From the NCBI RefSeq assembly GCF_900110485.1, contig NZ_FODY01000006.1:1-64000 (forward strand): DNA of 64,000 nt, given 5' to 3'. Positions 1 through 64,000 of this stretch are shown one piece after another. This DNA comes from Propionispora vibrioides. Lineage in GTDB: Bacteria > Bacillota > Negativicutes > Propionisporales > Propionisporaceae. Made by a program: the position numbers and the translations under genes. Position 1 is the stretch's first letter; each line of letters starts with the position of its first letter. The notes under the pieces were generated by a model. That model saw only the letters and a list, made by a program, of their open reading frames with translations, did no database searches and had not been told where the DNA came from.

Positions 1-1
1 C

Positions 2-226
2 AACCAAAATCATATGTCCAAACGTGGCTCCCCTTATTTGCGCAGAGCTATCTGGTTAGCTGCTAATGTTGCCAAAATACATAACCCCATTTTGAAAGAC
101 TTTTACACCCAAAAAATCGCTCAAGGCAAGCATTCTTTTTCCGCAACTGGTGCTGTTGCTAGGAAGCTCACATACATAATTCATGCAGTTCTTAGAAATC
201 AGAAACCCTATGTGCCTCTAGCTTAA
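2..226 (+). mobile_element. IS110-family transposase, C-terminal fragment
   Basis: The reading frame is open from the window edge, so the gene starts upstream; the ATG at 14 is internal. The visible ~74 residues (KRGSPYLRRAIWLAAN, then a C-terminal KPYVPLA) match the C-terminal Transposase_20 region of IS110-type DEDD transposases, which act on DNA during site-specific insertion. The N-terminal catalytic RuvC-like domain is outside the window, so it cannot be said whether the copy is intact. Identification rests on the family's conserved KRGxxxLR helix-hairpin segment. Confidence 0.8.
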
Positions 227-540
227 CTTATTGAAATCCTTTGCCTATTATAGGCTTATTTCTTGTGCCCAAAAATAACCTCCTTTTAGATTTCTTAACT
301 TGTGGTACTTGACTTTTCATAGCTGGTCTTTAATTTAATTTAGATTTTAATATACCCTAATTGAGGTATATAACTAATCTCTTTTCTGCAAAATGTTCGA
401 ATATCCTATAAGGAAACAACCATTAGGCTGCAATGCACGTGCCCCTTACAGCGTATGACACCCTGAAATAGCAGCTTTGCCAAAGGATTATATCGAGCTT
501 TGGCGCTAAATTCACCCCAGACGCCACCTGATCTCAAAGG
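227..540. other. Intergenic stretch downstream of the IS110 transposase
   Basis: AT-rich non-coding stretch. It probably contains the right end of the IS110-type element, but IS110 elements usually lack clear terminal inverted repeats, so the boundary cannot be placed. Its right end runs into the degenerate RlmD-like tail at 518-574. No gene was recognised. Confidence 0.4.
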
Positions 541-574
541 CTATGTTTTCTTTTCAGCCAAACACAACACTCCA
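518..574 (-). repeat. Copy A of the rlmD 3'-end repeat
   Basis: On the minus strand this segment reads a short ORF end, ECCVWLKRKHSL then stop, identical to the last 12 residues of the complete RlmD-type methyltransferase encoded at 50606-52015. Over 57 bp it differs from 50590-50646 at six positions by eye, including the non-coding part after the stop. Upstream of it the reading frame is not continuous with any methyltransferase. It is therefore a fragment of, or footprint at, a second rlmD-like 3' end. Confidence 0.75.
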
Positions 575-722
575 TCGCTTCCGAAGATCATTTATTACCC
601 TATCTATGGCATGGTACTTTTCTTCTCCTTTAAAAAACAGTCCCAACTGCTCCTGTACTTGTAACACGATTTTCCCAGCAGTAATATTTACTGAGCGTGC
701 TCGGTCCTTTACATTCTTTAAT

Positions 723-1232
723 GACAATATTTTGGACATCGGATGCGGCGGCGGTGCGAATATCGCCCGGATGTTGGATATGGCTCCAGAGGGAAAAGTC
801 TGTGGCCTGGATTACTCTGCTCTAAGCGTAGAGAAATCCATAAAATACAACCGAAAGGCGGCAGCTGCCAAACGTACGGAAATAAAGCAAGGAAGTGTGT
901 CTCAGATACCATATTCAGACAATACGTTCCATATCGTCACCGCTTTTGAAACAGTTTATTTCTGGCCAGACTTTATAAATGACCTAAAAGAAATATTACG
1001 TATATTAAAGCCCGGTGGAACCTTCTTTATTTGTAACGCAGCGGTGCGTTTGGATGGTGAAGAGCCCCCATACAAAGGATTTGTAAAAATGTTGGATTTA
1101 AAAATGTATTCCCCGAATGATTTCAGGCAAACACTGATATCAGCAGGCTTTAAAAACGTGGATGTCATTCTGTCAAAACAAAAAAGCCTTGTTTGTGTGA
1201 TTGCGAATAAACCTAAAAATGAAAAACTATGA
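723..1232 (+). pseudogene. 5'-truncated class I SAM methyltransferase
   Basis: The frame carries a SAM-binding motif I (NILDIGCGGGANIARM), an acidic motif II region (VCGLDYS), a motif around TAFETVYFWPD and the post-motif LKPGGTFFI, typical of Methyltransf_11/25 small-molecule methyltransferases. Homology starts abruptly at motif I. The roughly 60 residues in frame before it (from an ATG at 543) run antisense through the rlmD-tail repeat and do not look like the usual N-terminal helical cap. I read it as a gene that lost its 5' end when this boundary formed. A functional short start cannot be excluded, but no ribosome binding site was seen. A terminator follows at 1284-1322. Confidence 0.6.
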
Positions 1233-1283
1233 ACTTGCTTTCCGATAAGGAAAATAAATTCACGGACAAATATAGAGAAAGAG

Positions 1284-1322
1284 CCTATAAACCCTTATAA
1301 ATCAAGGATTCATAGGTTTTTT
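1284..1322 (+). terminator. Intrinsic terminator after the methyltransferase remnant
   Basis: CCTAT...ATAGG stem with an inner CCTT/AAGG pair, followed directly by six T residues. Confidence 0.65.
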
Positions 1323-1421
1323 CCATTTCTATCCTTCCGTGTCGATTTTCATAGTGTTTACTACGTAAAACGCCAAACTCAAAAACCTAATGTTTCTAAC
1401 CATGTCCGGGAAAACATATGC

Positions 1422-1489
1422 TATTTCCCCATGACCTTGAAGCCTTATTCCACAAGGCTTCAAGGGTTGTGTTTTCTTTGCAGCCAAAC
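1422..1489 (-). repeat. Copy B of the rlmD 3'-end repeat with terminator hairpin
   Basis: On the minus strand the frame ends HIESVVWLQRKHNP then stop (stop codon 1462-1460), closely resembling the C-terminus of RlmD/TrmA-type enzymes and the tail at 50606. A perfect 12-bp hairpin (CCTTGAAGCCTT / AAGGCTTCAAGG) lies around the stop. The flank TATTTCCCCAT is shared with the copy at 50.57 kb. No upstream methyltransferase body remains. Confidence 0.65.
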
Positions 1490-1611
1490 TACCGACTCAA
1501 TGTGCATTAAGTTTACCAACCGGCATTCCTTGATCTATGAATTAGAAGCAAATATAAGTCCCCTTCGTTCTTATTATTTATATATCCAGAGTAAAGTGGA
1601 GCAGAAAAACA

Positions 1612-1663
1612 CTAAAAATAACGGCAACTTCCCCGACTAAACGACATGAGAAGAGTTGCCGTA
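1612..1663 (-). terminator. Hairpin with T tract on the minus strand
   Basis: ACGGCAAC / GTTGCCGT arms with a ~24-nt loop; on the minus strand the stem runs into TTATTTTTAG. It could end a transcript reading leftward from the 1.7-kb region, but there is no recognised gene for it. Confidence 0.4.
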
Positions 1664-1699
1664 AAACCTTATGAGCATGCGATCTGTAAGACGCTCTTC

Positions 1700-1727
1700 T
1701 TGACTGGAAAAAAATTGATGTTATACT
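1700..1727 (+). promoter_or_regulatory. Sigma-A-type promoter for the zinc-ribbon gene
   Basis: TTGACT at 1700-1705 and TATACT at 1722-1727 with a 16-bp spacer, about 65 bp before the start codon at 1795. Confidence 0.55.
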
Positions 1728-1794
1728 ATAATTAATAATATTCCTATTTAGGTTTATTACTAATTTTTAAGTGGTTTCTAAGGAGGAGTCTATT

Positions 1795-2088
1795 ATGTTT
1801 CAAGACAAAACGTTAACTTGCCGTGAATGTGGCGCCCAATTCGTGTTCACGGCGTCAGAGCAAGAGTTTTTCGCTGAAAAAGGGTTTACCAATGAACCCG
1901 GTCGTTGCCCTGCATGCCGGGCCCGTAGGCGCCAAGAAAGATCTAGCAATATTAGCAGACCTCAAAGACAATTGTTCGATGCCATCTGTGCTGAGTGCGG
2001 CGCAAAAACTCAGGTGCCTTTCCGCCCTACCGGCGATCACCCTGTATACTGCAGAGATTGTTTTAATAGATTGAAAAACAGACGATAA
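1795..2088 (+). CDS. Small double zinc-ribbon protein
   Basis: A 97-residue cytoplasmic protein. It has two zinc-binding knuckle pairs: CRECG near residue 9 with CPACRARRR near 38, and CAECG near 64 with CRDCF near 87. This is the layout of the 'probable zinc-ribbon domain' proteins (zf-trcl type plus CxxC_CxxC) common in Firmicutes and anaerobes, which are thought to bind nucleic acid or protein partners; the exact role is unknown. The ATG at 1795 is chosen over the upstream in-frame start at 1771 because AAGGAGGAG lies seven bases ahead of it. It is a single-gene unit with its own promoter. Confidence 0.75.
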   Translation: MFQDKTLTCRECGAQFVFTASEQEFFAEKGFTNEPGRCPACRARRRQERSSNISRPQRQLFDAICAECGAKTQVPFRPTGDHPVYCRDCFNRLKNRR

Positions 2089-2408
2089 GTAATCGACTCC
2101 TTGCAATACAAGGATTACATCATATCTATAGGTTCTTCATGAGCAACATGCGCTCTGTCTTCCGGTTGCGCTGTCAGCCATCCTTACACCGGCATCAATC
2201 TCCCGTTAACAAATTCAAATGAAGAGTTTTAAATTGTTCCACTAATGTTCAACGAACTAGTTTGCACATGCCTATTATCCAATCTCAGGATAGAATGGTT
2301 CTTAATTCTTGTTTACAGAATATATTAACAAGTGCTATTGTATAAACAACCCTATAGTTTCAGCCAGTCGCTTACTTCGACTGGCATATTTCATTTTCGG
2401 AGGTAAAA
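2089..2408 (+). other. Intergenic region with hairpin before the NlpC gene
   Basis: No gene seen. An 8-bp hairpin (GCCAGTCG at 2363-2370, CGACTGGC at 2378-2385) lies just upstream of the GGAGG of the next gene and is followed by a T-rich run, so it may be a leader hairpin or terminator. A weak TTTACA element lies near 2310. Confidence 0.4.
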
Positions 2409-3044
2409 ATGTGCCGTTGTAAAATTCCAATCATATTCATTCTTTTTCTGGCTTTAAGCTTAATGCCGGTAACACCGGTTGCACTGGTTTCGGCAGCCTC
2501 ATTACCTGATGTTTTGCCTCAACTTAGCTCTGATACCAGCTCCAGTAGTGGATTAGTCAATATTATATTGGGGTTGCTTGTGGGAAAGCTTCTCGGTAAT
2601 ACCGCAAATAATGATTTATCGGGTATAACCAGGACACAAGAAAAAACCACTACCTCCGCCGCTTCAGTTGATTCCAGTGGCGCCAATATCGTGAATACCG
2701 CGCAAAAGTATATGGGAGTTCCTTATGTCTGGGGTGGCGAAACCCCTAGCGGTTGGGACTGTTCAGGATTTACCAGGTATGTGATGAAAGAGAACGGCAT
2801 TAATCTCCCACGCACCGCCGCCGAGCAGTTTGCAGTAGGAACTCCGGTAAACAAGACTAACCTTCAGGCGGGAGACTTGGTTTTCTTCACCACCTATAAA
2901 CCCGGCGCCTCCCATGTAGGCTTTTACATGGGAAACGGCAAGTTCATCCACGCTAGTTCGGCGGCCAAACAGGTTACGATTTCCGAACTGGCGGACGAAT
3001 ACTATACCTCCCACTACATTGGAGCTCGCCGGTATGTGAAATAA
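2409..3044 (+). CDS. Secreted NlpC/P60 peptidoglycan hydrolase
   Basis: A 211-residue protein with an N-terminal signal peptide (hydrophobic core about residues 7-30, ending VSAAS). A low-complexity linker rich in S, T and N (about 35-95) precedes a C-terminal NlpC/P60 domain (about 97-211). The catalytic triad is visible: Cys118 in WDCSGF, His169 in SHVGFY and His181 in FIHASS. These gamma-D-glutamyl-diamino acid endopeptidases cut peptide stems in the cell wall outside the cytoplasmic membrane. GGAGG precedes the ATG. It is monocistronic, closed by a terminator. There is no SH3 or LysM targeting domain. Confidence 0.85.
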   Translation: MCRCKIPIIFILFLALSLMPVTPVALVSAASLPDVLPQLSSDTSSSSGLVNIILGLLVGKLLGNTANNDLSGITRTQEKTTTSAASVDSSGANIVNTAQKYMGVPYVWGGETPSGWDCSGFTRYVMKENGINLPRTAAEQFAVGTPVNKTNLQAGDLVFFTTYKPGASHVGFYMGNGKFIHASSAAKQVTISELADEYYTSHYIGARRYVK

Positions 3045-3057
3045 GCAGGAAAAATTA

Positions 3058-3086
3058 GGACTCGCCTAATGGTGAGTCCATTTTTT
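3058..3086 (+). terminator. Intrinsic terminator of the NlpC/P60 gene
   Basis: 9-bp stem GGACTCGCC / GGTGAGTCC with a TAAT loop followed by ATTTTTT. Confidence 0.8.
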
Positions 3087-3227
3087 GTCTTGAACCATCT
3101 ATATTAAGATAATTGTCATGATAAAGTCATCCATATACATAATTCCCCTTCAAACCTACAGCTCAGAATGAAAGCAATACCAAAGAATTCGCAAAATTCA
3201 CGCGCCCCACTGGCTGACGTCAATAAT

Positions 3228-3260
3228 GAAAAAGCCGCTTCAGTTTTGAAAACCGAAGCG
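3228..3260 (-). terminator. Intrinsic terminator of the KdpDE-like operon
   Basis: On the minus strand a CGCTTC...GAAGCG stem (3236-3260) is followed by GGCTTTTTC. Confidence 0.65.
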
Positions 3261-3276
3261 ATCTTGGATAAGAATT

Positions 3277-3978
3277 TTATTCATCTACCAGCCGATAGCC
3301 AACCCCTATTTCTGTCAGGATATACCGTGGTTTTGCCGGATTTTTTTCGATTTTTCGTCTGAGTCCCGCCATGAGGGCCCGCAGTGCCTGTGTATCACTG
3401 CCATAGCCTACACCCCAAATCTCTTTTAAAATTTGCTTTGTCGTAAGCACTTTGCCAATATTCTTGAAAAATAGCGCTAGCAGGTTATATTCCATGGGCG
3501 TAACATGGGTTTCACTGCCATCGACATAGAGCAATCGTTTATCGAGATCAATTTGCAGCCCGCCTACCTGGAGGATACTCTGCGCTTTATTACCGCTATT
3601 TTGCCGATATAAATATCGCAGCACAACACGGATTCGGGCAAAAAGCTCGGTTGCGGAAAAGGGTTTTGTCAAATAATCGTCGGCTCCCAAATCCAGCGCA
3701 GCTGCCTTTTCCTTGTCTTGATCGCGCGCGGAAATAACGATAATCGGCATTTCCGACCATTCGCGCACTTTCCTGATGACCTCCATGCCATCAATATCCG
3801 GAAGTCCCAGATCGAGCAGCATCAGGTCGATTGGTTCCGAGACAAGTATGCTTAATGCACCCTCACCGGTGCTTGCAGCAATGTGACTGAAGCCTTCTGC
3901 GTCCAGCAAATAACAGATATAATTCCGTATTTGCCTGTCATCCTCAACCGCAAGGACATAGGCGTTATATAAATTCAT
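3277..3978 (-). CDS. OmpR/KdpE-family response regulator
   Basis: A 233-residue response regulator. The receiver domain (about 5-120) has the acidic pair EDD at 12-14, phosphoacceptor Asp56 (LLLDLGLPD) and the conserved Lys in LTKPF. The C-terminal winged-helix Trans_reg_C domain (about 135-230) ends YILTEIGVGYRL. Sequence features are closest to KdpE, the DNA-binding partner of KdpD. Its ATG overlaps the sensor stop (ATGA), so the pair is translationally coupled. No kdpFABC genes are in the window, so the potassium role is an assumption from family. OmpR-type regulators bind tandem direct repeats with about 11-bp spacing, which is the geometry of the boxes at 5672-5719 and 9191-9238, making it a candidate for those sites. 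Confidence 0.85.
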   Translation of the reverse strand: MNLYNAYVLAVEDDRQIRNYICYLLDAEGFSHIAASTGEGALSILVSEPIDLMLLDLGLPDIDGMEVIRKVREWSEMPIIVISARDQDKEKAAALDLGADDYLTKPFSATELFARIRVVLRYLYRQNSGNKAQSILQVGGLQIDLDKRLLYVDGSETHVTPMEYNLLALFFKNIGKVLTTKQILKEIWGVGYGSDTQALRALMAGLRRKIEKNPAKPRYILTEIGVGYRLVDE

Positions 3979-5537
3979 AGTCTATTCACCTCCAACGGGA
4001 GCGTAAAGATAAGCTCCACTCCAGGGCCATCCATGCGATTACGGGCCATTATGCTCCCTCCATGCGCCTTCACTACCGCGTCGCATATGGGAAGTCCCAG
4101 TCCTATGCCAGGCTGCGCATCCGAATGCTTGACCCGCGACGTATAAAACATCTGAAAGATATTCGGCAGTTCGGAGGCTGCAATGCCTTCTCCACGGTCA
4201 CGGATCGAGAACACGGCACAGTTCTTCTCCGCATCCTTTGTCACCGAAACACAGATTTCATCTTGGAGATTTGTATGCTTGACAGCATTGTCCAAAAGAT
4301 TGATAAGTACCTGTCTGATCAGCTTTGCATCCATTGGTACGAGCAACAGTTCATCCGGTACATTTACTGCTATTTCATACTCCGGGTAGTGCCGTGAAAT
4401 ATGGCGGATGGCAGCACCTACGACCTCTTCGGCGGCTTCCTCCTGTTTGTTGAGCACCAGCTTTCCATCCTGCAAACGGGTCAGGCTCAAAATATTCTCA
4501 ACCAAGGAATGCAGCCAGTTGGCATCTTTATGGATTCCCGCCATAAGAGGGTATCGCAGGTCGTCCTGCGCCGTCATATTCAGCAGCATTTCAGACGTTC
4601 CTATGATGCCGGAAAGTGGTGTGCGCAAGTCATGAGAAATTGACCGCAGCAGATTTCCACGAAAGCGCTCTCGTGCGATTTCCTCATTGAATTCTATTCG
4701 CTGCTGCGTGGCGCGAAAACGATCCATTGCCAACGCCGTGCTTTCGATCATGGCGTGCAGCATTCGGGTTTGCGATTCGTTCATGGCTTTCGCCGCTTCT
4801 TGGGGAACCCGGATAATACCCAGCGGTGTCTCCCGTCCATAGATCGGCCAGTCATAAAACTCCGTGCCGACATTGCAGTCGCTCTTCAGTCCTTCGATCC
4901 GGTGCCGGAGTGCGTCCATGTCCGGTATTTCCCGGAGAAATTGCTGTTGGGAAGAAACCTGCTGACTAAAGGTCTGCTCCGGTTTTCCATTCGGATCAAA
5001 CCAAAGGCATCCTACATTACTGTTTAGCATTTTGCTGATAGCACCCGTTGCAATCCTCGCAATATCATGAATATCTGCTGCCTCTGTAAGATGATTTGTC
5101 AATGTATACAGAATCTTTGTTCCGGTTTCTTTTTCACGGGCTTCTATTGCATTTTGCTTGGCATGTGTAGTAAGGGTACTCGTGACCAGCGCCGCGATGG
5201 TCATGATAATAAAAGTGACAACATATCTGTGGGCATATACAGAAAAGGTAAAGAACGGATCAACAAATAAGTAATTGAAGAAGAATGCCGCAAGCAGGGA
5301 AGCAAGAATACCGAAAGCATATCCATCCGTAAAACGTGCTGTTAACAAAACGGCTAAAAGGTATACAATGACTATATTGGTTTCCAGTAATCCCAGCGCA
5401 CGAAAAAAATATCCGATAGCAGAGGCGGCGATTACCAAAACAAGCATAATGCCTGCACGATAGACGATAGATTTTATATCACTTTCCCGTTTTGCGGTCA
5501 TCATAGATATAATATTTTTAGTAATCTGCTCCATCAT
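3975..5537 (-). CDS. Short KdpD-like sensor histidine kinase
   Basis: A 520-residue membrane kinase. It has a four-helix DUF4118 membrane module (about 25-125), a GAF-like region (about 140-275), HisKA with the phospho-His in SISHDLRTPLSG (about 300), and a HATPase domain with the N box LLDNAVKHT and G box RDRGEGI. This is the C-terminal half of KdpD. The ~350-residue N-terminal KdpD/universal-stress domain that senses K+ or c-di-AMP in full-length KdpD is absent, and no remnant is seen upstream. Short KdpDs are known in some bacteria. It is cotranscribed with the response regulator. A hairpin leader precedes it (5577-5651). Confidence 0.85.
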   Translation of the reverse strand: MMEQITKNIISMMTAKRESDIKSIVYRAGIMLVLVIAASAIGYFFRALGLLETNIVIVYLLAVLLTARFTDGYAFGILASLLAAFFFNYLFVDPFFTFSVYAHRYVVTFIIMTIAALVTSTLTTHAKQNAIEAREKETGTKILYTLTNHLTEAADIHDIARIATGAISKMLNSNVGCLWFDPNGKPEQTFSQQVSSQQQFLREIPDMDALRHRIEGLKSDCNVGTEFYDWPIYGRETPLGIIRVPQEAAKAMNESQTRMLHAMIESTALAMDRFRATQQRIEFNEEIARERFRGNLLRSISHDLRTPLSGIIGTSEMLLNMTAQDDLRYPLMAGIHKDANWLHSLVENILSLTRLQDGKLVLNKQEEAAEEVVGAAIRHISRHYPEYEIAVNVPDELLLVPMDAKLIRQVLINLLDNAVKHTNLQDEICVSVTKDAEKNCAVFSIRDRGEGIAASELPNIFQMFYTSRVKHSDAQPGIGLGLPICDAVVKAHGGSIMARNRMDGPGVELIFTLPLEVNRL

Positions 5538-5576
5538 GGCTTAGGTCCTTTCTTCTTTAAGATCCCACACGGCAAC

Positions 5577-5651
5577 AAAAAAACCGTCTCACCAGACGGC
5601 GCAAAGGCGCAGGCAGATTAGCCCCTCAGCATAAAACTAATGGGCTCTGCC
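5577..5651 (-). promoter_or_regulatory. Candidate attenuator leader of the kdpD-like gene
   Basis: Reading leftward, a bulged stem-loop (GGCAGA / TCTGCC plus GCCC / GGGC, 5612-5651) is followed by a compact terminator (CCGTCT, loop, AGACGG at 5584-5599, then seven T residues), 40 bases before the kdpD start. A terminator inside a 5' leader suggests transcription attenuation. I could not match it to a named riboswitch class. Confidence 0.45.
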
Positions 5652-5671
5652 GCGATAAGCACCGAGTGTTC

Positions 5672-5735
5672 CTCACAGCGCTCTCACACGGTTTCGCGCA
5701 TTCTCACACCGTACTCACAGCATCTTTGTTATAAT
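5672..5735 (+). promoter_or_regulatory. Activator-type promoter P1 with four CTCACA boxes
   Basis: CTCACA occurs at 5672, 5683, 5703 and 5714 (spacings 11, 20, 11). Exactly 10 bases after the last box comes TATAAT (5730-5735); there is no -35 consensus. This is the class II layout used by OmpR/PhoB-type activators. It points toward the oxidoreductase pseudogene at 5832 and the Rnk-like gene. The same arrangement, base for base in spacing, occurs at 9175-9238 on the other strand. Confidence 0.7.
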
Positions 5736-5831
5736 AACTTCCAATGAGCTAACTCGCTTAGAGTGGGCAATAAATAGGTTCCACGTTTTGGGTAAGCCGC
5801 TGCATGATCTGACGGAAGGAGGCGCCTGCCA

Positions 5832-6730
5832 ATGGGAACAAATTGTGCAATTCAAGATGATAATATGTCTCAGTATTTAATTGATTATCATGTCGCAAAG
5901 GCAAAAAGCCGATCTGGCTTAATTACCATTGAAGCAACCGCTGTCGATCCATTGGGAAAAACTATCGTGGATCAACTTGGGTTATGGTCTGATGAGCACA
6001 TTACCGGGTTTAAAAACTTAGTGGATGAGTGCCATAAATATGGTGCCAAGGTCTCAGTACAACTCCACTATGCCGGCAAAGAAACCAATGCTTTAGTCAC
6101 GAATATCCGCCCTGTTTCCTTAGCTCCCAGTGCTTGCTCAAAATGGTTGGAGATTCCGCAGGAACTTACAACTGAAAAAATTCATGAGATTATTCAAAAG
6201 TTCGCAGATGCCGCCAGAAGGTGCCGGGATGCCGGTGCTGACGCCGTTGAAGTACATGCTGCGCATGGTTATTTAATTGGCCAATTTCTGTCGCCACACA
6301 TGAATAAAAGAGTAGACGAATTTGGTGGTAATCTCGAAAATAGGCTGAGATTCCTCCTGCTAATTATTCAGGGTATTCGACAGCAAGTTGACAACGCATA
6401 TCCTATCATCGTTAGAACCGGGGATTTAAGTATTACCGAAATAGGTGCTATAGTCAGACACCTGGACGGCACCAAGATTAGTGCGATACTCGTCTCAACA
6501 AGTTCCGGATACTTAGCCTACCTAGCAGAAAAGATCAAAAAATCCGTTAAAAACCCTGTTATTATAAAATTCCTGTTATTACCATTGGCAGAAACACTGA
6601 ACCTTGTGTCACAGAAGATATTTTGCAGACTGGCAAGACGAATCTGATTTCTTGGGGGAGGACAATTCTCTTAATTTTCCTGATCTTTTTCAGTATACCA
6701 ATATACAGGCGAAAGTACAATCCTGTGACC
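5832..6730 (+). pseudogene. Old Yellow Enzyme-family oxidoreductase, frameshifted
   Basis: The ORF of 271 codons encodes an FMN-dependent Oxidored_FMN TIM barrel: PMGTN-like start, GLITIEATAVDP, the active-site HxxH-type region VEVHAAHGYLIGQFLSPHMNKR, and FGGNLENRLRF. The first ~25 residues of the family are missing. At 6555-6571 a 17-bp tandem duplication (CCTGTTATTA repeated at 6572) shifts the frame; removing it joins KNPV to VITIGRN and restores the conserved C-terminal GR segment (ISWGRTILL). A second frameshift near 6670 follows. The gene is therefore non-functional as read. It lies directly downstream of promoter P1. Confidence 0.75.
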
Positions 6731-6862
6731 AGACGCTATGGCCAGACCCGTTTATCCCAAAAGTTACCCGCTTCCTTTAATAAGCATTATACGATGCATG
6801 GCAAGATAACCGCTCTGTTTATATAACCGCTGAGTCAATTTGAAAAAAAAGGGGGGACAGTA

Positions 6863-7276
6863 TTGTCAAGAGCTATTTTTATTACCCGTACAGATCAGGA
6901 GAGACTGGAGAAATTAATCCAGCTCGAAGAAGAATTTGCACCAGACAGAAAGGTGCACCTGGAGGAATTGAAGTACGAGCTGAAACAGGCTGTTATCATA
7001 GAGCCGAAGGCTATTCCCTCTGATGTGATTACGATGCGGTCACAAGTATTGCTGAAAGATCTGAGCAACGGAGAAGAAATGATCTGCACTCTGGTTTATC
7101 CGGATGAAGCCGATATGTTAGCAGGAAAGATTTCGGTATTAGCGCCGATCGGCACGGCTATTTTGGGATACCGGGAAAGCGATAGGGTTGAACGGGCAAT
7201 TCCCGGGGGGATCGCCCTGTTAAAAGTAGAAAAAGTTCTTTTTCAGCCTGAGGCCAGCGGTAATTTTGATTTATAA
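6863..7276 (+). CDS. Rnk / GreA C-terminal-domain protein
   Basis: A 137-residue cytoplasmic protein starting with TTG after a GGGGGG ribosome binding site. The N-terminal part (1-50) is a short helical arm, and the C-terminal part (about 55-135) is the FKBP-like GreA/GreB C-terminal domain (VITMRSQVLLKDL, ISVLAPIGTAILGY). It lacks the long GreA coiled-coil arm, as in Rnk, the nucleoside diphosphate kinase regulator, which binds RNA polymerase competitively with Gre factors. It lies 130 bp after the oxidoreductase pseudogene and may be transcribed from P1. The DNA-binding or polymerase role is family inference. Confidence 0.75.
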   Translation: MSRAIFITRTDQERLEKLIQLEEEFAPDRKVHLEELKYELKQAVIIEPKAIPSDVITMRSQVLLKDLSNGEEMICTLVYPDEADMLAGKISVLAPIGTAILGYRESDRVERAIPGGIALLKVEKVLFQPEASGNFDL

Positions 7277-7325
7277 AGAGTAAGCATAATGTATGGAAAG
7301 AAAAAACACCGACAATACCACGATC

Positions 7326-7375
7326 TGAAACAAGCAAGGCCATTGCCATATTTTGCAGTGGCCTTGCTTGTTTCA
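7326..7375. repeat. 17-bp perfect inverted repeat between convergent genes
   Basis: TGAAACAAGCAAGGCCA at 7326-7342 and its complement at 7359-7375. It sits between the convergent Rnk-like and ACT-PAS genes. No T tract on either side, so terminator function is uncertain. Confidence 0.6.
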
Positions 7376-7428
7376 AAACCGTAAACCTTCTAATACCTTT
7401 TTCATAGCCGGACTTGCAAAAACTATAT

Positions 7429-8037
7429 CTATAAAAGAAAAGCAACCGGCCAAGAAGCCGTCATCTTCTGCACAAGTTCCCGAACATCCCGGCTATCGCA
7501 AATCGTAACAACAGCTCCGATAGCTTCATTGGTATCGTTGCGCAGAGGCAGAGTACTAACCATACAGTATCTGCCGATACTCTCAATAAAGATCTCCCTG
7601 TTGCGAAAAGAATAGCCGCTGTCCAACGTTTGCCAAATAAGGAGACTATCCGCCAGGCTGGATGATAACGGTTGTTCCAGGCTGTCTTCCTTTAGTCTTA
7701 GAATGTTGGCAGCTGCTTTATTGCAGTGTTTCAGTATCCCTGAGTCATTTACGGCCAACACGCCATCCGGAACAGAGTCCAGGGCAGCCTCAAGCTGCTC
7801 GACCCGTTCTTTCGACGGCATATCAAAGACTTCGCTAACTTTGTAGATTCCATCCACTTGTTGCAATTCTCGCATAATCTGCGGCTTTTGCTTTTCAGAA
7901 GCAAGCTGATACTCCAGATAAAGTTCACCCTTATCCACCTCGACAGATACTATATTACATTCCCAATTCACCAGAATTTGCGAGATGTCCAGCAGCAATC
8001 CAGGCCTATTTGTACATGGCATACATAAACGCACCAA
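7429..8037 (-). CDS. ACT-PAS regulator lacking the AAA+ domain
   Basis: A 202-residue protein. Residues 1-70 form an ACT domain (RPGLLLDISQILVNWECNIVSVEV) and residues 80-190 a PAS domain (LDSVPDGVLAVNDSGILKHCNKAA). This is the N-terminal architecture of TyrR-like sigma-54 enhancer-binding proteins, but the sequence stops after RELVQKMT, exactly where the AAA+ module would begin, and no AAA+ or HTH remnant follows. It could be a truncated gene or a free sensor/anti-activator. It follows the mreB paralogue by 37 bp and is probably cotranscribed from P2. Ligand unknown; ACT domains often bind amino acids. Confidence 0.7.
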   Translation of the reverse strand: MVRLCMPCTNRPGLLLDISQILVNWECNIVSVEVDKGELYLEYQLASEKQKPQIMRELQQVDGIYKVSEVFDMPSKERVEQLEAALDSVPDGVLAVNDSGILKHCNKAAANILRLKEDSLEQPLSSSLADSLLIWQTLDSGYSFRNREIFIESIGRYCMVSTLPLRNDTNEAIGAVVTICDSRDVRELVQKMTASWPVAFLL

Positions 8038-8074
8038 ATCACCTCCCTTTTACAACTTTCTCATATGGAATATG

Positions 8075-9085
8075 TCATCGGGCGCAGAATTTGAGGTTGT
8101 CCAATATTTTTCCGGTGCCATGCGCCACACAAGTAAGAGGCTCCTCCGCTATACGCACCGTAATACCGGTTTCCTTAACCAGCAGCTCATCCAGCCCTCG
8201 CAGCAAAGCGCCACCGCCGGTCAGGACCATACCACGGTCGATAATATCAGCGACCAGTTCAGGCGGGGTGCACTCCAGCGTGCTTTTTATCACTTCGACA
8301 ATGGCGGCGACCGATTCAACCAAAGCAAAGCGCACCTCCTGTTCCGAAAGAACCAATGCCTTTGGCAGCCCGGTCAACATGTTGCGTCCACGAATCTCCA
8401 GTTGTGCTTTATCCTCCGGTAACGCGACAGTTGAACCAATAGCAATCTTGACAGCCTCCGCTGTCCGTTCACCGATAATCAGATTGTGTGTTCTTTTTAC
8501 ATATTGGCTGATCGCTTCGTCCATTTCAACGCCGCCAATACGGATAGTCCGGCTCCTGACAATACCGCCCAGTGAAACGACCGCCACCTCGGTTGTTCCA
8601 CCGCCAATATCAACCACCATATTGCCTGTGGGTTCCTCCACAGGCAAGCCTGCGCCGATAGCTGCCGCCATAGCCTCTTCGATTAAATACACTTTATGGG
8701 CTCCGGCCTGTGTAGCTGCCGATACTACCGCCCTTTTCTCCACCTCCGTATTGATCGAAGGAACGCCGATAACAACCCGCGGCTTCTTATAAAAACGCGC
8801 CGAAACAGTTTTGTGGATAAAATACTGTAACATTTGCTGAGTGACGTCAAGATCAGCAATAACCCCGTTTTTTAACGGCCGGAGTGCTACGATATTACTC
8901 GGGGTCCGACCCAGCATGGCTCTGGCTTCCTCGCCGACTGCCAGCACCTCGCCAGTGTGCTGAAGCACCGCAACTACCGAAGGTTCCTGAAGAACAATCC
9001 CCTGACCCTTGCTATAGACCAGCGTGCTGGCGGTCCCTAAATCGATTCCCAGGTCACAGCCTAATGCCCGAAACAACCTAATCAT
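8075..9085 (-). CDS. mreB: MreB/Mbl-family actin-like protein
   Basis: A 336-residue protein of full family length. It has the actin-fold phosphate-1 motif ([12 protein letters not shown]), phosphate-2 motif ([17 protein letters not shown]) and the adenosine motif near the C-terminus ([15 protein letters not shown]). MreB forms membrane-bound filaments that direct lateral wall synthesis. It is not next to mreC/mreD, so it is probably an extra paralogue (Mbl/MreBH-like) rather than the core one. It is the first gene after promoter P2, with a ~80-nt leader, and is followed by the ACT-PAS gene. Confidence 0.85.
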
Positions 9086-9174
9086 TAACAGTCACCGCCT
9101 ACACTAGCGGGGTTAACTGTGTTCAATTTTTTCATCTCTTTTGACCTCATATCAATTGATGTTCAATACCAATC

Positions 9175-9238
9175 ATCATAACAAAAATGCTGTGAGCACG
9201 GTGTGAGAAAGTCCGAAATCGTGTGAGTACGGTGTGAG
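9175..9238 (-). promoter_or_regulatory. Activator-type promoter P2 with four CTCACA boxes
   Basis: Read on the minus strand, CTCACA boxes (plus-strand TGTGAG at 9233, 9222, 9202, 9191; spacings 11, 20, 11) are followed after 10 bases by TATGAT (9180-9175). The layout equals P1, and the bases around the last two boxes (CTCACACCGTnCTCACAGCA) match as well. It drives the mreB paralogue. Confidence 0.7.
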
Positions 9239-9312
9239 AATGCATTTCCCTGCTTATCGATGTCAATGAAAAAAACCTTAATTCCAATTTTCCCCTTCTC
9301 TTTTTTTGAGAT

Positions 9313-9347
9313 AAAAAAATAGACGTTCAATGCAAAAATTGAACGTC
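9313..9347 (-). terminator. Terminator of the tonB-exbBD operon
   Basis: 10-bp perfect stem GACGTTCAAT / ATTGAACGTC followed on the minus strand by a T-rich run (A7 at 9313-9319 on plus). The 270 bp between it and exbD hold no recognised gene. Confidence 0.75.
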
Positions 9348-9615
9348 CTAATCTGTTATTTCATCATCTTTTGTGTTTACGCATTCCAGGTTAACAATTA
9401 TAGAAACCTGAAAATACTTTTTGAGGACCTTATTTCGCTTTTTAAGGCCTTCTTCCACAAACATGAATGGTCATGAAGCAGCAAAGTCTAAGGATTTCCA
9501 GTGGCACGGCGTTGTATCGAAACAATAGCCTCCACGTGCACTGAGTTAACATAATGTTTGAAAAGAAAACACAATTCATCTTACCTTGGAATTGAAATCA
9601 ATGGCTGACAGATAC

Positions 9616-10017
9616 CTACGAGGGATTGACCGCTACAGCAATTTTAGTAATGCCAGCCTGTCGAATGGTATCCATCAATTCAATCACATGTCCATGTTCT
9701 GTGTTTCGATCAGCATTGATTATGACTGATGTTTGCTGGCCGTTGCTTTGCTGAGAAAGACACTGCACCACTTCTGCTGGCGAGGCGATTGGTTCTTGAT
9801 CATAAAAGAGCTTATTGTCTTTAGTCAATGTTAAGATATGTACCTGCTGTTTTTCGGTCTGAATACCATTAGCATGCGGCAGGTTGACCGGTAAGCTATT
9901 TTGACTGGTCATAGATAAGGTGGCAATCATAAAAAATACCAAAAGGAAAAACATCGTATCAATCATCGGAATAATCTCAATGTGGGCCTTTTTAGGCGTA
10001 TTTCTTGCTATCTTCAT
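9616..10017 (-). CDS. exbD: ExbD/TolR biopolymer transport protein
   Basis: A 133-residue protein with one N-terminal membrane helix containing the conserved Asp in IPMIDTMFFLLVFFM, through which proton flow is thought to pass, and a periplasmic domain ending in IRQAGITKIAVAV. Together with ExbB and TonB it uses the proton gradient to energise outer-membrane receptors. Its start overlaps the exbB end by 26 bp. Confidence 0.9.
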   Translation of the reverse strand: MKIARNTPKKAHIEIIPMIDTMFFLLVFFMIATLSMTSQNSLPVNLPHANGIQTEKQQVHILTLTKDNKLFYDQEPIASPAEVVQCLSQQSNGQQTSVIINADRNTEHGHVIELMDTIRQAGITKIAVAVNPS

Positions 10018-10618
10018 GCATATCGCTCCTATGTGGCCGTGTGCCTAATACCACTTCCAGCCGGGTTGCGTAGTATTCAATGACTTCCGTCTCTTTCTCG
10101 ACACGGGTTAAAAAATAGTTATATGGAATTAAGCTACTTACAGCAACAAGGATGCCTGCCGCAGTCGCAATCAGAGCTTCCGCCACCCCTCCGGTGATCA
10201 CATGGGGCTGACCTATTGAGCCTACTGCCATTACTTGAAACGAACTGATCATGCCAATAATCGTACCTAATAATCCTAAAAGCGGTGATAGGGTAATAAT
10301 GGTATCCAATACCGGTAAGCCGCGTTTTAGGATGGTAATTTCAGCTATGGCTGCTGCTTCCATGGCTTTGACGGGATTACTTATATGCTCAATTCCTGCA
10401 TGTAATACTCTTAGCAACGGCGCTGCATCTACATTGCTCAGTCGGGCCGCTTCCTCCACCTGCCCCTTTTTTACTAAACTAACAATCTGTTCAGCATAGT
10501 CCGTCGCTGCAATTTTTTTTAAAAACCAGAGTCGTTCTACGATAATTGTAAGAGAAACAAGTGAACAAATGATTAGCGGCACCATGACCCAGCCGCCTTT
10601 GATTATAATCTGAAGCAT
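9992..10618 (-). CDS. exbB: ExbB/TolQ/MotA-family proton channel
   Basis: A 208-residue inner-membrane protein with three membrane segments (about 8-28, 105-130, 150-172) and the family motif around LSPLLGLLGTIIGMISSF followed by GGVAEALIATAAGILVAV. It forms the pentameric channel that houses ExbD. Second gene of the tonB-exbB-exbD operon; 52 bp separate it from tonB. Confidence 0.9.
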   Translation of the reverse strand: MLQIIIKGGWVMVPLIICSLVSLTIIVERLWFLKKIAATDYAEQIVSLVKKGQVEEAARLSNVDAAPLLRVLHAGIEHISNPVKAMEAAAIAEITILKRGLPVLDTIITLSPLLGLLGTIIGMISSFQVMAVGSIGQPHVITGGVAEALIATAAGILVAVSSLIPYNYFLTRVEKETEVIEYYATRLEVVLGTRPHRSDMHEDSKKYA

Positions 10619-10670
10619 ATTTTTTAACCTCCCCTTGTTGTATTGCTTTTATTGTTTTTGTATTACTGGC

Positions 10671-11381
10671 TTACTGCCAATCGTCCAACCGGAATTTTAC
10701 CCGCACATCATAATAACTTTCTACTGCTGTCGAGCCGTAGCGTGCTGGTGCAAAGCGCCATTTTTTCACTGCCCGCATTGCCGCTTCATCAAGAGATGCA
10801 CAGCCGCTGCTTGTCAGCACCACTACGTCTACAGCCGAGCCATCAGTGCTAACAAGCGTCCGGAGTACGACAGTTCCTTCTTGGCCTGCCCTGCGAGCAT
10901 CCAGTGGATAGACAGGACGCGGGCCGGAAATGTATCCAGGTTGTGAGCGGATAATGGAACGATTTACCGGACCATTGACTGACGGTTCGTTAACGTCACC
11001 ACCGCTGGCTGCTGTTACTCCCTCTGTCGTTATTTCATTAGCAGTTGCAGATACTGCGCTTGTCTCATTTGCTCCCGACTGCTGGCTGCTTTTAGCTGGT
11101 GCTGTTTTTTGGTTTACAATACGTCCCTCCAGTTTAGTCTGCTGCTCGGATGATTCAGCCTGTCGTTCGAGTTGCAGTGCGGCAGGTGCTGGTGAAGAGT
11201 TAACTTTATTCAGGCTATCTCCCTGATCAACCACATTCACCAAGGCAAATTCCACTTCGATAGGTGAGATAACCGCAGGCGGCGTAAACATACCGCTGTA
11301 GCCAATTGTTAAAATACCGATCAGTACAGTATGAATAGCTAAAGATATTCCGGCTGCCTTGCTATAAGGGTGTTTTATCAT
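10671..11381 (-). CDS. tonB: TonB energy transducer
   Basis: A 236-residue protein. It has an N-terminal membrane anchor (about 12-32), a long S/T/A/Q-rich periplasmic linker (about 40-150) in place of the usual proline-rich one, and a C-terminal TonB domain (about 155-235) with GYISGPRPVYPLDARRAGQEG and the terminal WRFAPARYG. It transmits force to the TonB box of outer-membrane receptors. The ATG at 11381 is preferred to the GTG at 11390 because AGGGAG is properly spaced only for the former. An E-type leader element lies upstream. Confidence 0.88.
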   Translation of the reverse strand: MIKHPYSKAAGISLAIHTVLIGILTIGYSGMFTPPAVISPIEVEFALVNVVDQGDSLNKVNSSPAPAALQLERQAESSEQQTKLEGRIVNQKTAPAKSSQQSGANETSAVSATANEITTEGVTAASGGDVNEPSVNGPVNRSIIRSQPGYISGPRPVYPLDARRAGQEGTVVLRTLVSTDGSAVDVVVLTSSGCASLDEAAMRAVKKWRFAPARYGSTAVESYYDVRVKFRLDDWQ

Positions 11382-11623
11382 CGCACGCACTCTCCCTAAT
11401 ATTCTTTTACAGCGGCACTAGCTTATAAATAGATAACTGTAGAGAGATGCGCTGAGCGACCTCTACAAAAAGTACGGGCTAGGTTTTTCCATTCTTAACG
11501 CATAGCTGCAGGGTGTACCATTAAACACCAATACGCCATTTTATTAACCAAATTTTCTGTTGGTCAAGTTATTAATTTATCGCATAATTTCAACAATCAA
11601 GTAAACTAGGTTATGGCTAGTCC

Positions 11624-11679
11624 AAAGGCCAGGACCGTAAAACATCAGTCCTGGCCTTTAGTTTTCTATTAATCAGCCA
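11624..11679 (-). promoter_or_regulatory. Leader element E1 upstream of tonB
   Basis: On the minus strand GGCTGATTAATAGAAAACT is followed by a 12-bp perfect hairpin AAAGGCCAGGAC / GTCCTGGCCTTT. The block closely resembles E2 at 13795-13859 in both sequence and layout. No T tract follows the stem. It lies between the receptor stop and tonB and may also serve as an end for the receptor transcript. The surrounding region 11382-11719 has no other gene. Confidence 0.55.
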
Positions 11680-11719
11680 AACGCTATATTCGACCATATA
11701 AAAGAATGTGTAAAGCTAA

Positions 11720-13675
11720 TTAATACCTATAGTTTGCCTTTACCCAAATAGTACGGCCCGGTTCGTTTACTCTAAAGGAAGAAACGATGCCCAGCGCCGG
11801 AATTGAAGCGCCCGAACGGCTAATAAATTCGGCATAATTCTTGTCAAAAATATTATCCACACCGGCAGCAATCGTAATCTCCTTACTGGCTTTATAGCCC
11901 ACATTAGCCGAAAGAATACCAAAGCCGCTGCTTGCTCCCAAATCATAGCCGATTTCACTGCCGCTGTTTAAATCATAGCGAGTTTGTGCCTGAACGCCGC
12001 GCCACAACAAGCCGGCTTCTAACTTCTCATGACTGTATTTGAGACCTAACGTTCCTTCCAGCGGTGGAACCTGAGCCAAGGGTCGATGATCCGAATCATT
12101 ATTGCCCCGTACATAAGCCAGGGAAGCGGTGACCGTCCAATTTTTATTCAGCAAATAGGCCGCATCAATCTCGCCGCCATACAATGAGGCATCGATATTC
12201 TCTGCCGTCTTGCTTGACGAGTCATTGGCATTTTTAAATAAAATAAAATCATTAATATTGGCGTAAAACACCGACAAACTGCTATTCAGTTTACCGGAAC
12301 GATAAAGAAGCCCTGTGTCAAGCTGGGTGTTCTTCTCCGGCTTCAGGTAAAAATTAGTGTTCCGTTCCCAGTAATCAGCCGGCCGCTGGGCATGACCAAG
12401 GCCGATATATGTGGTAACCGGTGCGTTGGCGTGATCATGTTCATAGCGCAGGAAAGCGCCGTAAGTGCGATCATGGCCTTCCGCCGCTGTTTCTTCATCT
12501 TTTACGTCCAGGCTGTCGGTCCGGAATCCGGCCAACAGACGGCTGTTCTTCGCTAACTGGTGCTTAAACTCGCTGAATAAGCCGTAATTGGTAAACGTCA
12601 AATCACGGGACCAGCTTGTATATCCCATTCCCATATTGCTTCGTCCGGCATGCTCATTCTTTTGATAATCCAACCCTACCGTTGCTGTCGTAGTCTTCCC
12701 CAAATTCAAATCTGCCGCTAACCGTCCCCCATTGGTTGTCCGGTCAACTTCCATCGCCATTGGCATCATAGCACCAGGCCGCAGCGAATAGTTATCCATC
12801 ACATGGTCCACATAGTTATGAAAGGCTTTGAATTCCAGGTTACGCACCACCGGTGATATGTTTTTCTTATTGAATTTAAAGCTGTAATCATTGCGGTCAA
12901 ACCGGGGGCCGTCCATTGACCGGCCGCCGTAAGCCGCCTCGGCATCACTGGTCTCGGCCGTAAATTCGTACAGGGTATCGGCATCAGGCGTCCAGCCAAA
13001 GATGCCGGTCAGGCTCTGCCTGGTATAGAACGAATGAACCTTATTGCCGTTACCGTCGGTATAATCATCGGCATTGGAGTGGGTTTTTATGATCCGCACA
13101 TAGCCTTTGGTATCACCGGCCGTAATGTCCAACAGCTCATCATCACGACCGTTGCTGCCGAACAGTAGGCTGCTGTTGACACGAACGTCCGGTTTGTCAA
13201 ACCGCTCCGTCTCCCGGTCAAACAATACCGTCCCAGCGACATTGCCGCCACCGTATTTGACCGTTTCCGGTCCTTTTAAAATTGTGATCTTGCTGTACGA
13301 TTCGGGGAAAACATACGAGGTAGTGGGGTCCATCCGGCCGGGGCAGGCGCCAAACTGATAAGTGCCATCCAATAAAACATTAAGGCGCGTTCCTCCCAGC
13401 CCCCGGAAAACCGGATCACTGCCTGTCCCACCCTGACGGGCCACGGAAAACCCGGGAATATTTTTCAGATAGCCGCTGCCATCAGCCGCCGGCACCGGCT
13501 GTTTGGGCGACTTGGGGTCGGTTTCCACCGTCAGGGGATCACTCACCGCTGGCGCGGTAACCACAATCTCATTCAACGTAAAGGTTGTCTTCTCCTCATC
13601 TTCCGCCAAAGCTGGCTGTGTATTGGCAGATAATAGCAATAGAGAAGAGGCAACTAGAGTCCGTACTTTTTTCAT
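11720..13675 (-). CDS. TonB-dependent copper-type receptor (OprC/NosA-like)
   Basis: A 651-residue outer-membrane beta-barrel with a signal peptide (1-24), a TonB box (TLNEIVVTAP), a plug domain (about 40-165) and a C-terminal barrel ending in WVKANYRY (aromatic last residue). The plug has the motif FGACPGRMDPTTSY and KITILKGPETV seen in the copper-receptor subgroup (OprC/NosA), rather than siderophore or B12 receptors; copper specificity is therefore inferred from family. It is monocistronic, divergent from the secreted proteins at 14.3 kb, with leader element E2 ahead of it. Confidence 0.85.
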   Translation of the reverse strand: MKKVRTLVASSLLLLSANTQPALAEDEEKTTFTLNEIVVTAPAVSDPLTVETDPKSPKQPVPAADGSGYLKNIPGFSVARQGGTGSDPVFRGLGGTRLNVLLDGTYQFGACPGRMDPTTSYVFPESYSKITILKGPETVKYGGGNVAGTVLFDRETERFDKPDVRVNSSLLFGSNGRDDELLDITAGDTKGYVRIIKTHSNADDYTDGNGNKVHSFYTRQSLTGIFGWTPDADTLYEFTAETSDAEAAYGGRSMDGPRFDRNDYSFKFNKKNISPVVRNLEFKAFHNYVDHVMDNYSLRPGAMMPMAMEVDRTTNGGRLAADLNLGKTTTATVGLDYQKNEHAGRSNMGMGYTSWSRDLTFTNYGLFSEFKHQLAKNSRLLAGFRTDSLDVKDEETAAEGHDRTYGAFLRYEHDHANAPVTTYIGLGHAQRPADYWERNTNFYLKPEKNTQLDTGLLYRSGKLNSSLSVFYANINDFILFKNANDSSSKTAENIDASLYGGEIDAAYLLNKNWTVTASLAYVRGNNDSDHRPLAQVPPLEGTLGLKYSHEKLEAGLLWRGVQAQTRYDLNSGSEIGYDLGASSGFGILSANVGYKASKEITIAAGVDNIFDKNYAEFISRSGASIPALGIVSSFRVNEPGRTIWVKANYRY

Positions 13676-13794
13676 CCATCATCACCATTCTTATTTAATT
13701 CTTTTTAGGCTAATTCAGTTTCCCACTTGTTACGACAAACTATATGTTTTATTCATGTCCCCCTTTCATCGCTAAACCAAACGTTACTGCCTGG

Positions 13795-13859
13795 CAAAAA
13801 AATAAAGGCCAGGTGTTCTTAAAGAACAGTCCTGGCCTTCAGTTTTTACTAATCAGCCC
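13795..13859 (-). promoter_or_regulatory. Leader element E2 with terminator, upstream of the receptor
   Basis: On the minus strand GGCTGATTAGTAAAAACT is followed by AAGGCCAGG ... CCTGGCCTTT and then seven T residues, a strong intrinsic terminator 120 bases before the receptor start. It implies attenuation of the receptor gene. A TATAAT occurs upstream at about 13890. Confidence 0.6.
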
Positions 13860-13920
13860 TATTTATTTATTCTAACCGTATTATTGATTATATCCTTTTA
13901 CTTTGAAATAGAATACCATA

Positions 13921-14109
13921 CTAAAGTACTAATTAATTATCTATAAACACTAAAAACAGTCATTTATCTCCTGCGCTTGTTAATATATTATTTATATTTT
14001 AATTTGCAATTTGACCCATAAGTATCACTGACAAACCGAGAATAGTACTTTTAGACAGCATCAATAGTACTTTAGGGTAATTGACATGATAAAAATATAG
14101 TTTTAATAT
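13921..14109. promoter_or_regulatory. Divergent control region with TAGTACTTTAG sites
   Basis: The 11-mer TAGTACTTTAG occurs at 14065-14075 (plus) and 13931-13921 (minus), with a 12-base variant TAGTACTTTTAG at 14043-14054. The plus promoter is TTGACA (14081-14086), 17-bp spacer, TAATAT (14104-14109), directly after the 14065 site. The sites face both divergent transcription units, as expected for a shared regulator. Confidence 0.6.
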
Positions 14110-14119
14110 AAATAACATA

Positions 14120-14184
14120 GTTGATTAGCAACGGGCTAAAGGCTACAAGGGTCATTCGACCTTTGTAGCCTTTAGTGTTTTTCC
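14120..14184 (+). promoter_or_regulatory. Leader element E3 with terminator, upstream of 14332
   Basis: GTTGATTAGCAACGGG followed by the stem CTAAAGGCTACAA / TTGTAGCCTTTAG and TGTTTTTCC. The predicted transcript start is about 14116, so the element forms the 5' end of the mRNA and ends in a terminator 150 bases before the first gene. Confidence 0.6.
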
Positions 14185-14331
14185 GGCACAGGCGGCATCC
14201 CGCAAGAAAAGGCAAGCTTGACTGTGAACACCGGTAGCTGTCAGCCAAGAACACTCATTTTTATTAAGGAAGGACAACTGTTGCTTTCATCAGCCGGTGC
14301 ATAATTTCAACAAAAATAAGGAGGCTTTACA

Positions 14332-14796
14332 ATGAAAACTCGTATTCTGCTGATATTAACGTTATTTTTAACTCTCACGCTAATGCCAATCTACGCTCAC
14401 GAGAGTCCTGCCACCGATTCTGTTTCCGGCGGGCACGACGGCACTACATCACTGCACGCAAAAATTGACCAGTTTTTAAAATCAGTGTCTGATAATCATT
14501 CTTTTGTTGTGTCGCTAGATAGTAAAACGGCCACTGACCTCCTGCTGGATGTACGCGCAGCAGAAGATTTCCAGAAATCACCGGTCAAAGATGCCCTGAA
14601 TGTACCGCTTACTGATTTACATGATCATATAAAAGACTTACCCAAAGACAAGCGCATATTGGTTATTGGCGATCCTGTGGACGGGGCGTACGCCGTCTTT
14701 GTCTTACGCTTGCACAGCATAGACGGCTGGCTGGCAAAAAGCAGCGAAGCAACAGGCGGCTGCCCACTGATGGAAGCGCATAAAAAACATCACTAA
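14332..14796 (+). CDS. Secreted rhodanese-fold protein without catalytic cysteine
   Basis: A 154-residue protein with a signal peptide (1-21, ending YAHE). A rhodanese-like domain covers about 55-145 (LLLDVRAAEDFQKSPVKDALNVPL, then DKRILVIGDPVDGAYAVF). The loop that normally carries the catalytic Cys reads VIGDPVDGA, so sulfurtransferase activity is unlikely. His-rich ends (HES, GGHDG, and GGCPLMEAHKKHH with one Cys) suggest metal binding in the periplasm. AAGGAGG precedes the ATG. The location opposite the copper-type receptor supports a metal-related role; this is inference. Confidence 0.65.
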   Translation: MKTRILLILTLFLTLTLMPIYAHESPATDSVSGGHDGTTSLHAKIDQFLKSVSDNHSFVVSLDSKTATDLLLDVRAAEDFQKSPVKDALNVPLTDLHDHIKDLPKDKRILVIGDPVDGAYAVFVLRLHSIDGWLAKSSEATGGCPLMEAHKKHH

Positions 14797-14807
14797 CAGG
14801 TTTTAAC

Positions 14808-14846
14808 AACGCATAAAGAAGGCCATGCAGCCATTCTTTATGCGTT
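14808..14846 (+). terminator. 13-bp hairpin after the rhodanese-like gene
   Basis: Perfect stem AACGCATAAAGAA / TTCTTTATGCGTT with a 13-base loop; only a short T-rich tail follows, so termination may be partial. Confidence 0.55.
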
Positions 14847-14923
14847 ATTCCACATCCGAAGCTCACTTCGCCAAGACGTTTCTTGCTGAATAATAAAAAC
14901 CAAGTGTAAGGAGATTGGCAAAA

Positions 14924-15280
14924 ATGAAAACTCATTGCTTTATCGCATTGCTCGTCACATTTATCCTGGCCGGCTTTTCCTCCACCGTTTTTGCCACCGG
15001 CCAGGAGATCACCATTGTAAATGCCAGTAATTCCGACCTCTATGATTTATCAATTACGCCAACTAACAGTACTGCCCAGGGACCAAACGCCTTAAATGGG
15101 CAAGAACTACTAAACGGGCAAAGCAGGCGAATTGTCTTTCCTAATTATGACACCGGTGTTGTACAATGGGATATGTGGGGAATTACCTGTTGCGGTGAAA
15201 AAGTGAAGTGGCAACAGCTTAATTTAACTATAGCGCATACGATTATCTTACGCGAAGGCGGCCTTGCCGAATTGAATTGA
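14924..15280 (+). CDS. Small secreted protein of unknown function
   Basis: A 118-residue protein with a signal peptide (about 1-24, ending VFATG). The mature part looks all-beta: ITIVNASNSDLYDLSITP, SRRIVFPN, VQWDMWGITCCGEKV, LNLTIAHTIIL. A CC pair lies in the last third. I do not recognise the family with confidence. It resembles small periplasmic beta-sandwich proteins whose central strand carries WD near a charged turn. ATG at 14924 is used because AAGGAG lies 10 bases ahead; the in-frame TTG at 14915 would sit on top of it. It is followed by a strong terminator. Confidence 0.6.
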   Translation: MKTHCFIALLVTFILAGFSSTVFATGQEITIVNASNSDLYDLSITPTNSTAQGPNALNGQELLNGQSRRIVFPNYDTGVVQWDMWGITCCGEKVKWQQLNLTIAHTIILREGGLAELN

Positions 15281-15322
15281 TGTTTTGGCAAAACCGCCGC
15301 CACTTATTGCCTGAACGTACAG

Positions 15323-15365
15323 CGCTGCCTCATGATAGTTTTCGAACTATTAAGGCAGCGTTTTT
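15323..15365 (+). terminator. Intrinsic terminator after the small secreted protein
   Basis: CGCTGCCT / AGGCAGCG outer stem, ATAGTT / AACTAT inner stem, then TTTTT. Confidence 0.8.
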
Positions 15366-15515
15366 AGATCTAAAGCGGAACGATTGCTACGCCCTTTCCC
15401 GCGCTAAGCACCTGCCGGCTGCAATGCAGTTGCCGCATAATGCCAGCCATTGCTCCTATTGACAAAGGACTTATCTGCGTATTACATCCTGCTTACCTAC
15501 CTTGGAGGTATCCGT

Positions 15516-16370
15516 ATGCATACTACTCAAATGAAATGGATCGCAGCCATCGTACCGGCTATCTGCATCGGCCTGTTCGAATTCGCCAGGCACGAATTTT
15601 TACACGTTATTTCGATGGATTGGGGCAATGTTTTGGTAGCTGTACTGACGGGGATCATCTTTATGCTATTTTCTCACGGCATTTTCACCTTGATGGAAAA
15701 TCTTTACGGCAAACTGCAGCAGGAAAAGCAGGAAACAGCCGTATTGCAGGAGCGGTACCGGATTGCCCGCAATTTACATGACAGTATCGCCCAATCATTA
15801 TTTTTTATGAATGTAAAAATAATGGATATCGAAAGAGCTTGCCAAAATCGGCAGGAACCATGGACGGCAATTAAGGATTTGCGTGAAGCTATCCGCTTTG
15901 CCGATACCGAACTACGGCAGCATATTTTTGCCTTGCAAACCGTGGCTGCGGAGGACAACATTGATCTCATCGCCGCCATGCAGGATCACTTACGCCAGTA
16001 CGAAACGCAAACCGGCACGAAAGTCAATCTAGCTATCACTTGTGCTAAGAAAATTCCCTTTAGCTCCTATGAGCGAAAACAACTGTTCCATATCTTTCAG
16101 GAATTATTATTCAACATCCGCAAGCATGCTGCAGCCACACAGGTGAATGTCAGCTTAAGTGAACAAAGCGAAGCCTTTACCCTGTCAATCGCCGACAACG
16201 GGAAAGGATTTGTAGCGGCAGAAAATCTTCGTCAAAAAAAATCTTTCGGCTACAAACTATTGGAACAGGATATTCAATCCATCGAGGCTGACCTTCAACT
16301 TGTCAGTATTCCGGGTGCCGGGACTACTGTAACAGTTACGAAAAAGAAGAAAAAGGAGCTGCCGTCGTGA
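15516..16370 (+). CDS. NarX/DegS-type sensor histidine kinase
   Basis: A 284-residue kinase. It has two N-terminal membrane helices (about 8-28 and 40-62), a short coiled coil, a HisKA_3 dimerisation domain with the phospho-His in RNLHDSIAQSLFF, and a HATPase domain with N box NIRKHAAAT and G box SIADNGKGF. There is almost no periplasmic loop, so the signal is probably sensed in or at the membrane. The ATG at 15516 has GGAGG six bases ahead; an upstream in-frame ATG at 15450 has none. Its stop overlaps the GTG start of the response regulator. Confidence 0.85.
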   Translation: MHTTQMKWIAAIVPAICIGLFEFARHEFLHVISMDWGNVLVAVLTGIIFMLFSHGIFTLMENLYGKLQQEKQETAVLQERYRIARNLHDSIAQSLFFMNVKIMDIERACQNRQEPWTAIKDLREAIRFADTELRQHIFALQTVAAEDNIDLIAAMQDHLRQYETQTGTKVNLAITCAKKIPFSSYERKQLFHIFQELLFNIRKHAAATQVNVSLSEQSEAFTLSIADNGKGFVAAENLRQKKSFGYKLLEQDIQSIEADLQLVSIPGAGTTVTVTKKKKKELPS

Positions 16371-17005
16371 CTATTCGAGTATTAATCGTTGACGATCACT
16401 TTCTGTCACGCAGGGGAATCGCCAGCATTCTTTCGGCCAATCCTTTGTTTGAAGTCATCGGCGAAGCAACCACAGGAACTGAAGCGCTGAAAAAGGCGAC
16501 ACAGCTGGTGCCGGATCTTATTTTGATGGACATCCGCATGCCGGACGGTGATGGATTAGAAGCTACCGGCAGGATTAAATCAACCATGCCGCATATAAAA
16601 ATCATCATTCTGAGCGTATCGGACGACGTCCAGGACTTCTTCGAAGCCATAAAACGCGGCGCCCAGGGATATTTACTCAAGAATATGGAACCAGAATACT
16701 GGTTGGATTATATTATCAGCATTGTGCAGGGTGAAGCTCCCATATCCCGGGTGCTGGCAGCCAAAATACTGCAGGAATTTGCCGGACAGAAACAGGCAGT
16801 TCCGGATAGCAGACTGTCCGAGCGTGAACAAGAAGTACTGCAGCTAATTAGCCAAGGGCTTAGCAATAAAGAAATCGGAGAAAATCTATATCTTAGTGAA
16901 AGCACGGTAAAAAACCATCTACGCAGTATTCTGGATAAACTCCATTTGCAAAACCGGATGCAATTGATTGCCTTTGCTTATAAAAATCGGCTGGTTGGCC
17001 ATTAG
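16367..17005 (+). CDS. NarL/LuxR-family response regulator
   Basis: A 212-residue protein with GTG start in a GTGA overlap with the kinase. It has a receiver domain (about 4-120) with VDDH near residue 8, the phosphoacceptor Asp in LILMDIRMPDGDG, and a conserved Lys in YLLKNM. A LuxR-type helix-turn-helix follows (about 148-205: LSEREQEVLQLISQGLSNKEIG). It is the partner of the upstream kinase and the best local candidate for binding the TAGTAYTTTAG sites near the copper-type receptor and the 17-kb unit; that link is inference. Confidence 0.88.
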   Translation: MTIRVLIVDDHFLSRRGIASILSANPLFEVIGEATTGTEALKKATQLVPDLILMDIRMPDGDGLEATGRIKSTMPHIKIIILSVSDDVQDFFEAIKRGAQGYLLKNMEPEYWLDYIISIVQGEAPISRVLAAKILQEFAGQKQAVPDSRLSEREQEVLQLISQGLSNKEIGENLYLSESTVKNHLRSILDKLHLQNRMQLIAFAYKNRLVGH

Positions 17006-17020
17006 CTTGCATAAAGAATT

Positions 17021-17060
17021 CTAAAATACTATTTGATTACTAGAGAAAATATTATATGAT
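17021..17060 (+). promoter_or_regulatory. Promoter with a TAGTATTTTAG site before the 17-kb unit
   Basis: CTAAAATACTA at 17021-17031 is the complement of TAGTATTTTAG, one base from the 14-kb sites. TTGATT (17033-17038), 16-bp spacer and TATGAT (17055-17060) form a promoter whose start would be just before leader element E4. Confidence 0.5.
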
Positions 17061-17072
17061 TATCATAACTAA

Positions 17073-17129
17073 GCTGATTGGAATAACCCGAAGGCTGAGC
17101 GCAACCAATGCGTTCAGCCTTTTACTTTA
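17073..17129 (+). promoter_or_regulatory. Leader element E4 with terminator
   Basis: GCTGATTGGAATAACCCG followed by AAGGCTGAGCGC / GCGTTCAGCCTT (12 bp, one G-T pair) and TTTACTTT. Same layout as E1-E3, just before the small membrane protein at 17162. Confidence 0.6.
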
Positions 17130-17161
17130 ATAAGCCAAAAAAAACCGAGGAGAGATGCAAG

Positions 17162-17371
17162 ATGACATTAGGGAGATATTTCATTGTAGCTGCTATTATT
17201 TTCTTTATCGGTTTAACCGCCTTGTATGTCGGCGTAAACCGTCCTCCTTTCCGCCAGACGCCACAGCAGGAGCATACCGGTAACCACCATGGGACAGCAC
17301 CAACAGAAAAAACAACGGCAGACGAAACACTCTGTCCAGCACCGATCCTGCAGCCAAAAGAAAAATCTTAA
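17162..17371 (+). CDS. Small membrane-anchored protein
   Basis: A 69-residue protein with one N-terminal membrane helix (about 5-26) and a polar tail containing GNHHG and CPAP, so probably anchored with the tail outside. Function unknown; His and Cys could bind metal. GAGGAG lies ahead of the ATG at 17162; the longer frame from 17108 would cross the terminator stem. It is the first gene of a unit with the DUF4418 and ABC transporter genes. Confidence 0.6.
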   Translation: MTLGRYFIVAAIIFFIGLTALYVGVNRPPFRQTPQQEHTGNHHGTAPTEKTTADETLCPAPILQPKEKS

Positions 17372-17389
17372 CTAAAGGGGTTAACAGAT

Positions 17390-17812
17390 ATGAACTATGA
17401 GAAGATTTTAGCCTGGGTGGTTCTACTTCTTAGCATGGGACTTTTACTCCTACCAAGAATCATTCCAATTTGCACAGGACTTGCCGGCGGCAAACCGATG
17501 ACCTGCCATTATACTTACCAGGCGGAATTTCTGGTGACCTTGCTTGCCGTGATTGTCGCCGGCAGCCTGTTTGCGCTGCATACCGCTGAGGCCCGCCTAC
17601 TGAGCGGATTTATCCTCGCACTCCTGGGCGTAATCGTGGTGGTATTGCCGCAACCATGGGCCATTGGTTTATGCACTTATGGTAACTGCCAAAAAACTGC
17701 ATTCTTTTCCGTATGCGGCGGTAGCCTATTGACTTTGACCGGAGCGGCAATCGCCTGGTATAGCTCCAGAAAAATACAAACCGATCCAGAAAATTGGGAG
17801 GACAATGCATGA
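17390..17812 (+). CDS. DUF4418-family membrane protein
   Basis: A 140-residue protein with four predicted membrane segments (about 5-25, 45-63, 68-90, 107-125). The short loops carry Cys residues (PICTGLAGGKPMTCHYTYQ and GLCTYGNCQKTAFF), a pattern typical of DUF4418 proteins that sit beside FtsX-type ABC permeases. Function unknown; the paired Cys suggest a redox or metal role. AAGGGG ribosome binding site. Its stop overlaps the permease start (ATGA). Confidence 0.7.
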   Translation: MNYEKILAWVVLLLSMGLLLLPRIIPICTGLAGGKPMTCHYTYQAEFLVTLLAVIVAGSLFALHTAEARLLSGFILALLGVIVVVLPQPWAIGLCTYGNCQKTAFFSVCGGSLLTLTGAAIAWYSSRKIQTDPENWEDNA

Positions 17813-19008
17813 AGTCGCTGATTTTGAAAAGCCTGCTGCACCGAAAATTGCAAAGTCTGGCCATTGCCATATCCATTGCATTCGGCATCGCTATTATTTT
17901 TGCTATTGCGGCCATCTATCAAGGTGTACATTCAGGCATGGAGCTTTCCAAGCAACGGATGGGTGCCGATATCGTGGTCATCCCTGGTGGGGTAACCATG
18001 GAGCCCAGTTTATATCTGTTTGGCGGTGCAACGGTGAATACCTATATGCCAAAAGAGACCTTCGACATATTAAGAAAACTGCCGGGGGTGACCAAGGCCA
18101 CTCCTCAGTTTTTTACGCATACGCTCACAGCCGACTGTCACGACATCGGAACAAACAATCGGATGCTCGGCTATGATCCGGACAGCGACTGGATTCTTCA
18201 GCCGTGGCTGAAAAAAATCAATAAAAACTGCCTGGCTGACGATGAAGTCATACTTGGAGCCAAAGTGCCAACTTGGACACAGGATAAAATATCTATTCTA
18301 GGCAAATGGTACAATATTGTAACTATTGCCGAGGAAACAGGCACTACTCTGGATTATTCCCTGTTTGTCAGTATGGAGGAAGCACGGCGGGTAGCCGGTA
18401 GCAGTTCGCAGCTCCAATCGGTTTGGGCAAACGAAGGTAATCCGACGGGCCTGATCTCTTCGGTACTGCTACAAATTGATCCCGCAGTAAAGGCGAGCAG
18501 TATCGTTGACAAGATTCAACAGATCGGCTACTTTCAGACTATTGTCGCAGCGGAAGTGAAACAGCGCATTATCGATCAGTTCACCATACTGGTGTACCTG
18601 TTGGGCAGTGTAGGTGCATTAACTGCTATATTATCACTATTTCATCTATTTACCCGTTTCTATGCACTGACCTGGGAACGGCAGGCGGAATGGGGATTAT
18701 ATCTGGCTATCGGTGCCTCCGCCCTGGACCTCGCAGCCCTGATTGTGGGTGAGGCTGTAACAGTTTCCCTGATCGGTTCGGTATGCGGAATAGCATTGGG
18801 CAGTCTTTTGTATGTCGGTGGCCTGCACATCCTCCAGTATTACCAGTCTTTTCCGTTTATCCAGCCCTCCTGGCAGTTTTTAACAGCAACAGCCCTCCTG
18901 CTAGTTGTCAGCTTCTCGGGACTGGGTGCACTGGCCGCCTGGCTGCCGGCCTATCGAGGCAGCCAAATTGATCCGAGTACGATTATGACTCGCGGCGAAT
19001 TCGATTAA
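17809..19008 (+). CDS. FtsX/MacB-type ABC transporter permease
   Basis: A 399-residue permease. One N-terminal helix (about 17-40) is followed by a large extracytoplasmic MacB_PCD domain (about 45-265) and three C-terminal helices (about 270-385) of the FtsX module. The periplasmic part has GADIVVIPGGVTMEP and LGYDPDSDWILQPW, features of the subgroup found with DUF4418. It pairs with the ATPase at 19054. Such pumps act on substrates in the membrane or periplasm (lipoproteins, heme, peptides) by mechanotransmission; the substrate here is unknown. The ATG at 17809 has GGGAGGA ahead. Confidence 0.82.
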   Translation: MKSLILKSLLHRKLQSLAIAISIAFGIAIIFAIAAIYQGVHSGMELSKQRMGADIVVIPGGVTMEPSLYLFGGATVNTYMPKETFDILRKLPGVTKATPQFFTHTLTADCHDIGTNNRMLGYDPDSDWILQPWLKKINKNCLADDEVILGAKVPTWTQDKISILGKWYNIVTIAEETGTTLDYSLFVSMEEARRVAGSSSQLQSVWANEGNPTGLISSVLLQIDPAVKASSIVDKIQQIGYFQTIVAAEVKQRIIDQFTILVYLLGSVGALTAILSLFHLFTRFYALTWERQAEWGLYLAIGASALDLAALIVGEAVTVSLIGSVCGIALGSLLYVGGLHILQYYQSFPFIQPSWQFLTATALLLVVSFSGLGALAAWLPAYRGSQIDPSTIMTRGEFD

Positions 19009-19053
19009 TCGGCTGTTGTGAAAGTCAGTAATTTATTTTCAAGGAGGAGTTCC

Positions 19054-19734
19054 ATGTCAGCCATTTTGGCAGTTCATCACATTCATAAGAATTATGACGA
19101 CGAGAGCATTTTAACGAATATTTCCTTTACGTTGGAGACGGGAAGATCATTGGCGATTACCGGGCAGTCGGGCAGCGGCAAGACCACATTGCTTTCGATT
19201 ATTGGATTACTGCAGCAGGCAACTTCAGGACAGATAGTAATAGCCGGACAAAACACCGGTAGTTTAAGCCCAAAACAGCAAGCCCGGCTACGGGCCACTT
19301 ATTTGGGTTTTGTCTTTCAGCGCTCCCGGCTAATTAATTCGCTGACCGCCTATGAAAATGTCGTTGTTCCCGCCTATTTTGCCCGGACGGGCAAAAACGC
19401 CGATAAACGCGCCCTTGAGCTACTGACTGATTTTGGCCTTGAGCACCGGCTGAATCACCGTCCCCAGGAACTCAGTCTCGGCCAGTTAAGACGGGTGGCT
19501 CTGGCTCGGGCCCTGCTGCTTAATCCTAAAATCCTGTTAGCGGATGAACCGACAAACGACCTTGATCCCACTCTGGCCAAAGTCGTGACAGACAGTCTGT
19601 TTCAAGCCCGCGACAACGGCAGTACCGTTATTATTGTCACCCATGACCTTGAACTGGCCGAGCGGGCTGATGCCCGACTTCATTTGCAGCAGGGCCGGCT
19701 AACTGTTCCAGATGTGACAACAGATTTGGCCTAG
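19054..19734 (+). CDS. LolD/MacB-type ABC transporter ATPase
   Basis: A 226-residue ATPase with Walker A (GQSGSGKTT), Q-loop (FVFQRSRLI), signature LSLGQLRRVALARAL (LSLGQ rather than LSGGQ), Walker B (ILLADEPTNDLD) and H-switch (VTHD). It powers the upstream permease. The ATG at 19054 follows AAGGAGG, 45 bp after the permease stop. Confidence 0.88.
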   Translation: MSAILAVHHIHKNYDDESILTNISFTLETGRSLAITGQSGSGKTTLLSIIGLLQQATSGQIVIAGQNTGSLSPKQQARLRATYLGFVFQRSRLINSLTAYENVVVPAYFARTGKNADKRALELLTDFGLEHRLNHRPQELSLGQLRRVALARALLLNPKILLADEPTNDLDPTLAKVVTDSLFQARDNGSTVIIVTHDLELAERADARLHLQQGRLTVPDVTTDLA

Positions 19735-19852
19735 GGGGTAAACGAAGTATCATAATACATAATAAAACCAAATAATGAAATTTGGTTAAAAACAAAACTT
19801 TTATTTAAAAAACATCCAATCACACTCACCTTAAATTCTTTTTATCAGTTGT

Positions 19853-20467
19853 TTACCTTTCCCACAAAGCTTTCCACCACGGAGGTGCTGGTGGTTCATT
19901 AAAACTGATCGCAATGTTTCTTTTATGCATAGTTTCAATCAATGGACTTGCATCCTGGGGCAAGATAACACTGAATTCCTGACCATTTTTAAGCTTGCCT
20001 CTAAGATATTTATCAGTGATGCTAACGCGCTCAATTGCCCCTTGATCGACTTCCTGTAGCAAATTTGAATATGTAATCTCTTTGATATTTTGATTTCTTG
20101 ATGAATAATAGTCAATAACAGAAATTATAAGCACAAGAACGAAGAAAAATCCTGCTACATATAACATCCTCTTGAAAAACTTACCAAAATTGTTGCTGCC
20201 AGCTGTTTCTTCCTCTCCACGTAAAAAGAGCTTACCGATAAAATAAAATAAGACGATAGTAGCAAGTATTGTTAAAAGCCTGGCAAAAAGTCTAAAGCTA
20301 AAAACGCCTAAAATTATGTACGTAATACCCAAAATAATTAGTATTGCATTAACCTTCAACTCTTTTATCTTTTTCAATTCTCTGCCCAAAAGGCAGAACA
20401 AGAACCCTTCTACTAAAATTAGAATCGTATAAATATTGAATGTAACAAGTGCAAATTCCTCACTCAC
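19853..20467 (-). CDS. Membrane protein with a lone FtsH extracellular domain
   Basis: A 204-residue protein. Three N-terminal membrane segments (about 8-28, 40-58, 62-85) are followed by a fourth (about 103-122) and an FtsH_ext-type domain (about 130-190: ITYSNLLQEVDQGAIERVSI, then LRGKLKNGQEFSV). FtsH normally continues into AAA+ and zinc protease domains; here the protein ends after PPWWKALWER. The three extra helices are not part of FtsH. It may modulate FtsH hexamers, or it may be a degenerate fusion. AT-rich codon use differs from the ABC genes next door. Confidence 0.6.
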   Translation of the reverse strand: MSEEFALVTFNIYTILILVEGFLFCLLGRELKKIKELKVNAILIILGITYIILGVFSFRLFARLLTILATIVLFYFIGKLFLRGEEETAGSNNFGKFFKRMLYVAGFFFVLVLIISVIDYYSSRNQNIKEITYSNLLQEVDQGAIERVSITDKYLRGKLKNGQEFSVILPQDASPLIETMHKRNIAISFNEPPAPPWWKALWER

Positions 20468-20563
20468 CAGAGCAAAGAATTGCGACAGGTGCCTGGCACA
20501 CCTACCATGCGATCATGTTGCACATCGTTATCTGCATAAAGGGGAATACAAAATAGCAGCTTC

Positions 20564-21050
20564 TTATTTTTCAGGCTGACAATTTGTCGGACTACGCCAA
20601 AATCCCGCAACTTTCTTCCATTGGTTAACAAGGAGGATATTGATTCGCCCTTCCGGTGTAATCAGTACCATGTCACCGTCGATTAGCTGTCTGCCTGAAA
20701 TACGGAATGGACTACCCTTCTGTTAACCGGTTCGGTGATTGTATGACCGGTGATGGTGGCGCTATAGCCGAAATTGTCTGTATAACCGTCAGGTGTAACC
20801 AGGATTCGATCTTGCCGATTAAAGAGGTTATGCGATTTGCTGGTAATGACTCCGACTATGGAGTGGGGAATAGTTCAATGCAAGACTGTTTGACCAGCTC
20901 TTGTACTACCTGACCGGCAAAGATCTCCTCATAGGTGTTTTTTAAGACACGTCCCAGGAGAAAACGCTTATCACCGGTTCTGGCAAGCATGCGGGCTTCA
21001 TCAGTCGGGTATATCTCTCCATAGAATAGCCCAGTTGTTCCATGTTGTTT
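20564..21050 (-). pseudogene. Decayed gene of unknown product
   Basis: Minus-strand frames give coding-like stretches broken by a stop and frame changes: GEIYPTDEARMLARTGDKRF and EEIFAGQVVQELVKQ, stop near 20866, then QLIDGDMVLITPEGRIN and VNQWKKVAGFW up to a stop at 20564. I cannot name the family. The rest of the 20468-21285 gap shows nothing else apart from the terminator at 21144. Confidence 0.4.
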
Positions 21051-21143
21051 CTAGCAAATCCATATGGGTTTAACGCCCGTAAGAACACACCATCAAGGCA
21101 TCCCAATTCCTTCTTAAATAATCCATTTTTATTTGAATTTCAT

Positions 21144-21176
21144 TAAAAAATCCTCGGATTTTAAAATCCGAGGATT
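21144..21176 (-). terminator. Terminator of catabolic locus 1
   Basis: A 28-base perfect palindrome (21149-21176; AATCCTCGGATTT mirrored) followed on the minus strand by TTTTTT, 110 bases after the YdcF-like gene. Confidence 0.8.
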
Positions 21177-21285
21177 CGTTATTTAAGGGCTATTTTTAAT
21201 TTTGGAAATATGTTGATTTACTTTTTAGGTTTTACAAAACCGTGTATACAAATGGGCATAAATAAAAACAGCCTTGGGGAAAATT

Positions 21286-22059
21286 TTATTCACACCTGCC
21301 TAAATAGTTTTTTAATGGTTCCCTTAGCAGATCATAGCTAATTTCCACCCGATGCGGAATATCTATGTGTCCAAAGTAATTTTTTCCCTGTGGGCCATAG
21401 CCTTTCTCATCATCCCGCAAACGCCATATTTCCCCCATTAACAATTCGTAGAAACGTTCTTTACTCCATAAATCCTCTATCCTGTTATCAAACTCCATTT
21501 TGCGATTCATTTCAGGAATAAAGGGTGCATAACTAACCAGCAAAGTGTCTTTCGGAAGATATTGTTTTAAAGAAATATAACTCCGATATTGCAACAGAGG
21601 ATCCTGCAACAAAGCTATCGAAGGATATTCTACTCCCTGCTCCTTTAAAACCTTCAAGGCAAATCGACTATTTTCACTACAATTGGTTGATCGGTTTTCA
21701 ACCAAGATTCTCTCTGCCGGTATATGATAAAGCTTTCGGGCTATTTCGGTGAAAATATCCCCCTCACCGCCTTGCAAATTACAGTTTGCATATAGAGGAT
21801 TCTCTCTGAGTTTTTTCCTGAGAATCTCCGTAGAGTGTCCGATGCCGCCGCACATCAGCAAATAATCACATAGTCCGACCTGATATGCCTGACAGGCCAC
21901 TGCCGGAACACAAGGCAGATCATTGCCAAATACAACTAGTACAGCTACTTTGTCCAAACTGTACGTTTTTTGTAAATGATCTCGTGTGAACTTTTCCAAA
22001 TTTCTAAACGCCAGAAAACGGCTTATGGTATTAATCGCTGTGTGAAATTCATCTTTCAT
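21286..22059 (-). CDS. YdcF-like DUF218 protein
   Basis: A 257-residue cytoplasmic protein of the DUF218 (YdcF/SanA) superfamily. Visible are VLVVFGNDLPCVP, the GIGHSTEIL loop, and NRSTNCSENSRFALKVL, which align with E. coli YdcF, a protein reported to bind S-adenosylmethionine and whose role is unknown. Length agrees with YdcF. It is the last gene of locus 1, before the terminator. How it serves polyol catabolism is unclear. Confidence 0.7.
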   Translation of the reverse strand: MKDEFHTAINTISRFLAFRNLEKFTRDHLQKTYSLDKVAVLVVFGNDLPCVPAVACQAYQVGLCDYLLMCGGIGHSTEILRKKLRENPLYANCNLQGGEGDIFTEIARKLYHIPAERILVENRSTNCSENSRFALKVLKEQGVEYPSIALLQDPLLQYRSYISLKQYLPKDTLLVSYAPFIPEMNRKMEFDNRIEDLWSKERFYELLMGEIWRLRDDEKGYGPQGKNYFGHIDIPHRVEISYDLLREPLKNYLGRCE

Positions 22060-22310
22060 ATTCCGGCTCCTTTACTTTTTTATGGCCATGGTAACAAGCG
22101 TGTATCTTACTGTCTAAGTAGGTTACACATCTATTTACCATATAATTACTCCTCCACCCGTTCACTTGACTATACGTAAAAGAGTTACCGTTCTTGTTGA
22201 ATAAAACGATAACTCCTCTACCTAATTTTACTATCATTCGGCTATAAATAAGCAAATGACTGTCCTGTATAAACAAAATACGGCATGCCACACAATATTA
22301 GGTAAGTACC

Positions 22311-23006
22311 TTACATGCCCAATTCACTTCTAGCATCGACAAGAGCTTCTATCATTTCCCGGAGTGTCGCTACCTTATCCGGTGCGCAGACAATCCCACT
22401 AGTGCCACCGGTACCGTCAGCCCCGGCTTTAATCACCTGGTAAACATCTTTTCCCGTGCTGATACCTGCCCCTTGCAAAACCAGGGTATCCGGTGAAATC
22501 TGCTTAACCGCCGTGTTACTTGTTTCCCTATAGTGAGCACTGCTGGTCTGTCCAGTGCCAATCAATTCAGTTGGCTCACAAATAAGAATATCCGGTTTTA
22601 GCTGAGCGATAGCCTGCGCTTCCTCAACAGAATCGGCACAGGCAATTGTATACATTTCTAAACTGTTGGCCAGCTTTATTGTTTTTACCAAATCCCGCAA
22701 ATTCATCGGATGTTCAGCATGATTAAGAAAGGTAGCTTTCACGTTATAATATTGCAGAGCCGCTGGAAAGATATATCCCATCCCTCGCCCAGGAGCCAGC
22801 GGATCCATATGCTGCGCCGTCAAAAATATCCTTTCGGCAACCTCATTGATTGCCGGGAAATCAATGACCTGAGCTGTGTAAAATAAGTCAATGTTATATT
22901 GTTTAGCCAGACGGTCAGCTTCGACAGCCAACTCAACTACTTCTTTCCCATACAGATACCCCTTCGGATTGACTGAAAAAAAGGGGGTTTTAATCTTTCG
23001 TTTCAT
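22311..23006 (-). CDS. Triose-phosphate-isomerase-like TIM-barrel protein
   Basis: A 231-residue protein resembling the short archaeal-type triose-phosphate isomerases. The catalytic-type segments are FLNHAEHPM (His), ICEPTELIGTGQ (Glu, with the following phosphate loop) and VLQGAGIST with GADGTGGTSGIV. The usual N-terminal NxK motif reads NPKGY. In a polyol operon it may interconvert dihydroxyacetone phosphate and glyceraldehyde 3-phosphate, or isomerise a related short keto-/aldo-sugar phosphate. It lies downstream of the class II aldolase. Confidence 0.75.
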   Translation of the reverse strand: MKRKIKTPFFSVNPKGYLYGKEVVELAVEADRLAKQYNIDLFYTAQVIDFPAINEVAERIFLTAQHMDPLAPGRGMGYIFPAALQYYNVKATFLNHAEHPMNLRDLVKTIKLANSLEMYTIACADSVEEAQAIAQLKPDILICEPTELIGTGQTSSAHYRETSNTAVKQISPDTLVLQGAGISTGKDVYQVIKAGADGTGGTSGIVCAPDKVATLREMIEALVDARSELGM

Positions 23007-23127
23007 TGTGTTTCCTCTCGTATTGTCATATTTATAAACTAGAGGCCGTTAATAGGCCGCTTCCGGGAAAATTATATACCCTCTTTTTCTTCTTTTTGCT
23101 TTTCTGATCTATTTATTCTGTACTTAC

Positions 23128-24054
23128 CTATGCATTATCCGAGCAAGCTATACCGGTAAGATCTTCCTGACTGCTTTCGCCAATCATACTTAAATCCACA
23201 TATTTAAGATCCGCTGGCGCTTTACCGATTCCACCACAACAATCAATATATCCTTTTAAACACTCACGAATAGCTTTTTCCGCCACTATTCCCTCTTCCG
23301 CATATTGCAGATTAGCAGTGGATTCATGAATGGCGCGCCTAGCTGCTTTCATTAAATCTGTGCCCACATTCAGCTTACTGATACCAGTTGTAACAGCCTT
23401 GGCTAACAGTTCTTTGCCTGTCCCCGACCCACCATGTAAAACCAGTGGCACATCTACTTCTTTTTTTATATCGGCCAATCGCTGAAACTCCAACTTCGGT
23501 GTTCCATTATATTCACCATGAGCAGTTCCTACAGCAACAGCTAAGCTATCAATTTGTGTTCTCTCAACAAACTCACGAGCCTGTAATGGATCAGTCAACA
23601 GGCTTTGATTGATTACTATTTCCTGATAATTTTGACCGCTACCTACATGTCCGAGTTCCGCTTCCACTGTAACATTACAAGTCTTGGCAACACGAACGAC
23701 TTCACTTGTCACACGAATATTCTCCTCATAAGGCAAACTTGAAGCGTCAATCATAACTGCAGTGAAACCAGCCCTAATCGAACGGACGACTGCATCAAAA
23801 GTCATACCATGATCCAGTTGTAATGCAATGGGCATATCTGTTTTACTAGCATAGTATTTAACCAGTTCACCTACTTCTTCTGGTGTAATAAAACGAAAAT
23901 GAACTTCTGCCAAACCAACAATAATCGGACACGAGGTTTCCAAGCTGGACCGCAAAATCGCCCGCAAGCTTTGCAAATCCCATACATTGGGTTGAATTAT
24001 ACAATATTTTAAGTCTGAGGCCTTTTGCAACATTTCCTTTGTGTTTACCAACAT
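23128..24054 (-). CDS. Class II (zinc) ketose-phosphate aldolase
   Basis: A 308-residue aldolase of the FbaA/GatY/KbaY family. Zinc-ligand and catalytic segments are visible: ALQLDHGMTFD (catalytic Asp and first His), VEAELGHVG (Glu/His region), VGTAHGEYNG (His), LVLHGGSGTG (His) and ISKLNVGTDL. It cleaves a ketose (bis)phosphate to dihydroxyacetone phosphate and an aldehyde in the cytoplasm. No sugar-phosphate kinase gene is present in the operon, so a ketose-1-phosphate substrate is plausible; inference. Confidence 0.85.
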   Translation of the reverse strand: MLVNTKEMLQKASDLKYCIIQPNVWDLQSLRAILRSSLETSCPIIVGLAEVHFRFITPEEVGELVKYYASKTDMPIALQLDHGMTFDAVVRSIRAGFTAVMIDASSLPYEENIRVTSEVVRVAKTCNVTVEAELGHVGSGQNYQEIVINQSLLTDPLQAREFVERTQIDSLAVAVGTAHGEYNGTPKLEFQRLADIKKEVDVPLVLHGGSGTGKELLAKAVTTGISKLNVGTDLMKAARRAIHESTANLQYAEEGIVAEKAIRECLKGYIDCCGGIGKAPADLKYVDLSMIGESSQEDLTGIACSDNA

Positions 24055-24112
24055 AAACGAACATCCTCTCTAATTTAAGATTTAGTTATAAAGAACTATG
24101 TAGGTGACACTT

Positions 24113-25147
24113 TTATAGCTCAATAACCACTTTCAAACCTTGACCTGTTTTGACTAAATTAAACCCATCAATCAATTGTTCCAACGGCAAGACATGAGTA
24201 ATTAATTTTGCTGCATCCACTGTTTTATCAGTCAATAGCTTATAAGCCTCTATATTCTGATCCAACCGGGAACCATAGGCTCCATGGATTGATACTTCAT
24301 TGTAGTGAACAATATTCATATCTAAGCAATTAACTGCTTTTTCTTTAGGCAATCCGGCAAAAAAGCTAACCCTTCCACCCTTTCCGACAGACTTAAGAGC
24401 CTGTTCCTGGGCAATCGGAACGGAACAGGCCGTAATCGCCACATCCACGCCATTTCCGTTTGTTAATTCTTTTACCTGCCCCACCAAATCCACGTCCTTG
24501 GAATTAATCAACAAATCAGCACCGCATTTGCCGGCCAACTCTAATCGATTAGAATCAATATCAGCTAAAATGACGTTGGCACCATTTGCCTTGGCTAACA
24601 ATACATGCATAGCACCAATTGGGCCAGCACCGATCACCAATACTTGATCACCTTTTTTTATATTTAATGGTTGCTGTCCATTAATAACACAAGATAACGG
24701 CTCTGCCAGACAATATTCCGACAATCTCGCACGGGGCGCCAGTTTGATCAAGTTACCGTTTGCAATCGCAGTAGACGGTACACGGATATATTCGGCAAAG
24801 CCACCATCTACGCTATAACCAAAGGCATTTGCTTGCGTACAAAAATTACTATGGCCTCGTCCGCAGTCTTTACAAGTTCCGCAAGCGATAGCAGGAGCCA
24901 AAATTGCATTTTCACCAGTCACATAACCACTCACGTTTTTTCCCACTTTATCAACAACACCAGTTATTTCATGCCCTAAAATCCGGGGCGGTATTACATT
25001 TGCCTGACCAAAACTATAAATCCTGACATCAGTACCACAAATAGAACAATACTTCACTTTGAGAAGAATTTCATCATCTCCGATTTGTGGGATGTCACGT
25101 TCTTCAATAACAACATTTTCTCGGCCATAATATACCGCAGCTTTCAT
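24113..25147 (-). CDS. Zinc-dependent polyol/alcohol dehydrogenase
   Basis: A 344-residue medium-chain dehydrogenase. It has the catalytic zinc site (YCSICGTDVR, GHEITG), the structural zinc site with four Cys (ACGTCKDCGRGHSNFC), and a Rossmann NAD site (VLVIGAGPIGAMHVLLA), with an acidic residue after the next strand (ILADID) favouring NAD. It is close to sorbitol/galactitol-phosphate dehydrogenases. ATG at 25147 starts MKAAVY after GAGGGAG; the longer frame adds a non-homologous N-terminus. It probably oxidises the imported polyol phosphate. Confidence 0.85.
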   Translation of the reverse strand: MKAAVYYGRENVVIEERDIPQIGDDEILLKVKYCSICGTDVRIYSFGQANVIPPRILGHEITGVVDKVGKNVSGYVTGENAILAPAIACGTCKDCGRGHSNFCTQANAFGYSVDGGFAEYIRVPSTAIANGNLIKLAPRARLSEYCLAEPLSCVINGQQPLNIKKGDQVLVIGAGPIGAMHVLLAKANGANVILADIDSNRLELAGKCGADLLINSKDVDLVGQVKELTNGNGVDVAITACSVPIAQEQALKSVGKGGRVSFFAGLPKEKAVNCLDMNIVHYNEVSIHGAYGSRLDQNIEAYKLLTDKTVDAAKLITHVLPLEQLIDGFNLVKTGQGLKVVIEL

Positions 25148-25517
25148 AGTAGACACATCTCCCTCATTAAAGTAATTTTTGTAAAAACAGGAAAAGAACC
25201 ATGAGAAGCGATTCTTTGCTAGCCCCCGGCCCTTTTCCTCTTTACCAAACTCTATGGACTTGTCTTCAATCATTTACTTCCATTTCCCAGAATCTATCAC
25301 TTGTACTGAAAAACTTCTTGATGATATCTTTTATTTTTTAAAATCTAATAATAATTTTGAAGTTTCTTCATCAGTAATCAATCCATTTATACACTTTCCC
25401 TGTAAATAGTTGAGAAACAGCTTCTAAAGTTGGAAATAACCACAAGCATAGCCTTATTTTTTTTGCATGAAATATGGCAGGGTAATAAAGCAAACAGTAT
25501 TTTAGCTCACAACAACG
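25148..25517. other. 370-bp gap inside the PTS/dehydrogenase operon
   Basis: AT-rich stretch. A ~30-codon open segment on the minus strand (KLFLNYLQGK, stop near 25340) looks coding-like but has no start or recognisable family; it may be the remnant of a lost gene. No clear terminator or promoter seen. Confidence 0.3.
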
Positions 25518-25892
25518 TTACTCACGAATAACTGTAATCTTAGAACCAACATTAAGAGCAGGTATTTGTTCCCCAATTAAATGAATGGAGCCGGGAAGCC
25601 TATCCGCCTCTGGTTTAACATTAAAGTCCAGAGTACAATGCCCCATGGCTAGTAAATTTTGATTAGCAACGTCACCAACACTGGTAACCCGATATGTCTT
25701 ATCATCGATTTTTACAATATCGCCATTTGCAATTGATTTTTTTACAGAATTATTGTTGTGTTTATAACACACTTCCTGTAAAAACTCCGGAGCTTCAGCT
25801 CCAAATAAAACAAGAAGTTTTTCATCATTTAAAAGTTGAACCGCCATATCCCCGATTGCAAAAACTTCCGTTTCATAAATTACTTCCTGCAT
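25518..25892 (-). CDS. srlB: PTS glucitol-family EIIA component
   Basis: A 124-residue SrlB/GutB-type IIA protein (GDMAVQLLNDEKLLVLFG, MGHCTLDFN, PGSIHLIGE). The family is small, cytoplasmic and beta-rich; it passes phosphate from HPr to the EIIB cysteine. The His in GHCTLDF is a likely phospho-acceptor. It follows the membrane component by 27 bp with AGGAG ahead of the ATG. Confidence 0.88.
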   Translation of the reverse strand: MQEVIYETEVFAIGDMAVQLLNDEKLLVLFGAEAPEFLQEVCYKHNNNSVKKSIANGDIVKIDDKTYRVTSVGDVANQNLLAMGHCTLDFNVKPEADRLPGSIHLIGEQIPALNVGSKITVIRE

Positions 25893-25919
25893 AACAATTC
25901 TTCTCCTAGATTATATAAT

Positions 25920-26471
25920 TTATACCCCTAACACCAGGGAGTAGACACCTGCTACCAATACAGCTATCGGTCCTGTAATAAAACGCCCTATCAGTATGGC
26001 CGGCACCGACACTTCAATGGTCTCAGGATCCGCTTCGCAAAGACCTACGCCTACCGGGATAAAGTCACATCCAACCTGAGCATTAATTGCAAACAATGCC
26101 GGCAATGCCATGGATGGAGGAATATGTCCCAGACCGATTTCCGTACCGACTAAGACGCCGATAACCTGAGCAATAACCGCGCCTGGTCCCAGCAAAGGAG
26201 ACAACACCGGGAAACCGCAAATCATTGATAAAAGAACCAGACCTGGCAAGGAGGAAGCCAGCGGACTCAACGTCTTAGCAATTACATCGCCAATGCCGGT
26301 TGTTAAAATAATACCGATCAAGGCCGACACGAAGAACATAAAGGGTAGAACTGTTTCCATAATTACATCTTTCGTTTCTCTACCAGCCTGAAAAAACGTT
26401 GATGTAAATTTCCCTGCCAAACGCCCAAACTTAGTCATAAATTTTCCTATCGCAGAGTCATTCATATTCAT
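25920..26471 (-). CDS. PTS glucitol-family membrane component (SrlE C-terminal half)
   Basis: A 183-residue membrane protein homologous to the C-terminal two thirds of E. coli SrlE ([59 protein letters not shown]). In SrlE this part is fused behind the IIB domain; here it begins at its own ATG with AGGAGG ahead, 24 bp after the IIB gene. Together with SrlA it forms the transport channel. Confidence 0.88.
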
Positions 26472-26495
26472 AATTTTACCTCCTAGTATTTGTTA

Positions 26496-26870
26496 TCAGC
26501 CTTCAACAATCTTTACCGTATCCACAGTAGCTCCCGAGAGATAAATTCCTTCCTTTGCATGCTGACCCATGGGACCGCTCGGTGGGCCGCCATTAATATT
26601 GATTGTCAAGATCTTCTTCATTGGCAATATACCAAGCCGGCACGTACCGCCGCAATCAATAACAGCACACGCTACTTCCTTGTCCGGCACCGAATTCTTC
26701 AATCCGTCAATAGCTATACCACCCGTTAACTCTGCAATCTTTTGTGCAAGAGGATCAATTCCTCCACCTGTAATGGAAAGGATTTTGTCTTTTCCCGGCA
26801 CAGGCTTTATAACTAACGGCGTTCCCCAACCGCCACGTCCTTTAGAGACTTCAACTGCTTTATATTCCAT
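26496..26870 (-). CDS. PTS glucitol-family EIIB domain (SrlE N-terminal half)
   Basis: A 124-residue protein equal to the IIB domain of SrlE: GRGGWGTPLVIKPVPGK, then the phospho-cysteine site VIDCGGTCRLGILP and a C-terminal IYLSGATVDTVKIVEG. It ends in a proper stop before the membrane half, so IIB is a free soluble protein here. GGAAGGAG-type ribosome binding site. Confidence 0.88.
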   Translation of the reverse strand: MEYKAVEVSKGRGGWGTPLVIKPVPGKDKILSITGGGIDPLAQKIAELTGGIAIDGLKNSVPDKEVACAVIDCGGTCRLGILPMKKILTININGGPPSGPMGQHAKEGIYLSGATVDTVKIVEG

Positions 26871-26918
26871 TTAAGCTCCTTCCTTTCCTAACTATAATTT
26901 TAAAATACAGATTTAATG

Positions 26919-27476
26919 TCAATTTAACGTAGTAGCCCCTGTTCCTGCATTAACATCAATACCTTTTTTCTTAGCAAAATAAATCCAAAGCCGTTCGGTA
27001 ACCAGTCCTCTAATCAACGCCACCGTTATACCAGCAACCAAATATCCTACAGCCAGGCCGGCAACCGGCAATCCCAAAGTTACTAATCCCTGCGATACAC
27101 CCAGCCAAATAAATAACTCCGAGGGATCCGTATGCGGGAAAAGTCCGGTAAAAGGATGGCCCAACGCACAAATTGCATCAAAAAATGCTCCTTTATATTT
27201 CTGCGGTAGAAAACGTCCCATCGTAAATGCCATCGGATTGGCCAAGATAAGCCACGACAACGACGGCAGCACGACATACCGGATAATAATACTGTTGGCC
27301 CCTTTTTGCGCTAGTGCTTCAAGTTTTTCTTCACCAATAAATTTGACAATTGCTTTAACAACCACCAGTAAGCAGGCCAGCGTCGGAAGAATTCCAGTAA
27401 TTAATGACACCAACGTTTTTCCGCCTGCTTGGAACATCGACATAAAATATACCGAAGCATTAACAACAATATCCAT
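26919..27476 (-). CDS. srlA: PTS glucitol-family EIIC component
   Basis: A 185-residue membrane protein of the SrlA/GutA type (FMSMFQAGGKTLVSLITGIL, NPMAFTMGRFLPQKYKGAFFD, HPFTGLFPHTDPSELFIWLG). First PTS gene after the GntR regulator; a MITE-like element lies 94 bp upstream of its start. The family transports glucitol or related polyols and phosphorylates them during import. Confidence 0.88.
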   Translation of the reverse strand: MDIVVNASVYFMSMFQAGGKTLVSLITGILPTLACLLVVVKAIVKFIGEEKLEALAQKGANSIIIRYVVLPSLSWLILANPMAFTMGRFLPQKYKGAFFDAICALGHPFTGLFPHTDPSELFIWLGVSQGLVTLGLPVAGLAVGYLVAGITVALIRGLVTERLWIYFAKKKGIDVNAGTGATTLN

Positions 27477-27569
27477 AAATCAATTACCTCCCTGTTTAAA
27501 TATTCTCGAGATTTTACCCATTCTGCTACGCTCTCCCTCATGCTCCTTTCCACATTACTATAAATAATT

Positions 27570-27709
27570 CTAGGGAACCGCTGATTTAATGAGCCTGTCG
27601 GCCTGGCAAGAGATTTCTTCATCTGACAAGGAAGCAAAATCTGCTGACGCAGCCAGACAGGAAAAAATCCGTCAGGACATGCGGTGCGAATAAATCAGTA
27701 GTTCCCTAG
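27570..27709. mobile_element. 140-bp MITE-like element 1
   Basis: Terminal inverted repeats CTAGGGAACCGCTGATTTAAT and the complement of AATAAATCAGTAGTTCCCTAG match at all but a few positions. The interior has no ORF of note. It lies between gntR and srlA and could carry a promoter or terminator effect. No target duplication beyond the possible CTAG overlap is clear. Confidence 0.7.
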
Positions 27710-27755
27710 TGATCATACCTAACGAGGATCATTTACTTAATAACATGTTTTTTTA

Positions 27756-28544
27756 CTATTGTTCAACTGTCCGACTAAACATAATGCTGTCTTTATATAG
27801 CTTAACTTCGTATTTACAGCGATCACTTCGTACTATAGACTGTGTCATCTCAAAGATCTCCTCAGTCTCAAGGTAAGAAATACGTTCGACAAAATATCCA
27901 CTCATACCGGGTTTGCACTGTAATAATTCTGCTTCATATTTTTTTAATATAATCGGTTGGTACGTCTCTACCGCATAATATGCTTCTATTGATGAGAGAT
28001 CTTTTAGAATCCGGTACAACGAATCATGTTCGAGCATTTCCTTTGTTAAATAGGGACAGAATTTTGAGGGAATAAATGTAGTTTCCAATAACAGCGGCTC
28101 GCCATTTGCCATACGGACTCTGACAACCTCAAATATATTTTCTTCTGAATCGCGAATTTTCAATCCCTTCATTAGATCTCGAGACACTTTCCTATTCGCA
28201 AATCGAATGACTTTAGAGTCTGGTTTTAACCCTTGTTGAATCATGTCATTTGAAAAACTATATACATTATCAAGCTTACGCCGTAATTTAGGCTTTGCCA
28301 CATACGTTCCCTTGCCCCTACGCCGGATCACCAAACCATCCTCTTCCAAGCTTCCGAATGCTTGCCTTACCGTCGAACGACTGATTTTGTACGAATCCAT
28401 AAACTCCACTTCTGATGGCAGCAAGTCACCCGGCTTTAAAACAGCAGAAGTAATGTTTCTCTTAATAATCGAAACCAATTGATAATATAATGGAATGCCA
28501 TTATCATCCACTAGTGTTCCCTGTAATGCAGGATTTTTTTCCAT
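27756..28544 (-). CDS. GntR/HutC-family regulator with UTRA domain
   Basis: A 262-residue regulator. It has an N-terminal winged helix (about 10-80: LLPSEVEFMDSYKISRSTVRQA, then RRRGKGTYV) and a C-terminal UTRA effector domain (about 95-255). UTRA domains bind sugar phosphates or related ligands. The ATG at 28544 follows AAGGGAG; the longer in-frame start has no site. It is between deoC and srlA and likely controls locus 1; the palindrome at 29466-29487 is a candidate operator. Confidence 0.85.
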   Translation of the reverse strand: MEKNPALQGTLVDDNGIPLYYQLVSIIKRNITSAVLKPGDLLPSEVEFMDSYKISRSTVRQAFGSLEEDGLVIRRRGKGTYVAKPKLRRKLDNVYSFSNDMIQQGLKPDSKVIRFANRKVSRDLMKGLKIRDSEENIFEVVRVRMANGEPLLLETTFIPSKFCPYLTKEMLEHDSLYRILKDLSSIEAYYAVETYQPIILKKYEAELLQCKPGMSGYFVERISYLETEEIFEMTQSIVRSDRCKYEVKLYKDSIMFSRTVEQ

Positions 28545-28669
28545 ATGAGCTTTCTCCCTTATCTCCATCTGTTGCAATGATAGAGATATTTCTCAGGATT
28601 ATTCTCTGCATTGCTCTTTTATCATGATCTACACAGCCAAAAATATCATTGTGGGAACAACCGGTTTGA

Positions 28670-29407
28670 CTAATAATTATCTGCTTTACCAGCAGCAACA
28701 GCTGACTCACCCAGCACAACAGGCACCGATTTGTAGCCAACCCCCATACGGTCAATTCCCATATCGATCAGTTGCAGGAAATGCTCGCGAGTCCGAATGC
28801 AGCCACTACCCTTAACTTGACACTTATCGCCTACTTCCTCCATCATCACCTTGATAATTTCTGGAGTGGCACCATGTGCTTCGAAGCCAGTTAAAAAGCC
28901 AGTGCTCGTTTTTACAAAATCAACGCCTGCAGCTACGCAGCATTGGCATGTTTTACGAACTTGTTCTTCCGTAAGTGCATCCGTTTCAAAAATCACTTTC
29001 AATTTGCGGCCATATTTATGGCATGCATCTGCACACGCTTTGAGATCTGCTGTCACTTTGTCATACATTTCACCACGAATCCAACCAAAGTTCGCCACAA
29101 CATCGACTTCTTTGACCGAGTCATATTTAGCAACCACTTCAATTTGTTGTACTTTAGATTCGGTAGAACTCGTGCCAAAAGGAAAATCACATACCGGACA
29201 TAACATGGTCTCCGTATTTTTCACATATGGTTCGCAAAGTTCCATATATCCCGGATTAATGCAAATGGTTGCGCAGTGACGTTTTACTCCGTCTTGAGTT
29301 AACTCGATAATCTCTTTTTCAGTAAATTCCGGTTTTAGAACTGAATAATCAATATACCGCGCCAATTCTTTTGGTGACATCTCAATTGCTTTTTTAGTTG
29401 GTTTCAT
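28670..29407 (-). CDS. deoC: Deoxyribose-phosphate aldolase (DeoC family)
   Basis: A 245-residue class I aldolase. The Schiff-base lysine lies in VDFVKTSTGF and the second catalytic lysine in CQVKGSGCIRT; ETDALTEEQ is also conserved. DeoC cleaves 2-deoxyribose 5-phosphate into acetaldehyde and glyceraldehyde 3-phosphate. The ATG at 29407 has GGAGG ahead. Its presence in a polyol PTS/GRE operon, without nucleoside genes, suggests that a 2-deoxy sugar phosphate arises here from a polyol. It has its own promoter. Confidence 0.88.
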   Translation of the reverse strand: MKPTKKAIEMSPKELARYIDYSVLKPEFTEKEIIELTQDGVKRHCATICINPGYMELCEPYVKNTETMLCPVCDFPFGTSSTESKVQQIEVVAKYDSVKEVDVVANFGWIRGEMYDKVTADLKACADACHKYGRKLKVIFETDALTEEQVRKTCQCCVAAGVDFVKTSTGFLTGFEAHGATPEIIKVMMEEVGDKCQVKGSGCIRTREHFLQLIDMGIDRMGVGYKSVPVVLGESAVAAGKADNY

Positions 29408-29465
29408 TTCTAATTCCTCCATAATTCCTTTTAACTTTTTTATTTTACAACCAAATCGAGTCTCA

Positions 29466-29527
29466 ATGTATCAAATGTATGATACATCTGGTATGTTAAA
29501 TATACTATTCTTTTTCAGTTTTGTAAA
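29466..29527 (-). promoter_or_regulatory. Promoter and operator of the deoC-gntR unit
   Basis: On the minus strand TTTACA (29527-29522), 17-bp spacer, TATATT (29504-29499). Just after the expected start is the perfect palindrome ATGTATCA-N6-TGATACAT (29466-29487), placed as a repressor roadblock. The rest of the 29408-29711 gap is AT-rich with nothing else. Confidence 0.65.
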
Positions 29528-29711
29528 GTCCATTTTTTGATTAATTTGTTTTTTTTGATAATTCTTTTTTCTTGTCTACTAAAAACAACTATTCGAGCCT
29601 TCCCGCATGTTCGAAGCTATGAATCACACATCTATATCCAAGTATTCTTCGTTATTTGCCAAATTTTCCGTTTAGTCTGATAATTTATCATACACAAAAA
29701 ACCTCTTCTAG

Positions 29712-30104
29712 TTATTCTTCTACCGCACTCACTACCTTTTGATTATTAAACATCAGAAAGTTATCAACCGCATTCAATATTGCTTTTTTAGTTTGCATAT
29801 CCATCTTTTCATAATTTTCTTCAGTTAGATTATGCAACGAATGATTATTTAGATAATTGAAAGGCTTAAATCGAGCAAAACTGGATCTTCCTGCCATTCT
29901 TTCCGCTTTCATAATATTCCCCAGCGGATCAATACAAATTAGAACAACAACACCTGCCTTCAAGCGTCCATAAGAACGACCTATAACAACTCGTCCTTCC
30001 TCCCTTAATCGCTTAAAGCGTGCATTAAAATGCTTCATTTGCCAATATCCTAATATTCCTTGAATACTCCATAAAAGGGCTATCAATATGATAAATTTCC
30101 ACAT
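29712..30104 (-). CDS. gutM: GutM-like glucitol operon protein
   Basis: A 130-residue protein with one N-terminal membrane helix (about 3-20) followed by YWQMKHFNARFKRLREEGRV and IGRSYGRLKAGVVVLI, matching E. coli GutM/SrlM, the glucitol operon activator-like protein. In spite of that name the helix suggests membrane association, and it may assist the PTS. ATG at 30104 is preceded by GGAG. It lies between the GRE-1 activase and deoC, linking the GRE genes to the glucitol-type PTS. Confidence 0.8.
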   Translation of the reverse strand: MWKFIILIALLWSIQGILGYWQMKHFNARFKRLREEGRVVIGRSYGRLKAGVVVLICIDPLGNIMKAERMAGRSSFARFKPFNYLNNHSLHNLTEENYEKMDMQTKKAILNAVDNFLMFNNQKVVSAVEE

Positions 30105-30178
30105 AGCAAACTCCATTTTTAATATTTTACTGCTTAATCTTGGTGTAATCTTTCTTTTTACAGAACAAGCTATCTAAT

Positions 30179-30357
30179 TAGGGCTTGTTGATAAAATACC
30201 AGAATCTCCCCTAACAATGCTTTTTGTGCCATATTTCATTATTTTTTTAATAGGAACCGCTATCCCTAAAAAATTTCGCGTGCCCTTTAGGGTATAATTC
30301 GTCTGGCACAAAAATAACTGGTCATGAGTCATTCCGTTAATTTACACACAAGCCCTA
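30179..30357. mobile_element. 179-bp MITE-like element 2
   Basis: Ends TAGGGCTTGT (30179-30188) and ACAAGCCCTA (30348-30357) are inverted repeats, with a looser match further in. AT-rich interior without ORF. It separates the GRE-1 activase from gutM in the 320-bp gap, interrupting the otherwise tight operon. Confidence 0.6.
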
Positions 30358-30424
30358 GCAAAATTGTCTGTAGACCTAAAAAATTAGAAATTCCCTTTCT
30401 TGTTCCTCTTGATTACTAAAGCAA

Positions 30425-31300
30425 TTAGTTCATCCGGGTCAGCTTTCCACCGTACTCCTCAATTTTTGACTTCCAATAATTTTTCAATTCTTTCTCGGGC
30501 ACATAATATTCCTCTTGCTCATATCCAATTCGCTTTGCTTTAGAAACACCCATTTTGTGATAAGGCATCACTTCAATAGCAGCTAAATTTGGATATCGTT
30601 TGCACATATTTGCAATACCTCTGAGATGTTCTTCACTGTCGTTGACTCCGGGAATCAACGGACACCGTAGAACGATCTTTGCGCCACGCTCGTAAAGGCA
30701 GTGTAAATTCGCAAGAATCAGTTCATTGGAGACTCCCACCAGCTTTTTATGTGTCTCTTCACTGGTTGCCTTATAATCCCACAAGAATGTGTCGATATAG
30801 GGCATAATTTGGATGTAATTTTCCAAGGCTGAAAACCCGCTTGTTTCCAACGCCGTCATGATTCCTTGCTCTTTTGCCAGCTTTGCCAGTTCGATGGCAA
30901 ACTTCGCCTGCAGCATCGGCTCTCCTCCGGAGATGGTCATACCGCCTCCAGAGGATTTAAAATAACGTGCGTCCTTGACCACTTCCGCGACCACTTCTTC
31001 TGCGGTCATCAGTTCACCCACAAGACGTAAGGCCCGATAGGGACAGTGACGTGCCAAATCCCGCTTCTGATCATCGCTCAACTTTTCAGTACTTTTTATA
31101 TCCCTATAGATATGTCCGCACCGACCACAATGGGTACAATTCCGTTCGTAATATTGCAAACCAATACCGCAAGACAAGCCTTCGGGATTATGGCACCAAA
31201 GACAGCGCAACGGGCACCCCTTAAGGAATACATTGCTTCGTATTCCAGGGCCATCATGAATTGAAAAATGCTGAATTCCAAAGACTAATCCCTTTTCCAC
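30425..31300 (-). CDS. Glycyl radical enzyme activase 1 (radical SAM)
   Basis: A 291-residue radical SAM enzyme that installs the glycyl radical on GRE-1. The SAM cluster motif CX3CX2C is in GCPLRCLWC. The ferredoxin-like insert has CTHCGRC and a later HCPY, giving only one set of cluster cysteines where most dehydratase activases have two. GGGMTISGGEPMLQ is the conserved GGE region. The GTG at 31300 lies two bases after the GRE-1 stop, using GGAGAG inside the GRE-1 end, so the two are translationally coupled. Confidence 0.88.
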   Translation of the reverse strand: MEKGLVFGIQHFSIHDGPGIRSNVFLKGCPLRCLWCHNPEGLSCGIGLQYYERNCTHCGRCGHIYRDIKSTEKLSDDQKRDLARHCPYRALRLVGELMTAEEVVAEVVKDARYFKSSGGGMTISGGEPMLQAKFAIELAKLAKEQGIMTALETSGFSALENYIQIMPYIDTFLWDYKATSEETHKKLVGVSNELILANLHCLYERGAKIVLRCPLIPGVNDSEEHLRGIANMCKRYPNLAAIEVMPYHKMGVSKAKRIGYEQEEYYVPEKELKNYWKSKIEEYGGKLTRMN

Positions 31301-31302
31301 AA

Positions 31303-33702
31303 TTACTCTCCGTACATTGTCCGAGTCAAAATTTCTTTCTGCAGGGTTCGATCCAAATCCACGAAGAACTCGCAATAACCACCGACGCGAACGATCAGGT
31401 CTCTGTGCTTATCGGGATGGATCATTGCGTCCTGCAAATCTTCGGCATTGGTGGTATAGACCTGAATTTGTGGACCACCATTGTCGATATAGGTTTTCAA
31501 CACCTGCTTCATGGCGTTCCTGCCGGAATCATCCGCAAAAAAAGAGGGATTCATTTTAAAGCTTAACGCAAACGCACCTGTAATCTTGTCTGCCTCCAGC
31601 GCCAGTACAGAATTCAGAAGCCTTGTGGGACCATTGACATCCATCCCTTGACTAGGTCCCATACTGTCACTGAAAGGTTCGCCCTTTTTACGTCCATTTG
31701 GTGTCGCCTTAGCGATCTCGCCGTGGTAGATGTGGAAGAAATATCCGAACAAAGTGGACACAAACACATCACCCATGCCCCGCTTGTTCAGTGCAGAAAC
31801 CTGCTGCGTGAAATAGTTCAGGACTTCATTTGCCACTTTATCAACATCACTCTGATCATTGCCATAATGCTGACCACACTCAATCAGCAGATTGCGTTCG
31901 TATTCATAGCCCTCGAAGTTCGCGTTTAGCACTTCGTTCAGATGCTCTAAGGTCATGCTTTCGTCTTCAAAGATAACCTTTTTGACTGCATACAAGGAAT
32001 CCGCCGCAGTCCCGATGCCATAGGCATACACCGACCATTCCATAGGCAACTCAGCGCCGCCTTGTAGCATATCTTTACCATTTTCTATGCAGCCATCAAT
32101 TAACAGGGAAGAATAGGGATCGAAGCAGCGATTCTTCATATTTGCTTTCTTCTGAACAGCTTCCTCGAAGTCCGCTTCGATTGCGGCATTCAATTCCGCC
32201 TTGTAAGCATTCATATAATCGTCGAAAGTATTGATCGTACAGGTTCCTTCAGCATACTTGCGCATGACCTCTTCAATCAACACTGGGAACGCAATAGATT
32301 CGCAAACACCATAACTGGGCTGTTTTCCGGGAACTTCCAGTTCTACGCAACCCATGTTGTAATAATCATTTGCATTTTCCTGAGAGAAACCCAGGCTCAT
32401 CAGGCTGGGAACCCATATCTCATCGTTCAACAGCATGGGCTGACCGGAACCGGCAGCTGTGGTGTTGATTGCTTCATCATACAGCCAGTCAGGATTCTTC
32501 CGGTTGATGCGCAGTCCAATATTAGGATAAGGCACACGCAAATCGGCAGCCACCTGCAGACAAATTCTGGTTAGGTCATTGGCTGCATCGTTGCCTTCTC
32601 TGTCGACGCCACCCAGAGTTACGCTTTCCACGGTTCTCATTCTGGGCTCGTTTACCTTCAACCAGACGCACGCGAGCAGATCTTTCGCAAAATCTTCGGT
32701 AATTTCGCCAGCGTCCAGATCCTTTTTATAGAAAGGATACAGATATTGGTCGATGCGCGCCAAAGACAAAGCAGAGCCGCCCTGGATATTGGCAATGATG
32801 TGCAGCATCCACATCAGTTGCGTTGCTTCATAGAAGTTCGATGCCGGAGCTTCCGCAACGGTATCCAAAATCTCGGCCATCCGCTTCAGCTCTTCGGAGC
32901 GTTGCAAGGTAACAGCGGCAGCTTCGCTTTCAGCACGGGCCGTTTGCGCATAACGGCGGATAAACGCAATGGTCGCGTCCGCCGCGATGACAGCAGCCTG
33001 ATAATATTCCTTTTTGTCTGCATCCTCAGCCGCCTCATACAGAGCCTGCACCTGATTGCGTGTGGCCTTCAGCCCTACCTTGACAATCCGCTCATAATTC
33101 AGACTGATATGGTTGCCGATAAAATAGGGAAGCGAATCAAATAGCTTTTTGTCTTCACTATCGTACTCAATTTTGAAAGAACGCTCCAGTTCGCGGCCAA
33201 TTTCATAAGGCTCAATGTCCTGGCCCTGATACCGTTCCTTCATCTCTGCGATTGTGCCCTGTAGATCATCGTAAGGAATCGAAGCGTCCTGGTGAACGCG
33301 GGCCATCAGCGACCAGCGGCTCTTTTTACTGCCAAAGTTCTCTTCAAAGCTCTTGACATGACCTTCAGCAAATTCGATAGTATGACTAATATTTTTTTTC
33401 CTCTTTTTGTCCAAATAGGTCTCGATGATCTGAATAGCTTTTGCCCGTCGCTCATCTTCGGATAAAATATCCTTTTTCAAAGGACACTGACCAAGCATAG
33501 TGCCAGTAATCAGTTCATAGGGAAAAACGACTTGCGTTGTTCTCTCCATAACGTTCTGAAAGGCTTTTGCACGACGAATCTGGATCGGTTCCCCCACGGT
33601 TTTCCTCAGCGATTCACCAACGTATTCGTACAGTCTCTTTTCACGTACGCCCTTGTTCAAATCCAGGATTAAAGTTTTTAGATTTTCAATTCTCTGATTC
33701 AT
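31303..33702 (-). CDS. Glycyl radical enzyme 1 (eliminase/dehydratase type)
   Basis: A 799-residue GRE with a PFL-like N-terminal domain and C-terminal Gly_radical domain. The active-site Cys452 lies in MGCVELEVPGK, with Glu454 (CxE, the mark of C-O/C-N/C-S lyases; PFL has CC). The radical glycine is Gly775 in RVGGYCEFF. SLARIDQYLYPFY and LLNDEIWVP resemble E. coli YbiW and PflD, reported to open 1,5-anhydrohexitol 6-phosphates, and polyol dehydratases. The operon context (glucitol-type PTS, DeoC) points to a polyol phosphate as substrate; exact reaction unknown. GGAGGAG precedes the ATG. Confidence 0.85.
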   Translation of the reverse strand: MNQRIENLKTLILDLNKGVREKRLYEYVGESLRKTVGEPIQIRRAKAFQNVMERTTQVVFPYELITGTMLGQCPLKKDILSEDERRAKAIQIIETYLDKKRKKNISHTIEFAEGHVKSFEENFGSKKSRWSLMARVHQDASIPYDDLQGTIAEMKERYQGQDIEPYEIGRELERSFKIEYDSEDKKLFDSLPYFIGNHISLNYERIVKVGLKATRNQVQALYEAAEDADKKEYYQAAVIAADATIAFIRRYAQTARAESEAAAVTLQRSEELKRMAEILDTVAEAPASNFYEATQLMWMLHIIANIQGGSALSLARIDQYLYPFYKKDLDAGEITEDFAKDLLACVWLKVNEPRMRTVESVTLGGVDREGNDAANDLTRICLQVAADLRVPYPNIGLRINRKNPDWLYDEAINTTAAGSGQPMLLNDEIWVPSLMSLGFSQENANDYYNMGCVELEVPGKQPSYGVCESIAFPVLIEEVMRKYAEGTCTINTFDDYMNAYKAELNAAIEADFEEAVQKKANMKNRCFDPYSSLLIDGCIENGKDMLQGGAELPMEWSVYAYGIGTAADSLYAVKKVIFEDESMTLEHLNEVLNANFEGYEYERNLLIECGQHYGNDQSDVDKVANEVLNYFTQQVSALNKRGMGDVFVSTLFGYFFHIYHGEIAKATPNGRKKGEPFSDSMGPSQGMDVNGPTRLLNSVLALEADKITGAFALSFKMNPSFFADDSGRNAMKQVLKTYIDNGGPQIQVYTTNAEDLQDAMIHPDKHRDLIVRVGGYCEFFVDLDRTLQKEILTRTMYGE

Positions 33703-33833
33703 AAATTCTCCTCCTAAACAGATTTGGTAAAACGTATCTCAAGGGGGGGCACGAACCTTCTGCTTGTTCAGCCCCAACTATCTTTGAATCTGCTGCCAAT
33801 CATAAGCAGATCTTTCGATATTGATCATAAATT

Positions 33834-33908
33834 TGTTTATCTATAAACATATTACAGCCAGATATGTTTGTCGTCAAGCATTATAATGCGAGTTCTTATA
33901 AATAAACA
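33834..33908. promoter_or_regulatory. Operator sites between GRE-1 and the DeoR gene
   Basis: Perfect inverted repeat TGTTTAT-CT-ATAAACA (33834-33849) and a further half-site ATAAACA (33902-33908). Placed in the divergent 320-bp region, they are candidate sites for the DeoR-family regulator. Confidence 0.5.
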
Positions 33909-34024
33909 GATTATTTCTTTACGCCTTTGATCACTCATGATAAAATACAAATAAATTAAGAATTTTTCTATTCATACTTAGACATTGTTATGAAATGCCA
34001 ATGGATCAAAAGGAGAATTTGTTC

Positions 34025-34792
34025 ATGGTCGAAAGAATTGAATATATACTGAATAAACTAGATGAAACCGGCGTACTAAATGTGAATGAATTGGCTGAAG
34101 AGCTCAAAGTGTCTTCGGCAACTATTCGAAGAGATTTTGCGGATCTCGAAATACAAAGAAAATTGAAGCGAATCCCGGGAGGCGCTATTAAGCCACTTGA
34201 CAGTTCTATTGTTACATTAGATTCAGATTTAAGAATGGCCAGTAAGCTACAATTGAATAGTTCCGGTAAAAAAATGGTATGTGAAATGGCTTGTAAAGAG
34301 GTTCGTGATGGCGAGTGTATTTTTATTGATGCAGGAACGTCAACGGTGCATATGTTCAAATTACTACAAGATCGCCTTATCACCATTGTGACGAATAATT
34401 TTTTGCTCTCATCTCAGATTACACCGCCAATTACAGCTCGCATTATCGTTGTAGGTGGATTATATTTGGCAGACTATGCACTGACATATAGCTCTACCGC
34501 TATCAATGAAATACAAGGTTACAATTTCGACCGTTGCTTTATCACTTGCGCCGGAGTTGATATCCACAAGAATTTCTCATACTCCACAGAAATTGAAACG
34601 AGAAATCTCAAAAACCTTGTATGTCAGAGATCTAAGTACCGCTATTTACTGCTTGATCAATCAAAGTTAGATACGATTGGATTTTGCACCTTAGAACCGC
34701 TGACCTCTTTTGATACTGTTTTCTGTGATCAAAAAAGAGAAGACATGGAATATCCGGATAATTTCCGCTTTTACCAGTCAATTTCGAATTGA
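34025..34792 (+). CDS. DeoR-family regulator of locus 1
   Basis: A 255-residue regulator with an N-terminal DeoR helix-turn-helix (about 5-58: VNELAEELKVSSATIRRDFADL) and a DeoR sugar-phosphate-binding C-terminal domain (about 75-235: CIFIDAGTST, TNNFLLSSQI, VVGGLYLADY). Divergent from GRE-1, so probably its repressor with a phosphorylated intermediate as inducer. ATG at 34025 follows AGGAG; the longer frame from 33995 lacks a site. Confidence 0.85.
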   Translation: MVERIEYILNKLDETGVLNVNELAEELKVSSATIRRDFADLEIQRKLKRIPGGAIKPLDSSIVTLDSDLRMASKLQLNSSGKKMVCEMACKEVRDGECIFIDAGTSTVHMFKLLQDRLITIVTNNFLLSSQITPPITARIIVVGGLYLADYALTYSSTAINEIQGYNFDRCFITCAGVDIHKNFSYSTEIETRNLKNLVCQRSKYRYLLLDQSKLDTIGFCTLEPLTSFDTVFCDQKREDMEYPDNFRFYQSISN

Positions 34793-35189
34793 CAATTATC
34801 ATTTTCAACTTTATACATTCATATCTATTTAAGAGATTGTGAAAGGTGAGAGGAGCAAGAATTATGCACAAGGTCTTAATAAAAGCACAAAAAACCTTTG
34901 TATGATCCAAGAGATAACTCTGGATAATACAAGGGCTGTAATGATATTCCCCTTCTTTTTTTATTATCTTTATTAGCAATGAGCAACCGAATAACAGATT
35001 CTCACAGTTTAATTGAAGACATCTCCATGTCCTTTCTGGTTTAAATTTACGTGAGAACTAAGTCATAACATAGAATGGGGGGATTACCCCTATTTTTTTA
35101 CATTTATTCTTTGTTAGAACGAATTGTCCTTACTTGACGACCGTCTAATTGCCTCCGCCAAGAGTGGCACCTTCAATTTAAATCCGGCG

Positions 35190-35560
35190 AAGTGTTCCTA
35201 CATCGGCTTAATCCAAGGTAAGGTCAGGCGGCAAGGTTCCGTCCCGGCCCATACCGAAGAGTATCCTCGCTATCACGGCTTGAGCCGATATCGCGCAGGT
35301 CAGACTGGCCAGGTTGCCGATCCAGAAGTATAGCGGCTGCATATAATCAGCCTGAAGCTACAGAGACATCGAAAAACCCGTATTAGGATTGGCAATCTCC
35401 TTCCAGCTTGACGGCCAGGCAATTTGGCAAAAGTAGGCAACCAGTAATTCCTCTGGTCGGCAGCCACCAACAACCACTCGACCGACCGGGTCCTTAACAC
35501 AGTGGAGACACAGGCTTCCGGCACATCGGAACTTCAGTCGTTGACGGCGGCGGCTCAGTA
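35190..35560 (-). pseudogene. Remnant of an APC-family amino acid permease
   Basis: One minus-strand frame reads LYFWIGNLASLTCAIS followed by VIARILFGMGRDGTLP, the typical helix 8 and RxxxxMGRDGxLP loop of APC permeases. Stops and frame breaks surround it, and the rest of the ~450-residue gene is missing. Confidence 0.6.
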
Positions 35561-35934
35561 TTTTTTTTGAATACGGTCAGGACAAAAGTGCAGCAACATT
35601 CTTTTTGAATGGCACTGCTTTCATTTCATCGCCCACCTTTAACATTTCACAATAATTAACTCAATTCTTCTAACAAAATCTAGCCAGCTTGATTAATGCA
35701 TTGAGCAAAAGCACCAAGGACATCGGCGACGTGGACATCCCGCCGATGTCCTGAAAAAATAACTGGCAAATAAAAGAGGACTCGGTGCGGCCGAGGGCTT
35801 ACTGCCACATCCGAAAAATAGCCTCGCACACAGTTGTATCGGCGCACCAACGCGAAGGGATGGCAGGGAACATTCCCGACCATCCCTTCGTAAAACAACC
35901 GGCCATTTTTTTGTCCTTCAAAACTTTGATTTAT

Positions 35935-35972
35935 AACAAAAAACGGCTTTCAGCTTATGCTGGCGCCGTTTT
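35935..35972 (-). terminator. Terminator of the mannose-type PTS operon
   Basis: On the minus strand AAAACGGC...GCCGTTTTTTG with an inner CAGC/GCTG pair, 57 bases after the EIID stop. Confidence 0.75.
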
Positions 35973-36028
35973 CTGTGACAAAACCTGCTTCTAAAATTCA
36001 ACCATAGTATTTATCAGCTAAATCATAC

Positions 36029-36847
36029 TTAGATAATTCCCATAACTGATAAAGCTCCTCCAAAGATAAAAATCAGTCCCATTATCTTTACAACAGATAC
36101 TTGCTTTTTTGTAAGTAAATAATAGATTAAAAAGGTAGTGAGTAAAGGTAAAATGCCAGGCATAATTCCATCCAAAAGCTTCTGCAAAGACACTATCGTT
36201 TGCCCATTATAGGCTATTTTAGTAGATACGCTGACAAAACTTGCCGTTAACCCACCTATTACAGTTAAACCCAAAACTGATAATACTTCTGTGAATTTTT
36301 TAATTCCTCCACTAGCTAAAAGGGAAGAAATTGCTCCAGTCCCTAATTCATAGCCCTTTTTAAACAGCCACCAAGAAAGGCCGGTAATAATTGCAACATA
36401 ACTTATAAAAAAGAAAATTGGACCGAAAACATTTCCGGCTTGCGCCATGCTTATACCGATACTGAGCAGAATGGTATTTAGCAAACCTGCAACCATTGAG
36501 TCACCAATACCGGCGATAGGCCCCATCATCCCTGATTTAACCGAATCAATAGTCTCTTCAGAAATATCACTGCCATTAGCTTTTTGCTCTTCTAAAGAAG
36601 TGATAATCCCCTGTACTATCGTACAAGATTGGGGTTCACTATTAAAGAATTTCAAATGCCGTATTAACCCTTCTTTATATTCCGTACTATTACTGGCCAA
36701 TTTTTTTATCGCTTTTTCCATACTCAAAGAAAAAGCTACATTTTGCATTCGTTCCCAGCTCCAACAAACCGTATGATAATGAAACCAGGTAATCCATACG
36801 TTAAAAAGATCTCTCTTACTAAGCTTTTTAGTCTGATTATTATCCAT
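36029..36847 (-). CDS. PTS mannose-family EIID component
   Basis: A 272-residue membrane protein of the ManZ type. The N-terminal amphipathic part has WITWFHYHTVCWSWERMQN and the GPIAGIGDS loop; membrane helices fill about 125-270. With EIIC it forms the channel for a hexose or amino sugar. Last gene of EIIA-B-C-D, 2 bp after EIIC. Confidence 0.9.
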   Translation of the reverse strand: MDNNQTKKLSKRDLFNVWITWFHYHTVCWSWERMQNVAFSLSMEKAIKKLASNSTEYKEGLIRHLKFFNSEPQSCTIVQGIITSLEEQKANGSDISEETIDSVKSGMMGPIAGIGDSMVAGLLNTILLSIGISMAQAGNVFGPIFFFISYVAIITGLSWWLFKKGYELGTGAISSLLASGGIKKFTEVLSVLGLTVIGGLTASFVSVSTKIAYNGQTIVSLQKLLDGIMPGILPLLTTFLIYYLLTKKQVSVVKIMGLIFIFGGALSVMGII

Positions 36848-36849
36848 AA

Positions 36850-37620
36850 TTATGCAATCTCCTCATTTTTATTTCTCAAATAAAGAACTACAAAAGCTAA
36901 GGAAATTCCAATAACAGACAAGGGTACAATACTAATTTTCAAAACAGCAACCATAACAAACCCAATCAAGAAAAAAGACCAAAGGCTAAATTCATTGATC
37001 ATCATTTTCAAGAGTAGCGCCATCCCGATGGCGGGCAAGATGCTTCCGATTGTACCTAATGCCGTAGTTAACCAGGCCGGAATTAATGCTGATAAATTAT
37101 TTCCATAAGCAGCACCAAAATAAACGACTAGAAATGCCGGTACAAACCGTAAGGCAAAGCCAAGTAATTGAGGGAGAAAAATACCGGCAAACCTCATTTT
37201 CGCCAGACTGCCTTCTGCGGCATACTTATCTACCATATGAACAAAAAACACATTGATTGTTGAGAAGGCATTCCAGGCAAATACCCCGATTAAACCAATA
37301 GGTACTGCCAGGGAAACCGCCACTTGCGGGGATGAATTAGTAATCATAGCGAGAGCCGTTCCAATAAATCCGGCAAAATTTAAATCCGCAGCCATGGCGC
37401 CCCCCGGCGAAATAGCCCCCAGGAAAACCATGTTGATAGTAGCACCAATGATCATGCCCGTTTTTACATCTCCCAGAATTAACCCGACCAAGGTTCCCGC
37501 CACCAAGGGACGTCCGATTCCATACCAGCCACCGGTTGCTCCCAAAAGCCACGGCGTATGAATGGCCCCCAAATAAGTGACTAGACCAATTAAAACTGCC
37601 TGCAATAACGATACTTCCAT
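36850..37620 (-). CDS. PTS mannose-family EIIC component
   Basis: A 256-residue membrane protein of the ManY/AgaC/SorA type with about eight hydrophobic segments and the motifs GRPLVAGTLVGLILGDVKTG and INMVFLGAISPGGAMAADL. Substrate-specific part of the transporter; substrate not deducible from sequence. Confidence 0.9.
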   Translation of the reverse strand: MEVSLLQAVLIGLVTYLGAIHTPWLLGATGGWYGIGRPLVAGTLVGLILGDVKTGMIIGATINMVFLGAISPGGAMAADLNFAGFIGTALAMITNSSPQVAVSLAVPIGLIGVFAWNAFSTINVFFVHMVDKYAAEGSLAKMRFAGIFLPQLLGFALRFVPAFLVVYFGAAYGNNLSALIPAWLTTALGTIGSILPAIGMALLLKMMINEFSLWSFFLIGFVMVAVLKISIVPLSVIGISLAFVVLYLRNKNEEIA

Positions 37621-37634
37621 CAGAAACTCCTCCC

Positions 37635-38111
37635 TTATATTCCTTTTATGTTTTTAAACAAAACTTTTTCACCGTCAGGCACCAATTGGAAATAAATGTG
37701 TAACCCTTGACTATCCAAATAGCGAAGAGCCTCCCATTCTTCATTTAGTAAATAAGCATTCTTTGCTACCATTTTTGCTCCCGGTTTGGCACTCATGGGA
37801 CCGATATTCAATTCACCCAGAGTAACTCCATTTTCACATAGTTTTCTTACGGTTTCGGGTGTTTTGAAAATAAGCATGACCTTTTCATCGGTATTTACAG
37901 CTTCATTAATCTTTTTGGTTCCTTCTTCGACTGTGCAAATATTCAAGGTAACGCCCCGCGGTGTGGCCATTTTCAGAATTTCTAAGGTAAACATATCTTT
38001 GGCAACCTTGTCATCAACAATAATTACCCGTTTGCATCCCATGCTTGGAATCCAGGTTGTTTGAACCTGACCGTGAATCATTCGATCATCGACTCTGCAA
38101 AATACAATCAT
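37635..38111 (-). CDS. PTS mannose-family EIIB component
   Basis: A 158-residue cytoplasmic IIB protein (PTSIIB_sorb). The phospho-His lies in RVDDRMIHGQVQTTW at about residue 14. NIGPMSAKPGAK is the conserved loop after the active site. Transfers phosphate from EIIA to the incoming sugar. Confidence 0.9.
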   Translation of the reverse strand: MIVFCRVDDRMIHGQVQTTWIPSMGCKRVIIVDDKVAKDMFTLEILKMATPRGVTLNICTVEEGTKKINEAVNTDEKVMLIFKTPETVRKLCENGVTLGELNIGPMSAKPGAKMVAKNAYLLNEEWEALRYLDSQGLHIYFQLVPDGEKVLFKNIKGI

Positions 38112-38124
38112 TTTCTCACCTCCT

Positions 38125-38526
38125 TTACTTTCCTAATAAGCTATCTAATGAAATTTTTTCAATAGATTCCTTACCATTTTTCATAGCGGTATCGGCAATT
38201 TCATTTAGGCTCAAACACTCTCTATTCATTAATGCTTCAATTACCACGCTGAGATTCATCCCCGTTACCACTTTAAATTTACAATTCCTAAAAACAGAAA
38301 GACTTGCATTAAAAGGACTTCCGCCTTTTATATCGGCCAATAGGATGATCTCTTCCTTTTGTATCTGCTCTGCAATCGCCTTAATTCTTTTTTCAAATGT
38401 CTCAATTCCGTCATCGGTAAGACAAACAGCATGCACCCCTTCCATATCACATCGCAAAATCATCTTAGCTGAACTAACAAGAGCCTCAGCTAAAGGACCA
38501 TGGCTCACTAAAACAACCTGTACCAA
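38125..38526 (-). CDS. PTS mannose-family EIIA component
   Basis: A 133-residue IIA-Man domain with the phospho-His in LVSHGPLAEAL (residue 9) and LADIKGGSPFNAS. TTG start with AAGGAG ahead. First gene after the sigma-54 promoter; EIIA and EIIB are separate proteins as in Lev/Agu systems. Confidence 0.9.
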   Translation of the reverse strand: MVQVVLVSHGPLAEALVSSAKMILRCDMEGVHAVCLTDDGIETFEKRIKAIAEQIQKEEIILLADIKGGSPFNASLSVFRNCKFKVVTGMNLSVVIEALMNRECLSLNEIADTAMKNGKESIEKISLDSLLGK

Positions 38527-38578
38527 GACTTATTCTCCTTTCTATCCCCACATTTTAAGATCGTACACTCATTTATTA

Positions 38579-38594
38579 TGCAATTACCATGCCA
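38579..38594 (-). promoter_or_regulatory. Sigma-54 promoter of the mannose-type PTS operon
   Basis: On the minus strand TGGCATGGTAATTGCA fits the -24/-12 consensus (TGGCAC-N5-TTGCA) with one mismatch and exact spacing, about 53 bases before the EIIA start. Confidence 0.75.
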
Positions 38595-38667
38595 TATGAC
38601 TTATCAAAAAAAACCTTATATTCTCTATGGTTTAAGACTACACATTTAACCCAAGCCAAACCGCACA

Positions 38668-38683
38668 TGTCACACACATGACA
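38668..38683 (-). promoter_or_regulatory. Candidate upstream activator site
   Basis: Inverted repeat TGTCA-N6-TGACA, about 75 bases upstream of the sigma-54 promoter, the usual place for a LevR-type enhancer-binding protein. Confidence 0.55.
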
Positions 38684-38814
38684 CAGATTGCATCCGGTAC
38701 AAGCGTACTAAGTTGAAAGGCAAAGCCTATTATACACTTCCCCCTAACAGGCACAAAAAAATATGGCCAAAGAACTTTTGCATGTCTTCTTTGGCCACAC
38801 CGTACTCACTCCTA

Positions 38815-39690
38815 TTAACTAATCTTTATACTATATTGACAGCAAAATTCTTCTCCCATCTCCAGCCTTTGCATTCCTTCTTTATCTTTAAATATCTTTC
38901 TCTCATTCCTATTGTCGGAAACTCCATACCAAGGTTCAATGCAAATAAAAGGAGCTCCTCCATTGGGTCTTGACCATATTCCCAGGTAGGGAAACCTCGC
39001 AAAGTCTATTTGTATGACCTTATCAGACTTTTGACTTTTTAACGCAACTGACTTGGATTTTAAATTTTTTAGAATAATTGCGTCTTGTCTAAACAGCTCT
39101 GCCGTCAGGGGAAGAGTATCACTATCCTGCAAAATTTCTTCGCACTCACCCGACAACAGTCCCTTATGTAAAAGATAGCGGACTGTTGTCTCCTGCGCCG
39201 AAAACTTCAGATAATAATCCTCCCACCGTTCTCCGGCACCTAGCGGACACCGAAAGGCAGGATGAGCACCAATCGAAAAATAAATGGTTTTATCATCTTG
39301 GTTAATTACTTTATATTCTATGGACAATACATCATCTTGTAATGTGTAGATAATGAAAAGCTCGAATTTACCCGGATATTTTTCCAATGTTTTGCTGTTA
39401 AAAAGCAGCCTAAAAACAGCCTTTTGCGAATTTTGTAAAACAATTTCAAATTCCATGTCTCGGGCAAAGCCATGCTGGGACAATTGATAGGTCTGACCGT
39501 CAAGTTCATATTGGTTATTGATTAATTGTCCCACAATAGGAAATAACACAGGAGCATGCCTGCCCCAATAACCCGGATCAGCCTGCCATATATATTCAGT
39601 TCCATTTTGTTTCAATTGCAGACTGCACAGTTCAGCACCCAAACTTTTAATACAGGCAATTACCTTCTGTGTCTCAAGCTTAACTAACAT
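38815..39690 (-). CDS. Aldose 1-epimerase-family protein
   Basis: A 291-residue galactose-mutarotase-like beta-sandwich protein (LacX/YihR-like). The catalytic-type residues are visible in RHAPVLFPIVG, LSQHGFARDM (His), FSIGAHPAFRCPLG (His) and FICIEPWYG (Glu). It equilibrates alpha and beta anomers of a free or phosphorylated sugar. Separated from the PTS by the sigma-54 promoter, so it belongs to the upstream nanE-GRE-2 unit. Confidence 0.82.
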   Translation of the reverse strand: MLVKLETQKVIACIKSLGAELCSLQLKQNGTEYIWQADPGYWGRHAPVLFPIVGQLINNQYELDGQTYQLSQHGFARDMEFEIVLQNSQKAVFRLLFNSKTLEKYPGKFELFIIYTLQDDVLSIEYKVINQDDKTIYFSIGAHPAFRCPLGAGERWEDYYLKFSAQETTVRYLLHKGLLSGECEEILQDSDTLPLTAELFRQDAIILKNLKSKSVALKSQKSDKVIQIDFARFPYLGIWSRPNGGAPFICIEPWYGVSDNRNERKIFKDKEGMQRLEMGEEFCCQYSIKIS

Positions 39691-39746
39691 AGTTTGCCAC
39701 CTCTTGTTTATTTACAAATTAATTTTTATGACCATAAACATACGTT

Positions 39747-40397
39747 CTAGAAGAACCCGCCTAGATACTCCTTTACTTCAAATAAATTCGCACATAACTT
39801 ATAGGCAAATTTCTTTATTTCAGCGTCCGGTTCTTTCAAATCCGGTACATGAATCCCCATCATTCCGCCACGATAAGCCGCCTCTATGCCAGCTTGAGAA
39901 TCTTCCAAAACAAGGCATTTCACTGGATCGGCCTTGAGTTCTTCTGCTGCCTTTAAGAATATTTCAGGATCCGGCTTTGAATTTGTTACATCATCGCCAC
40001 AAACTATCACCTGAAATTTCGTCCTTAAGCCCGCCATCTCTAATAAATAAATCGCTTTTTTTCGATTCGAAGAAGTTGCCAACGCTAGTTTACAACCCTG
40101 TTTATCCAAAAAATCCAGCAATTCATATGCTCCGGGTTTGACTGACACGCCATTCTCACGTATTGACCTAAACATAACAGCATCTTTATGCTCCCGAATT
40201 GTCGCTATTGGAAAATCCTCGCCATATAGTTTAACAAGCATGTCATTAACCATGGTAGGCTTTCTCCCGGCTAACTGATTGTATATGTCCGCTTCCATGC
40301 TATATCCAAATTCGCCCATCACTTTTTTCCAGGAGATAAAGGACGCTCGTTCTGTATCAAGCAACGTTCCATCCATATCAAAAATAATACTTTCCAT
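39747..40397 (-). CDS. HAD-family beta-phosphoglucomutase/phosphatase
   Basis: A 216-residue HAD hydrolase. Motif I is FDMDGTLLDTE, motif II LALATSSNRKK, motif III Lys and motif IV LVLEDSQAGIEAA; a helical cap lies at about 15-85. Such proteins are sugar phosphatases or beta-phosphoglucomutases. ATG at 40397 with AGGAGG 10 bases ahead is preferred to the TTG next to the site. In this operon it may dephosphorylate or isomerise the PTS product. Confidence 0.82.
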   Translation of the reverse strand: MESIIFDMDGTLLDTERASFISWKKVMGEFGYSMEADIYNQLAGRKPTMVNDMLVKLYGEDFPIATIREHKDAVMFRSIRENGVSVKPGAYELLDFLDKQGCKLALATSSNRKKAIYLLEMAGLRTKFQVIVCGDDVTNSKPDPEIFLKAAEELKADPVKCLVLEDSQAGIEAAYRGGMMGIHVPDLKEPDAEIKKFAYKLCANLFEVKEYLGGFF

Positions 40398-40559
40398 TTC
40401 GCTACGCAACCTCCTTTACATATTTTATTTTATAATAAAAATTGCTCCAGCTCATACGGGGACCAGTTTTTATTTTTGTTATATATTGTCATGTTACATC
40501 GTGATGATGGTAGATTAACAGGAGTGGCCATTTGACTGATCTATTATTTAACAAACACA

Positions 40560-41528
40560 CTAGAGAGTTACTGCCAAAAACTCACAATGACCAGTTACTG
40601 TAAATGCATCATCTTGAGCAGGAATAAAGATGGTTTCGCCTTTCTGAAAATTTAATGTTCCCGAAGTGCCGCGTAATTCAGCCTTACCGTCCAAGCAGAT
40701 CAAAGCTATAAAGCTTTCCTGGCTACTGCAAAATCGCACTGTACTATCGACACGATAGCGATAGGTATTAAAATAACGACATGAACGCAGCAACTGAATA
40801 ACAGCCTCAGATGTTGTAGATAAAGTCAGTTCTGGATCAGTATTCAGTATTCCGGGTTCTACATCGGCAACATCCAGTGCTTTTTGGAGGTGTAACGACC
40901 GCTTATTACCATTGACATCCAAACGATCAAAATCATATAGTCTATAGGTTATATTTGAGCATTGTTGTATTTCGCAAATTACAATTCCTTTGCCAATAGC
41001 ATGAATTTTGCCCGCTGGGATAAAAAATACATCCCCTTTGTGTACAGGAAGTTTTCTCAGCACTGTATCTATTTCGCCTCTCTGAATTGCGGTTCTTAGT
41101 TCCTCTTTAGTCACCATTTGATTAACGCCCACATATAAACATGCTCCAGGCTCATGCTCAAGGATTACCCACATTTCTGTTTTTCCGCTATCACCCTCGT
41201 TTGCTCTCGCATAAGCATTATCAGGATGTACCTGAATGGAAAGTGTGTCTTTTGCATCAATGAACTTAATTAAAATAGGAAGTTTATTACCAAAGCACTT
41301 GGCTTTTAGTCCAAGACATCCTACTCCTACTTCCTTTATATAAGCCTCTAATGTATAGCCGGAATAAGAGCCGCTGGCAATAGAAGATTGTCCATCTTCA
41401 TGTATAGATAACTCCCAGCTTTCTGCGATAATATCCTTTTCACTTTGTTTACCATATTGCGTTCCTAGCTTAGTCCCACCCCAAAGATAATCTTTATACG
41501 CCGGTAACAGTTTTACAGGTTTATACAT
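40560..41528 (-). CDS. manA: Class I mannose-6-phosphate isomerase
   Basis: A 322-residue type I phosphomannose isomerase of the short Firmicutes form. Zinc ligands lie in LSIQVHPDNAYA and SGKTEMWVIL, and the later VFFIPAGKIHAIGKG supplies the last His. Interconverts mannose 6-phosphate and fructose 6-phosphate. ATG at 41528 follows AAAGGAGG; the longer frame has no site. It directs a mannose-type intermediate into glycolysis. Confidence 0.87.
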   Translation of the reverse strand: MYKPVKLLPAYKDYLWGGTKLGTQYGKQSEKDIIAESWELSIHEDGQSSIASGSYSGYTLEAYIKEVGVGCLGLKAKCFGNKLPILIKFIDAKDTLSIQVHPDNAYARANEGDSGKTEMWVILEHEPGACLYVGVNQMVTKEELRTAIQRGEIDTVLRKLPVHKGDVFFIPAGKIHAIGKGIVICEIQQCSNITYRLYDFDRLDVNGNKRSLHLQKALDVADVEPGILNTDPELTLSTTSEAVIQLLRSCRYFNTYRYRVDSTVRFCSSQESFIALICLDGKAELRGTSGTLNFQKGETIFIPAQDDAFTVTGHCEFLAVTL

Positions 41529-41600
41529 AAGTAATACCTCCTTTTTATCATTTTCAAAAAAAAAGAACCGCAAGCGGCTCCTTCTCTCAACGCAAATTCC

Positions 41601-42515
41601 CTATCCACCGATTCTCACAGCTAAACCTTTCGCCTTTCCAATTTCACAGAAGGGAACCAGTTCTTCATTTTTTAACATGGGAAGCTCATCCTTATAAGGA
41701 TACTCCAAACCAAGTTGGGCAAACTTACTCTTACCTAATGTATGATAAGGTAAAAGATGAACGGTGGATATGTTATTCTCCAACGCTATTTTATATATCC
41801 CGTCAATAGTATCCTGATTATTGTTAAAACCGGGGACCACCGGAACACGCAATATAATCATTTCCGCCTTCTGCTCGGCTGCAGCCTGCAGATTCTGCTT
41901 TATCAGACTTAAATCGCCGCCGGTAAATTCTTTTAGTATGACCGGATCGCAATGCTTGAGGTCGAATAAGAACTGATCAACAAGGGGAATCGCTTGGCAA
42001 AATTGCAAAGGATTAACCTGCCCCGTCGTCTCAACCGCTGTGTGCAACCCTGCCTCTTTACTCTCTCGCAAAAGAGCCAATGCACCTTGAAACTGAAAAA
42101 AAGGCTCGCCACCGGATAATGTTATGCCTCCTCCGGAGTTACGGTAGTAATCATGATCCCGCATAACAATACGCAGAATCTCAGAAGTAGTCATAACCTT
42201 GCCGGCGAGATAAAGTGCGTTATGGGGACAGACTTCGACGCATGCACCGCATGTAGTACATGCCCTCCGGTCAATGTTTAACCGATTATCCGAAAGCTTG
42301 ATTGCGTCAACAGGGCAAACCGACGCACACCGGCCACATGCCACGCATTTAGATTTAATGTACATCAACCTGGTCTCAATGTGCCAGGATTCCGGATTGG
42401 CACACCATGGACAACGCAATGGACAGCCTTGCAAAAATACTACCGTACGGATACCGGAGCCATCATGAATGGCAAACCGTTCTATATCAAATACACGCAC
42501 CAATTGACTACTCAA
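41601..42515 (-). CDS. Glycyl radical enzyme activase 2 (radical SAM)
   Basis: A 304-residue activase with the SAM cluster CX3CX2C in GCPLRCPWC, two full ferredoxin-type cluster motifs (CVACGRCASVCP and CTTCGACVEVCP), and GGGITLSGGEPFFQ. It creates the radical on GRE-2, which ends 16 bp upstream. Two extra clusters are the usual state for dehydratase-type activases, in contrast with activase 1. Confidence 0.92.
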   Translation of the reverse strand: MSSQLVRVFDIERFAIHDGSGIRTVVFLQGCPLRCPWCANPESWHIETRLMYIKSKCVACGRCASVCPVDAIKLSDNRLNIDRRACTTCGACVEVCPHNALYLAGKVMTTSEILRIVMRDHDYYRNSGGGITLSGGEPFFQFQGALALLRESKEAGLHTAVETTGQVNPLQFCQAIPLVDQFLFDLKHCDPVILKEFTGGDLSLIKQNLQAAAEQKAEMIILRVPVVPGFNNNQDTIDGIYKIALENNISTVHLLPYHTLGKSKFAQLGLEYPYKDELPMLKNEELVPFCEIGKAKGLAVRIGG

Positions 42516-42530
42516 TTACATCACTCGCTA

Positions 42531-44807
42531 TTAATCATATAGTACACGACTCATTACCTCTTGCTGGATATCCGGTGCCAAATTAACAAACACCGCCGAA
42601 AATCCACTGACACGGACAAGAAGGTTGGGATACAGTTCGGGACGTTTTACAGCGTCTTCCAAAACCCCCTTATCAAGAACCGTCACCATCAAATGACAAC
42701 CGCCTTTTTCAAAATAGGTTTTGAACAGAGCTTTGATAACCTGTCGATTTTCCTTAAACATTCTTCGGGTGAACTTGATATTCTGCACCGAACCGCCATG
42801 ATATTTGGGATCGAATTTCGCCAGGGAATTCAGCATAGCCGTAGGTCCGTTTTTATCAGCGCCACCCTGGGGGTTGTTGGCCGGATTCATATACATTCCG
42901 GTCAACCGGCCATCTGGAGATGCGGCGGTACGGCGGCCCCATTCCGTATTGACCTGGTTGTTGCTGATTACAATCAGATAATATTGCATACCGGCCTTAA
43001 TCCCACTGTCGCGCACTCCCATGGCGACATGGTTATAAAGATCCACCGCCAAATCATCTGCCGTATCAAGATCATTGCCATATTTATCACAGGCTAGACA
43101 ATCCTTGCGGATATTTTCGTAACCCGCAAAATTCGCCCGTGTTGCCTTGACAATCTGCTCCAAAGTATATTTGCCAGTATCGTAAACCAAGTGCTTAATA
43201 GCCACTAAAGAGTCAGACGTATTGATGTTGCCATAAGTTTCATTCGTCCCACCAAGATAACGAACACCGCCATCCAGCAACGCCTTACCTCGATCAATAC
43301 AATCATCCATCAGCATGCTGGTAAACAGGAAGGAAACCTGGTCGTTCATTACCTTATAGGAATGCATCTGCGCTTTAATGGACAGCTCAATATAATAATC
43401 CAGCAGGCGCTTATAACACTGGTACAGAGCTTCAAAGGTTGTAAACTCGCTTACCGGCGGGATAACCACCTGTCCCGCCTTGTACTGGCCATCCATGGGA
43501 TCAATCCCCTCGTTTAACGTGATGGTCAGCAGTTTCAACAGGTTTAAACAAACATTGGGCGTACCGGTGCTCTGCCCCTGAATAACGAATTCGGTACAAC
43601 CAAACGGCACATACTGTTCCGCAGTTTGCTCATCAACGCGCATACCGAACTGAACGGCAGGAATATTGACATCATCATTGTATAAAGTCGGATAGGTAGC
43701 GCCAACCCCTAGGCAATCCAAGGCCATATCTATAATGTCTTCCGGCGTGTTTTTGTCAAAACGAAGGGTAAATTGAGGCTCCACATACCGGCAATCATAA
43801 GCCACTTTCATTGCAATGCGTAGAAAAACGTCTGCTTCTTTTGGATTGCGCCGACCACGGCCACCAACAATGATCCGGCCGTTAACCGTTGTACGGCGAT
43901 TCTCGATCATGGTCCACAGGGACTTAATGCAATCATACGCTTCCTGTTCGTTCATCCGGCCTTCTTCCAGGTCTTTGGCCAGATAAGGACCAAGAACATC
44001 GTCCATCCGTCCGTAATTAATAACACCGGCCAGCAGCGCAAACAGCCAGAACAATTGCAATGCCTGATGAAAATTATGGGGCTTGTCTGTCTTCACCACT
44101 TCCAGGCTGTCAATAATCCGTTTCAGTTCTTTTTGCCGCTTAGACGAAGCATTTGACATGTGGCGTTCAGCCATTTTTTGCAAATACACCGCACTAACTA
44201 CAAAAAGATCAAGGCAAGACAACAGCGCCTGATAAAAGGTGTTTTCCGGGCTTTTCACCATGCATTGCTTGATTTCCTTACGCAATCCGTCAATGCCAAG
44301 ATCCATCAATTTCCGGTAATCCAGCATCATACCGGATAAACGGGCCGTGGCGATCATCGGATATTCACAATCAATAAAAGCACCGACTGTCGTATCAGTT
44401 AATACATCCTTGCAATACAGGGTTTTAGTGTCATGGTCAAGCCAATAATTATACAGAGCGTCTACCCTTGGTTTTTCTGCATCAGGCAGTTCTTTTTGAA
44501 ACTTTCTGAGCTTGCTGAATACACAGTAATGTCCGACACCGCCCACGGAGGTTACGCAACCAAAACCAATAGGCAGGAAATCAGTCCGGCCTATGAACAG
44601 GTCGCCATCTTCAATCTCACGAAAAAGCGTGGGGTAAAGAACCTTGAGGCACTCGACCTCTCTCATTTCTTTGGAAAGATTAGCAGACTTACGATGTGTC
44701 TCAGTATATTGCTCCATAATGGCCAATTGAACTAAAACAGGCTTTTCACAAGGGATCTTTTTACTAATCTCGGCATTTTGGGTTACCTCGACATTCAGTT
44801 TTGCCAT
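42531..44807 (-). CDS. Glycyl radical enzyme 2 (uncharacterised eliminase type)
   Basis: A 758-residue GRE. The active-site Cys404 lies in FGCTEFVIQGQ with Glu406 (CxE motif of C-O/C-N/C-S lyases), and the radical Gly735 in RVSGFSAVF. INYGRMDDVLGPYLAKDLEEG and TLYNDDVNIP differ from YbiW, PflD, CutC, HypD and glycerol dehydratase, so it falls in a clade I cannot name. The unit nanE - GRE-2 - activase - manA - HAD - epimerase suggests a hexose or amino-sugar phosphate as substrate. AGAGGA ribosome binding site. Confidence 0.85.
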   Translation of the reverse strand: MAKLNVEVTQNAEISKKIPCEKPVLVQLAIMEQYTETHRKSANLSKEMREVECLKVLYPTLFREIEDGDLFIGRTDFLPIGFGCVTSVGGVGHYCVFSKLRKFQKELPDAEKPRVDALYNYWLDHDTKTLYCKDVLTDTTVGAFIDCEYPMIATARLSGMMLDYRKLMDLGIDGLRKEIKQCMVKSPENTFYQALLSCLDLFVVSAVYLQKMAERHMSNASSKRQKELKRIIDSLEVVKTDKPHNFHQALQLFWLFALLAGVINYGRMDDVLGPYLAKDLEEGRMNEQEAYDCIKSLWTMIENRRTTVNGRIIVGGRGRRNPKEADVFLRIAMKVAYDCRYVEPQFTLRFDKNTPEDIIDMALDCLGVGATYPTLYNDDVNIPAVQFGMRVDEQTAEQYVPFGCTEFVIQGQSTGTPNVCLNLLKLLTITLNEGIDPMDGQYKAGQVVIPPVSEFTTFEALYQCYKRLLDYYIELSIKAQMHSYKVMNDQVSFLFTSMLMDDCIDRGKALLDGGVRYLGGTNETYGNINTSDSLVAIKHLVYDTGKYTLEQIVKATRANFAGYENIRKDCLACDKYGNDLDTADDLAVDLYNHVAMGVRDSGIKAGMQYYLIVISNNQVNTEWGRRTAASPDGRLTGMYMNPANNPQGGADKNGPTAMLNSLAKFDPKYHGGSVQNIKFTRRMFKENRQVIKALFKTYFEKGGCHLMVTVLDKGVLEDAVKRPELYPNLLVRVSGFSAVFVNLAPDIQQEVMSRVLYD

Positions 44808-44867
44808 ACCGATCTTCCTCTCTTCAGAATAAATATAGTCTGCTTATTAAATTCGTATATATAAGCA

Positions 44868-45617
44868 TTAGTGGCTGCTGCGTTCTGCATCGCGCCAATT
44901 GTTTTGGTAACCTGTTAGAAGGTCAACAAATCGCTTGGCAATCAAATGGGGCCGTGTAATTGCACTGCCAACTACCACCGAGTGAGCTCCAAGAAAAATG
45001 CACTTCATCGCATCTTCCGGCGTGTACACATGGCCTTCCATCATCACATAAGCCTGATCACCAAATTCACGGCACATTTTAGCAAAATCGCGCATATCGG
45101 GCTGTTCAATATGTTTGGTTTGTGCAGTATAACCGTACAATGTCGGAGCTATGATATCCGCCCCAAGTTCAATAGCACGCCTTGCTTCGTCAGAGGTAGA
45201 AACATCAGCAAAAATTATAGCCTCAGGAATTTCTTTTTTTACTATCGGGAGAAGTTCGTAAGCTTTTGTCTTCTCATGGGTAGTTTGCTCGGTACAATCC
45301 AGTGCAATGATCTCTGCGCCGGCATCCCATACCGCTTTGGCCGCCTCTAAAGTAGGGGTTATAAAAACATCCGTATCATTGTGCCAGATTTTCCAAAGAC
45401 CAATTAATGGCAATTTAACCTTGGATTTAATAGCACGGATCTGCTCCGGCATGTTTGCCCGGATACCTACTGCACCAGCCCATTGAGCTGCTTCTGCCAT
45501 TTTTACGACTATGTCATCTGTAAAAATTGGCTCATCATGTTGAACTTGACAAGACACAATCAGACCACCCTTTAGAGATTCAAGAATCGCTCTTTTCTTT
45601 GGATCAGTTGTCTTCAT
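44868..45617 (-). CDS. nanE: NanE-like N-acylmannosamine-6-phosphate 2-epimerase
   Basis: A 249-residue TIM-barrel protein. Residues corresponding to the known NanE active site are kept: Gln in VSCQVQ, Arg in VGIRANMP, the general-base Lys in LIGLWKIW, Asp in ALDCT, Glu in MMEGH, and Arg in AITRP. The RxRP segment that follows ALDxT in NanE reads EQTTHEKT here and EGR is EGH. So it is a divergent NanE that may act on another 2-substituted mannose-type phosphate. First gene of the GRE-2 unit. Confidence 0.78.
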   Translation of the reverse strand: MKTTDPKKRAILESLKGGLIVSCQVQHDEPIFTDDIVVKMAEAAQWAGAVGIRANMPEQIRAIKSKVKLPLIGLWKIWHNDTDVFITPTLEAAKAVWDAGAEIIALDCTEQTTHEKTKAYELLPIVKKEIPEAIIFADVSTSDEARRAIELGADIIAPTLYGYTAQTKHIEQPDMRDFAKMCREFGDQAYVMMEGHVYTPEDAMKCIFLGAHSVVVGSAITRPHLIAKRFVDLLTGYQNNWRDAERSSH

Positions 45618-45670
45618 TAATATCAATCCCCTTTCATTACATAAATTATCAAAAATTATCTTTTATGATC

Positions 45671-45704
45671 ATATTGTATCATTATAATTCAATAGATACA
45701 ATAT
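45671..45704 (-). promoter_or_regulatory. Operator/promoter of the nanE-GRE-2 operon
   Basis: ATATTGTATC and GATACAATAT form perfect 10-bp arms 14 bases apart, with TATAAT (minus strand, 45686-45681) in the spacer. A repressor bound here would cover the -10 element. The DeoR gene next door is the likely binder. Confidence 0.6.
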
Positions 45705-45710
45705 TAATTT

Positions 45711-45754
45711 AAAAAAAAATAAGCTATGGATTATGATTATTGTCCATAGCTTAT
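45711..45754 (-). terminator. Terminator of the DeoR gene
   Basis: 12-bp stem ATAAGCTATGGA / TCCATAGCTTAT followed on the minus strand by a run of nine T residues. Confidence 0.8.
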
Positions 45755-45766
45755 CTCATCCGGGCT

Positions 45767-46507
45767 CTATACCCACATAACTTTTTCAATATATGGCTTG
45801 TTATCTATTCGGTTACATATAATACCTGTAAAACCTGATAAATCCGTAAACTTCAGAAATCCGTGCTTTTCCAATTTACTATCATCAAGCAGAAGATACT
45901 GTTTCTCCGCTCTCTCTAAAGCTATTTTTTTCATCAAAAGACTTTCCATCTCGGTTGTATATACTACTCCTTCTTCAACGTCAACACCGGAACATCCTAA
46001 AAATGCAATGTTAAAGCGGAACTGCTTTAGCATGTCCTGTGCCGACGCCCCGACAAACATACTATAATGAGGAAGATATTTCCCTCCAACGACAAACATT
46101 TCCGCCACTGGATTCGGCATGTTTCGGACAATCAGTGAATTATAGGTTACAATTTTCACAGGTTTCAACAGAAGGATATCCAACAACGGGGCCATGGTTG
46201 TTCCCGCATCAACAAAAACATGATCACCATCTTGTACTAAATCGGCAGCCGCCTCACTTACCAGACGCTTCTTAGGGACATGCACCGAAAGCCTATTCTG
46301 CATGGTAAGTTCCGCGTTTTCCAGAGCCTCTTCCAACGCAGCTCCACCCTGAACACGTTTTAATTTTCCCTCCAATTCCATTTTTTCAAAATCACGACGT
46401 ACAGTAATCTCAGAAATATTCAATTCACGGGCAATATCTTTTATATTGATGATGCCCTTTTGGTACAGGTTTTTCATTATGTAGACCCTGCGTTCCGATG
46501 CAAGCAT
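45767..46507 (-). CDS. DeoR-family regulator of the GRE-2 locus
   Basis: A 246-residue regulator: N-terminal HTH (about 5-55: INIKDIARELNISEITVRRDF, then QGGAA) and sugar-phosphate sensor domain (about 75-230: HVFVDAGTTMAP, VGGKYLPHYSMFVG). The ATG at 46507 follows GGAGG. It is separated by a terminator from nanE, whose promoter carries the 10-bp palindrome, so it likely represses that operon. Confidence 0.85.
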   Translation of the reverse strand: MLASERRVYIMKNLYQKGIINIKDIARELNISEITVRRDFEKMELEGKLKRVQGGAALEEALENAELTMQNRLSVHVPKKRLVSEAAADLVQDGDHVFVDAGTTMAPLLDILLLKPVKIVTYNSLIVRNMPNPVAEMFVVGGKYLPHYSMFVGASAQDMLKQFRFNIAFLGCSGVDVEEGVVYTTEMESLLMKKIALERAEKQYLLLDDSKLEKHGFLKFTDLSGFTGIICNRIDNKPYIEKVMWV

Positions 46508-46776
46508 AATTTCCTCCAACAATAAGAATAACATAAATTTACATTTAGAATTATTATACATAATATAACATAAACGATCAAATTCCGGTTAAAAAATCTA
46601 ATACAAATGGAACATACGTTGCAGTTTGCCAGTGAATTGAACACAAAATCCATCGCTCATAAATGACTAGGTTTAATGATTGTGGGAAGTGACAAAAGCA
46701 GTATTCTAGACAGTTTTTTGCGTTTTTTGATTAGCAAGGATAAACCTGCTTTGCTGTACGATAAACATTAAAAACG

Positions 46777-49659
46777 CTAATCATTGGTAGCTTGCATTCC
46801 ATAACGGATAATTTCATGGATAGCTTTTTTCTCTTCAAAAGGAATTTCGACTTTGTATTTATAACCTAATTCTTTTATTGGGTCATTTAAGTATGAAGCA
46901 TGAGGGATAATCTTTTCATCATAAACAGTTTTTTCATTCTTATCAGAGAACAGCAATCTTTCCAACATGCAACAAATATGAACGATTAAATTCGTACAGG
47001 TGTTTCTGGTTAAGTCTTCGCTAAAATTATCTTCAATTCTTTCAATTGCTATTAGAACATTTTCTAATGTTTTTCCTGGATCTAAATAATATAAATAATT
47101 TTTTATTACAGATATCATAGCGGCATTATTAAAATCCATAATGTTTGAATTATTTCCTCTTTTTTCATTGAATGGTTTGACTCGCTTAGCAAAAACTCCA
47201 TATTTCATCAATAATTTTTCAATCCATACTAATCCCTGTCCAAAAATTACCTCTTCCAAAGAAATGAAATGAGAATTTAAATGTTTAGGCCGTATAGTAC
47301 CAATTACAGCCAAAGGTTTATGGCCTTCACACAAATCGACAATTCCTTGTTCTAAATTATCAATTGTGTTTACATCTATAGCTTTAATTTTTACTTCTGT
47401 ACCAAATAAAAATTGCTCTTCCAGCATTTCTTTCAATTTTACCGCCGTACCGCTACCGGTCATGCAAATTGTTACAATATATAAATCATCTTCATCAAAA
47501 TTGTCATTTTGCAGTACTTGAAGATCTTCACTATAATACATATCACGTTTAATTTTTTGTATTTCATAAAATAGTTCATTTAGCGTCATTTTTCCGTAAT
47601 AGCTTTTTTGCGCCGCTTCAAGAACCAAAAGAGTATTAGCATAGCTAACTACTTTTATCGGTATTCCGGTAGCTTTCGTGATTTCCACTCCGATATTATA
47701 TAATGATCCCATGTCAATAAAGAGCAAAATCCCTTCATTAGAATGAATCTTTTTGCACAGCTCAATCGCTTTATTAAAGACCATTTCCCACTTCTCTTCA
47801 AAGGGCATATCTATATGATACACACAAACATTTCCAATTAAATAATTTGCTACGTTACTTATACTGGATGCTACTCCATCGCCATGAGCCATAACCAAAA
47901 TCGGTACAGTTCCATGTTTTTTTTCATCTTCAATTATATTTTTTATAAGTAAAGCCAGTACTATAACCTCTCCTTGTGGTATATTTACACCCAAATCCTT
48001 TTCCAGCAGCGCAGTTAATTCTTGACTTAACTCTAAATATAAGCTTAAACCAGCAGCATCTTTTTCATCCAATAATTTCCCTTGGATTTTAATATTTCTA
48101 TTTAGTTGTTGAATAATCGCATTAATATGCATAGTCAGCGGTGTTACATAATAAAAGTCAATGTTCAGTTTATACTTCGTCAAGGCAATTTCTAAAAATT
48201 TCCTGATTACTTCAATGATCTTTTCATCTACAAAATGAAGTAATTTTTCTCTTTGATCTTTTTCATTGCCTTTATAATAATCTAGAAAACTGGCAAAATA
48301 ATTTTTCACCATGTTAATGGGGTCGTTTTTCTTCTCTTGCACAGCCTCTTCCGAATATGTATATAATTGATTTTTTATAAATTTATATATACTTGTTTCA
48401 AATTCCATCGGAGTATCAAAATCTATGCTTTTTTCACTCGGTTTAATAATCGTTGGATCCTGAATATAAATATTTCCTAATCGTTTTGTATAATGTCGCA
48501 ATTTAATTTTATCTTCATCAAAACTTTCCATCAAAATGTTACTATCAATGATTAGCTTTCTTTCGTTTTCAGCTAAAGTTCTCATATACGCTCTGGCACA
48601 AACAAGCTTTATATCACCTTTTAACTGACCTATATTACCTTTACATTCATATGTTAAAAAATATTTAATAACCTGAGAAGACAATACGAGCACTTTATCA
48701 ATGACATTGGCTTCTTGTTTAAATATTTGCTTAATTAAACTGAACCGTTCATCCAATCCCCTTGCGTCCAATGACGGCAAACGAATGCTAACCGGTATTC
48801 TACGCATAAACGTATTCAATAAATTAGAGCTTGGTTCTTCTGTGGTCGCAGCAATAATAAAAGGTCTTGCTTTACGGGTACTTTCAATTTCGCCTAACCT
48901 TCTGTATATACCATGGTCCATTAAATAAAATAACATTTCCTGCGCTTCCGGTGGCAAACGATGTACTTCATCAAGAAATAAAACACCACCATCAGCCTTC
49001 TCTACTAATCCACTTTTTTCTTGGTCTGCTCCCGTAAAAGCACCTTGTGTATAGCCAAAAAGCTGTGCAACAATAAGTTGAGGGTTGTAGGAATAATCAG
49101 CACAGTTAAACACCACAAATTGAGAGTTCTCTCGTCTTTTGCCTAAATGTACGGCAAACTTGTACATCATGCTGGCAAATAATGTTTTTCCTACTCCTGT
49201 TTGCCCTAAAAGTAATGTGGTAAGACCATAAGGAGGATATGTTATTGCAGCTTTTGCTTGCTCTATTTGCTTTTTTAAACTCTTATCATACCCAATCAAG
49301 TCCTGAAACACATCTTTGTCAGGCTCCTCATAATCAACCACATAATCTTCCCTGTTATGATTTTCAATAATCTCACATTGGTTAGAAACTTCCAGTACAT
49401 TATCACTTAACTGCATGTTTAACAATTCTTCTACTGCTTGCTTACTGATAAATAACACAGGTTTACCAATGACTTTAATAACTGATCCTTCCCGAAATAA
49501 AGTATTTAAAATCCTACTTATATTTGTCCGGTCTATACCTAGAATTGCCTCCAAATCATAGACATTAAAACCAACTCTGTCTTTCCCCTTAAATTTTTCT
49601 AATCTAATCTTTTGAGAAAGTGAATGAAGAGTATTATACACACTTTCTTTTCTTCCCAT
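46777..49659 (-). CDS. LevR-like sigma-54 activator with PRD and PTS domains
   Basis: A 960-residue regulator. An N-terminal HTH (about 10-70) is followed by AAA+ (about 125-355) with Walker A GQTGVGKT, the sigma-54 contact loop GAFTGA and Walker B GGVLFLDEVHRLPP. Then come a PRD (about 445-545), an EIIA-Man-like domain (VPILVMAHGDGVASS), an EIIB-Gat-like domain (IVTICMTGSGTAVKL) and a C-terminal PRD. Phosphorylation of PRDs by HPr and the PTS adjusts activity. It should activate the sigma-54 promoter at 38579. Confidence 0.92.
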   Translation of the reverse strand: MGRKESVYNTLHSLSQKIRLEKFKGKDRVGFNVYDLEAILGIDRTNISRILNTLFREGSVIKVIGKPVLFISKQAVEELLNMQLSDNVLEVSNQCEIIENHNREDYVVDYEEPDKDVFQDLIGYDKSLKKQIEQAKAAITYPPYGLTTLLLGQTGVGKTLFASMMYKFAVHLGKRRENSQFVVFNCADYSYNPQLIVAQLFGYTQGAFTGADQEKSGLVEKADGGVLFLDEVHRLPPEAQEMLFYLMDHGIYRRLGEIESTRKARPFIIAATTEEPSSNLLNTFMRRIPVSIRLPSLDARGLDERFSLIKQIFKQEANVIDKVLVLSSQVIKYFLTYECKGNIGQLKGDIKLVCARAYMRTLAENERKLIIDSNILMESFDEDKIKLRHYTKRLGNIYIQDPTIIKPSEKSIDFDTPMEFETSIYKFIKNQLYTYSEEAVQEKKNDPINMVKNYFASFLDYYKGNEKDQREKLLHFVDEKIIEVIRKFLEIALTKYKLNIDFYYVTPLTMHINAIIQQLNRNIKIQGKLLDEKDAAGLSLYLELSQELTALLEKDLGVNIPQGEVIVLALLIKNIIEDEKKHGTVPILVMAHGDGVASSISNVANYLIGNVCVYHIDMPFEEKWEMVFNKAIELCKKIHSNEGILLFIDMGSLYNIGVEITKATGIPIKVVSYANTLLVLEAAQKSYYGKMTLNELFYEIQKIKRDMYYSEDLQVLQNDNFDEDDLYIVTICMTGSGTAVKLKEMLEEQFLFGTEVKIKAIDVNTIDNLEQGIVDLCEGHKPLAVIGTIRPKHLNSHFISLEEVIFGQGLVWIEKLLMKYGVFAKRVKPFNEKRGNNSNIMDFNNAAMISVIKNYLYYLDPGKTLENVLIAIERIEDNFSEDLTRNTCTNLIVHICCMLERLLFSDKNEKTVYDEKIIPHASYLNDPIKELGYKYKVEIPFEEKKAIHEIIRYGMQATND

Positions 49660-50605
49660 AATTTATACACCCTTTACAAACTAATATAGAAATTAGTTTT
49701 CATTCGACGTATTATCATAAATCCTTTACTAAACTTTTTGGACGAAAACAATGATTGTTCTATCAATGACATATGGTACAGTTTCCCCGGATTTCAACGT
49801 TCCGATAACGTACGCATTAGTTTTTTTACTTACCTGTAACACAAGTACAATTCTAGAAATGAAGCAAGCTGTAAAATATCTGAAGGATTATATTGTTCAC
49901 GCATCTATGCAATGACTAGTCTTGTTATACCCGGCTTTCTAACTCTATAAAACACTATTATAATTCTAAAAACAAGAAGAAATACCTGCTAATACTTAAT
50001 AATTGACCTTTTACAAAAGAATAAATTCGTGAATGTACTATAAAAACAAATATAACACCGACTAGTTCTGTCAGTATTATATTTGTTTTTATCAAATTGT
50101 TTATCTGATACTAAAAGTTAATACAAAAAATCGCTCTATTTCCAAAAAATTTAGCATATATCGCAATTTTGAATTAATATTTATCAGTTCTAAAAATTCA
50201 TCCACATCTAATACCATGCCATTGGCGGGCACGTTTCTGATAAACTTCGTGCCTACACGCACTACAAACTATTTCCATAGAAAGTATATATTACGTACCT
50301 TCAGAAAGGGCAGTAAGCTTATCAAGAGAGTCCTTTGATGTTACGAATTCCGTAACTTGACTCAATTACCACAATTCCTGATATTAGTCCCGTTACTGGT
50401 GCAACCACTCTCGTTATATCTCAAATTTCACCAACTCTTCTAAACTTACTACTTGCGCAGTACTGACTCTTCTATACACTAATTGGGTAATTAACAAAGT
50501 GCGAATAACAAGGGAACTGGTTTTTAGACAAATGTTTTCTTACTTTGTCTGCGGAAACAAAAACCATATTTCCCCATCTTCCTTGAAACCAGGCGCCACC
50601 TGGCT
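49660..50605. other. 946-bp AT-rich intergenic region
   Basis: Contains a perfect 8-bp-arm palindrome AAACTAAT-N6-ATTAGTTT (49678-49699) just upstream of the LevR-like gene (candidate autoregulatory site), the terminator-like repeat at 50042-50090, a short palindrome TTACG-AATTC-CGTAA near 50341, and at the right end the rlmD hairpin (50582-50612). No gene recognised. Confidence 0.5.
50042..50090. terminator. 14-bp inverted repeat, possible bidirectional terminator
   Basis: AAAAACAAATATAA and its complement TTATATTTGTTTTT flank a 21-base loop; the arms end in A/T runs on both strands. Confidence 0.55.
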
Positions 50606-50646
50606 TCAAAGGCTGTGTTTTCTTTTCAGCCAAACGCAACACTCCA
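50582..50646 (-). repeat. Copy C of the rlmD 3'-end repeat (intact gene end)
   Basis: The true end of the RlmD-type gene plus a hairpin (TTGAAACCAGG / CCTGGCTTCAA). The 50590-50646 segment is the parent-like copy of 518-574, and shares TATTTCCCCAT, the hairpin and CAGCCAAAC with 1422-1489. Confidence 0.75.
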
Positions 50647-52015
50647 CGTGAAAAGTCTGAGGAAACATATCCACTGGCTGAACTTCCCGGGTTTCGTATC
50701 CTTGCTCGTTAAATACCGCCAAATCCCTGGCGAGGGAGGATGGATTGCAGGATACATAGACAATACGCTGAGGTTTCATATTCACAAAGGTCTCCAGTAC
50801 CTGACGGTCACAGCCGGCACGAGGCGGATCGACGACAATGACGTCCGGTCGCAGGCCTTCTTTAAACAAGCGCGGCAGTACGTCCACGGCATCACCAACG
50901 ATAAATTCGGCGTTCTCCACTTGATTGCGCTCGGCATTAAGCCGGGCATCACGAATTGCCGGTTCCACTATCTCTATTCCATATACTTTCTTGGCCTTTT
51001 GCGCCAAAAACAGGCTGATTGTTCCTGTCCCACAGTATGCGTCAATGACCACTTCCTGACCGGAAAGATCGGCGTACTCCAGTGCTTTTTCATAGAGCAC
51101 TGCCGCCTGTGTAGTATTCACCTGAAAGAAAGAACGGGCCGAAATGGCGAAACTGCAATCTCCCAGACGGTCGGTAATGGTATCCCGTCCCCAAAGTGTT
51201 TGTGTCTCCTCGCCCATAATGACATTGGTCTTCCGGCCATTTACATTTTGAATGACGCTCACCAGACCGGGAATGCGATTTTTCAATCGGTCAATGATTT
51301 GTTCTTTGTGAGGCAGGTGCTTAGCGGCAGTAACCAAGACAACCATCACTTCGCCGGTAGCCACCCCTACCCGTCCCAATACATGGCGCACCAAACCTGT
51401 GCCGGTATTTTCATCATAAACGCTAATCCCAAACTCATGTAAGGCGGCTTGCACTTCCTGCAGAATCACATTGTTCGCCTGGTGCTGGATGGTGCATTCG
51501 GTCGTAGGAATAATAGTATGCGTCCCTTGGGCAAAACAACCTGCCACCACGGCTCCATCTGCCAAACCTACGGGAAACTGCATTTTATTTCGGTAATACC
51601 AGGGTTTGGTACACCCTAAAGTAGCATGGACAGGAACTCCGTCCAGCTTTCCAATCCGGGTAATCGCATCAACCACAGTCTGCCGTTTACTTTCCAATTG
51701 TCCTTCATAGGTAAGGTGCTGCAGTTGACAGCCGCCACAGGACTTATAGATCGGACATTTTGCAGTTGTTCGCCGGGGAGAGGCTGTTTCAACGGTCAGC
51801 AATACTCCCTTGGCATAATTCTTTTTAACCTCTATGATTTTTGCCTTAACTTTCTCTCCCGGCAATGCCTGCGGTACAAAAACAGTAAAGTCCTCCACCC
51901 GCCCAACACCTTCGCCACTATGGCCCAGGCTGACAACATCCAGACTGTATATACCGCCTTTTTTTACCGGCGGAGTAGCAATATTCTTTTTCACACTATC
52001 ACCTTTATAATTCAA
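50606..52015 (-). CDS. rlmD: 23S rRNA (uracil-5-)-methyltransferase, RlmD/RlmCD type
   Basis: A 469-residue enzyme that methylates a 23S rRNA uridine at C5 with SAM. It has an N-terminal TRAM domain (about 20-80), the [4Fe-4S] cysteines in CPIYKSCGGCQLQH (plus one earlier or later Cys), SAM motif VIDAYCGTGTISLFLA, DPPRAGCD and the nucleophile in VSCNPSSLARD. Full length. ATG at 52015 gives 469 residues; a GTG at 51994 with AAAGGTGAT ahead is an alternative start. Its last ~57 bp are repeated twice near the window start. Confidence 0.9.
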   Translation of the reverse strand: MNYKGDSVKKNIATPPVKKGGIYSLDVVSLGHSGEGVGRVEDFTVFVPQALPGEKVKAKIIEVKKNYAKGVLLTVETASPRRTTAKCPIYKSCGGCQLQHLTYEGQLESKRQTVVDAITRIGKLDGVPVHATLGCTKPWYYRNKMQFPVGLADGAVVAGCFAQGTHTIIPTTECTIQHQANNVILQEVQAALHEFGISVYDENTGTGLVRHVLGRVGVATGEVMVVLVTAAKHLPHKEQIIDRLKNRIPGLVSVIQNVNGRKTNVIMGEETQTLWGRDTITDRLGDCSFAISARSFFQVNTTQAAVLYEKALEYADLSGQEVVIDAYCGTGTISLFLAQKAKKVYGIEIVEPAIRDARLNAERNQVENAEFIVGDAVDVLPRLFKEGLRPDVIVVDPPRAGCDRQVLETFVNMKPQRIVYVSCNPSSLARDLAVFNEQGYETREVQPVDMFPQTFHVECCVWLKRKHSL

Positions 52016-52025
52016 TTATCTTATT

Positions 52026-52053
52026 TGAAAAAGGGCGGCACCTGTCCGCCCTT
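52026..52053 (-). terminator. Terminator between the Lon-like and rlmD genes
   Basis: AAGGGCGG / CCGCCCTT stem followed by a T run on the minus strand. Confidence 0.8.
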
Positions 52054-52141
52054 CTTGATGACCGGACATCAAAAGTCCAGGCCATTATTTCAGAGTAAGG
52101 CTTTGCCCGCATCCCGCAAGACTCGGCACGAGCCAAGTTTT

Positions 52142-54556
52142 TTATTTTTCATTATCCGCACTTTTTCCCAATTTGATTAAGGTTTGCATATACTCTTTTA
52201 GCTTTTTCTCGACCAAATCATGAACCGTATTGAGCGGATAGGTGCCATCTGCCTGAAGCTGCCCGGCCGGAGTACCTGTCAAAATTTCGATACCTTCATC
52301 AATAGTCTTGACCGGATAAATATGGAAATTTCCCTGCCGGACGGCCTCCACCACTTCGTCGTTGAGTGTAAGGTCATCTACATTCTGCCAGGGGATCATA
52401 ACACCCTGTTTACCGGTCAAACCCTTGATCTTACAGACCTCGAAGAAGCCTTCGATTTTCTGAGTAGCTCCGCCAATCGGTTGAATTTCTCCTTTTTGAT
52501 TGACCGAGCCAGTCACAGCGATGTACTGTTTGATTGGCAGGTCCGACAGACTGGATAAGATGGCATACAATTCGGTACTGGAAGCGCTATCGCCATCTAC
52601 ACCGTCATAGGTTTGTTCAAAGGTCAGGCTGGCTGTCAGCGTCAGCGGCTGGCGCTGGGCAAATTTTTCTCCCATATACCCGCTTAAAATCATAACACCC
52701 TTGGTGTGGCTAGTGCCGCTCATTTTTGTTTCCCGTTCAATATTGATTACGCCGCTTTTACCCAAATAGGTGTTGGCGGTAATGCGGGAAGGTTTACCAA
52801 ACATATACTCCCCGACCGCCATAACGGCCAGACCGTTAACCTGCCCCACTTTTTCTTCATCGGTATCAATTAAAAATTTCCCGTCGGCAAACATTTCTTG
52901 CAAACGTTCTTCGTACTTATTCGACCGGTATCGCTTCTCTTCAATAGCTTGTTTAACATGCTCAGCCCGGACAAGCTCGCTGTTATCCAGCGTGGCCCAT
53001 ACATCGGCCTCACACAAAATTTCCACAACCTCATTAAACCGGGTAGTCAGTTTCTTTTGACTCTGGGCCAGACGACAGGAGTATTCAATGACTTTGGCCA
53101 CAGCCACCCGGTCAAAAGGTTTAAGTTCTTTGCGATTTACCGTAGAACTAATAAATCCAGCCAGTCTTTTGATATTCTCCGGATTATTATTCATTTGGAC
53201 ATCAAAATCGGCATGAACCTTAAACAGCTTCCGGAAATCCTCGTCATAATTGTACAGTAGATAATAGATTTGCGGACTGCCGACCAACACGACCTTTACA
53301 TCTACCGGTACGGGTTCCGGTTTTAAGGAAGCCATGGCCAGCATGCCGTATTGCTCCCCCAGATTTTCGATATACAGCTTTTTAGTCTTTAATACCCGCT
53401 TCAAGGCTTCCCAGGCACCGATATTGGTCAGTACATCACGGATATTTAAAATTAAATAGCCGCCATTGGCCCGATGCAAGGCGCCGGCCTTAATCATGGT
53501 ATAGTCGGTGCTAACCATTCCCATGCGGGTTTCATATTCGACCCGTCCTACCAGATTATAGTAAGTCGGGTTTGTTTCCACCACAACCGGTGCCCCCCGG
53601 CTAGCTCCATTATCAACGACAAGATTGACCTTGTACTTTTCTTTTCCCGTCTCCTGCATATTCCGCTTAAACAGCATCAGCGGATTTTGCTCTTCTTCGT
53701 TGTGCGGCTTAAATTCATTAATATGAGTAACAATGTCTTTCTTAACAGCCTCCAGATAGGCCGTAACTTCGGTAAAGTCCGCATATTTTTCGGTTAAACT
53801 ATCAATCAAATGCCCAACCGCAAACAAACCGATACGGCTGTCCAAACTTTTAAGTTCTTCCCGTACTTCCCGTTCCACTACCTGCAGGTGACGAATAACC
53901 TCGGCAGCCTTGTCGTGCAGCAGCAGCGCCTTTTTCTCAATCTCTTCCCGCTGTGTGACATCCAGATTTTGAAATTCCTCCTGGGTCAGTACTTTATTAT
54001 CCACAATGGGCAGACCGGCAAAACCGGTCGTAGACCACTGAGGTTGTATTCCCATTTCCTCTGCTTTTTTATTAAACCCTTCCACAATGAGCGTACGTTT
54101 ATCCTGAAAAGTTTTAATCAACTCGGCGCGGGATTGTTCATACTCATCGCCGCTGAATACTTTGGCTATACCAGTTTTCAGCTCGTCCATGAGCACTTGC
54201 ATATCCTGCTGAAATTTAGCGCCCATACCGGCCGGTAGGGAAAGTGCTTTGGGCTGCGCCGCATTATGAAAATTATTCACATAACACCAGTCAAGCGGCA
54301 ATTCTTGCTTTTGTGCCGCCCGCTTAGTCACGGCCGCCTTAGCATAGGTAATCTTTCCCGTACCGACCAGGCCGGAAATAAAAATATTGTAGCCGGAATT
54401 TTGAGTATATAGCCCGAATTCAACCGCTTTTACCGCCCTGGTCTGGCCAATCATAACGTCCAGCGGCGAAACCGTCTGGGTCGTTTCAAAATCAAGCAAC
54501 CTTTCATCACATATAAAGTGCAACTTATCTGCCGGTAGTTCCTGCCAGTTAGTCAT
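52142..54556 (-). CDS. Lon-like ATP-dependent protease (LonC/YcbZ type)
   Basis: An 804-residue protein of the AAA_32/Lon_C group. The N-terminal part has a Walker A-like GLVGTGKITY; a long coiled coil lies at about 155-290; and the C-terminal Lon protease domain (about 560-780) has the Ser in DGDSASSTELY and the Lys in GGATQKIEGF. It lacks the canonical LonA N domain. Probably a cytoplasmic protease; substrates unknown. Monocistronic or with the zinc-ribbon gene upstream (41 bp). Confidence 0.85.
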   Translation of the reverse strand: MTNWQELPADKLHFICDERLLDFETTQTVSPLDVMIGQTRAVKAVEFGLYTQNSGYNIFISGLVGTGKITYAKAAVTKRAAQKQELPLDWCYVNNFHNAAQPKALSLPAGMGAKFQQDMQVLMDELKTGIAKVFSGDEYEQSRAELIKTFQDKRTLIVEGFNKKAEEMGIQPQWSTTGFAGLPIVDNKVLTQEEFQNLDVTQREEIEKKALLLHDKAAEVIRHLQVVEREVREELKSLDSRIGLFAVGHLIDSLTEKYADFTEVTAYLEAVKKDIVTHINEFKPHNEEEQNPLMLFKRNMQETGKEKYKVNLVVDNGASRGAPVVVETNPTYYNLVGRVEYETRMGMVSTDYTMIKAGALHRANGGYLILNIRDVLTNIGAWEALKRVLKTKKLYIENLGEQYGMLAMASLKPEPVPVDVKVVLVGSPQIYYLLYNYDEDFRKLFKVHADFDVQMNNNPENIKRLAGFISSTVNRKELKPFDRVAVAKVIEYSCRLAQSQKKLTTRFNEVVEILCEADVWATLDNSELVRAEHVKQAIEEKRYRSNKYEERLQEMFADGKFLIDTDEEKVGQVNGLAVMAVGEYMFGKPSRITANTYLGKSGVINIERETKMSGTSHTKGVMILSGYMGEKFAQRQPLTLTASLTFEQTYDGVDGDSASSTELYAILSSLSDLPIKQYIAVTGSVNQKGEIQPIGGATQKIEGFFEVCKIKGLTGKQGVMIPWQNVDDLTLNDEVVEAVRQGNFHIYPVKTIDEGIEILTGTPAGQLQADGTYPLNTVHDLVEKKLKEYMQTLIKLGKSADNEK

Positions 54557-54597
54557 TACGCCAATCCCCTCTCCCTCATTCTCCTTGACTAAACTTG

Positions 54598-54906
54598 CTA
54601 TACATGATTTGTAGGCTCTATATATGTTGATTGATCTATATTGTTCGCCTCAGCAGCCGCTAAATCCTCTTCCCATGCCACTTCCTGGCTGCCACAGTAA
54701 AAGCAGGTATCAAAATACTCCTTCGGATGGGAGCTGGCCGCATTCACAACCGCTTTGACAGCCCCCATGCTGGTAAGCTGTTCCAGTCCGTTTTCTTTAA
54801 AATCACCGATCAAGCCGGAAAGTGGTCCGTTGCTATAGGGTGAAGCCGGCAGCACTTTGCTGGAAACAAAACTTTTACGGTTTCCACAACGCAAGCAACG
54901 AGGCAT
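54598..54906 (-). CDS. Small zinc-ribbon-like protein
   Basis: A 102-residue protein with two knuckles, CLRCG near residue 4 and CFYCG near 68, enough for one zinc. The middle part (KENGLEQLTSMGAVKAVVNAA) is helical. I do not recognise the family. It lies 41 bp upstream of the Lon-like protease gene and may be cotranscribed with it. Confidence 0.65.
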   Translation of the reverse strand: MPRCLRCGNRKSFVSSKVLPASPYSNGPLSGLIGDFKENGLEQLTSMGAVKAVVNAASSHPKEYFDTCFYCGSQEVAWEEDLAAAEANNIDQSTYIEPTNHV

Positions 54907-54937
54907 ACAGCATCTCCTCCCTTGTGCTAAATTTCAT

Positions 54938-55621
54938 TTACGTTACAGGCAATACACCGAAAAACAGCAGCAATATTTTACTAGCATTAACAAAGGCATG
55001 GGCCACTATGGCGCTAACTAATGATCCTGTCCAATAATATAAAAGAGCAAGGCCAATTCCTATCACCATCATTTCCCCTAACCAGTACACACTAAAATGC
55101 ATGAGCGTAAATATAGCGGCACTGCCTATCGTTCCGCCCCACACTCCCCAACGTTCTCGCAGCGGCAGAAAAGTCAGCAGTCGGTATAGCGCCTCTTCCG
55201 CCACCGGTGCGGCCACGCCGGCCAAGAATAAAGGGGACAGCAATTGTTGCCAGGAGGCAGCAGCCTGGGCCTGCACGGCCAGTGGATGCTGTGCCGGTGT
55301 CAAGAGCAGCCAGGCGGCATAATATTTTTCACTATAGATACTGACGGTCAGCAGCCCCACTCCAGCCAACAACCCCCATAAGCCATTCCTGCCGGCATGA
55401 TTCAGGCTGAGGCCAATCTCCGTCCAAGCCACCCGGCTTTTAACCAGAACCAACCACACCAAAAACAACACTGTTATTCTATCGACCAGTTCGATCCAAA
55501 AAGCAGAGTCACCAGACCAAAAGGGATATACGGTCTGCGCCAGCAGCAATCCTGTTACAATGCGTAACACATGAACAGCCATCACTGTACCGATATTCCA
55601 GCTCGCTTTTTCCGGCAGCAT
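54938..55621 (-). CDS. CPBP-family intramembrane metalloprotease
   Basis: A 227-residue membrane protein with about six to seven hydrophobic segments. Motif 1 is PVAEEALYRLLTF (glutamates and Arg; the usual EExxxR), and motif 2 is FTLMHFSVYW (His). These Abi/CPBP proteases act in the cytoplasmic membrane. The ATG at 55621 follows GAAGGGAAG; the upstream in-frame start has no site. Confidence 0.82.
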   Translation of the reverse strand: MLPEKASWNIGTVMAVHVLRIVTGLLLAQTVYPFWSGDSAFWIELVDRITVLFLVWLVLVKSRVAWTEIGLSLNHAGRNGLWGLLAGVGLLTVSIYSEKYYAAWLLLTPAQHPLAVQAQAAASWQQLLSPLFLAGVAAPVAEEALYRLLTFLPLRERWGVWGGTIGSAAIFTLMHFSVYWLGEMMVIGIGLALLYYWTGSLVSAIVAHAFVNASKILLLFFGVLPVT

Positions 55622-55724
55622 GATCTTCCCTTCTTTTTGAAAAGCTGTATGTACTACCATTATGTACGGTCACAAATGCTTTAATGCCAAGATATATTTT
55701 CCGCTGCAAAGATATATGTTAAAA

Positions 55725-55764
55725 AAAATAAGGGCAAAAGCTTCATCGCCTTTGCCCTTATTTT
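55725..55764. terminator. Bidirectional terminator after gatB
   Basis: AAAATAAGGGCAAA / TTTGCCCTTATTTT stem with A run before and T run after. Confidence 0.85.
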
Positions 55765-55766
55765 TT

Positions 55767-57200
55767 TTATAATCTTTCCCGTAGCAGCTTGTTTACCATT
55801 TCCGGATTAGCCCGGCCTTTGGTCTGTTTCATGATCTGACCAACCAAAAATCCGATTGCCTTTTCCTTGCCCGCTTTGAAATCGGCTACCGACTGGGGAT
55901 TAGCGACAATAACCGAGTCAACAATAGCAACGATAGCACTGGCATCACTAATCTGGACCAGTCCTTTTTCTTTTACCACCGTATCGGCATCCTTGCCGCT
56001 TGACCACATATCCTCAAACACGGTTTTCGCTATTTTGCCGGAAATAGTCCCCTTATCAATCAAGGCAATCATTCCGGCCAGTTTAGCCGGTGTAACCGGG
56101 CAAGCTTCAATATCCAGTCCTGCCGTATTCAAGTGCTTCGACACTTCCCCCATCAGCCAGTTGGCAACTGATTTGGCATCGGCTTGGCAAGCCACGGTTT
56201 CATCAAAATAATCGGCCATCGCCTTGCTGGCGGTAATCACACTGGCGTCATAAGACGACAGGCCGTAATCGTTCATTAAGCGTTTCTGCCGGGCATCAGG
56301 CAGTTCCGGCAAACTCTGCCGGATTTCTTCCACCTTGGCCGGATCGACAATGATGGGCACCAGATCAGGTTCGGGGAAATAGCGATAGTCATGAGCCTGT
56401 TCCTTGCTACGCATCGAAAGGGTAATGCCCTTTGCTTCGTCCCAGGAACGGGTTTCCTGAATAACCCGGCCGCCTTCCTCTAAAACCTGTTCCTGCCGGG
56501 CCGCTTCATATTCCAGTCCGCGCTGTACCGAACGGAAGGAGTTAAGATTTTTGATCTCAGCCTTAGTGCCAAACGGTTCCGTACCGCATGGCCGCAGTGA
56601 GATATTGGCATCGCAGCGCAGGCTGCCTTCCTCCATCTTGCAGTCCGATACATCAATATATTGTAGAATGGCTTTTAGCTTTTCCAAATAGGCCTTGGCT
56701 TCCTCCGGAGTGCGGATATCCGGCTCCGATACGATTTCAATCAGCGGTACGCCGGTACGGTTGTAGTCAACCAGCGCATAGTCGGAATTATTGATCGTCC
56801 CGGAATGCACCAGCTTGCCAGCATCCTCTTCCATATGTACACGGGTGATGCCAATCCGCTTGGTCTGCCCCTCCACCTCAATATCCAAATAACCATTTAC
56901 GGCAATGGGCAAATCATATTGTGACGTCTGGAAATTTTTTGGCAAATCGGGATAGTAATAGTTTTTACGGTCAAATTTACTAAAGGGCAAAATCTCGCAG
57001 TTCAGCGCCAGGCCAGCCCGAATGGCAAACTCAATCACTTTTTCATTAATGACGGGCAGTACACCGGGCAACCCCAAGCATACCGGACATACATTGGTAT
57101 TTTGATCCGAACCGAACTGCGTGCTGCAGCCGCAGAATATCTTCGATTTTGTTTTTAGTTCGGAATGCACTTCCAAGCCAATTACAATTTCATAATCCAT
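55767..57200 (-). CDS. gatB: Asp-tRNA(Asn)/Glu-tRNA(Gln) amidotransferase subunit B
   Basis: A 477-residue GatB. It begins [20 protein letters not shown], with the zinc-type Cys residues in IFCGCSTQF and [28 protein letters not shown], and the helical YqeY-like tail ending [16 protein letters not shown]. It activates mischarged tRNA and transfers ammonia from GatA. Last gene of gatCAB, 3 bp after gatA. Confidence 0.95.
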
Positions 57201-57203
57201 TTT

Positions 57204-58664
57204 CTAACCCCCCAGCCGTGCCGAACGCTTGTGATAGTCATTGTTTTGTTCAAAGGTATACGCGGTGCGAAGAATGGTCTCTTCTCCCAACGGCTTGCCA
57301 ATGATTTGCAGGCCGACCGGCATACCGCCGGCAAAGCCGCACGGCACGGAAATACCGGGAACGCCGGCAAGATTGACCGGAATGGTGCAAACATCCTGCA
57401 GGTACATAGCCAACGGATCGCTGGTCTTTTCACCAATTTTAAACGCCGTAGTCGGAGCTGTCGGCGTAATAATAACGTCCACTTGCTCAAAGGCCTTGTC
57501 AAAGTCCTGTTTAACCAGCGTTCTGACTTTTAGTGCTTTCAGATAGTACGCATCGTAATAACCTGAACTTAAGGCATAGGTCCCCAGCATAATGCGCCGT
57601 TTGACTTCGGTGCCAAAGGCATGGCTCCGGGTTTTTTTATACATATCGATAATATCGTTGCCCTGCTCCCGGTGACCAAAACTAACACCGTCATACCGGG
57701 CTAAATTGGAGCTGGCCTCAGCCGGCGCCAGCAAATAATAGGCCGACAGAGCATATTCCGTATGCGGCATAGAGATTTCCCGGCACTCGGCGCCCAAGGC
57801 CACCAATTGCTCAATGGCCTTCCGTACAGCCGCTTCCACTTCCGGGTCCATACCGGCCACGAAATATTCTTTCGGCAGACCGATTTTCAGTCCCTTCACA
57901 TTGTTCACCAGCGACTTCGTATAGTCGGGGACCGGCGCATTAATCGAGGTGGAATCCTTCGGATCGTAGCCGGCAATGACATTCATGACATGGGCAGAGT
58001 CAGTTACATCCCGCGTAATGGGACCGATCTGATCCAGTGAAGAAGCGTAAGCGATCAAGCCGTAGCGGGATACCCGGCCATAGGTCGGCTTCAAGCCAAC
58101 CACGCCGCAATAGGCGGCCGGCTGGCGGATGGAACCGCCCGTATCCGAACCAAGCGCCCAGATGGCTTCCCCTGCAGCGACAGCCGCTGCTGAACCACCG
58201 CTGGAACCGCCTGGCACGCAATCCAGGTTCCAGGGATTGCGGGTCGGGAAAAACCCCGAGTTTTCCGTCGATCCACCCATGGCGAACTCATCCATGTTGG
58301 CCTTACCGGTCATCACCAAATCATTAGCCGCCAGTTTCTCGATAACGGTGGCGTCATAGGGCGGTACAAAGCGCTCCAGAATATGCGAAGCACAGGTGGT
58401 TTTTACGCCTTTCGTGCACAGGTTGTCCTTAATGATGCCGGGAATACCGCTCAACAGGGTAAGGGCTTCCCCACGGGCCAGTTTTGCGTCAACCGCTGCC
58501 GCCTGGGCAATAGCAGTTTCACGGGTTTGCGTTATATATGACTTAACCTGGCCTTCTACTTGATCGATACGGTCATGCACCGATTTTATAATTTCAACTG
58601 CCGTAATTTCTTTGTCAATTAGTTTCTGATGCAGTTCTCTTGCTGTATAGGCAAACAAATCCAT
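57204..58664 (-). CDS. gatA: Amidotransferase subunit A (amidase)
   Basis: A 486-residue amidase-signature protein: catalytic Lys in [14 protein letters not shown], cis-Ser in [12 protein letters not shown] and nucleophilic Ser in [12 protein letters not shown]. It frees ammonia from glutamine for GatB. The ATG at 58664 follows GGGAGG; the longer frame from 58694 has no site. Confidence 0.95.
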
Positions 58665-58724
58665 ACTAGTCCTCCCTAAAAACAAATTTACCACTTCTTT
58701 ACCTGTCAGCCGGCAGGAAGCCTA

Positions 58725-59015
58725 TTATCCTTCTATAATCTTCGGCACTTTAAAGTAACCATCCTCTTGCTCCGGCGCATTAGACAAAGCCAATTCACGG
58801 GGCAGGGAGGTTTTTACCGCATCCGGCCGCATTACATTTTTCAAAGGCAGCACATGAGCCGTCGGCTGAATAGCCGACGTATCCACTTTATTCAGTGAAT
58901 CGGCATATTCCAGGATCGCATTGAGCTGGCCGGTAAAGGTTTCCAGTTCAGTTTCCGGCATGTCCAATCTTGAAAGAAGCGCCACTTTTTCCACATCATT
59001 TCGTGTAATCTTCAT
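58725..59015 (-). CDS. gatC: Amidotransferase subunit C
   Basis: A 96-residue GatC (KITRNDVEKVALLSRLDM, ending EDGYFKVPKIIEG) which wraps around GatA and GatB. The ATG at 59015 is used. First gene of the operon gatCAB. Confidence 0.93.
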   Translation of the reverse strand: MKITRNDVEKVALLSRLDMPETELETFTGQLNAILEYADSLNKVDTSAIQPTAHVLPLKNVMRPDAVKTSLPRELALSNAPEQEDGYFKVPKIIEG

Positions 59016-59345
59016 CTTTTCACCATCCAAACTAAAGTTTCACAAACATTCCATAAGACCTATATTATACCATAATATTATACCACGGCACAGAAAGAAT
59101 GAAACCGTTGATTCAATAATATATTGCCGCTGTCAGGGAATTCGGCCTGTTTTACATTACGAGCCACCTCGGAACTGACGGCTTTTTGCTTCAACAGAAT
59201 TCAACTCGAACCACCCATGCATAAAAGCACTGTTTTACGTTAAAGGATATTAACACCAAATGCTGAATAAAGAATGATGGATAACTAAACCAAAGACATA
59301 CTGGGCCGTAGCGCTGGCTAAATCCACAATAAGGAGTCTTTTGTT
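59016..59345. other. Divergent intergenic region
   Basis: 330 bp between gatC and a divergent secreted-protein gene. It must hold both promoters; a TATACCATAATATTATACC segment near 59066-59084 could supply -10 elements on either strand. No gene or named RNA seen. Confidence 0.35.
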
Positions 59346-59915
59346 ATGAGAAAAAAAATCTTTCTTTTTCTGCTGAGCATGTCAATTATCTTGTCCTTTA
59401 CTACCTGCCTTGCCGCTCAACCGCAAAAAGTAGCTATCCTGCCGGTCATAACCCCCGGCTATATAAAGCTGGACCAGGCCTATGAGCGTCAGATCACCCA
59501 AGCTCTGAAACGGAAATTCCATACTTCGTTAGCCTCACTGGTACCGGTCTTTGAACTTTTGCCGGCAGACACGATCCAGACCGATTATACAGCTATACAA
59601 ACGCACAACGGCAAGCCAGTACTTGATAAAGCCCTGTTGCAGGCCATGGCAGCCGCCACGCAAGCGGACATTGTCATTGCGGCCGAGGTTACCTCCTTCC
59701 GCGCGCTCACGCACCGTACCTGGGATAATGAGGAGGTTCAGGAAACCGATGTCGCCTTACATATCGCCAGCTATCAAAAAAGCTCCGATTCCTTCCTAAC
59801 AGTTCGTGACCGGCAAACTTACCGAGGTACCTTCCTGCTTAGCGGCCGGCCAGACTATATCCTGGACGACCTGCTCTACCGGCTGCTGAACAAGCTGCCT
59901 AACTACCAGCAATAA
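59346..59915 (+). CDS. Secreted protein of unknown function
   Basis: A 189-residue protein with a signal peptide (about 1-24, ending CLAAQ). The mature part begins KVAILPVITPGYIK and has QADIVIAAEVTSFR, a pattern of periplasmic proteins related to the GNA1162/DUF4136-like or TolB N-terminal fold (alternating strands and helices). I cannot assign it firmly. AAGGAG ahead of the ATG. Confidence 0.6.
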   Translation: MRKKIFLFLLSMSIILSFTTCLAAQPQKVAILPVITPGYIKLDQAYERQITQALKRKFHTSLASLVPVFELLPADTIQTDYTAIQTHNGKPVLDKALLQAMAAATQADIVIAAEVTSFRALTHRTWDNEEVQETDVALHIASYQKSSDSFLTVRDRQTYRGTFLLSGRPDYILDDLLYRLLNKLPNYQQ

Positions 59916-59969
59916 CCCAGGTGGTGACAGGTTCCTATCTTAAATCAAAGGATGCAGGATGAAATCCCA

Positions 59970-60221
59970 CTATTTTTTGCCGCGCTTATTGTCAATCCGC
60001 TTTTCCAGTCCATATAGCTCTTCTACTTTTTTAGTCATTAACGCCTGTGCATCGGCGACCGCCTGATTGTAAAAATAAGGTCCGATCTGCCGCACCATAA
60101 AGTCCAGCAGTACCGCTGCCTGAAAATCACTGAGTTCTTCATCCCGTTCGGTAAGAAAGAACTCCTTTATTGCACGCAATACTTCTGTTTCCGCTTCTTG
60201 CCCCAGCTTAATCTCACTCAA
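59970..60221 (-). CDS. DUF2164-family protein
   Basis: An 83-residue protein: FFLTERDEELSDFQAAVLLDF and QIGPYFYNQAVADAQALM match DUF2164. Function unknown; cytoplasmic, helical. Divergent from the membrane protein at 60282. Confidence 0.75.
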   Translation of the reverse strand: MSEIKLGQEAETEVLRAIKEFFLTERDEELSDFQAAVLLDFMVRQIGPYFYNQAVADAQALMTKKVEELYGLEKRIDNKRGKK

Positions 60222-60281
60222 ACTAACACCTCTTTGTCGCTTTTATTGCTTTTCATGGATTACACACAGGAGGAATTTCTT

Positions 60282-60719
60282 ATGTTATATTTGCTTTTAT
60301 CGTTTTGCGCCGGCCTGGGCATTACCTTCCAGGCCGGTCTGAATACCCAACTGCGTACCGCTCTGGGCAATCCGGTACTGGCATCGCTGATCAGCTTTGC
60401 GGTCGGTTCAGTGGCACTATTGATCTGCGTTCTGGTAACCAACGGCTCCATTCCGCCTCTGGCCAGTTTAACTCAGATTAGTTGGTGGAAATGGTGCGGC
60501 GGGCTGCTGGGGGCCTTTTATGTGTATGCCGTTATCATGCTGACTCCTTTGATCGGTCCGGCCAATATGCTCAGCCTGACCGTACTGGGCCAGTTGCTGC
60601 TTTCGATCATCCTGGAACATTACGGACTGCTGGGATTCAGCATTCACACAGTCAGCCCGTTCCGTATCGCCGGCCTGGCCCTGCTAGTCAGCGGCGTATA
60701 TCTGATTCAGAAATACTAG
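60282..60719 (+). CDS. DMT-type transporter, YdcZ/DUF606 family
   Basis: A 145-residue membrane protein with five segments (QAGLNTQLRTALGNPVLASL, then VYAVIMLTPLIGPANML). Half-size DMT transporters like this dimerise. ATG at 60282 with AGGAGG ahead; the longer frame from 60198 overlaps the divergent gene. Substrate unknown. Confidence 0.8.
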   Translation: MLYLLLSFCAGLGITFQAGLNTQLRTALGNPVLASLISFAVGSVALLICVLVTNGSIPPLASLTQISWWKWCGGLLGAFYVYAVIMLTPLIGPANMLSLTVLGQLLLSIILEHYGLLGFSIHTVSPFRIAGLALLVSGVYLIQKY

Positions 60720-60796
60720 TACGTTATCAACCTTAATCCTGTGAAAACTGGCGGTCTATTCTTCTACTGCTTTTAAGACTGACAATGTACTAGCCT

Positions 60797-60838
60797 GTAA
60801 AAAAGAGGTTCAGCTTACGGCTAGAACCTCTTTTTTAC
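60797..60838. terminator. Bidirectional terminator between convergent genes
   Basis: 15-bp perfect stem GTAAAAAAGAGGTTC / GAACCTCTTTTTTAC between the DMT and guanylate-kinase-like genes. Confidence 0.85.
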
Positions 60839-60842
60839 ACGA

Positions 60843-61403
60843 TTACTCTTCTCGTTTTTTAAAGCTTACCAGATCCATAATCGCTAAAATCTGTCTTACC
60901 GCATTAGCCATCGTTCCCGTGTTCTTTACCACATGATCGGCCATCTGCCAGTTATTAAACTCACCACTAAGTTCGGCATAATCAAGCCGCTTTTTAATAT
61001 CTTCCAGATCGGCGCCCTGCAGAATGTACCGGTTTAAAATCGTATCTTTATCGACTAAAACATAAATGGATTCCACCCGTTCGCCCAGAATCTTTTTCAG
61101 TTGTTCAAACCCGGCCAGACTAACATCGACCACCGAGACAGGATAACTGCTCACTTTATTGGTCACTTCTTCCTTGCTCAGTCCGTAGTAGGCTCCGGAA
61201 TAGTTCACCTTTTCTAAAAAGGCCGTCTGCGTAAATTCGGTTTTATCAGTAAAATAGTAGTCGATGCCTTGCCGCTCTCCTGCTTTGGGCGCTCTCGTCG
61301 TATGGCTGACCAGTGCCGGAATCTCATATTGGTCGTACAAGCTTTTGACAATTGAGCTTTTTCCTGATGCCGGCGGCCCAATAATAGCATACACCTTATG
61401 CAT
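60843..61403 (-). CDS. Guanylate-kinase-like P-loop protein
   Basis: A 186-residue protein: P-loop IIGPPASGKSSIVKSL, then SHTTRAPKAGERQGIDYYF, the GMP-binding segment of guanylate kinases. The lid region is diverged. It is shorter in the middle than Gmk and has no rpoZ/coaBC neighbours, so it is likely a second, Gmk-related kinase; substrate GMP is plausible but not certain. Confidence 0.75.
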   Translation of the reverse strand: MHKVYAIIGPPASGKSSIVKSLYDQYEIPALVSHTTRAPKAGERQGIDYYFTDKTEFTQTAFLEKVNYSGAYYGLSKEEVTNKVSSYPVSVVDVSLAGFEQLKKILGERVESIYVLVDKDTILNRYILQGADLEDIKKRLDYAELSGEFNNWQMADHVVKNTGTMANAVRQILAIMDLVSFKKREE

Positions 61404-61597
61404 AGAGCTATCCCCCTTTAGGCTAAAATTCCATTTTCAAGCTGCTATAGTTACATATACTTTATATCTGCCCAAAACCCTTTCGGAACTTCTGGACAAA
61501 CCTTCCTGAAAAGGGACTTTCAGAAAAGTTGCTTCCCTGCAACTGGCAAAAATATGATAAAATATCAACATATTGACGTATAGTAAGGAGCGATACA

Positions 61598-64000
<2,403 letters not shown>

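Follow-up and report, generated by a model that had tools for sequence, protein, structure and literature searches.

A putative antitermination leader of sulfur-related genes and a TonB/copper region in Propionispora vibrioides, with DUF2292 as the candidate effector

The window, i.e. the whole stretch of DNA that was analysed, comprises 64,000 nucleotides of the Propionispora vibrioides contig NZ_FODY01000006.1. Four units in its TonB/copper region are preceded by copies of one leader element, called E1 to E4. The genes behind them are:

9616-10618: exbB/exbD-like genes, after tonB
10671..11390, minus strand: tonB, unit of E1 (PF03544, E 6.2e-22)
11720..13675, minus strand: TonB-dependent copper receptor (OprC-like), unit of E2 (TIGR01778, 691 bits with a cut-off of 472; OprC in PDB, E 6.5e-168)
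14332..14796, plus strand: rhodanese-like exported protein, unit of E3 (PF00581, E 1e-5)
17162..19734, plus strand: small membrane protein, DUF4418, FtsX/MacB-like permease and ABC ATPase, unit of E4

A similar receptor with the leader was also present in loci L112 and L107, and L112 has a leader-bearing rhodanese-like neighbour. Control of E4 by Fur was considered and rejected (no Fur-box match with three or fewer mismatches within the window).

The first-pass annotation had described the element as GYTGATTR, about 10 bases and an AAGGC..GCCTT stem. All four sites were found where it had placed them and the motif was real, but the "10 bases" turned out to be the loop and the 3' half of a hairpin. 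The TTR ending is only one variant and does not hold as a general motif, since the true form is GCUGA-UYRG...CYRA-AGGC and TCA is equally common. The combined pattern GYTGATTR..AAGGC..GCCTTT had five matches in the 4.4-Mb genome (E1-E4 and one more; none with the reversed-pattern control) and was present in 24 of 60 relatives (control matches, 0). GYTGATTR by itself was weak, with 18 occurrences in the window against 11 expected, which is near chance; the significance rests on the combined pattern. Two covariance models were used: R1, built on alignment A2 (40 matched sequences), and R2, which covers the hairpin only (22 nt). R2 retrieved exactly E1-E4 from both strands of the window at E values up to 5. 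The parts of the four copies, named by their proposed roles, are:

11624..11658, minus strand: E1 terminator-like stem AAAGGCCAGGAC..GTCCTGGCCTTT, without T tract (R1 E 2.4e-20; sequence GGCCTTTGGACTAG)
11654..11677, minus strand: E1 degenerate putative antiterminator hairpin GCUGAUUAAUAGAAAACUAAAGGC, between the receptor gene and tonB (R2 19.1 bits, E 0.012)
13795..13839, minus strand: E2 predicted terminator AAGGCCAGGACTG..CACCTGGCCTT and T tract (R1 E 1.2e-20 in the genome; fold -25.0 kcal/mol)
13835..13857, minus strand: E2 putative antiterminator hairpin GCUGAUUAGUAAAAACUGAAGGC, 5' of the OprC-like receptor (R2 25.0 bits, E 2.8e-4)
14120..14143, plus strand: E3 putative antiterminator hairpin GUUGAUUAGCAACGGGCUAAAGGC, 5' of the rhodanese-like gene (R2 22.8 bits, E 1.1e-3)
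14139..14183, plus strand: E3 predicted terminator AAGGCTACAAGGGTC..GACCTTTGTAGCCTT and T-rich tail (R1 E 1.7e-15; fold -34.9 kcal/mol)
17073..17095, plus strand: E4 putative antiterminator hairpin GCUGAUUGGAAUAACCCGAAGGC, 5' of the small gene, DUF4418 and the FtsX/ATPase ABC genes (R2 19.9 bits, E 7.2e-3)
17091..17127, plus strand: E4 predicted terminator GAAGGCTGAGCGC..GCGTTCAGCCTTTTACTTT (R1 E 1.8e-16; fold -24.2 kcal/mol)

Nucleotides 1-23 of E2 were predicted to fold as (((..(((((....))))).))) at -4.4 kcal/mol, with AGGC common to its hairpin and its terminator. E4 was also predicted to form the hairpin (-5.0 kcal/mol). E3 is preceded by TTGACA-17-TAATAT, which ends 10 nt 5' of the hairpin.

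Across 123 distinct copies the consensus was R-GCUGA-UYRG-n4-10-CYRA-AGGC...GCCU-UUUU, with UCAG/CUGA about as frequent as UUAG/CUAA. The hairpin is imperfect and 22-25 nt long. It consists of a 3-bp lower stem (nt 1-3, GCU, with nt 23-25, GGC), an invariant G4-A5/A22 internal loop, a 4-bp stem (P1, nt 6-9 with 18-21) and an A-rich loop of 4-10 nt that varies in length and sequence. P1 covaried freely (U-A/C-G, C-G/U-A, A-U/G-C). Among 100 distinct hairpins 99% of the cells were paired and double changes numbered 107, compared to 29.6 in shuffles; P1 pairing was a selection criterion for this set, and independent P1 covariation was counted in other copy sets. The lower stem by itself showed 10 double changes vs. 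1.6 in shuffles (reached in 0 of 500 shuffles). In a scan that left nt 1-3 and 23-25 unconstrained (218 matches, unfiltered), A1 was present in 10 of the 15 copies with U25 and in 10 of the 203 others (Fisher p 8e-9, an optimistic value given the kinship of the genomes, although the A-U variants were contributed by distinct genomes and genes). Single cases of U-A at 2-24 and C-G at 3-23 were also observed. Alignment A7 omits six outliers of the unconstrained scan, chosen by their letters at nt 1-3/23-25. Most copies were retrieved with patterns or models that included GCUGA and GGC from the start, so the conservation of these letters is partly ascertained, while the compensatory variants are unaffected. 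The covariation supports both the predicted hairpin and the predicted terminator.

The 3' strand of the hairpin, AGGC, doubles as the 5' strand of the terminator. When nt 1-25 were folded alone the hairpin was predicted in 211 of 218 copies; when the full 80 nt were folded, nt 23-25 lay inside the terminator in 213 of 218 (median fold energies -4.9 kcal/mol for the hairpin and -22.7 kcal/mol for the terminator). As GGC is used by both structures, they are mutually exclusive. GCUGA could also pair with UUAGC, the terminator's 3' arm, but this pairing was rejected as the antiterminator, since the arm varies while GCUGA is constant. A T-rich tail follows in nearly all of the 123 copies. A sigma-70-like promoter was detected 5' of 88 of 122 copies, compared to 37 in shuffles, and its -10 box commonly ends 19-30 nt ahead of GCUGA, a spacing that places the hairpin close to where the transcript begins. 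Located between divergent genes, E2 and E3 have no upstream gene to terminate.

About 35 copies were detected in this genome with R1, 22 of them on one strand of a 96-kb contig (C16), where some occur as tandem pairs (56001/55880, 58052/57935, 38507/38294 and 47638/47554). Within the Negativicutes (300 genomes), R1 matched in 110 genomes at E 1e-3 and in 68 at E 1e-9; copies across the class number in the hundreds. Outside the class R1 also reports plain terminators (E 1e-8 to 1e-3), and only strong or contextual matches were counted there; copies were present in Desulfobacterota as well. The matches listed from a pattern scan of named genomes included Pelosinus, Sporomusa, Propionispora, Propionispira, Anaerospora, Heliobacterium, Pelotomaculum and Fontibacillus; about a dozen of the matches listed were chance matches in coding sequence. 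In the same scan at least about twenty assemblies of Candidatus Adiutrix/'Deltaproteobacteria' carried the element. The covariance-model search suggested in the first-pass annotation thus revealed covariation and many further copies. Together with the promoter-proximal position and the exclusive hairpins, this strongly supports its proposal of a shared attenuation device.

The genes behind the element are overwhelmingly sulfur-related, and include cysK, metY, YeiH, NifH/NifB/nitrogenase-like sets, sulfonate and cystine transporters and rhodanese. The first gene after 109 copies was NifH-like in 9 cases, an ABC permease (sulfonate/taurine/cystine kinds) in 9, YeiH in 7, DUF2292 in 6, and a cysK family, NifB-like/radical SAM or nitrogenase-like gene in 5 each; URO-D/MtaA-like methyltransferases and DUF4418 accounted for 4 each, and Cys/Met PLP enzymes and TonB-receptor plugs for 3 each. 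In Desulfobacterota, Heliobacterium and Pelotomaculum the element precedes the same kinds of genes. The nitrogenase-like sets and those with methyltransferases are similar to the systems for organic sulfur treated in PMC10418091. SAM-I riboswitches occur in the same clusters (L086, L330) as separate leaders, indicating that the element is another input. The copper receptor and the TonB genes are an unusual part of this sulfur regulon.

Next, we analysed the distribution of DUF2292 (YezD, PF10055), a small protein linked to sulfur whose genes frequently belong to the regulon themselves. It was present in 67 of the 68 element-positive Negativicutes genomes, and the lone exception is 58% complete. 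Its odds ratio with the element was 342, compared to 3.1 for YeiH, a pathway control that was set aside for its far weaker association. Among the matches listed in the named-genome scan, DUF2292 was present in 23 of the 24 genomes with real matches (the exception is a 1.7-Mb genome) and in none of the 12 with chance matches. DUF2292 is found in 17 of 247 sampled Desulfobacterota genomes. In all of five Desulfobacterota loci picked for DUF2292 only, the gene and the hairpin lay no more than about 2 kb apart; conversely, in a genome found through the element (G627) some 600 bp separate it from DUF2292. At several loci of family f11, no hairpin was visible near the DUF2292 gene. The DUF2292 gene is solitary at the Adiutrix loci that were inspected: it has neither a leader nor neighbours linked to sulfur, as would be expected of a trans-acting factor more than of a gene that is only a target of the element. 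DUF2292 has no recognised RNA-binding domain or fold; its predicted fold is abb-abb (pLDDT 74), and a fold search with it gave nothing informative or above background. No function or RNA target for DUF2292/YezD was found in the literature searched. The co-occurrence could also reflect a shared pathway, and the genomes are related.

Exclusive structures, covariation, the place behind promoters, a sulfur regulon and co-occurrence with DUF2292 were all obtained by computation. They make it probable that the element is a sulfur-controlled antitermination leader in which a hairpin competes with a terminator and the effector is probably a protein, DUF2292 being the best candidate. Termination would be the default state: with no effector the much more stable terminator would form and transcription would stop. 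When sulfur is short, the effector would hold the small hairpin and RNA polymerase would read into the sulfur-scavenging genes. We infer that the binder is a protein and not a metabolite, most likely an RNA-binding protein that would act as LicT/SacY do on RAT, and DUF2292 may be this protein. Of the three effectors named in the first-pass annotation (RNA-binding protein, small ligand or metal), the protein is thus the best supported. Metal or copper fails as the common theme: most copies precede genes of sulfur metabolism and only the receptor is of the copper type.

The antiterminator of the RAT/BglG-LicT-SacY systems is a small, imperfect hairpin that overlaps an intrinsic terminator on its 5' strand and excludes it (PMC3369936). 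Structure prediction and covariation indicate that the hairpin of the element is likewise exclusive with an intrinsic terminator, and a protein is proposed to hold it. However, RAT controls PTS/sugar genes through a CAT-domain protein, while the element precedes sulfur genes, differs in hairpin sequence and internal loop and implicates no CAT-domain protein, no CAT_RBD-PRD gene having been noticed among the loci read; its targets also number dozens per genome, and it occurs in more than one phylum. By analogy, the element would work like RAT, but given the different genes, sequence and likely protein it is not classed as RAT. ANTAR targets have two hairpins with loop recognition, P1 and P2 (PMC3369936). 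A signal-responsive protein that prevents a terminator in a nutrient regulon is common to ANTAR (AmiR/NasR) and to the mechanism proposed here, but the element has one upstream hairpin, in which the internal loop is conserved and the A-rich terminal loop varies from 4 to 10 nt, unlike recognition loops of fixed size. SAM-I (S-box, RF00162) also provides terminator-based leaders of sulfur amino acid genes, but the element had no sequence or structure match to it, and the SAM-I matches were elsewhere, none at elements.

Protein-dependent antitermination by another protein, with DUF2292 as the most faithful member of the regulon, differs from the preferred explanation in the effector only, and we regard it as possible but rather unlikely. 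The protein could be an unrecognised RNA-binding one or DUF2325, which is encoded beside elements in L105, L115, L123 and the C16 contig of this genome and is present in most element-rich genomes. Its profile is nevertheless weaker than that of DUF2292, with DUF2325 missing from eight element-rich genomes (G007, G016, G022, G039, G130, G187, G269 and G348), and the Adiutrix DUF2292 accompanies the element even though it is leaderless and without sulfur neighbours. A very small riboswitch, in which the GA/A hairpin itself binds a sulfur metabolite (cysteine, sulfide, O-acetylserine or similar), would share the exclusive-hairpin architecture and the sulfur regulon, and some riboswitches are likewise known to have tandem copies and an internal loop that is conserved. 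We consider it improbable, as the invariant part is limited to GA/A, the free stems and variable loop leave little room for a metabolite pocket, and a tight link to one protein family would not be expected.

A hairpin acting mainly on translation or mRNA stability, with terminator contexts being secondary, would agree with L325, L332 and L333, where the hairpin precedes or overlaps the Shine-Dalgarno sequence and the terminator is absent, a situation that antitermination does not account for. These hairpins suggest a second, translational use, but in the great majority of copies the hairpin and the terminator use the same bases, and we judge translation or stability very unlikely as the main role. 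It is still harder to see the element as a DNA operator of a sulfur transcription factor: P1 is an inverted repeat just 3' of promoters, but the loop varies from 4 to 10 nt, the arms are free as long as they pair, the distance to the promoter is variable and one arm is common to the terminator. Least probable of all is that ordinary intrinsic terminators or dispersed repeats merely look alike. AAGGC..GCCTT stems with T tracts are indeed common, and R1 picks up such terminators outside the true carriers; yet R2, which is terminator-free, still has no matches in the window other than E1-E4, E2 and E3 are flanked by divergent genes, stem letters change between copies while pairing stays, which argues against a mobile repeat, and the association with genes is specific.

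Comparison with Rfam 15 gave no match at the gathering threshold in the window and none touching the elements with E values of up to 5 (9-20 kb); in other loci there was only a chance overlap with mir-142, far below gathering. No description of the element was found in the literature searched. The hairpin-terminator element would be a previously undescribed family of RNA switches of the protein-type antitermination kind, and it is plausible that DUF2292 is a new class of antiterminator protein. The wider proposal, in which DUF2292 as a new RNA-binding antiterminator class exerts regulon-wide sulfur-starvation control in Negativicutes, other Bacillota and Desulfobacterota, with nitrogenase-like systems for sulfur scavenging and the TonB copper receptor among its targets, is put forward tentatively. 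If true, the element, with about 35 copies in one genome, present in more than one phylum and absent from Rfam, would be a regulon-wide RNA switch for sulfur metabolism; a domain of unknown function, DUF2292, would gain a testable function; and a control point would be available for the nitrogenase-like and methyltransferase systems of anaerobic organic-sulfur scavenging, which are poorly understood.

E1 differs from the other copies of the window. It has one broken (non-standard) pair, its hairpin alone was predicted to be unfolded (0.0 kcal/mol) and it has no T tract, making it the degenerate and weakest copy. It also lies 43 bp past the stop codon of the receptor gene, and E1 may therefore work inside an operon rather than at a 5' end.

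The region from about 18.5 to 94 kb of C16 (G000:C16, loci L085-L089), a contig of the window's own genome, is a supercluster for sulfur scavenging. It contains numerous paralogous sets of the NifH/NifD/NifK-like kind, as well as NifB-like genes, copies of metY/cysK and transporters for sulfonates, and harbours 22 of the leaders, all on a single strand. DUF2325 genes adjoined the element and DUF2292 at C16:94665-94928 and at loci L105, L115, L123 and L329; this repeated adjacency links DUF2325 to the sulfur regulon as a second protein of unknown function. One good element copy was present in a genome without DUF2292 (G375, locus L122), upstream of small genes of phage-like appearance.

At three Desulfobacterota loci (L325, L332 and L333), the hairpin, in some cases doubled, lies immediately 5' of the ribosome-binding site without a terminator, possibly indicating translational control. 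A DUF2292 gene is located upstream or nearby.

The sulfur regulon repeatedly includes an OprC-type TonB copper receptor, accompanied by rhodanese and DUF4418/FtsX ABC genes:

Window 11720-13675, OprC-type TonB copper receptor
L112:9721, OprC-type TonB copper receptor
L107:11402, OprC-type TonB copper receptor

The 15-mer GCATAATTTCAACAA occurs at two window sites, about 11580-11596 (near E1, the element copy between the receptor gene and tonB) and 14299-14315 (near E3, before the rhodanese-like gene). Both copies are on the + strand, and consequently their orientations relative to E1 and E3 are opposite; the recurrence may be due to chance. Window 30425-44807 harbours two glycyl-radical-enzyme and activase pairs alongside regulators of the DeoR type, sugar PTS components and genes resembling aldolases; this region is unrelated to the leader element.
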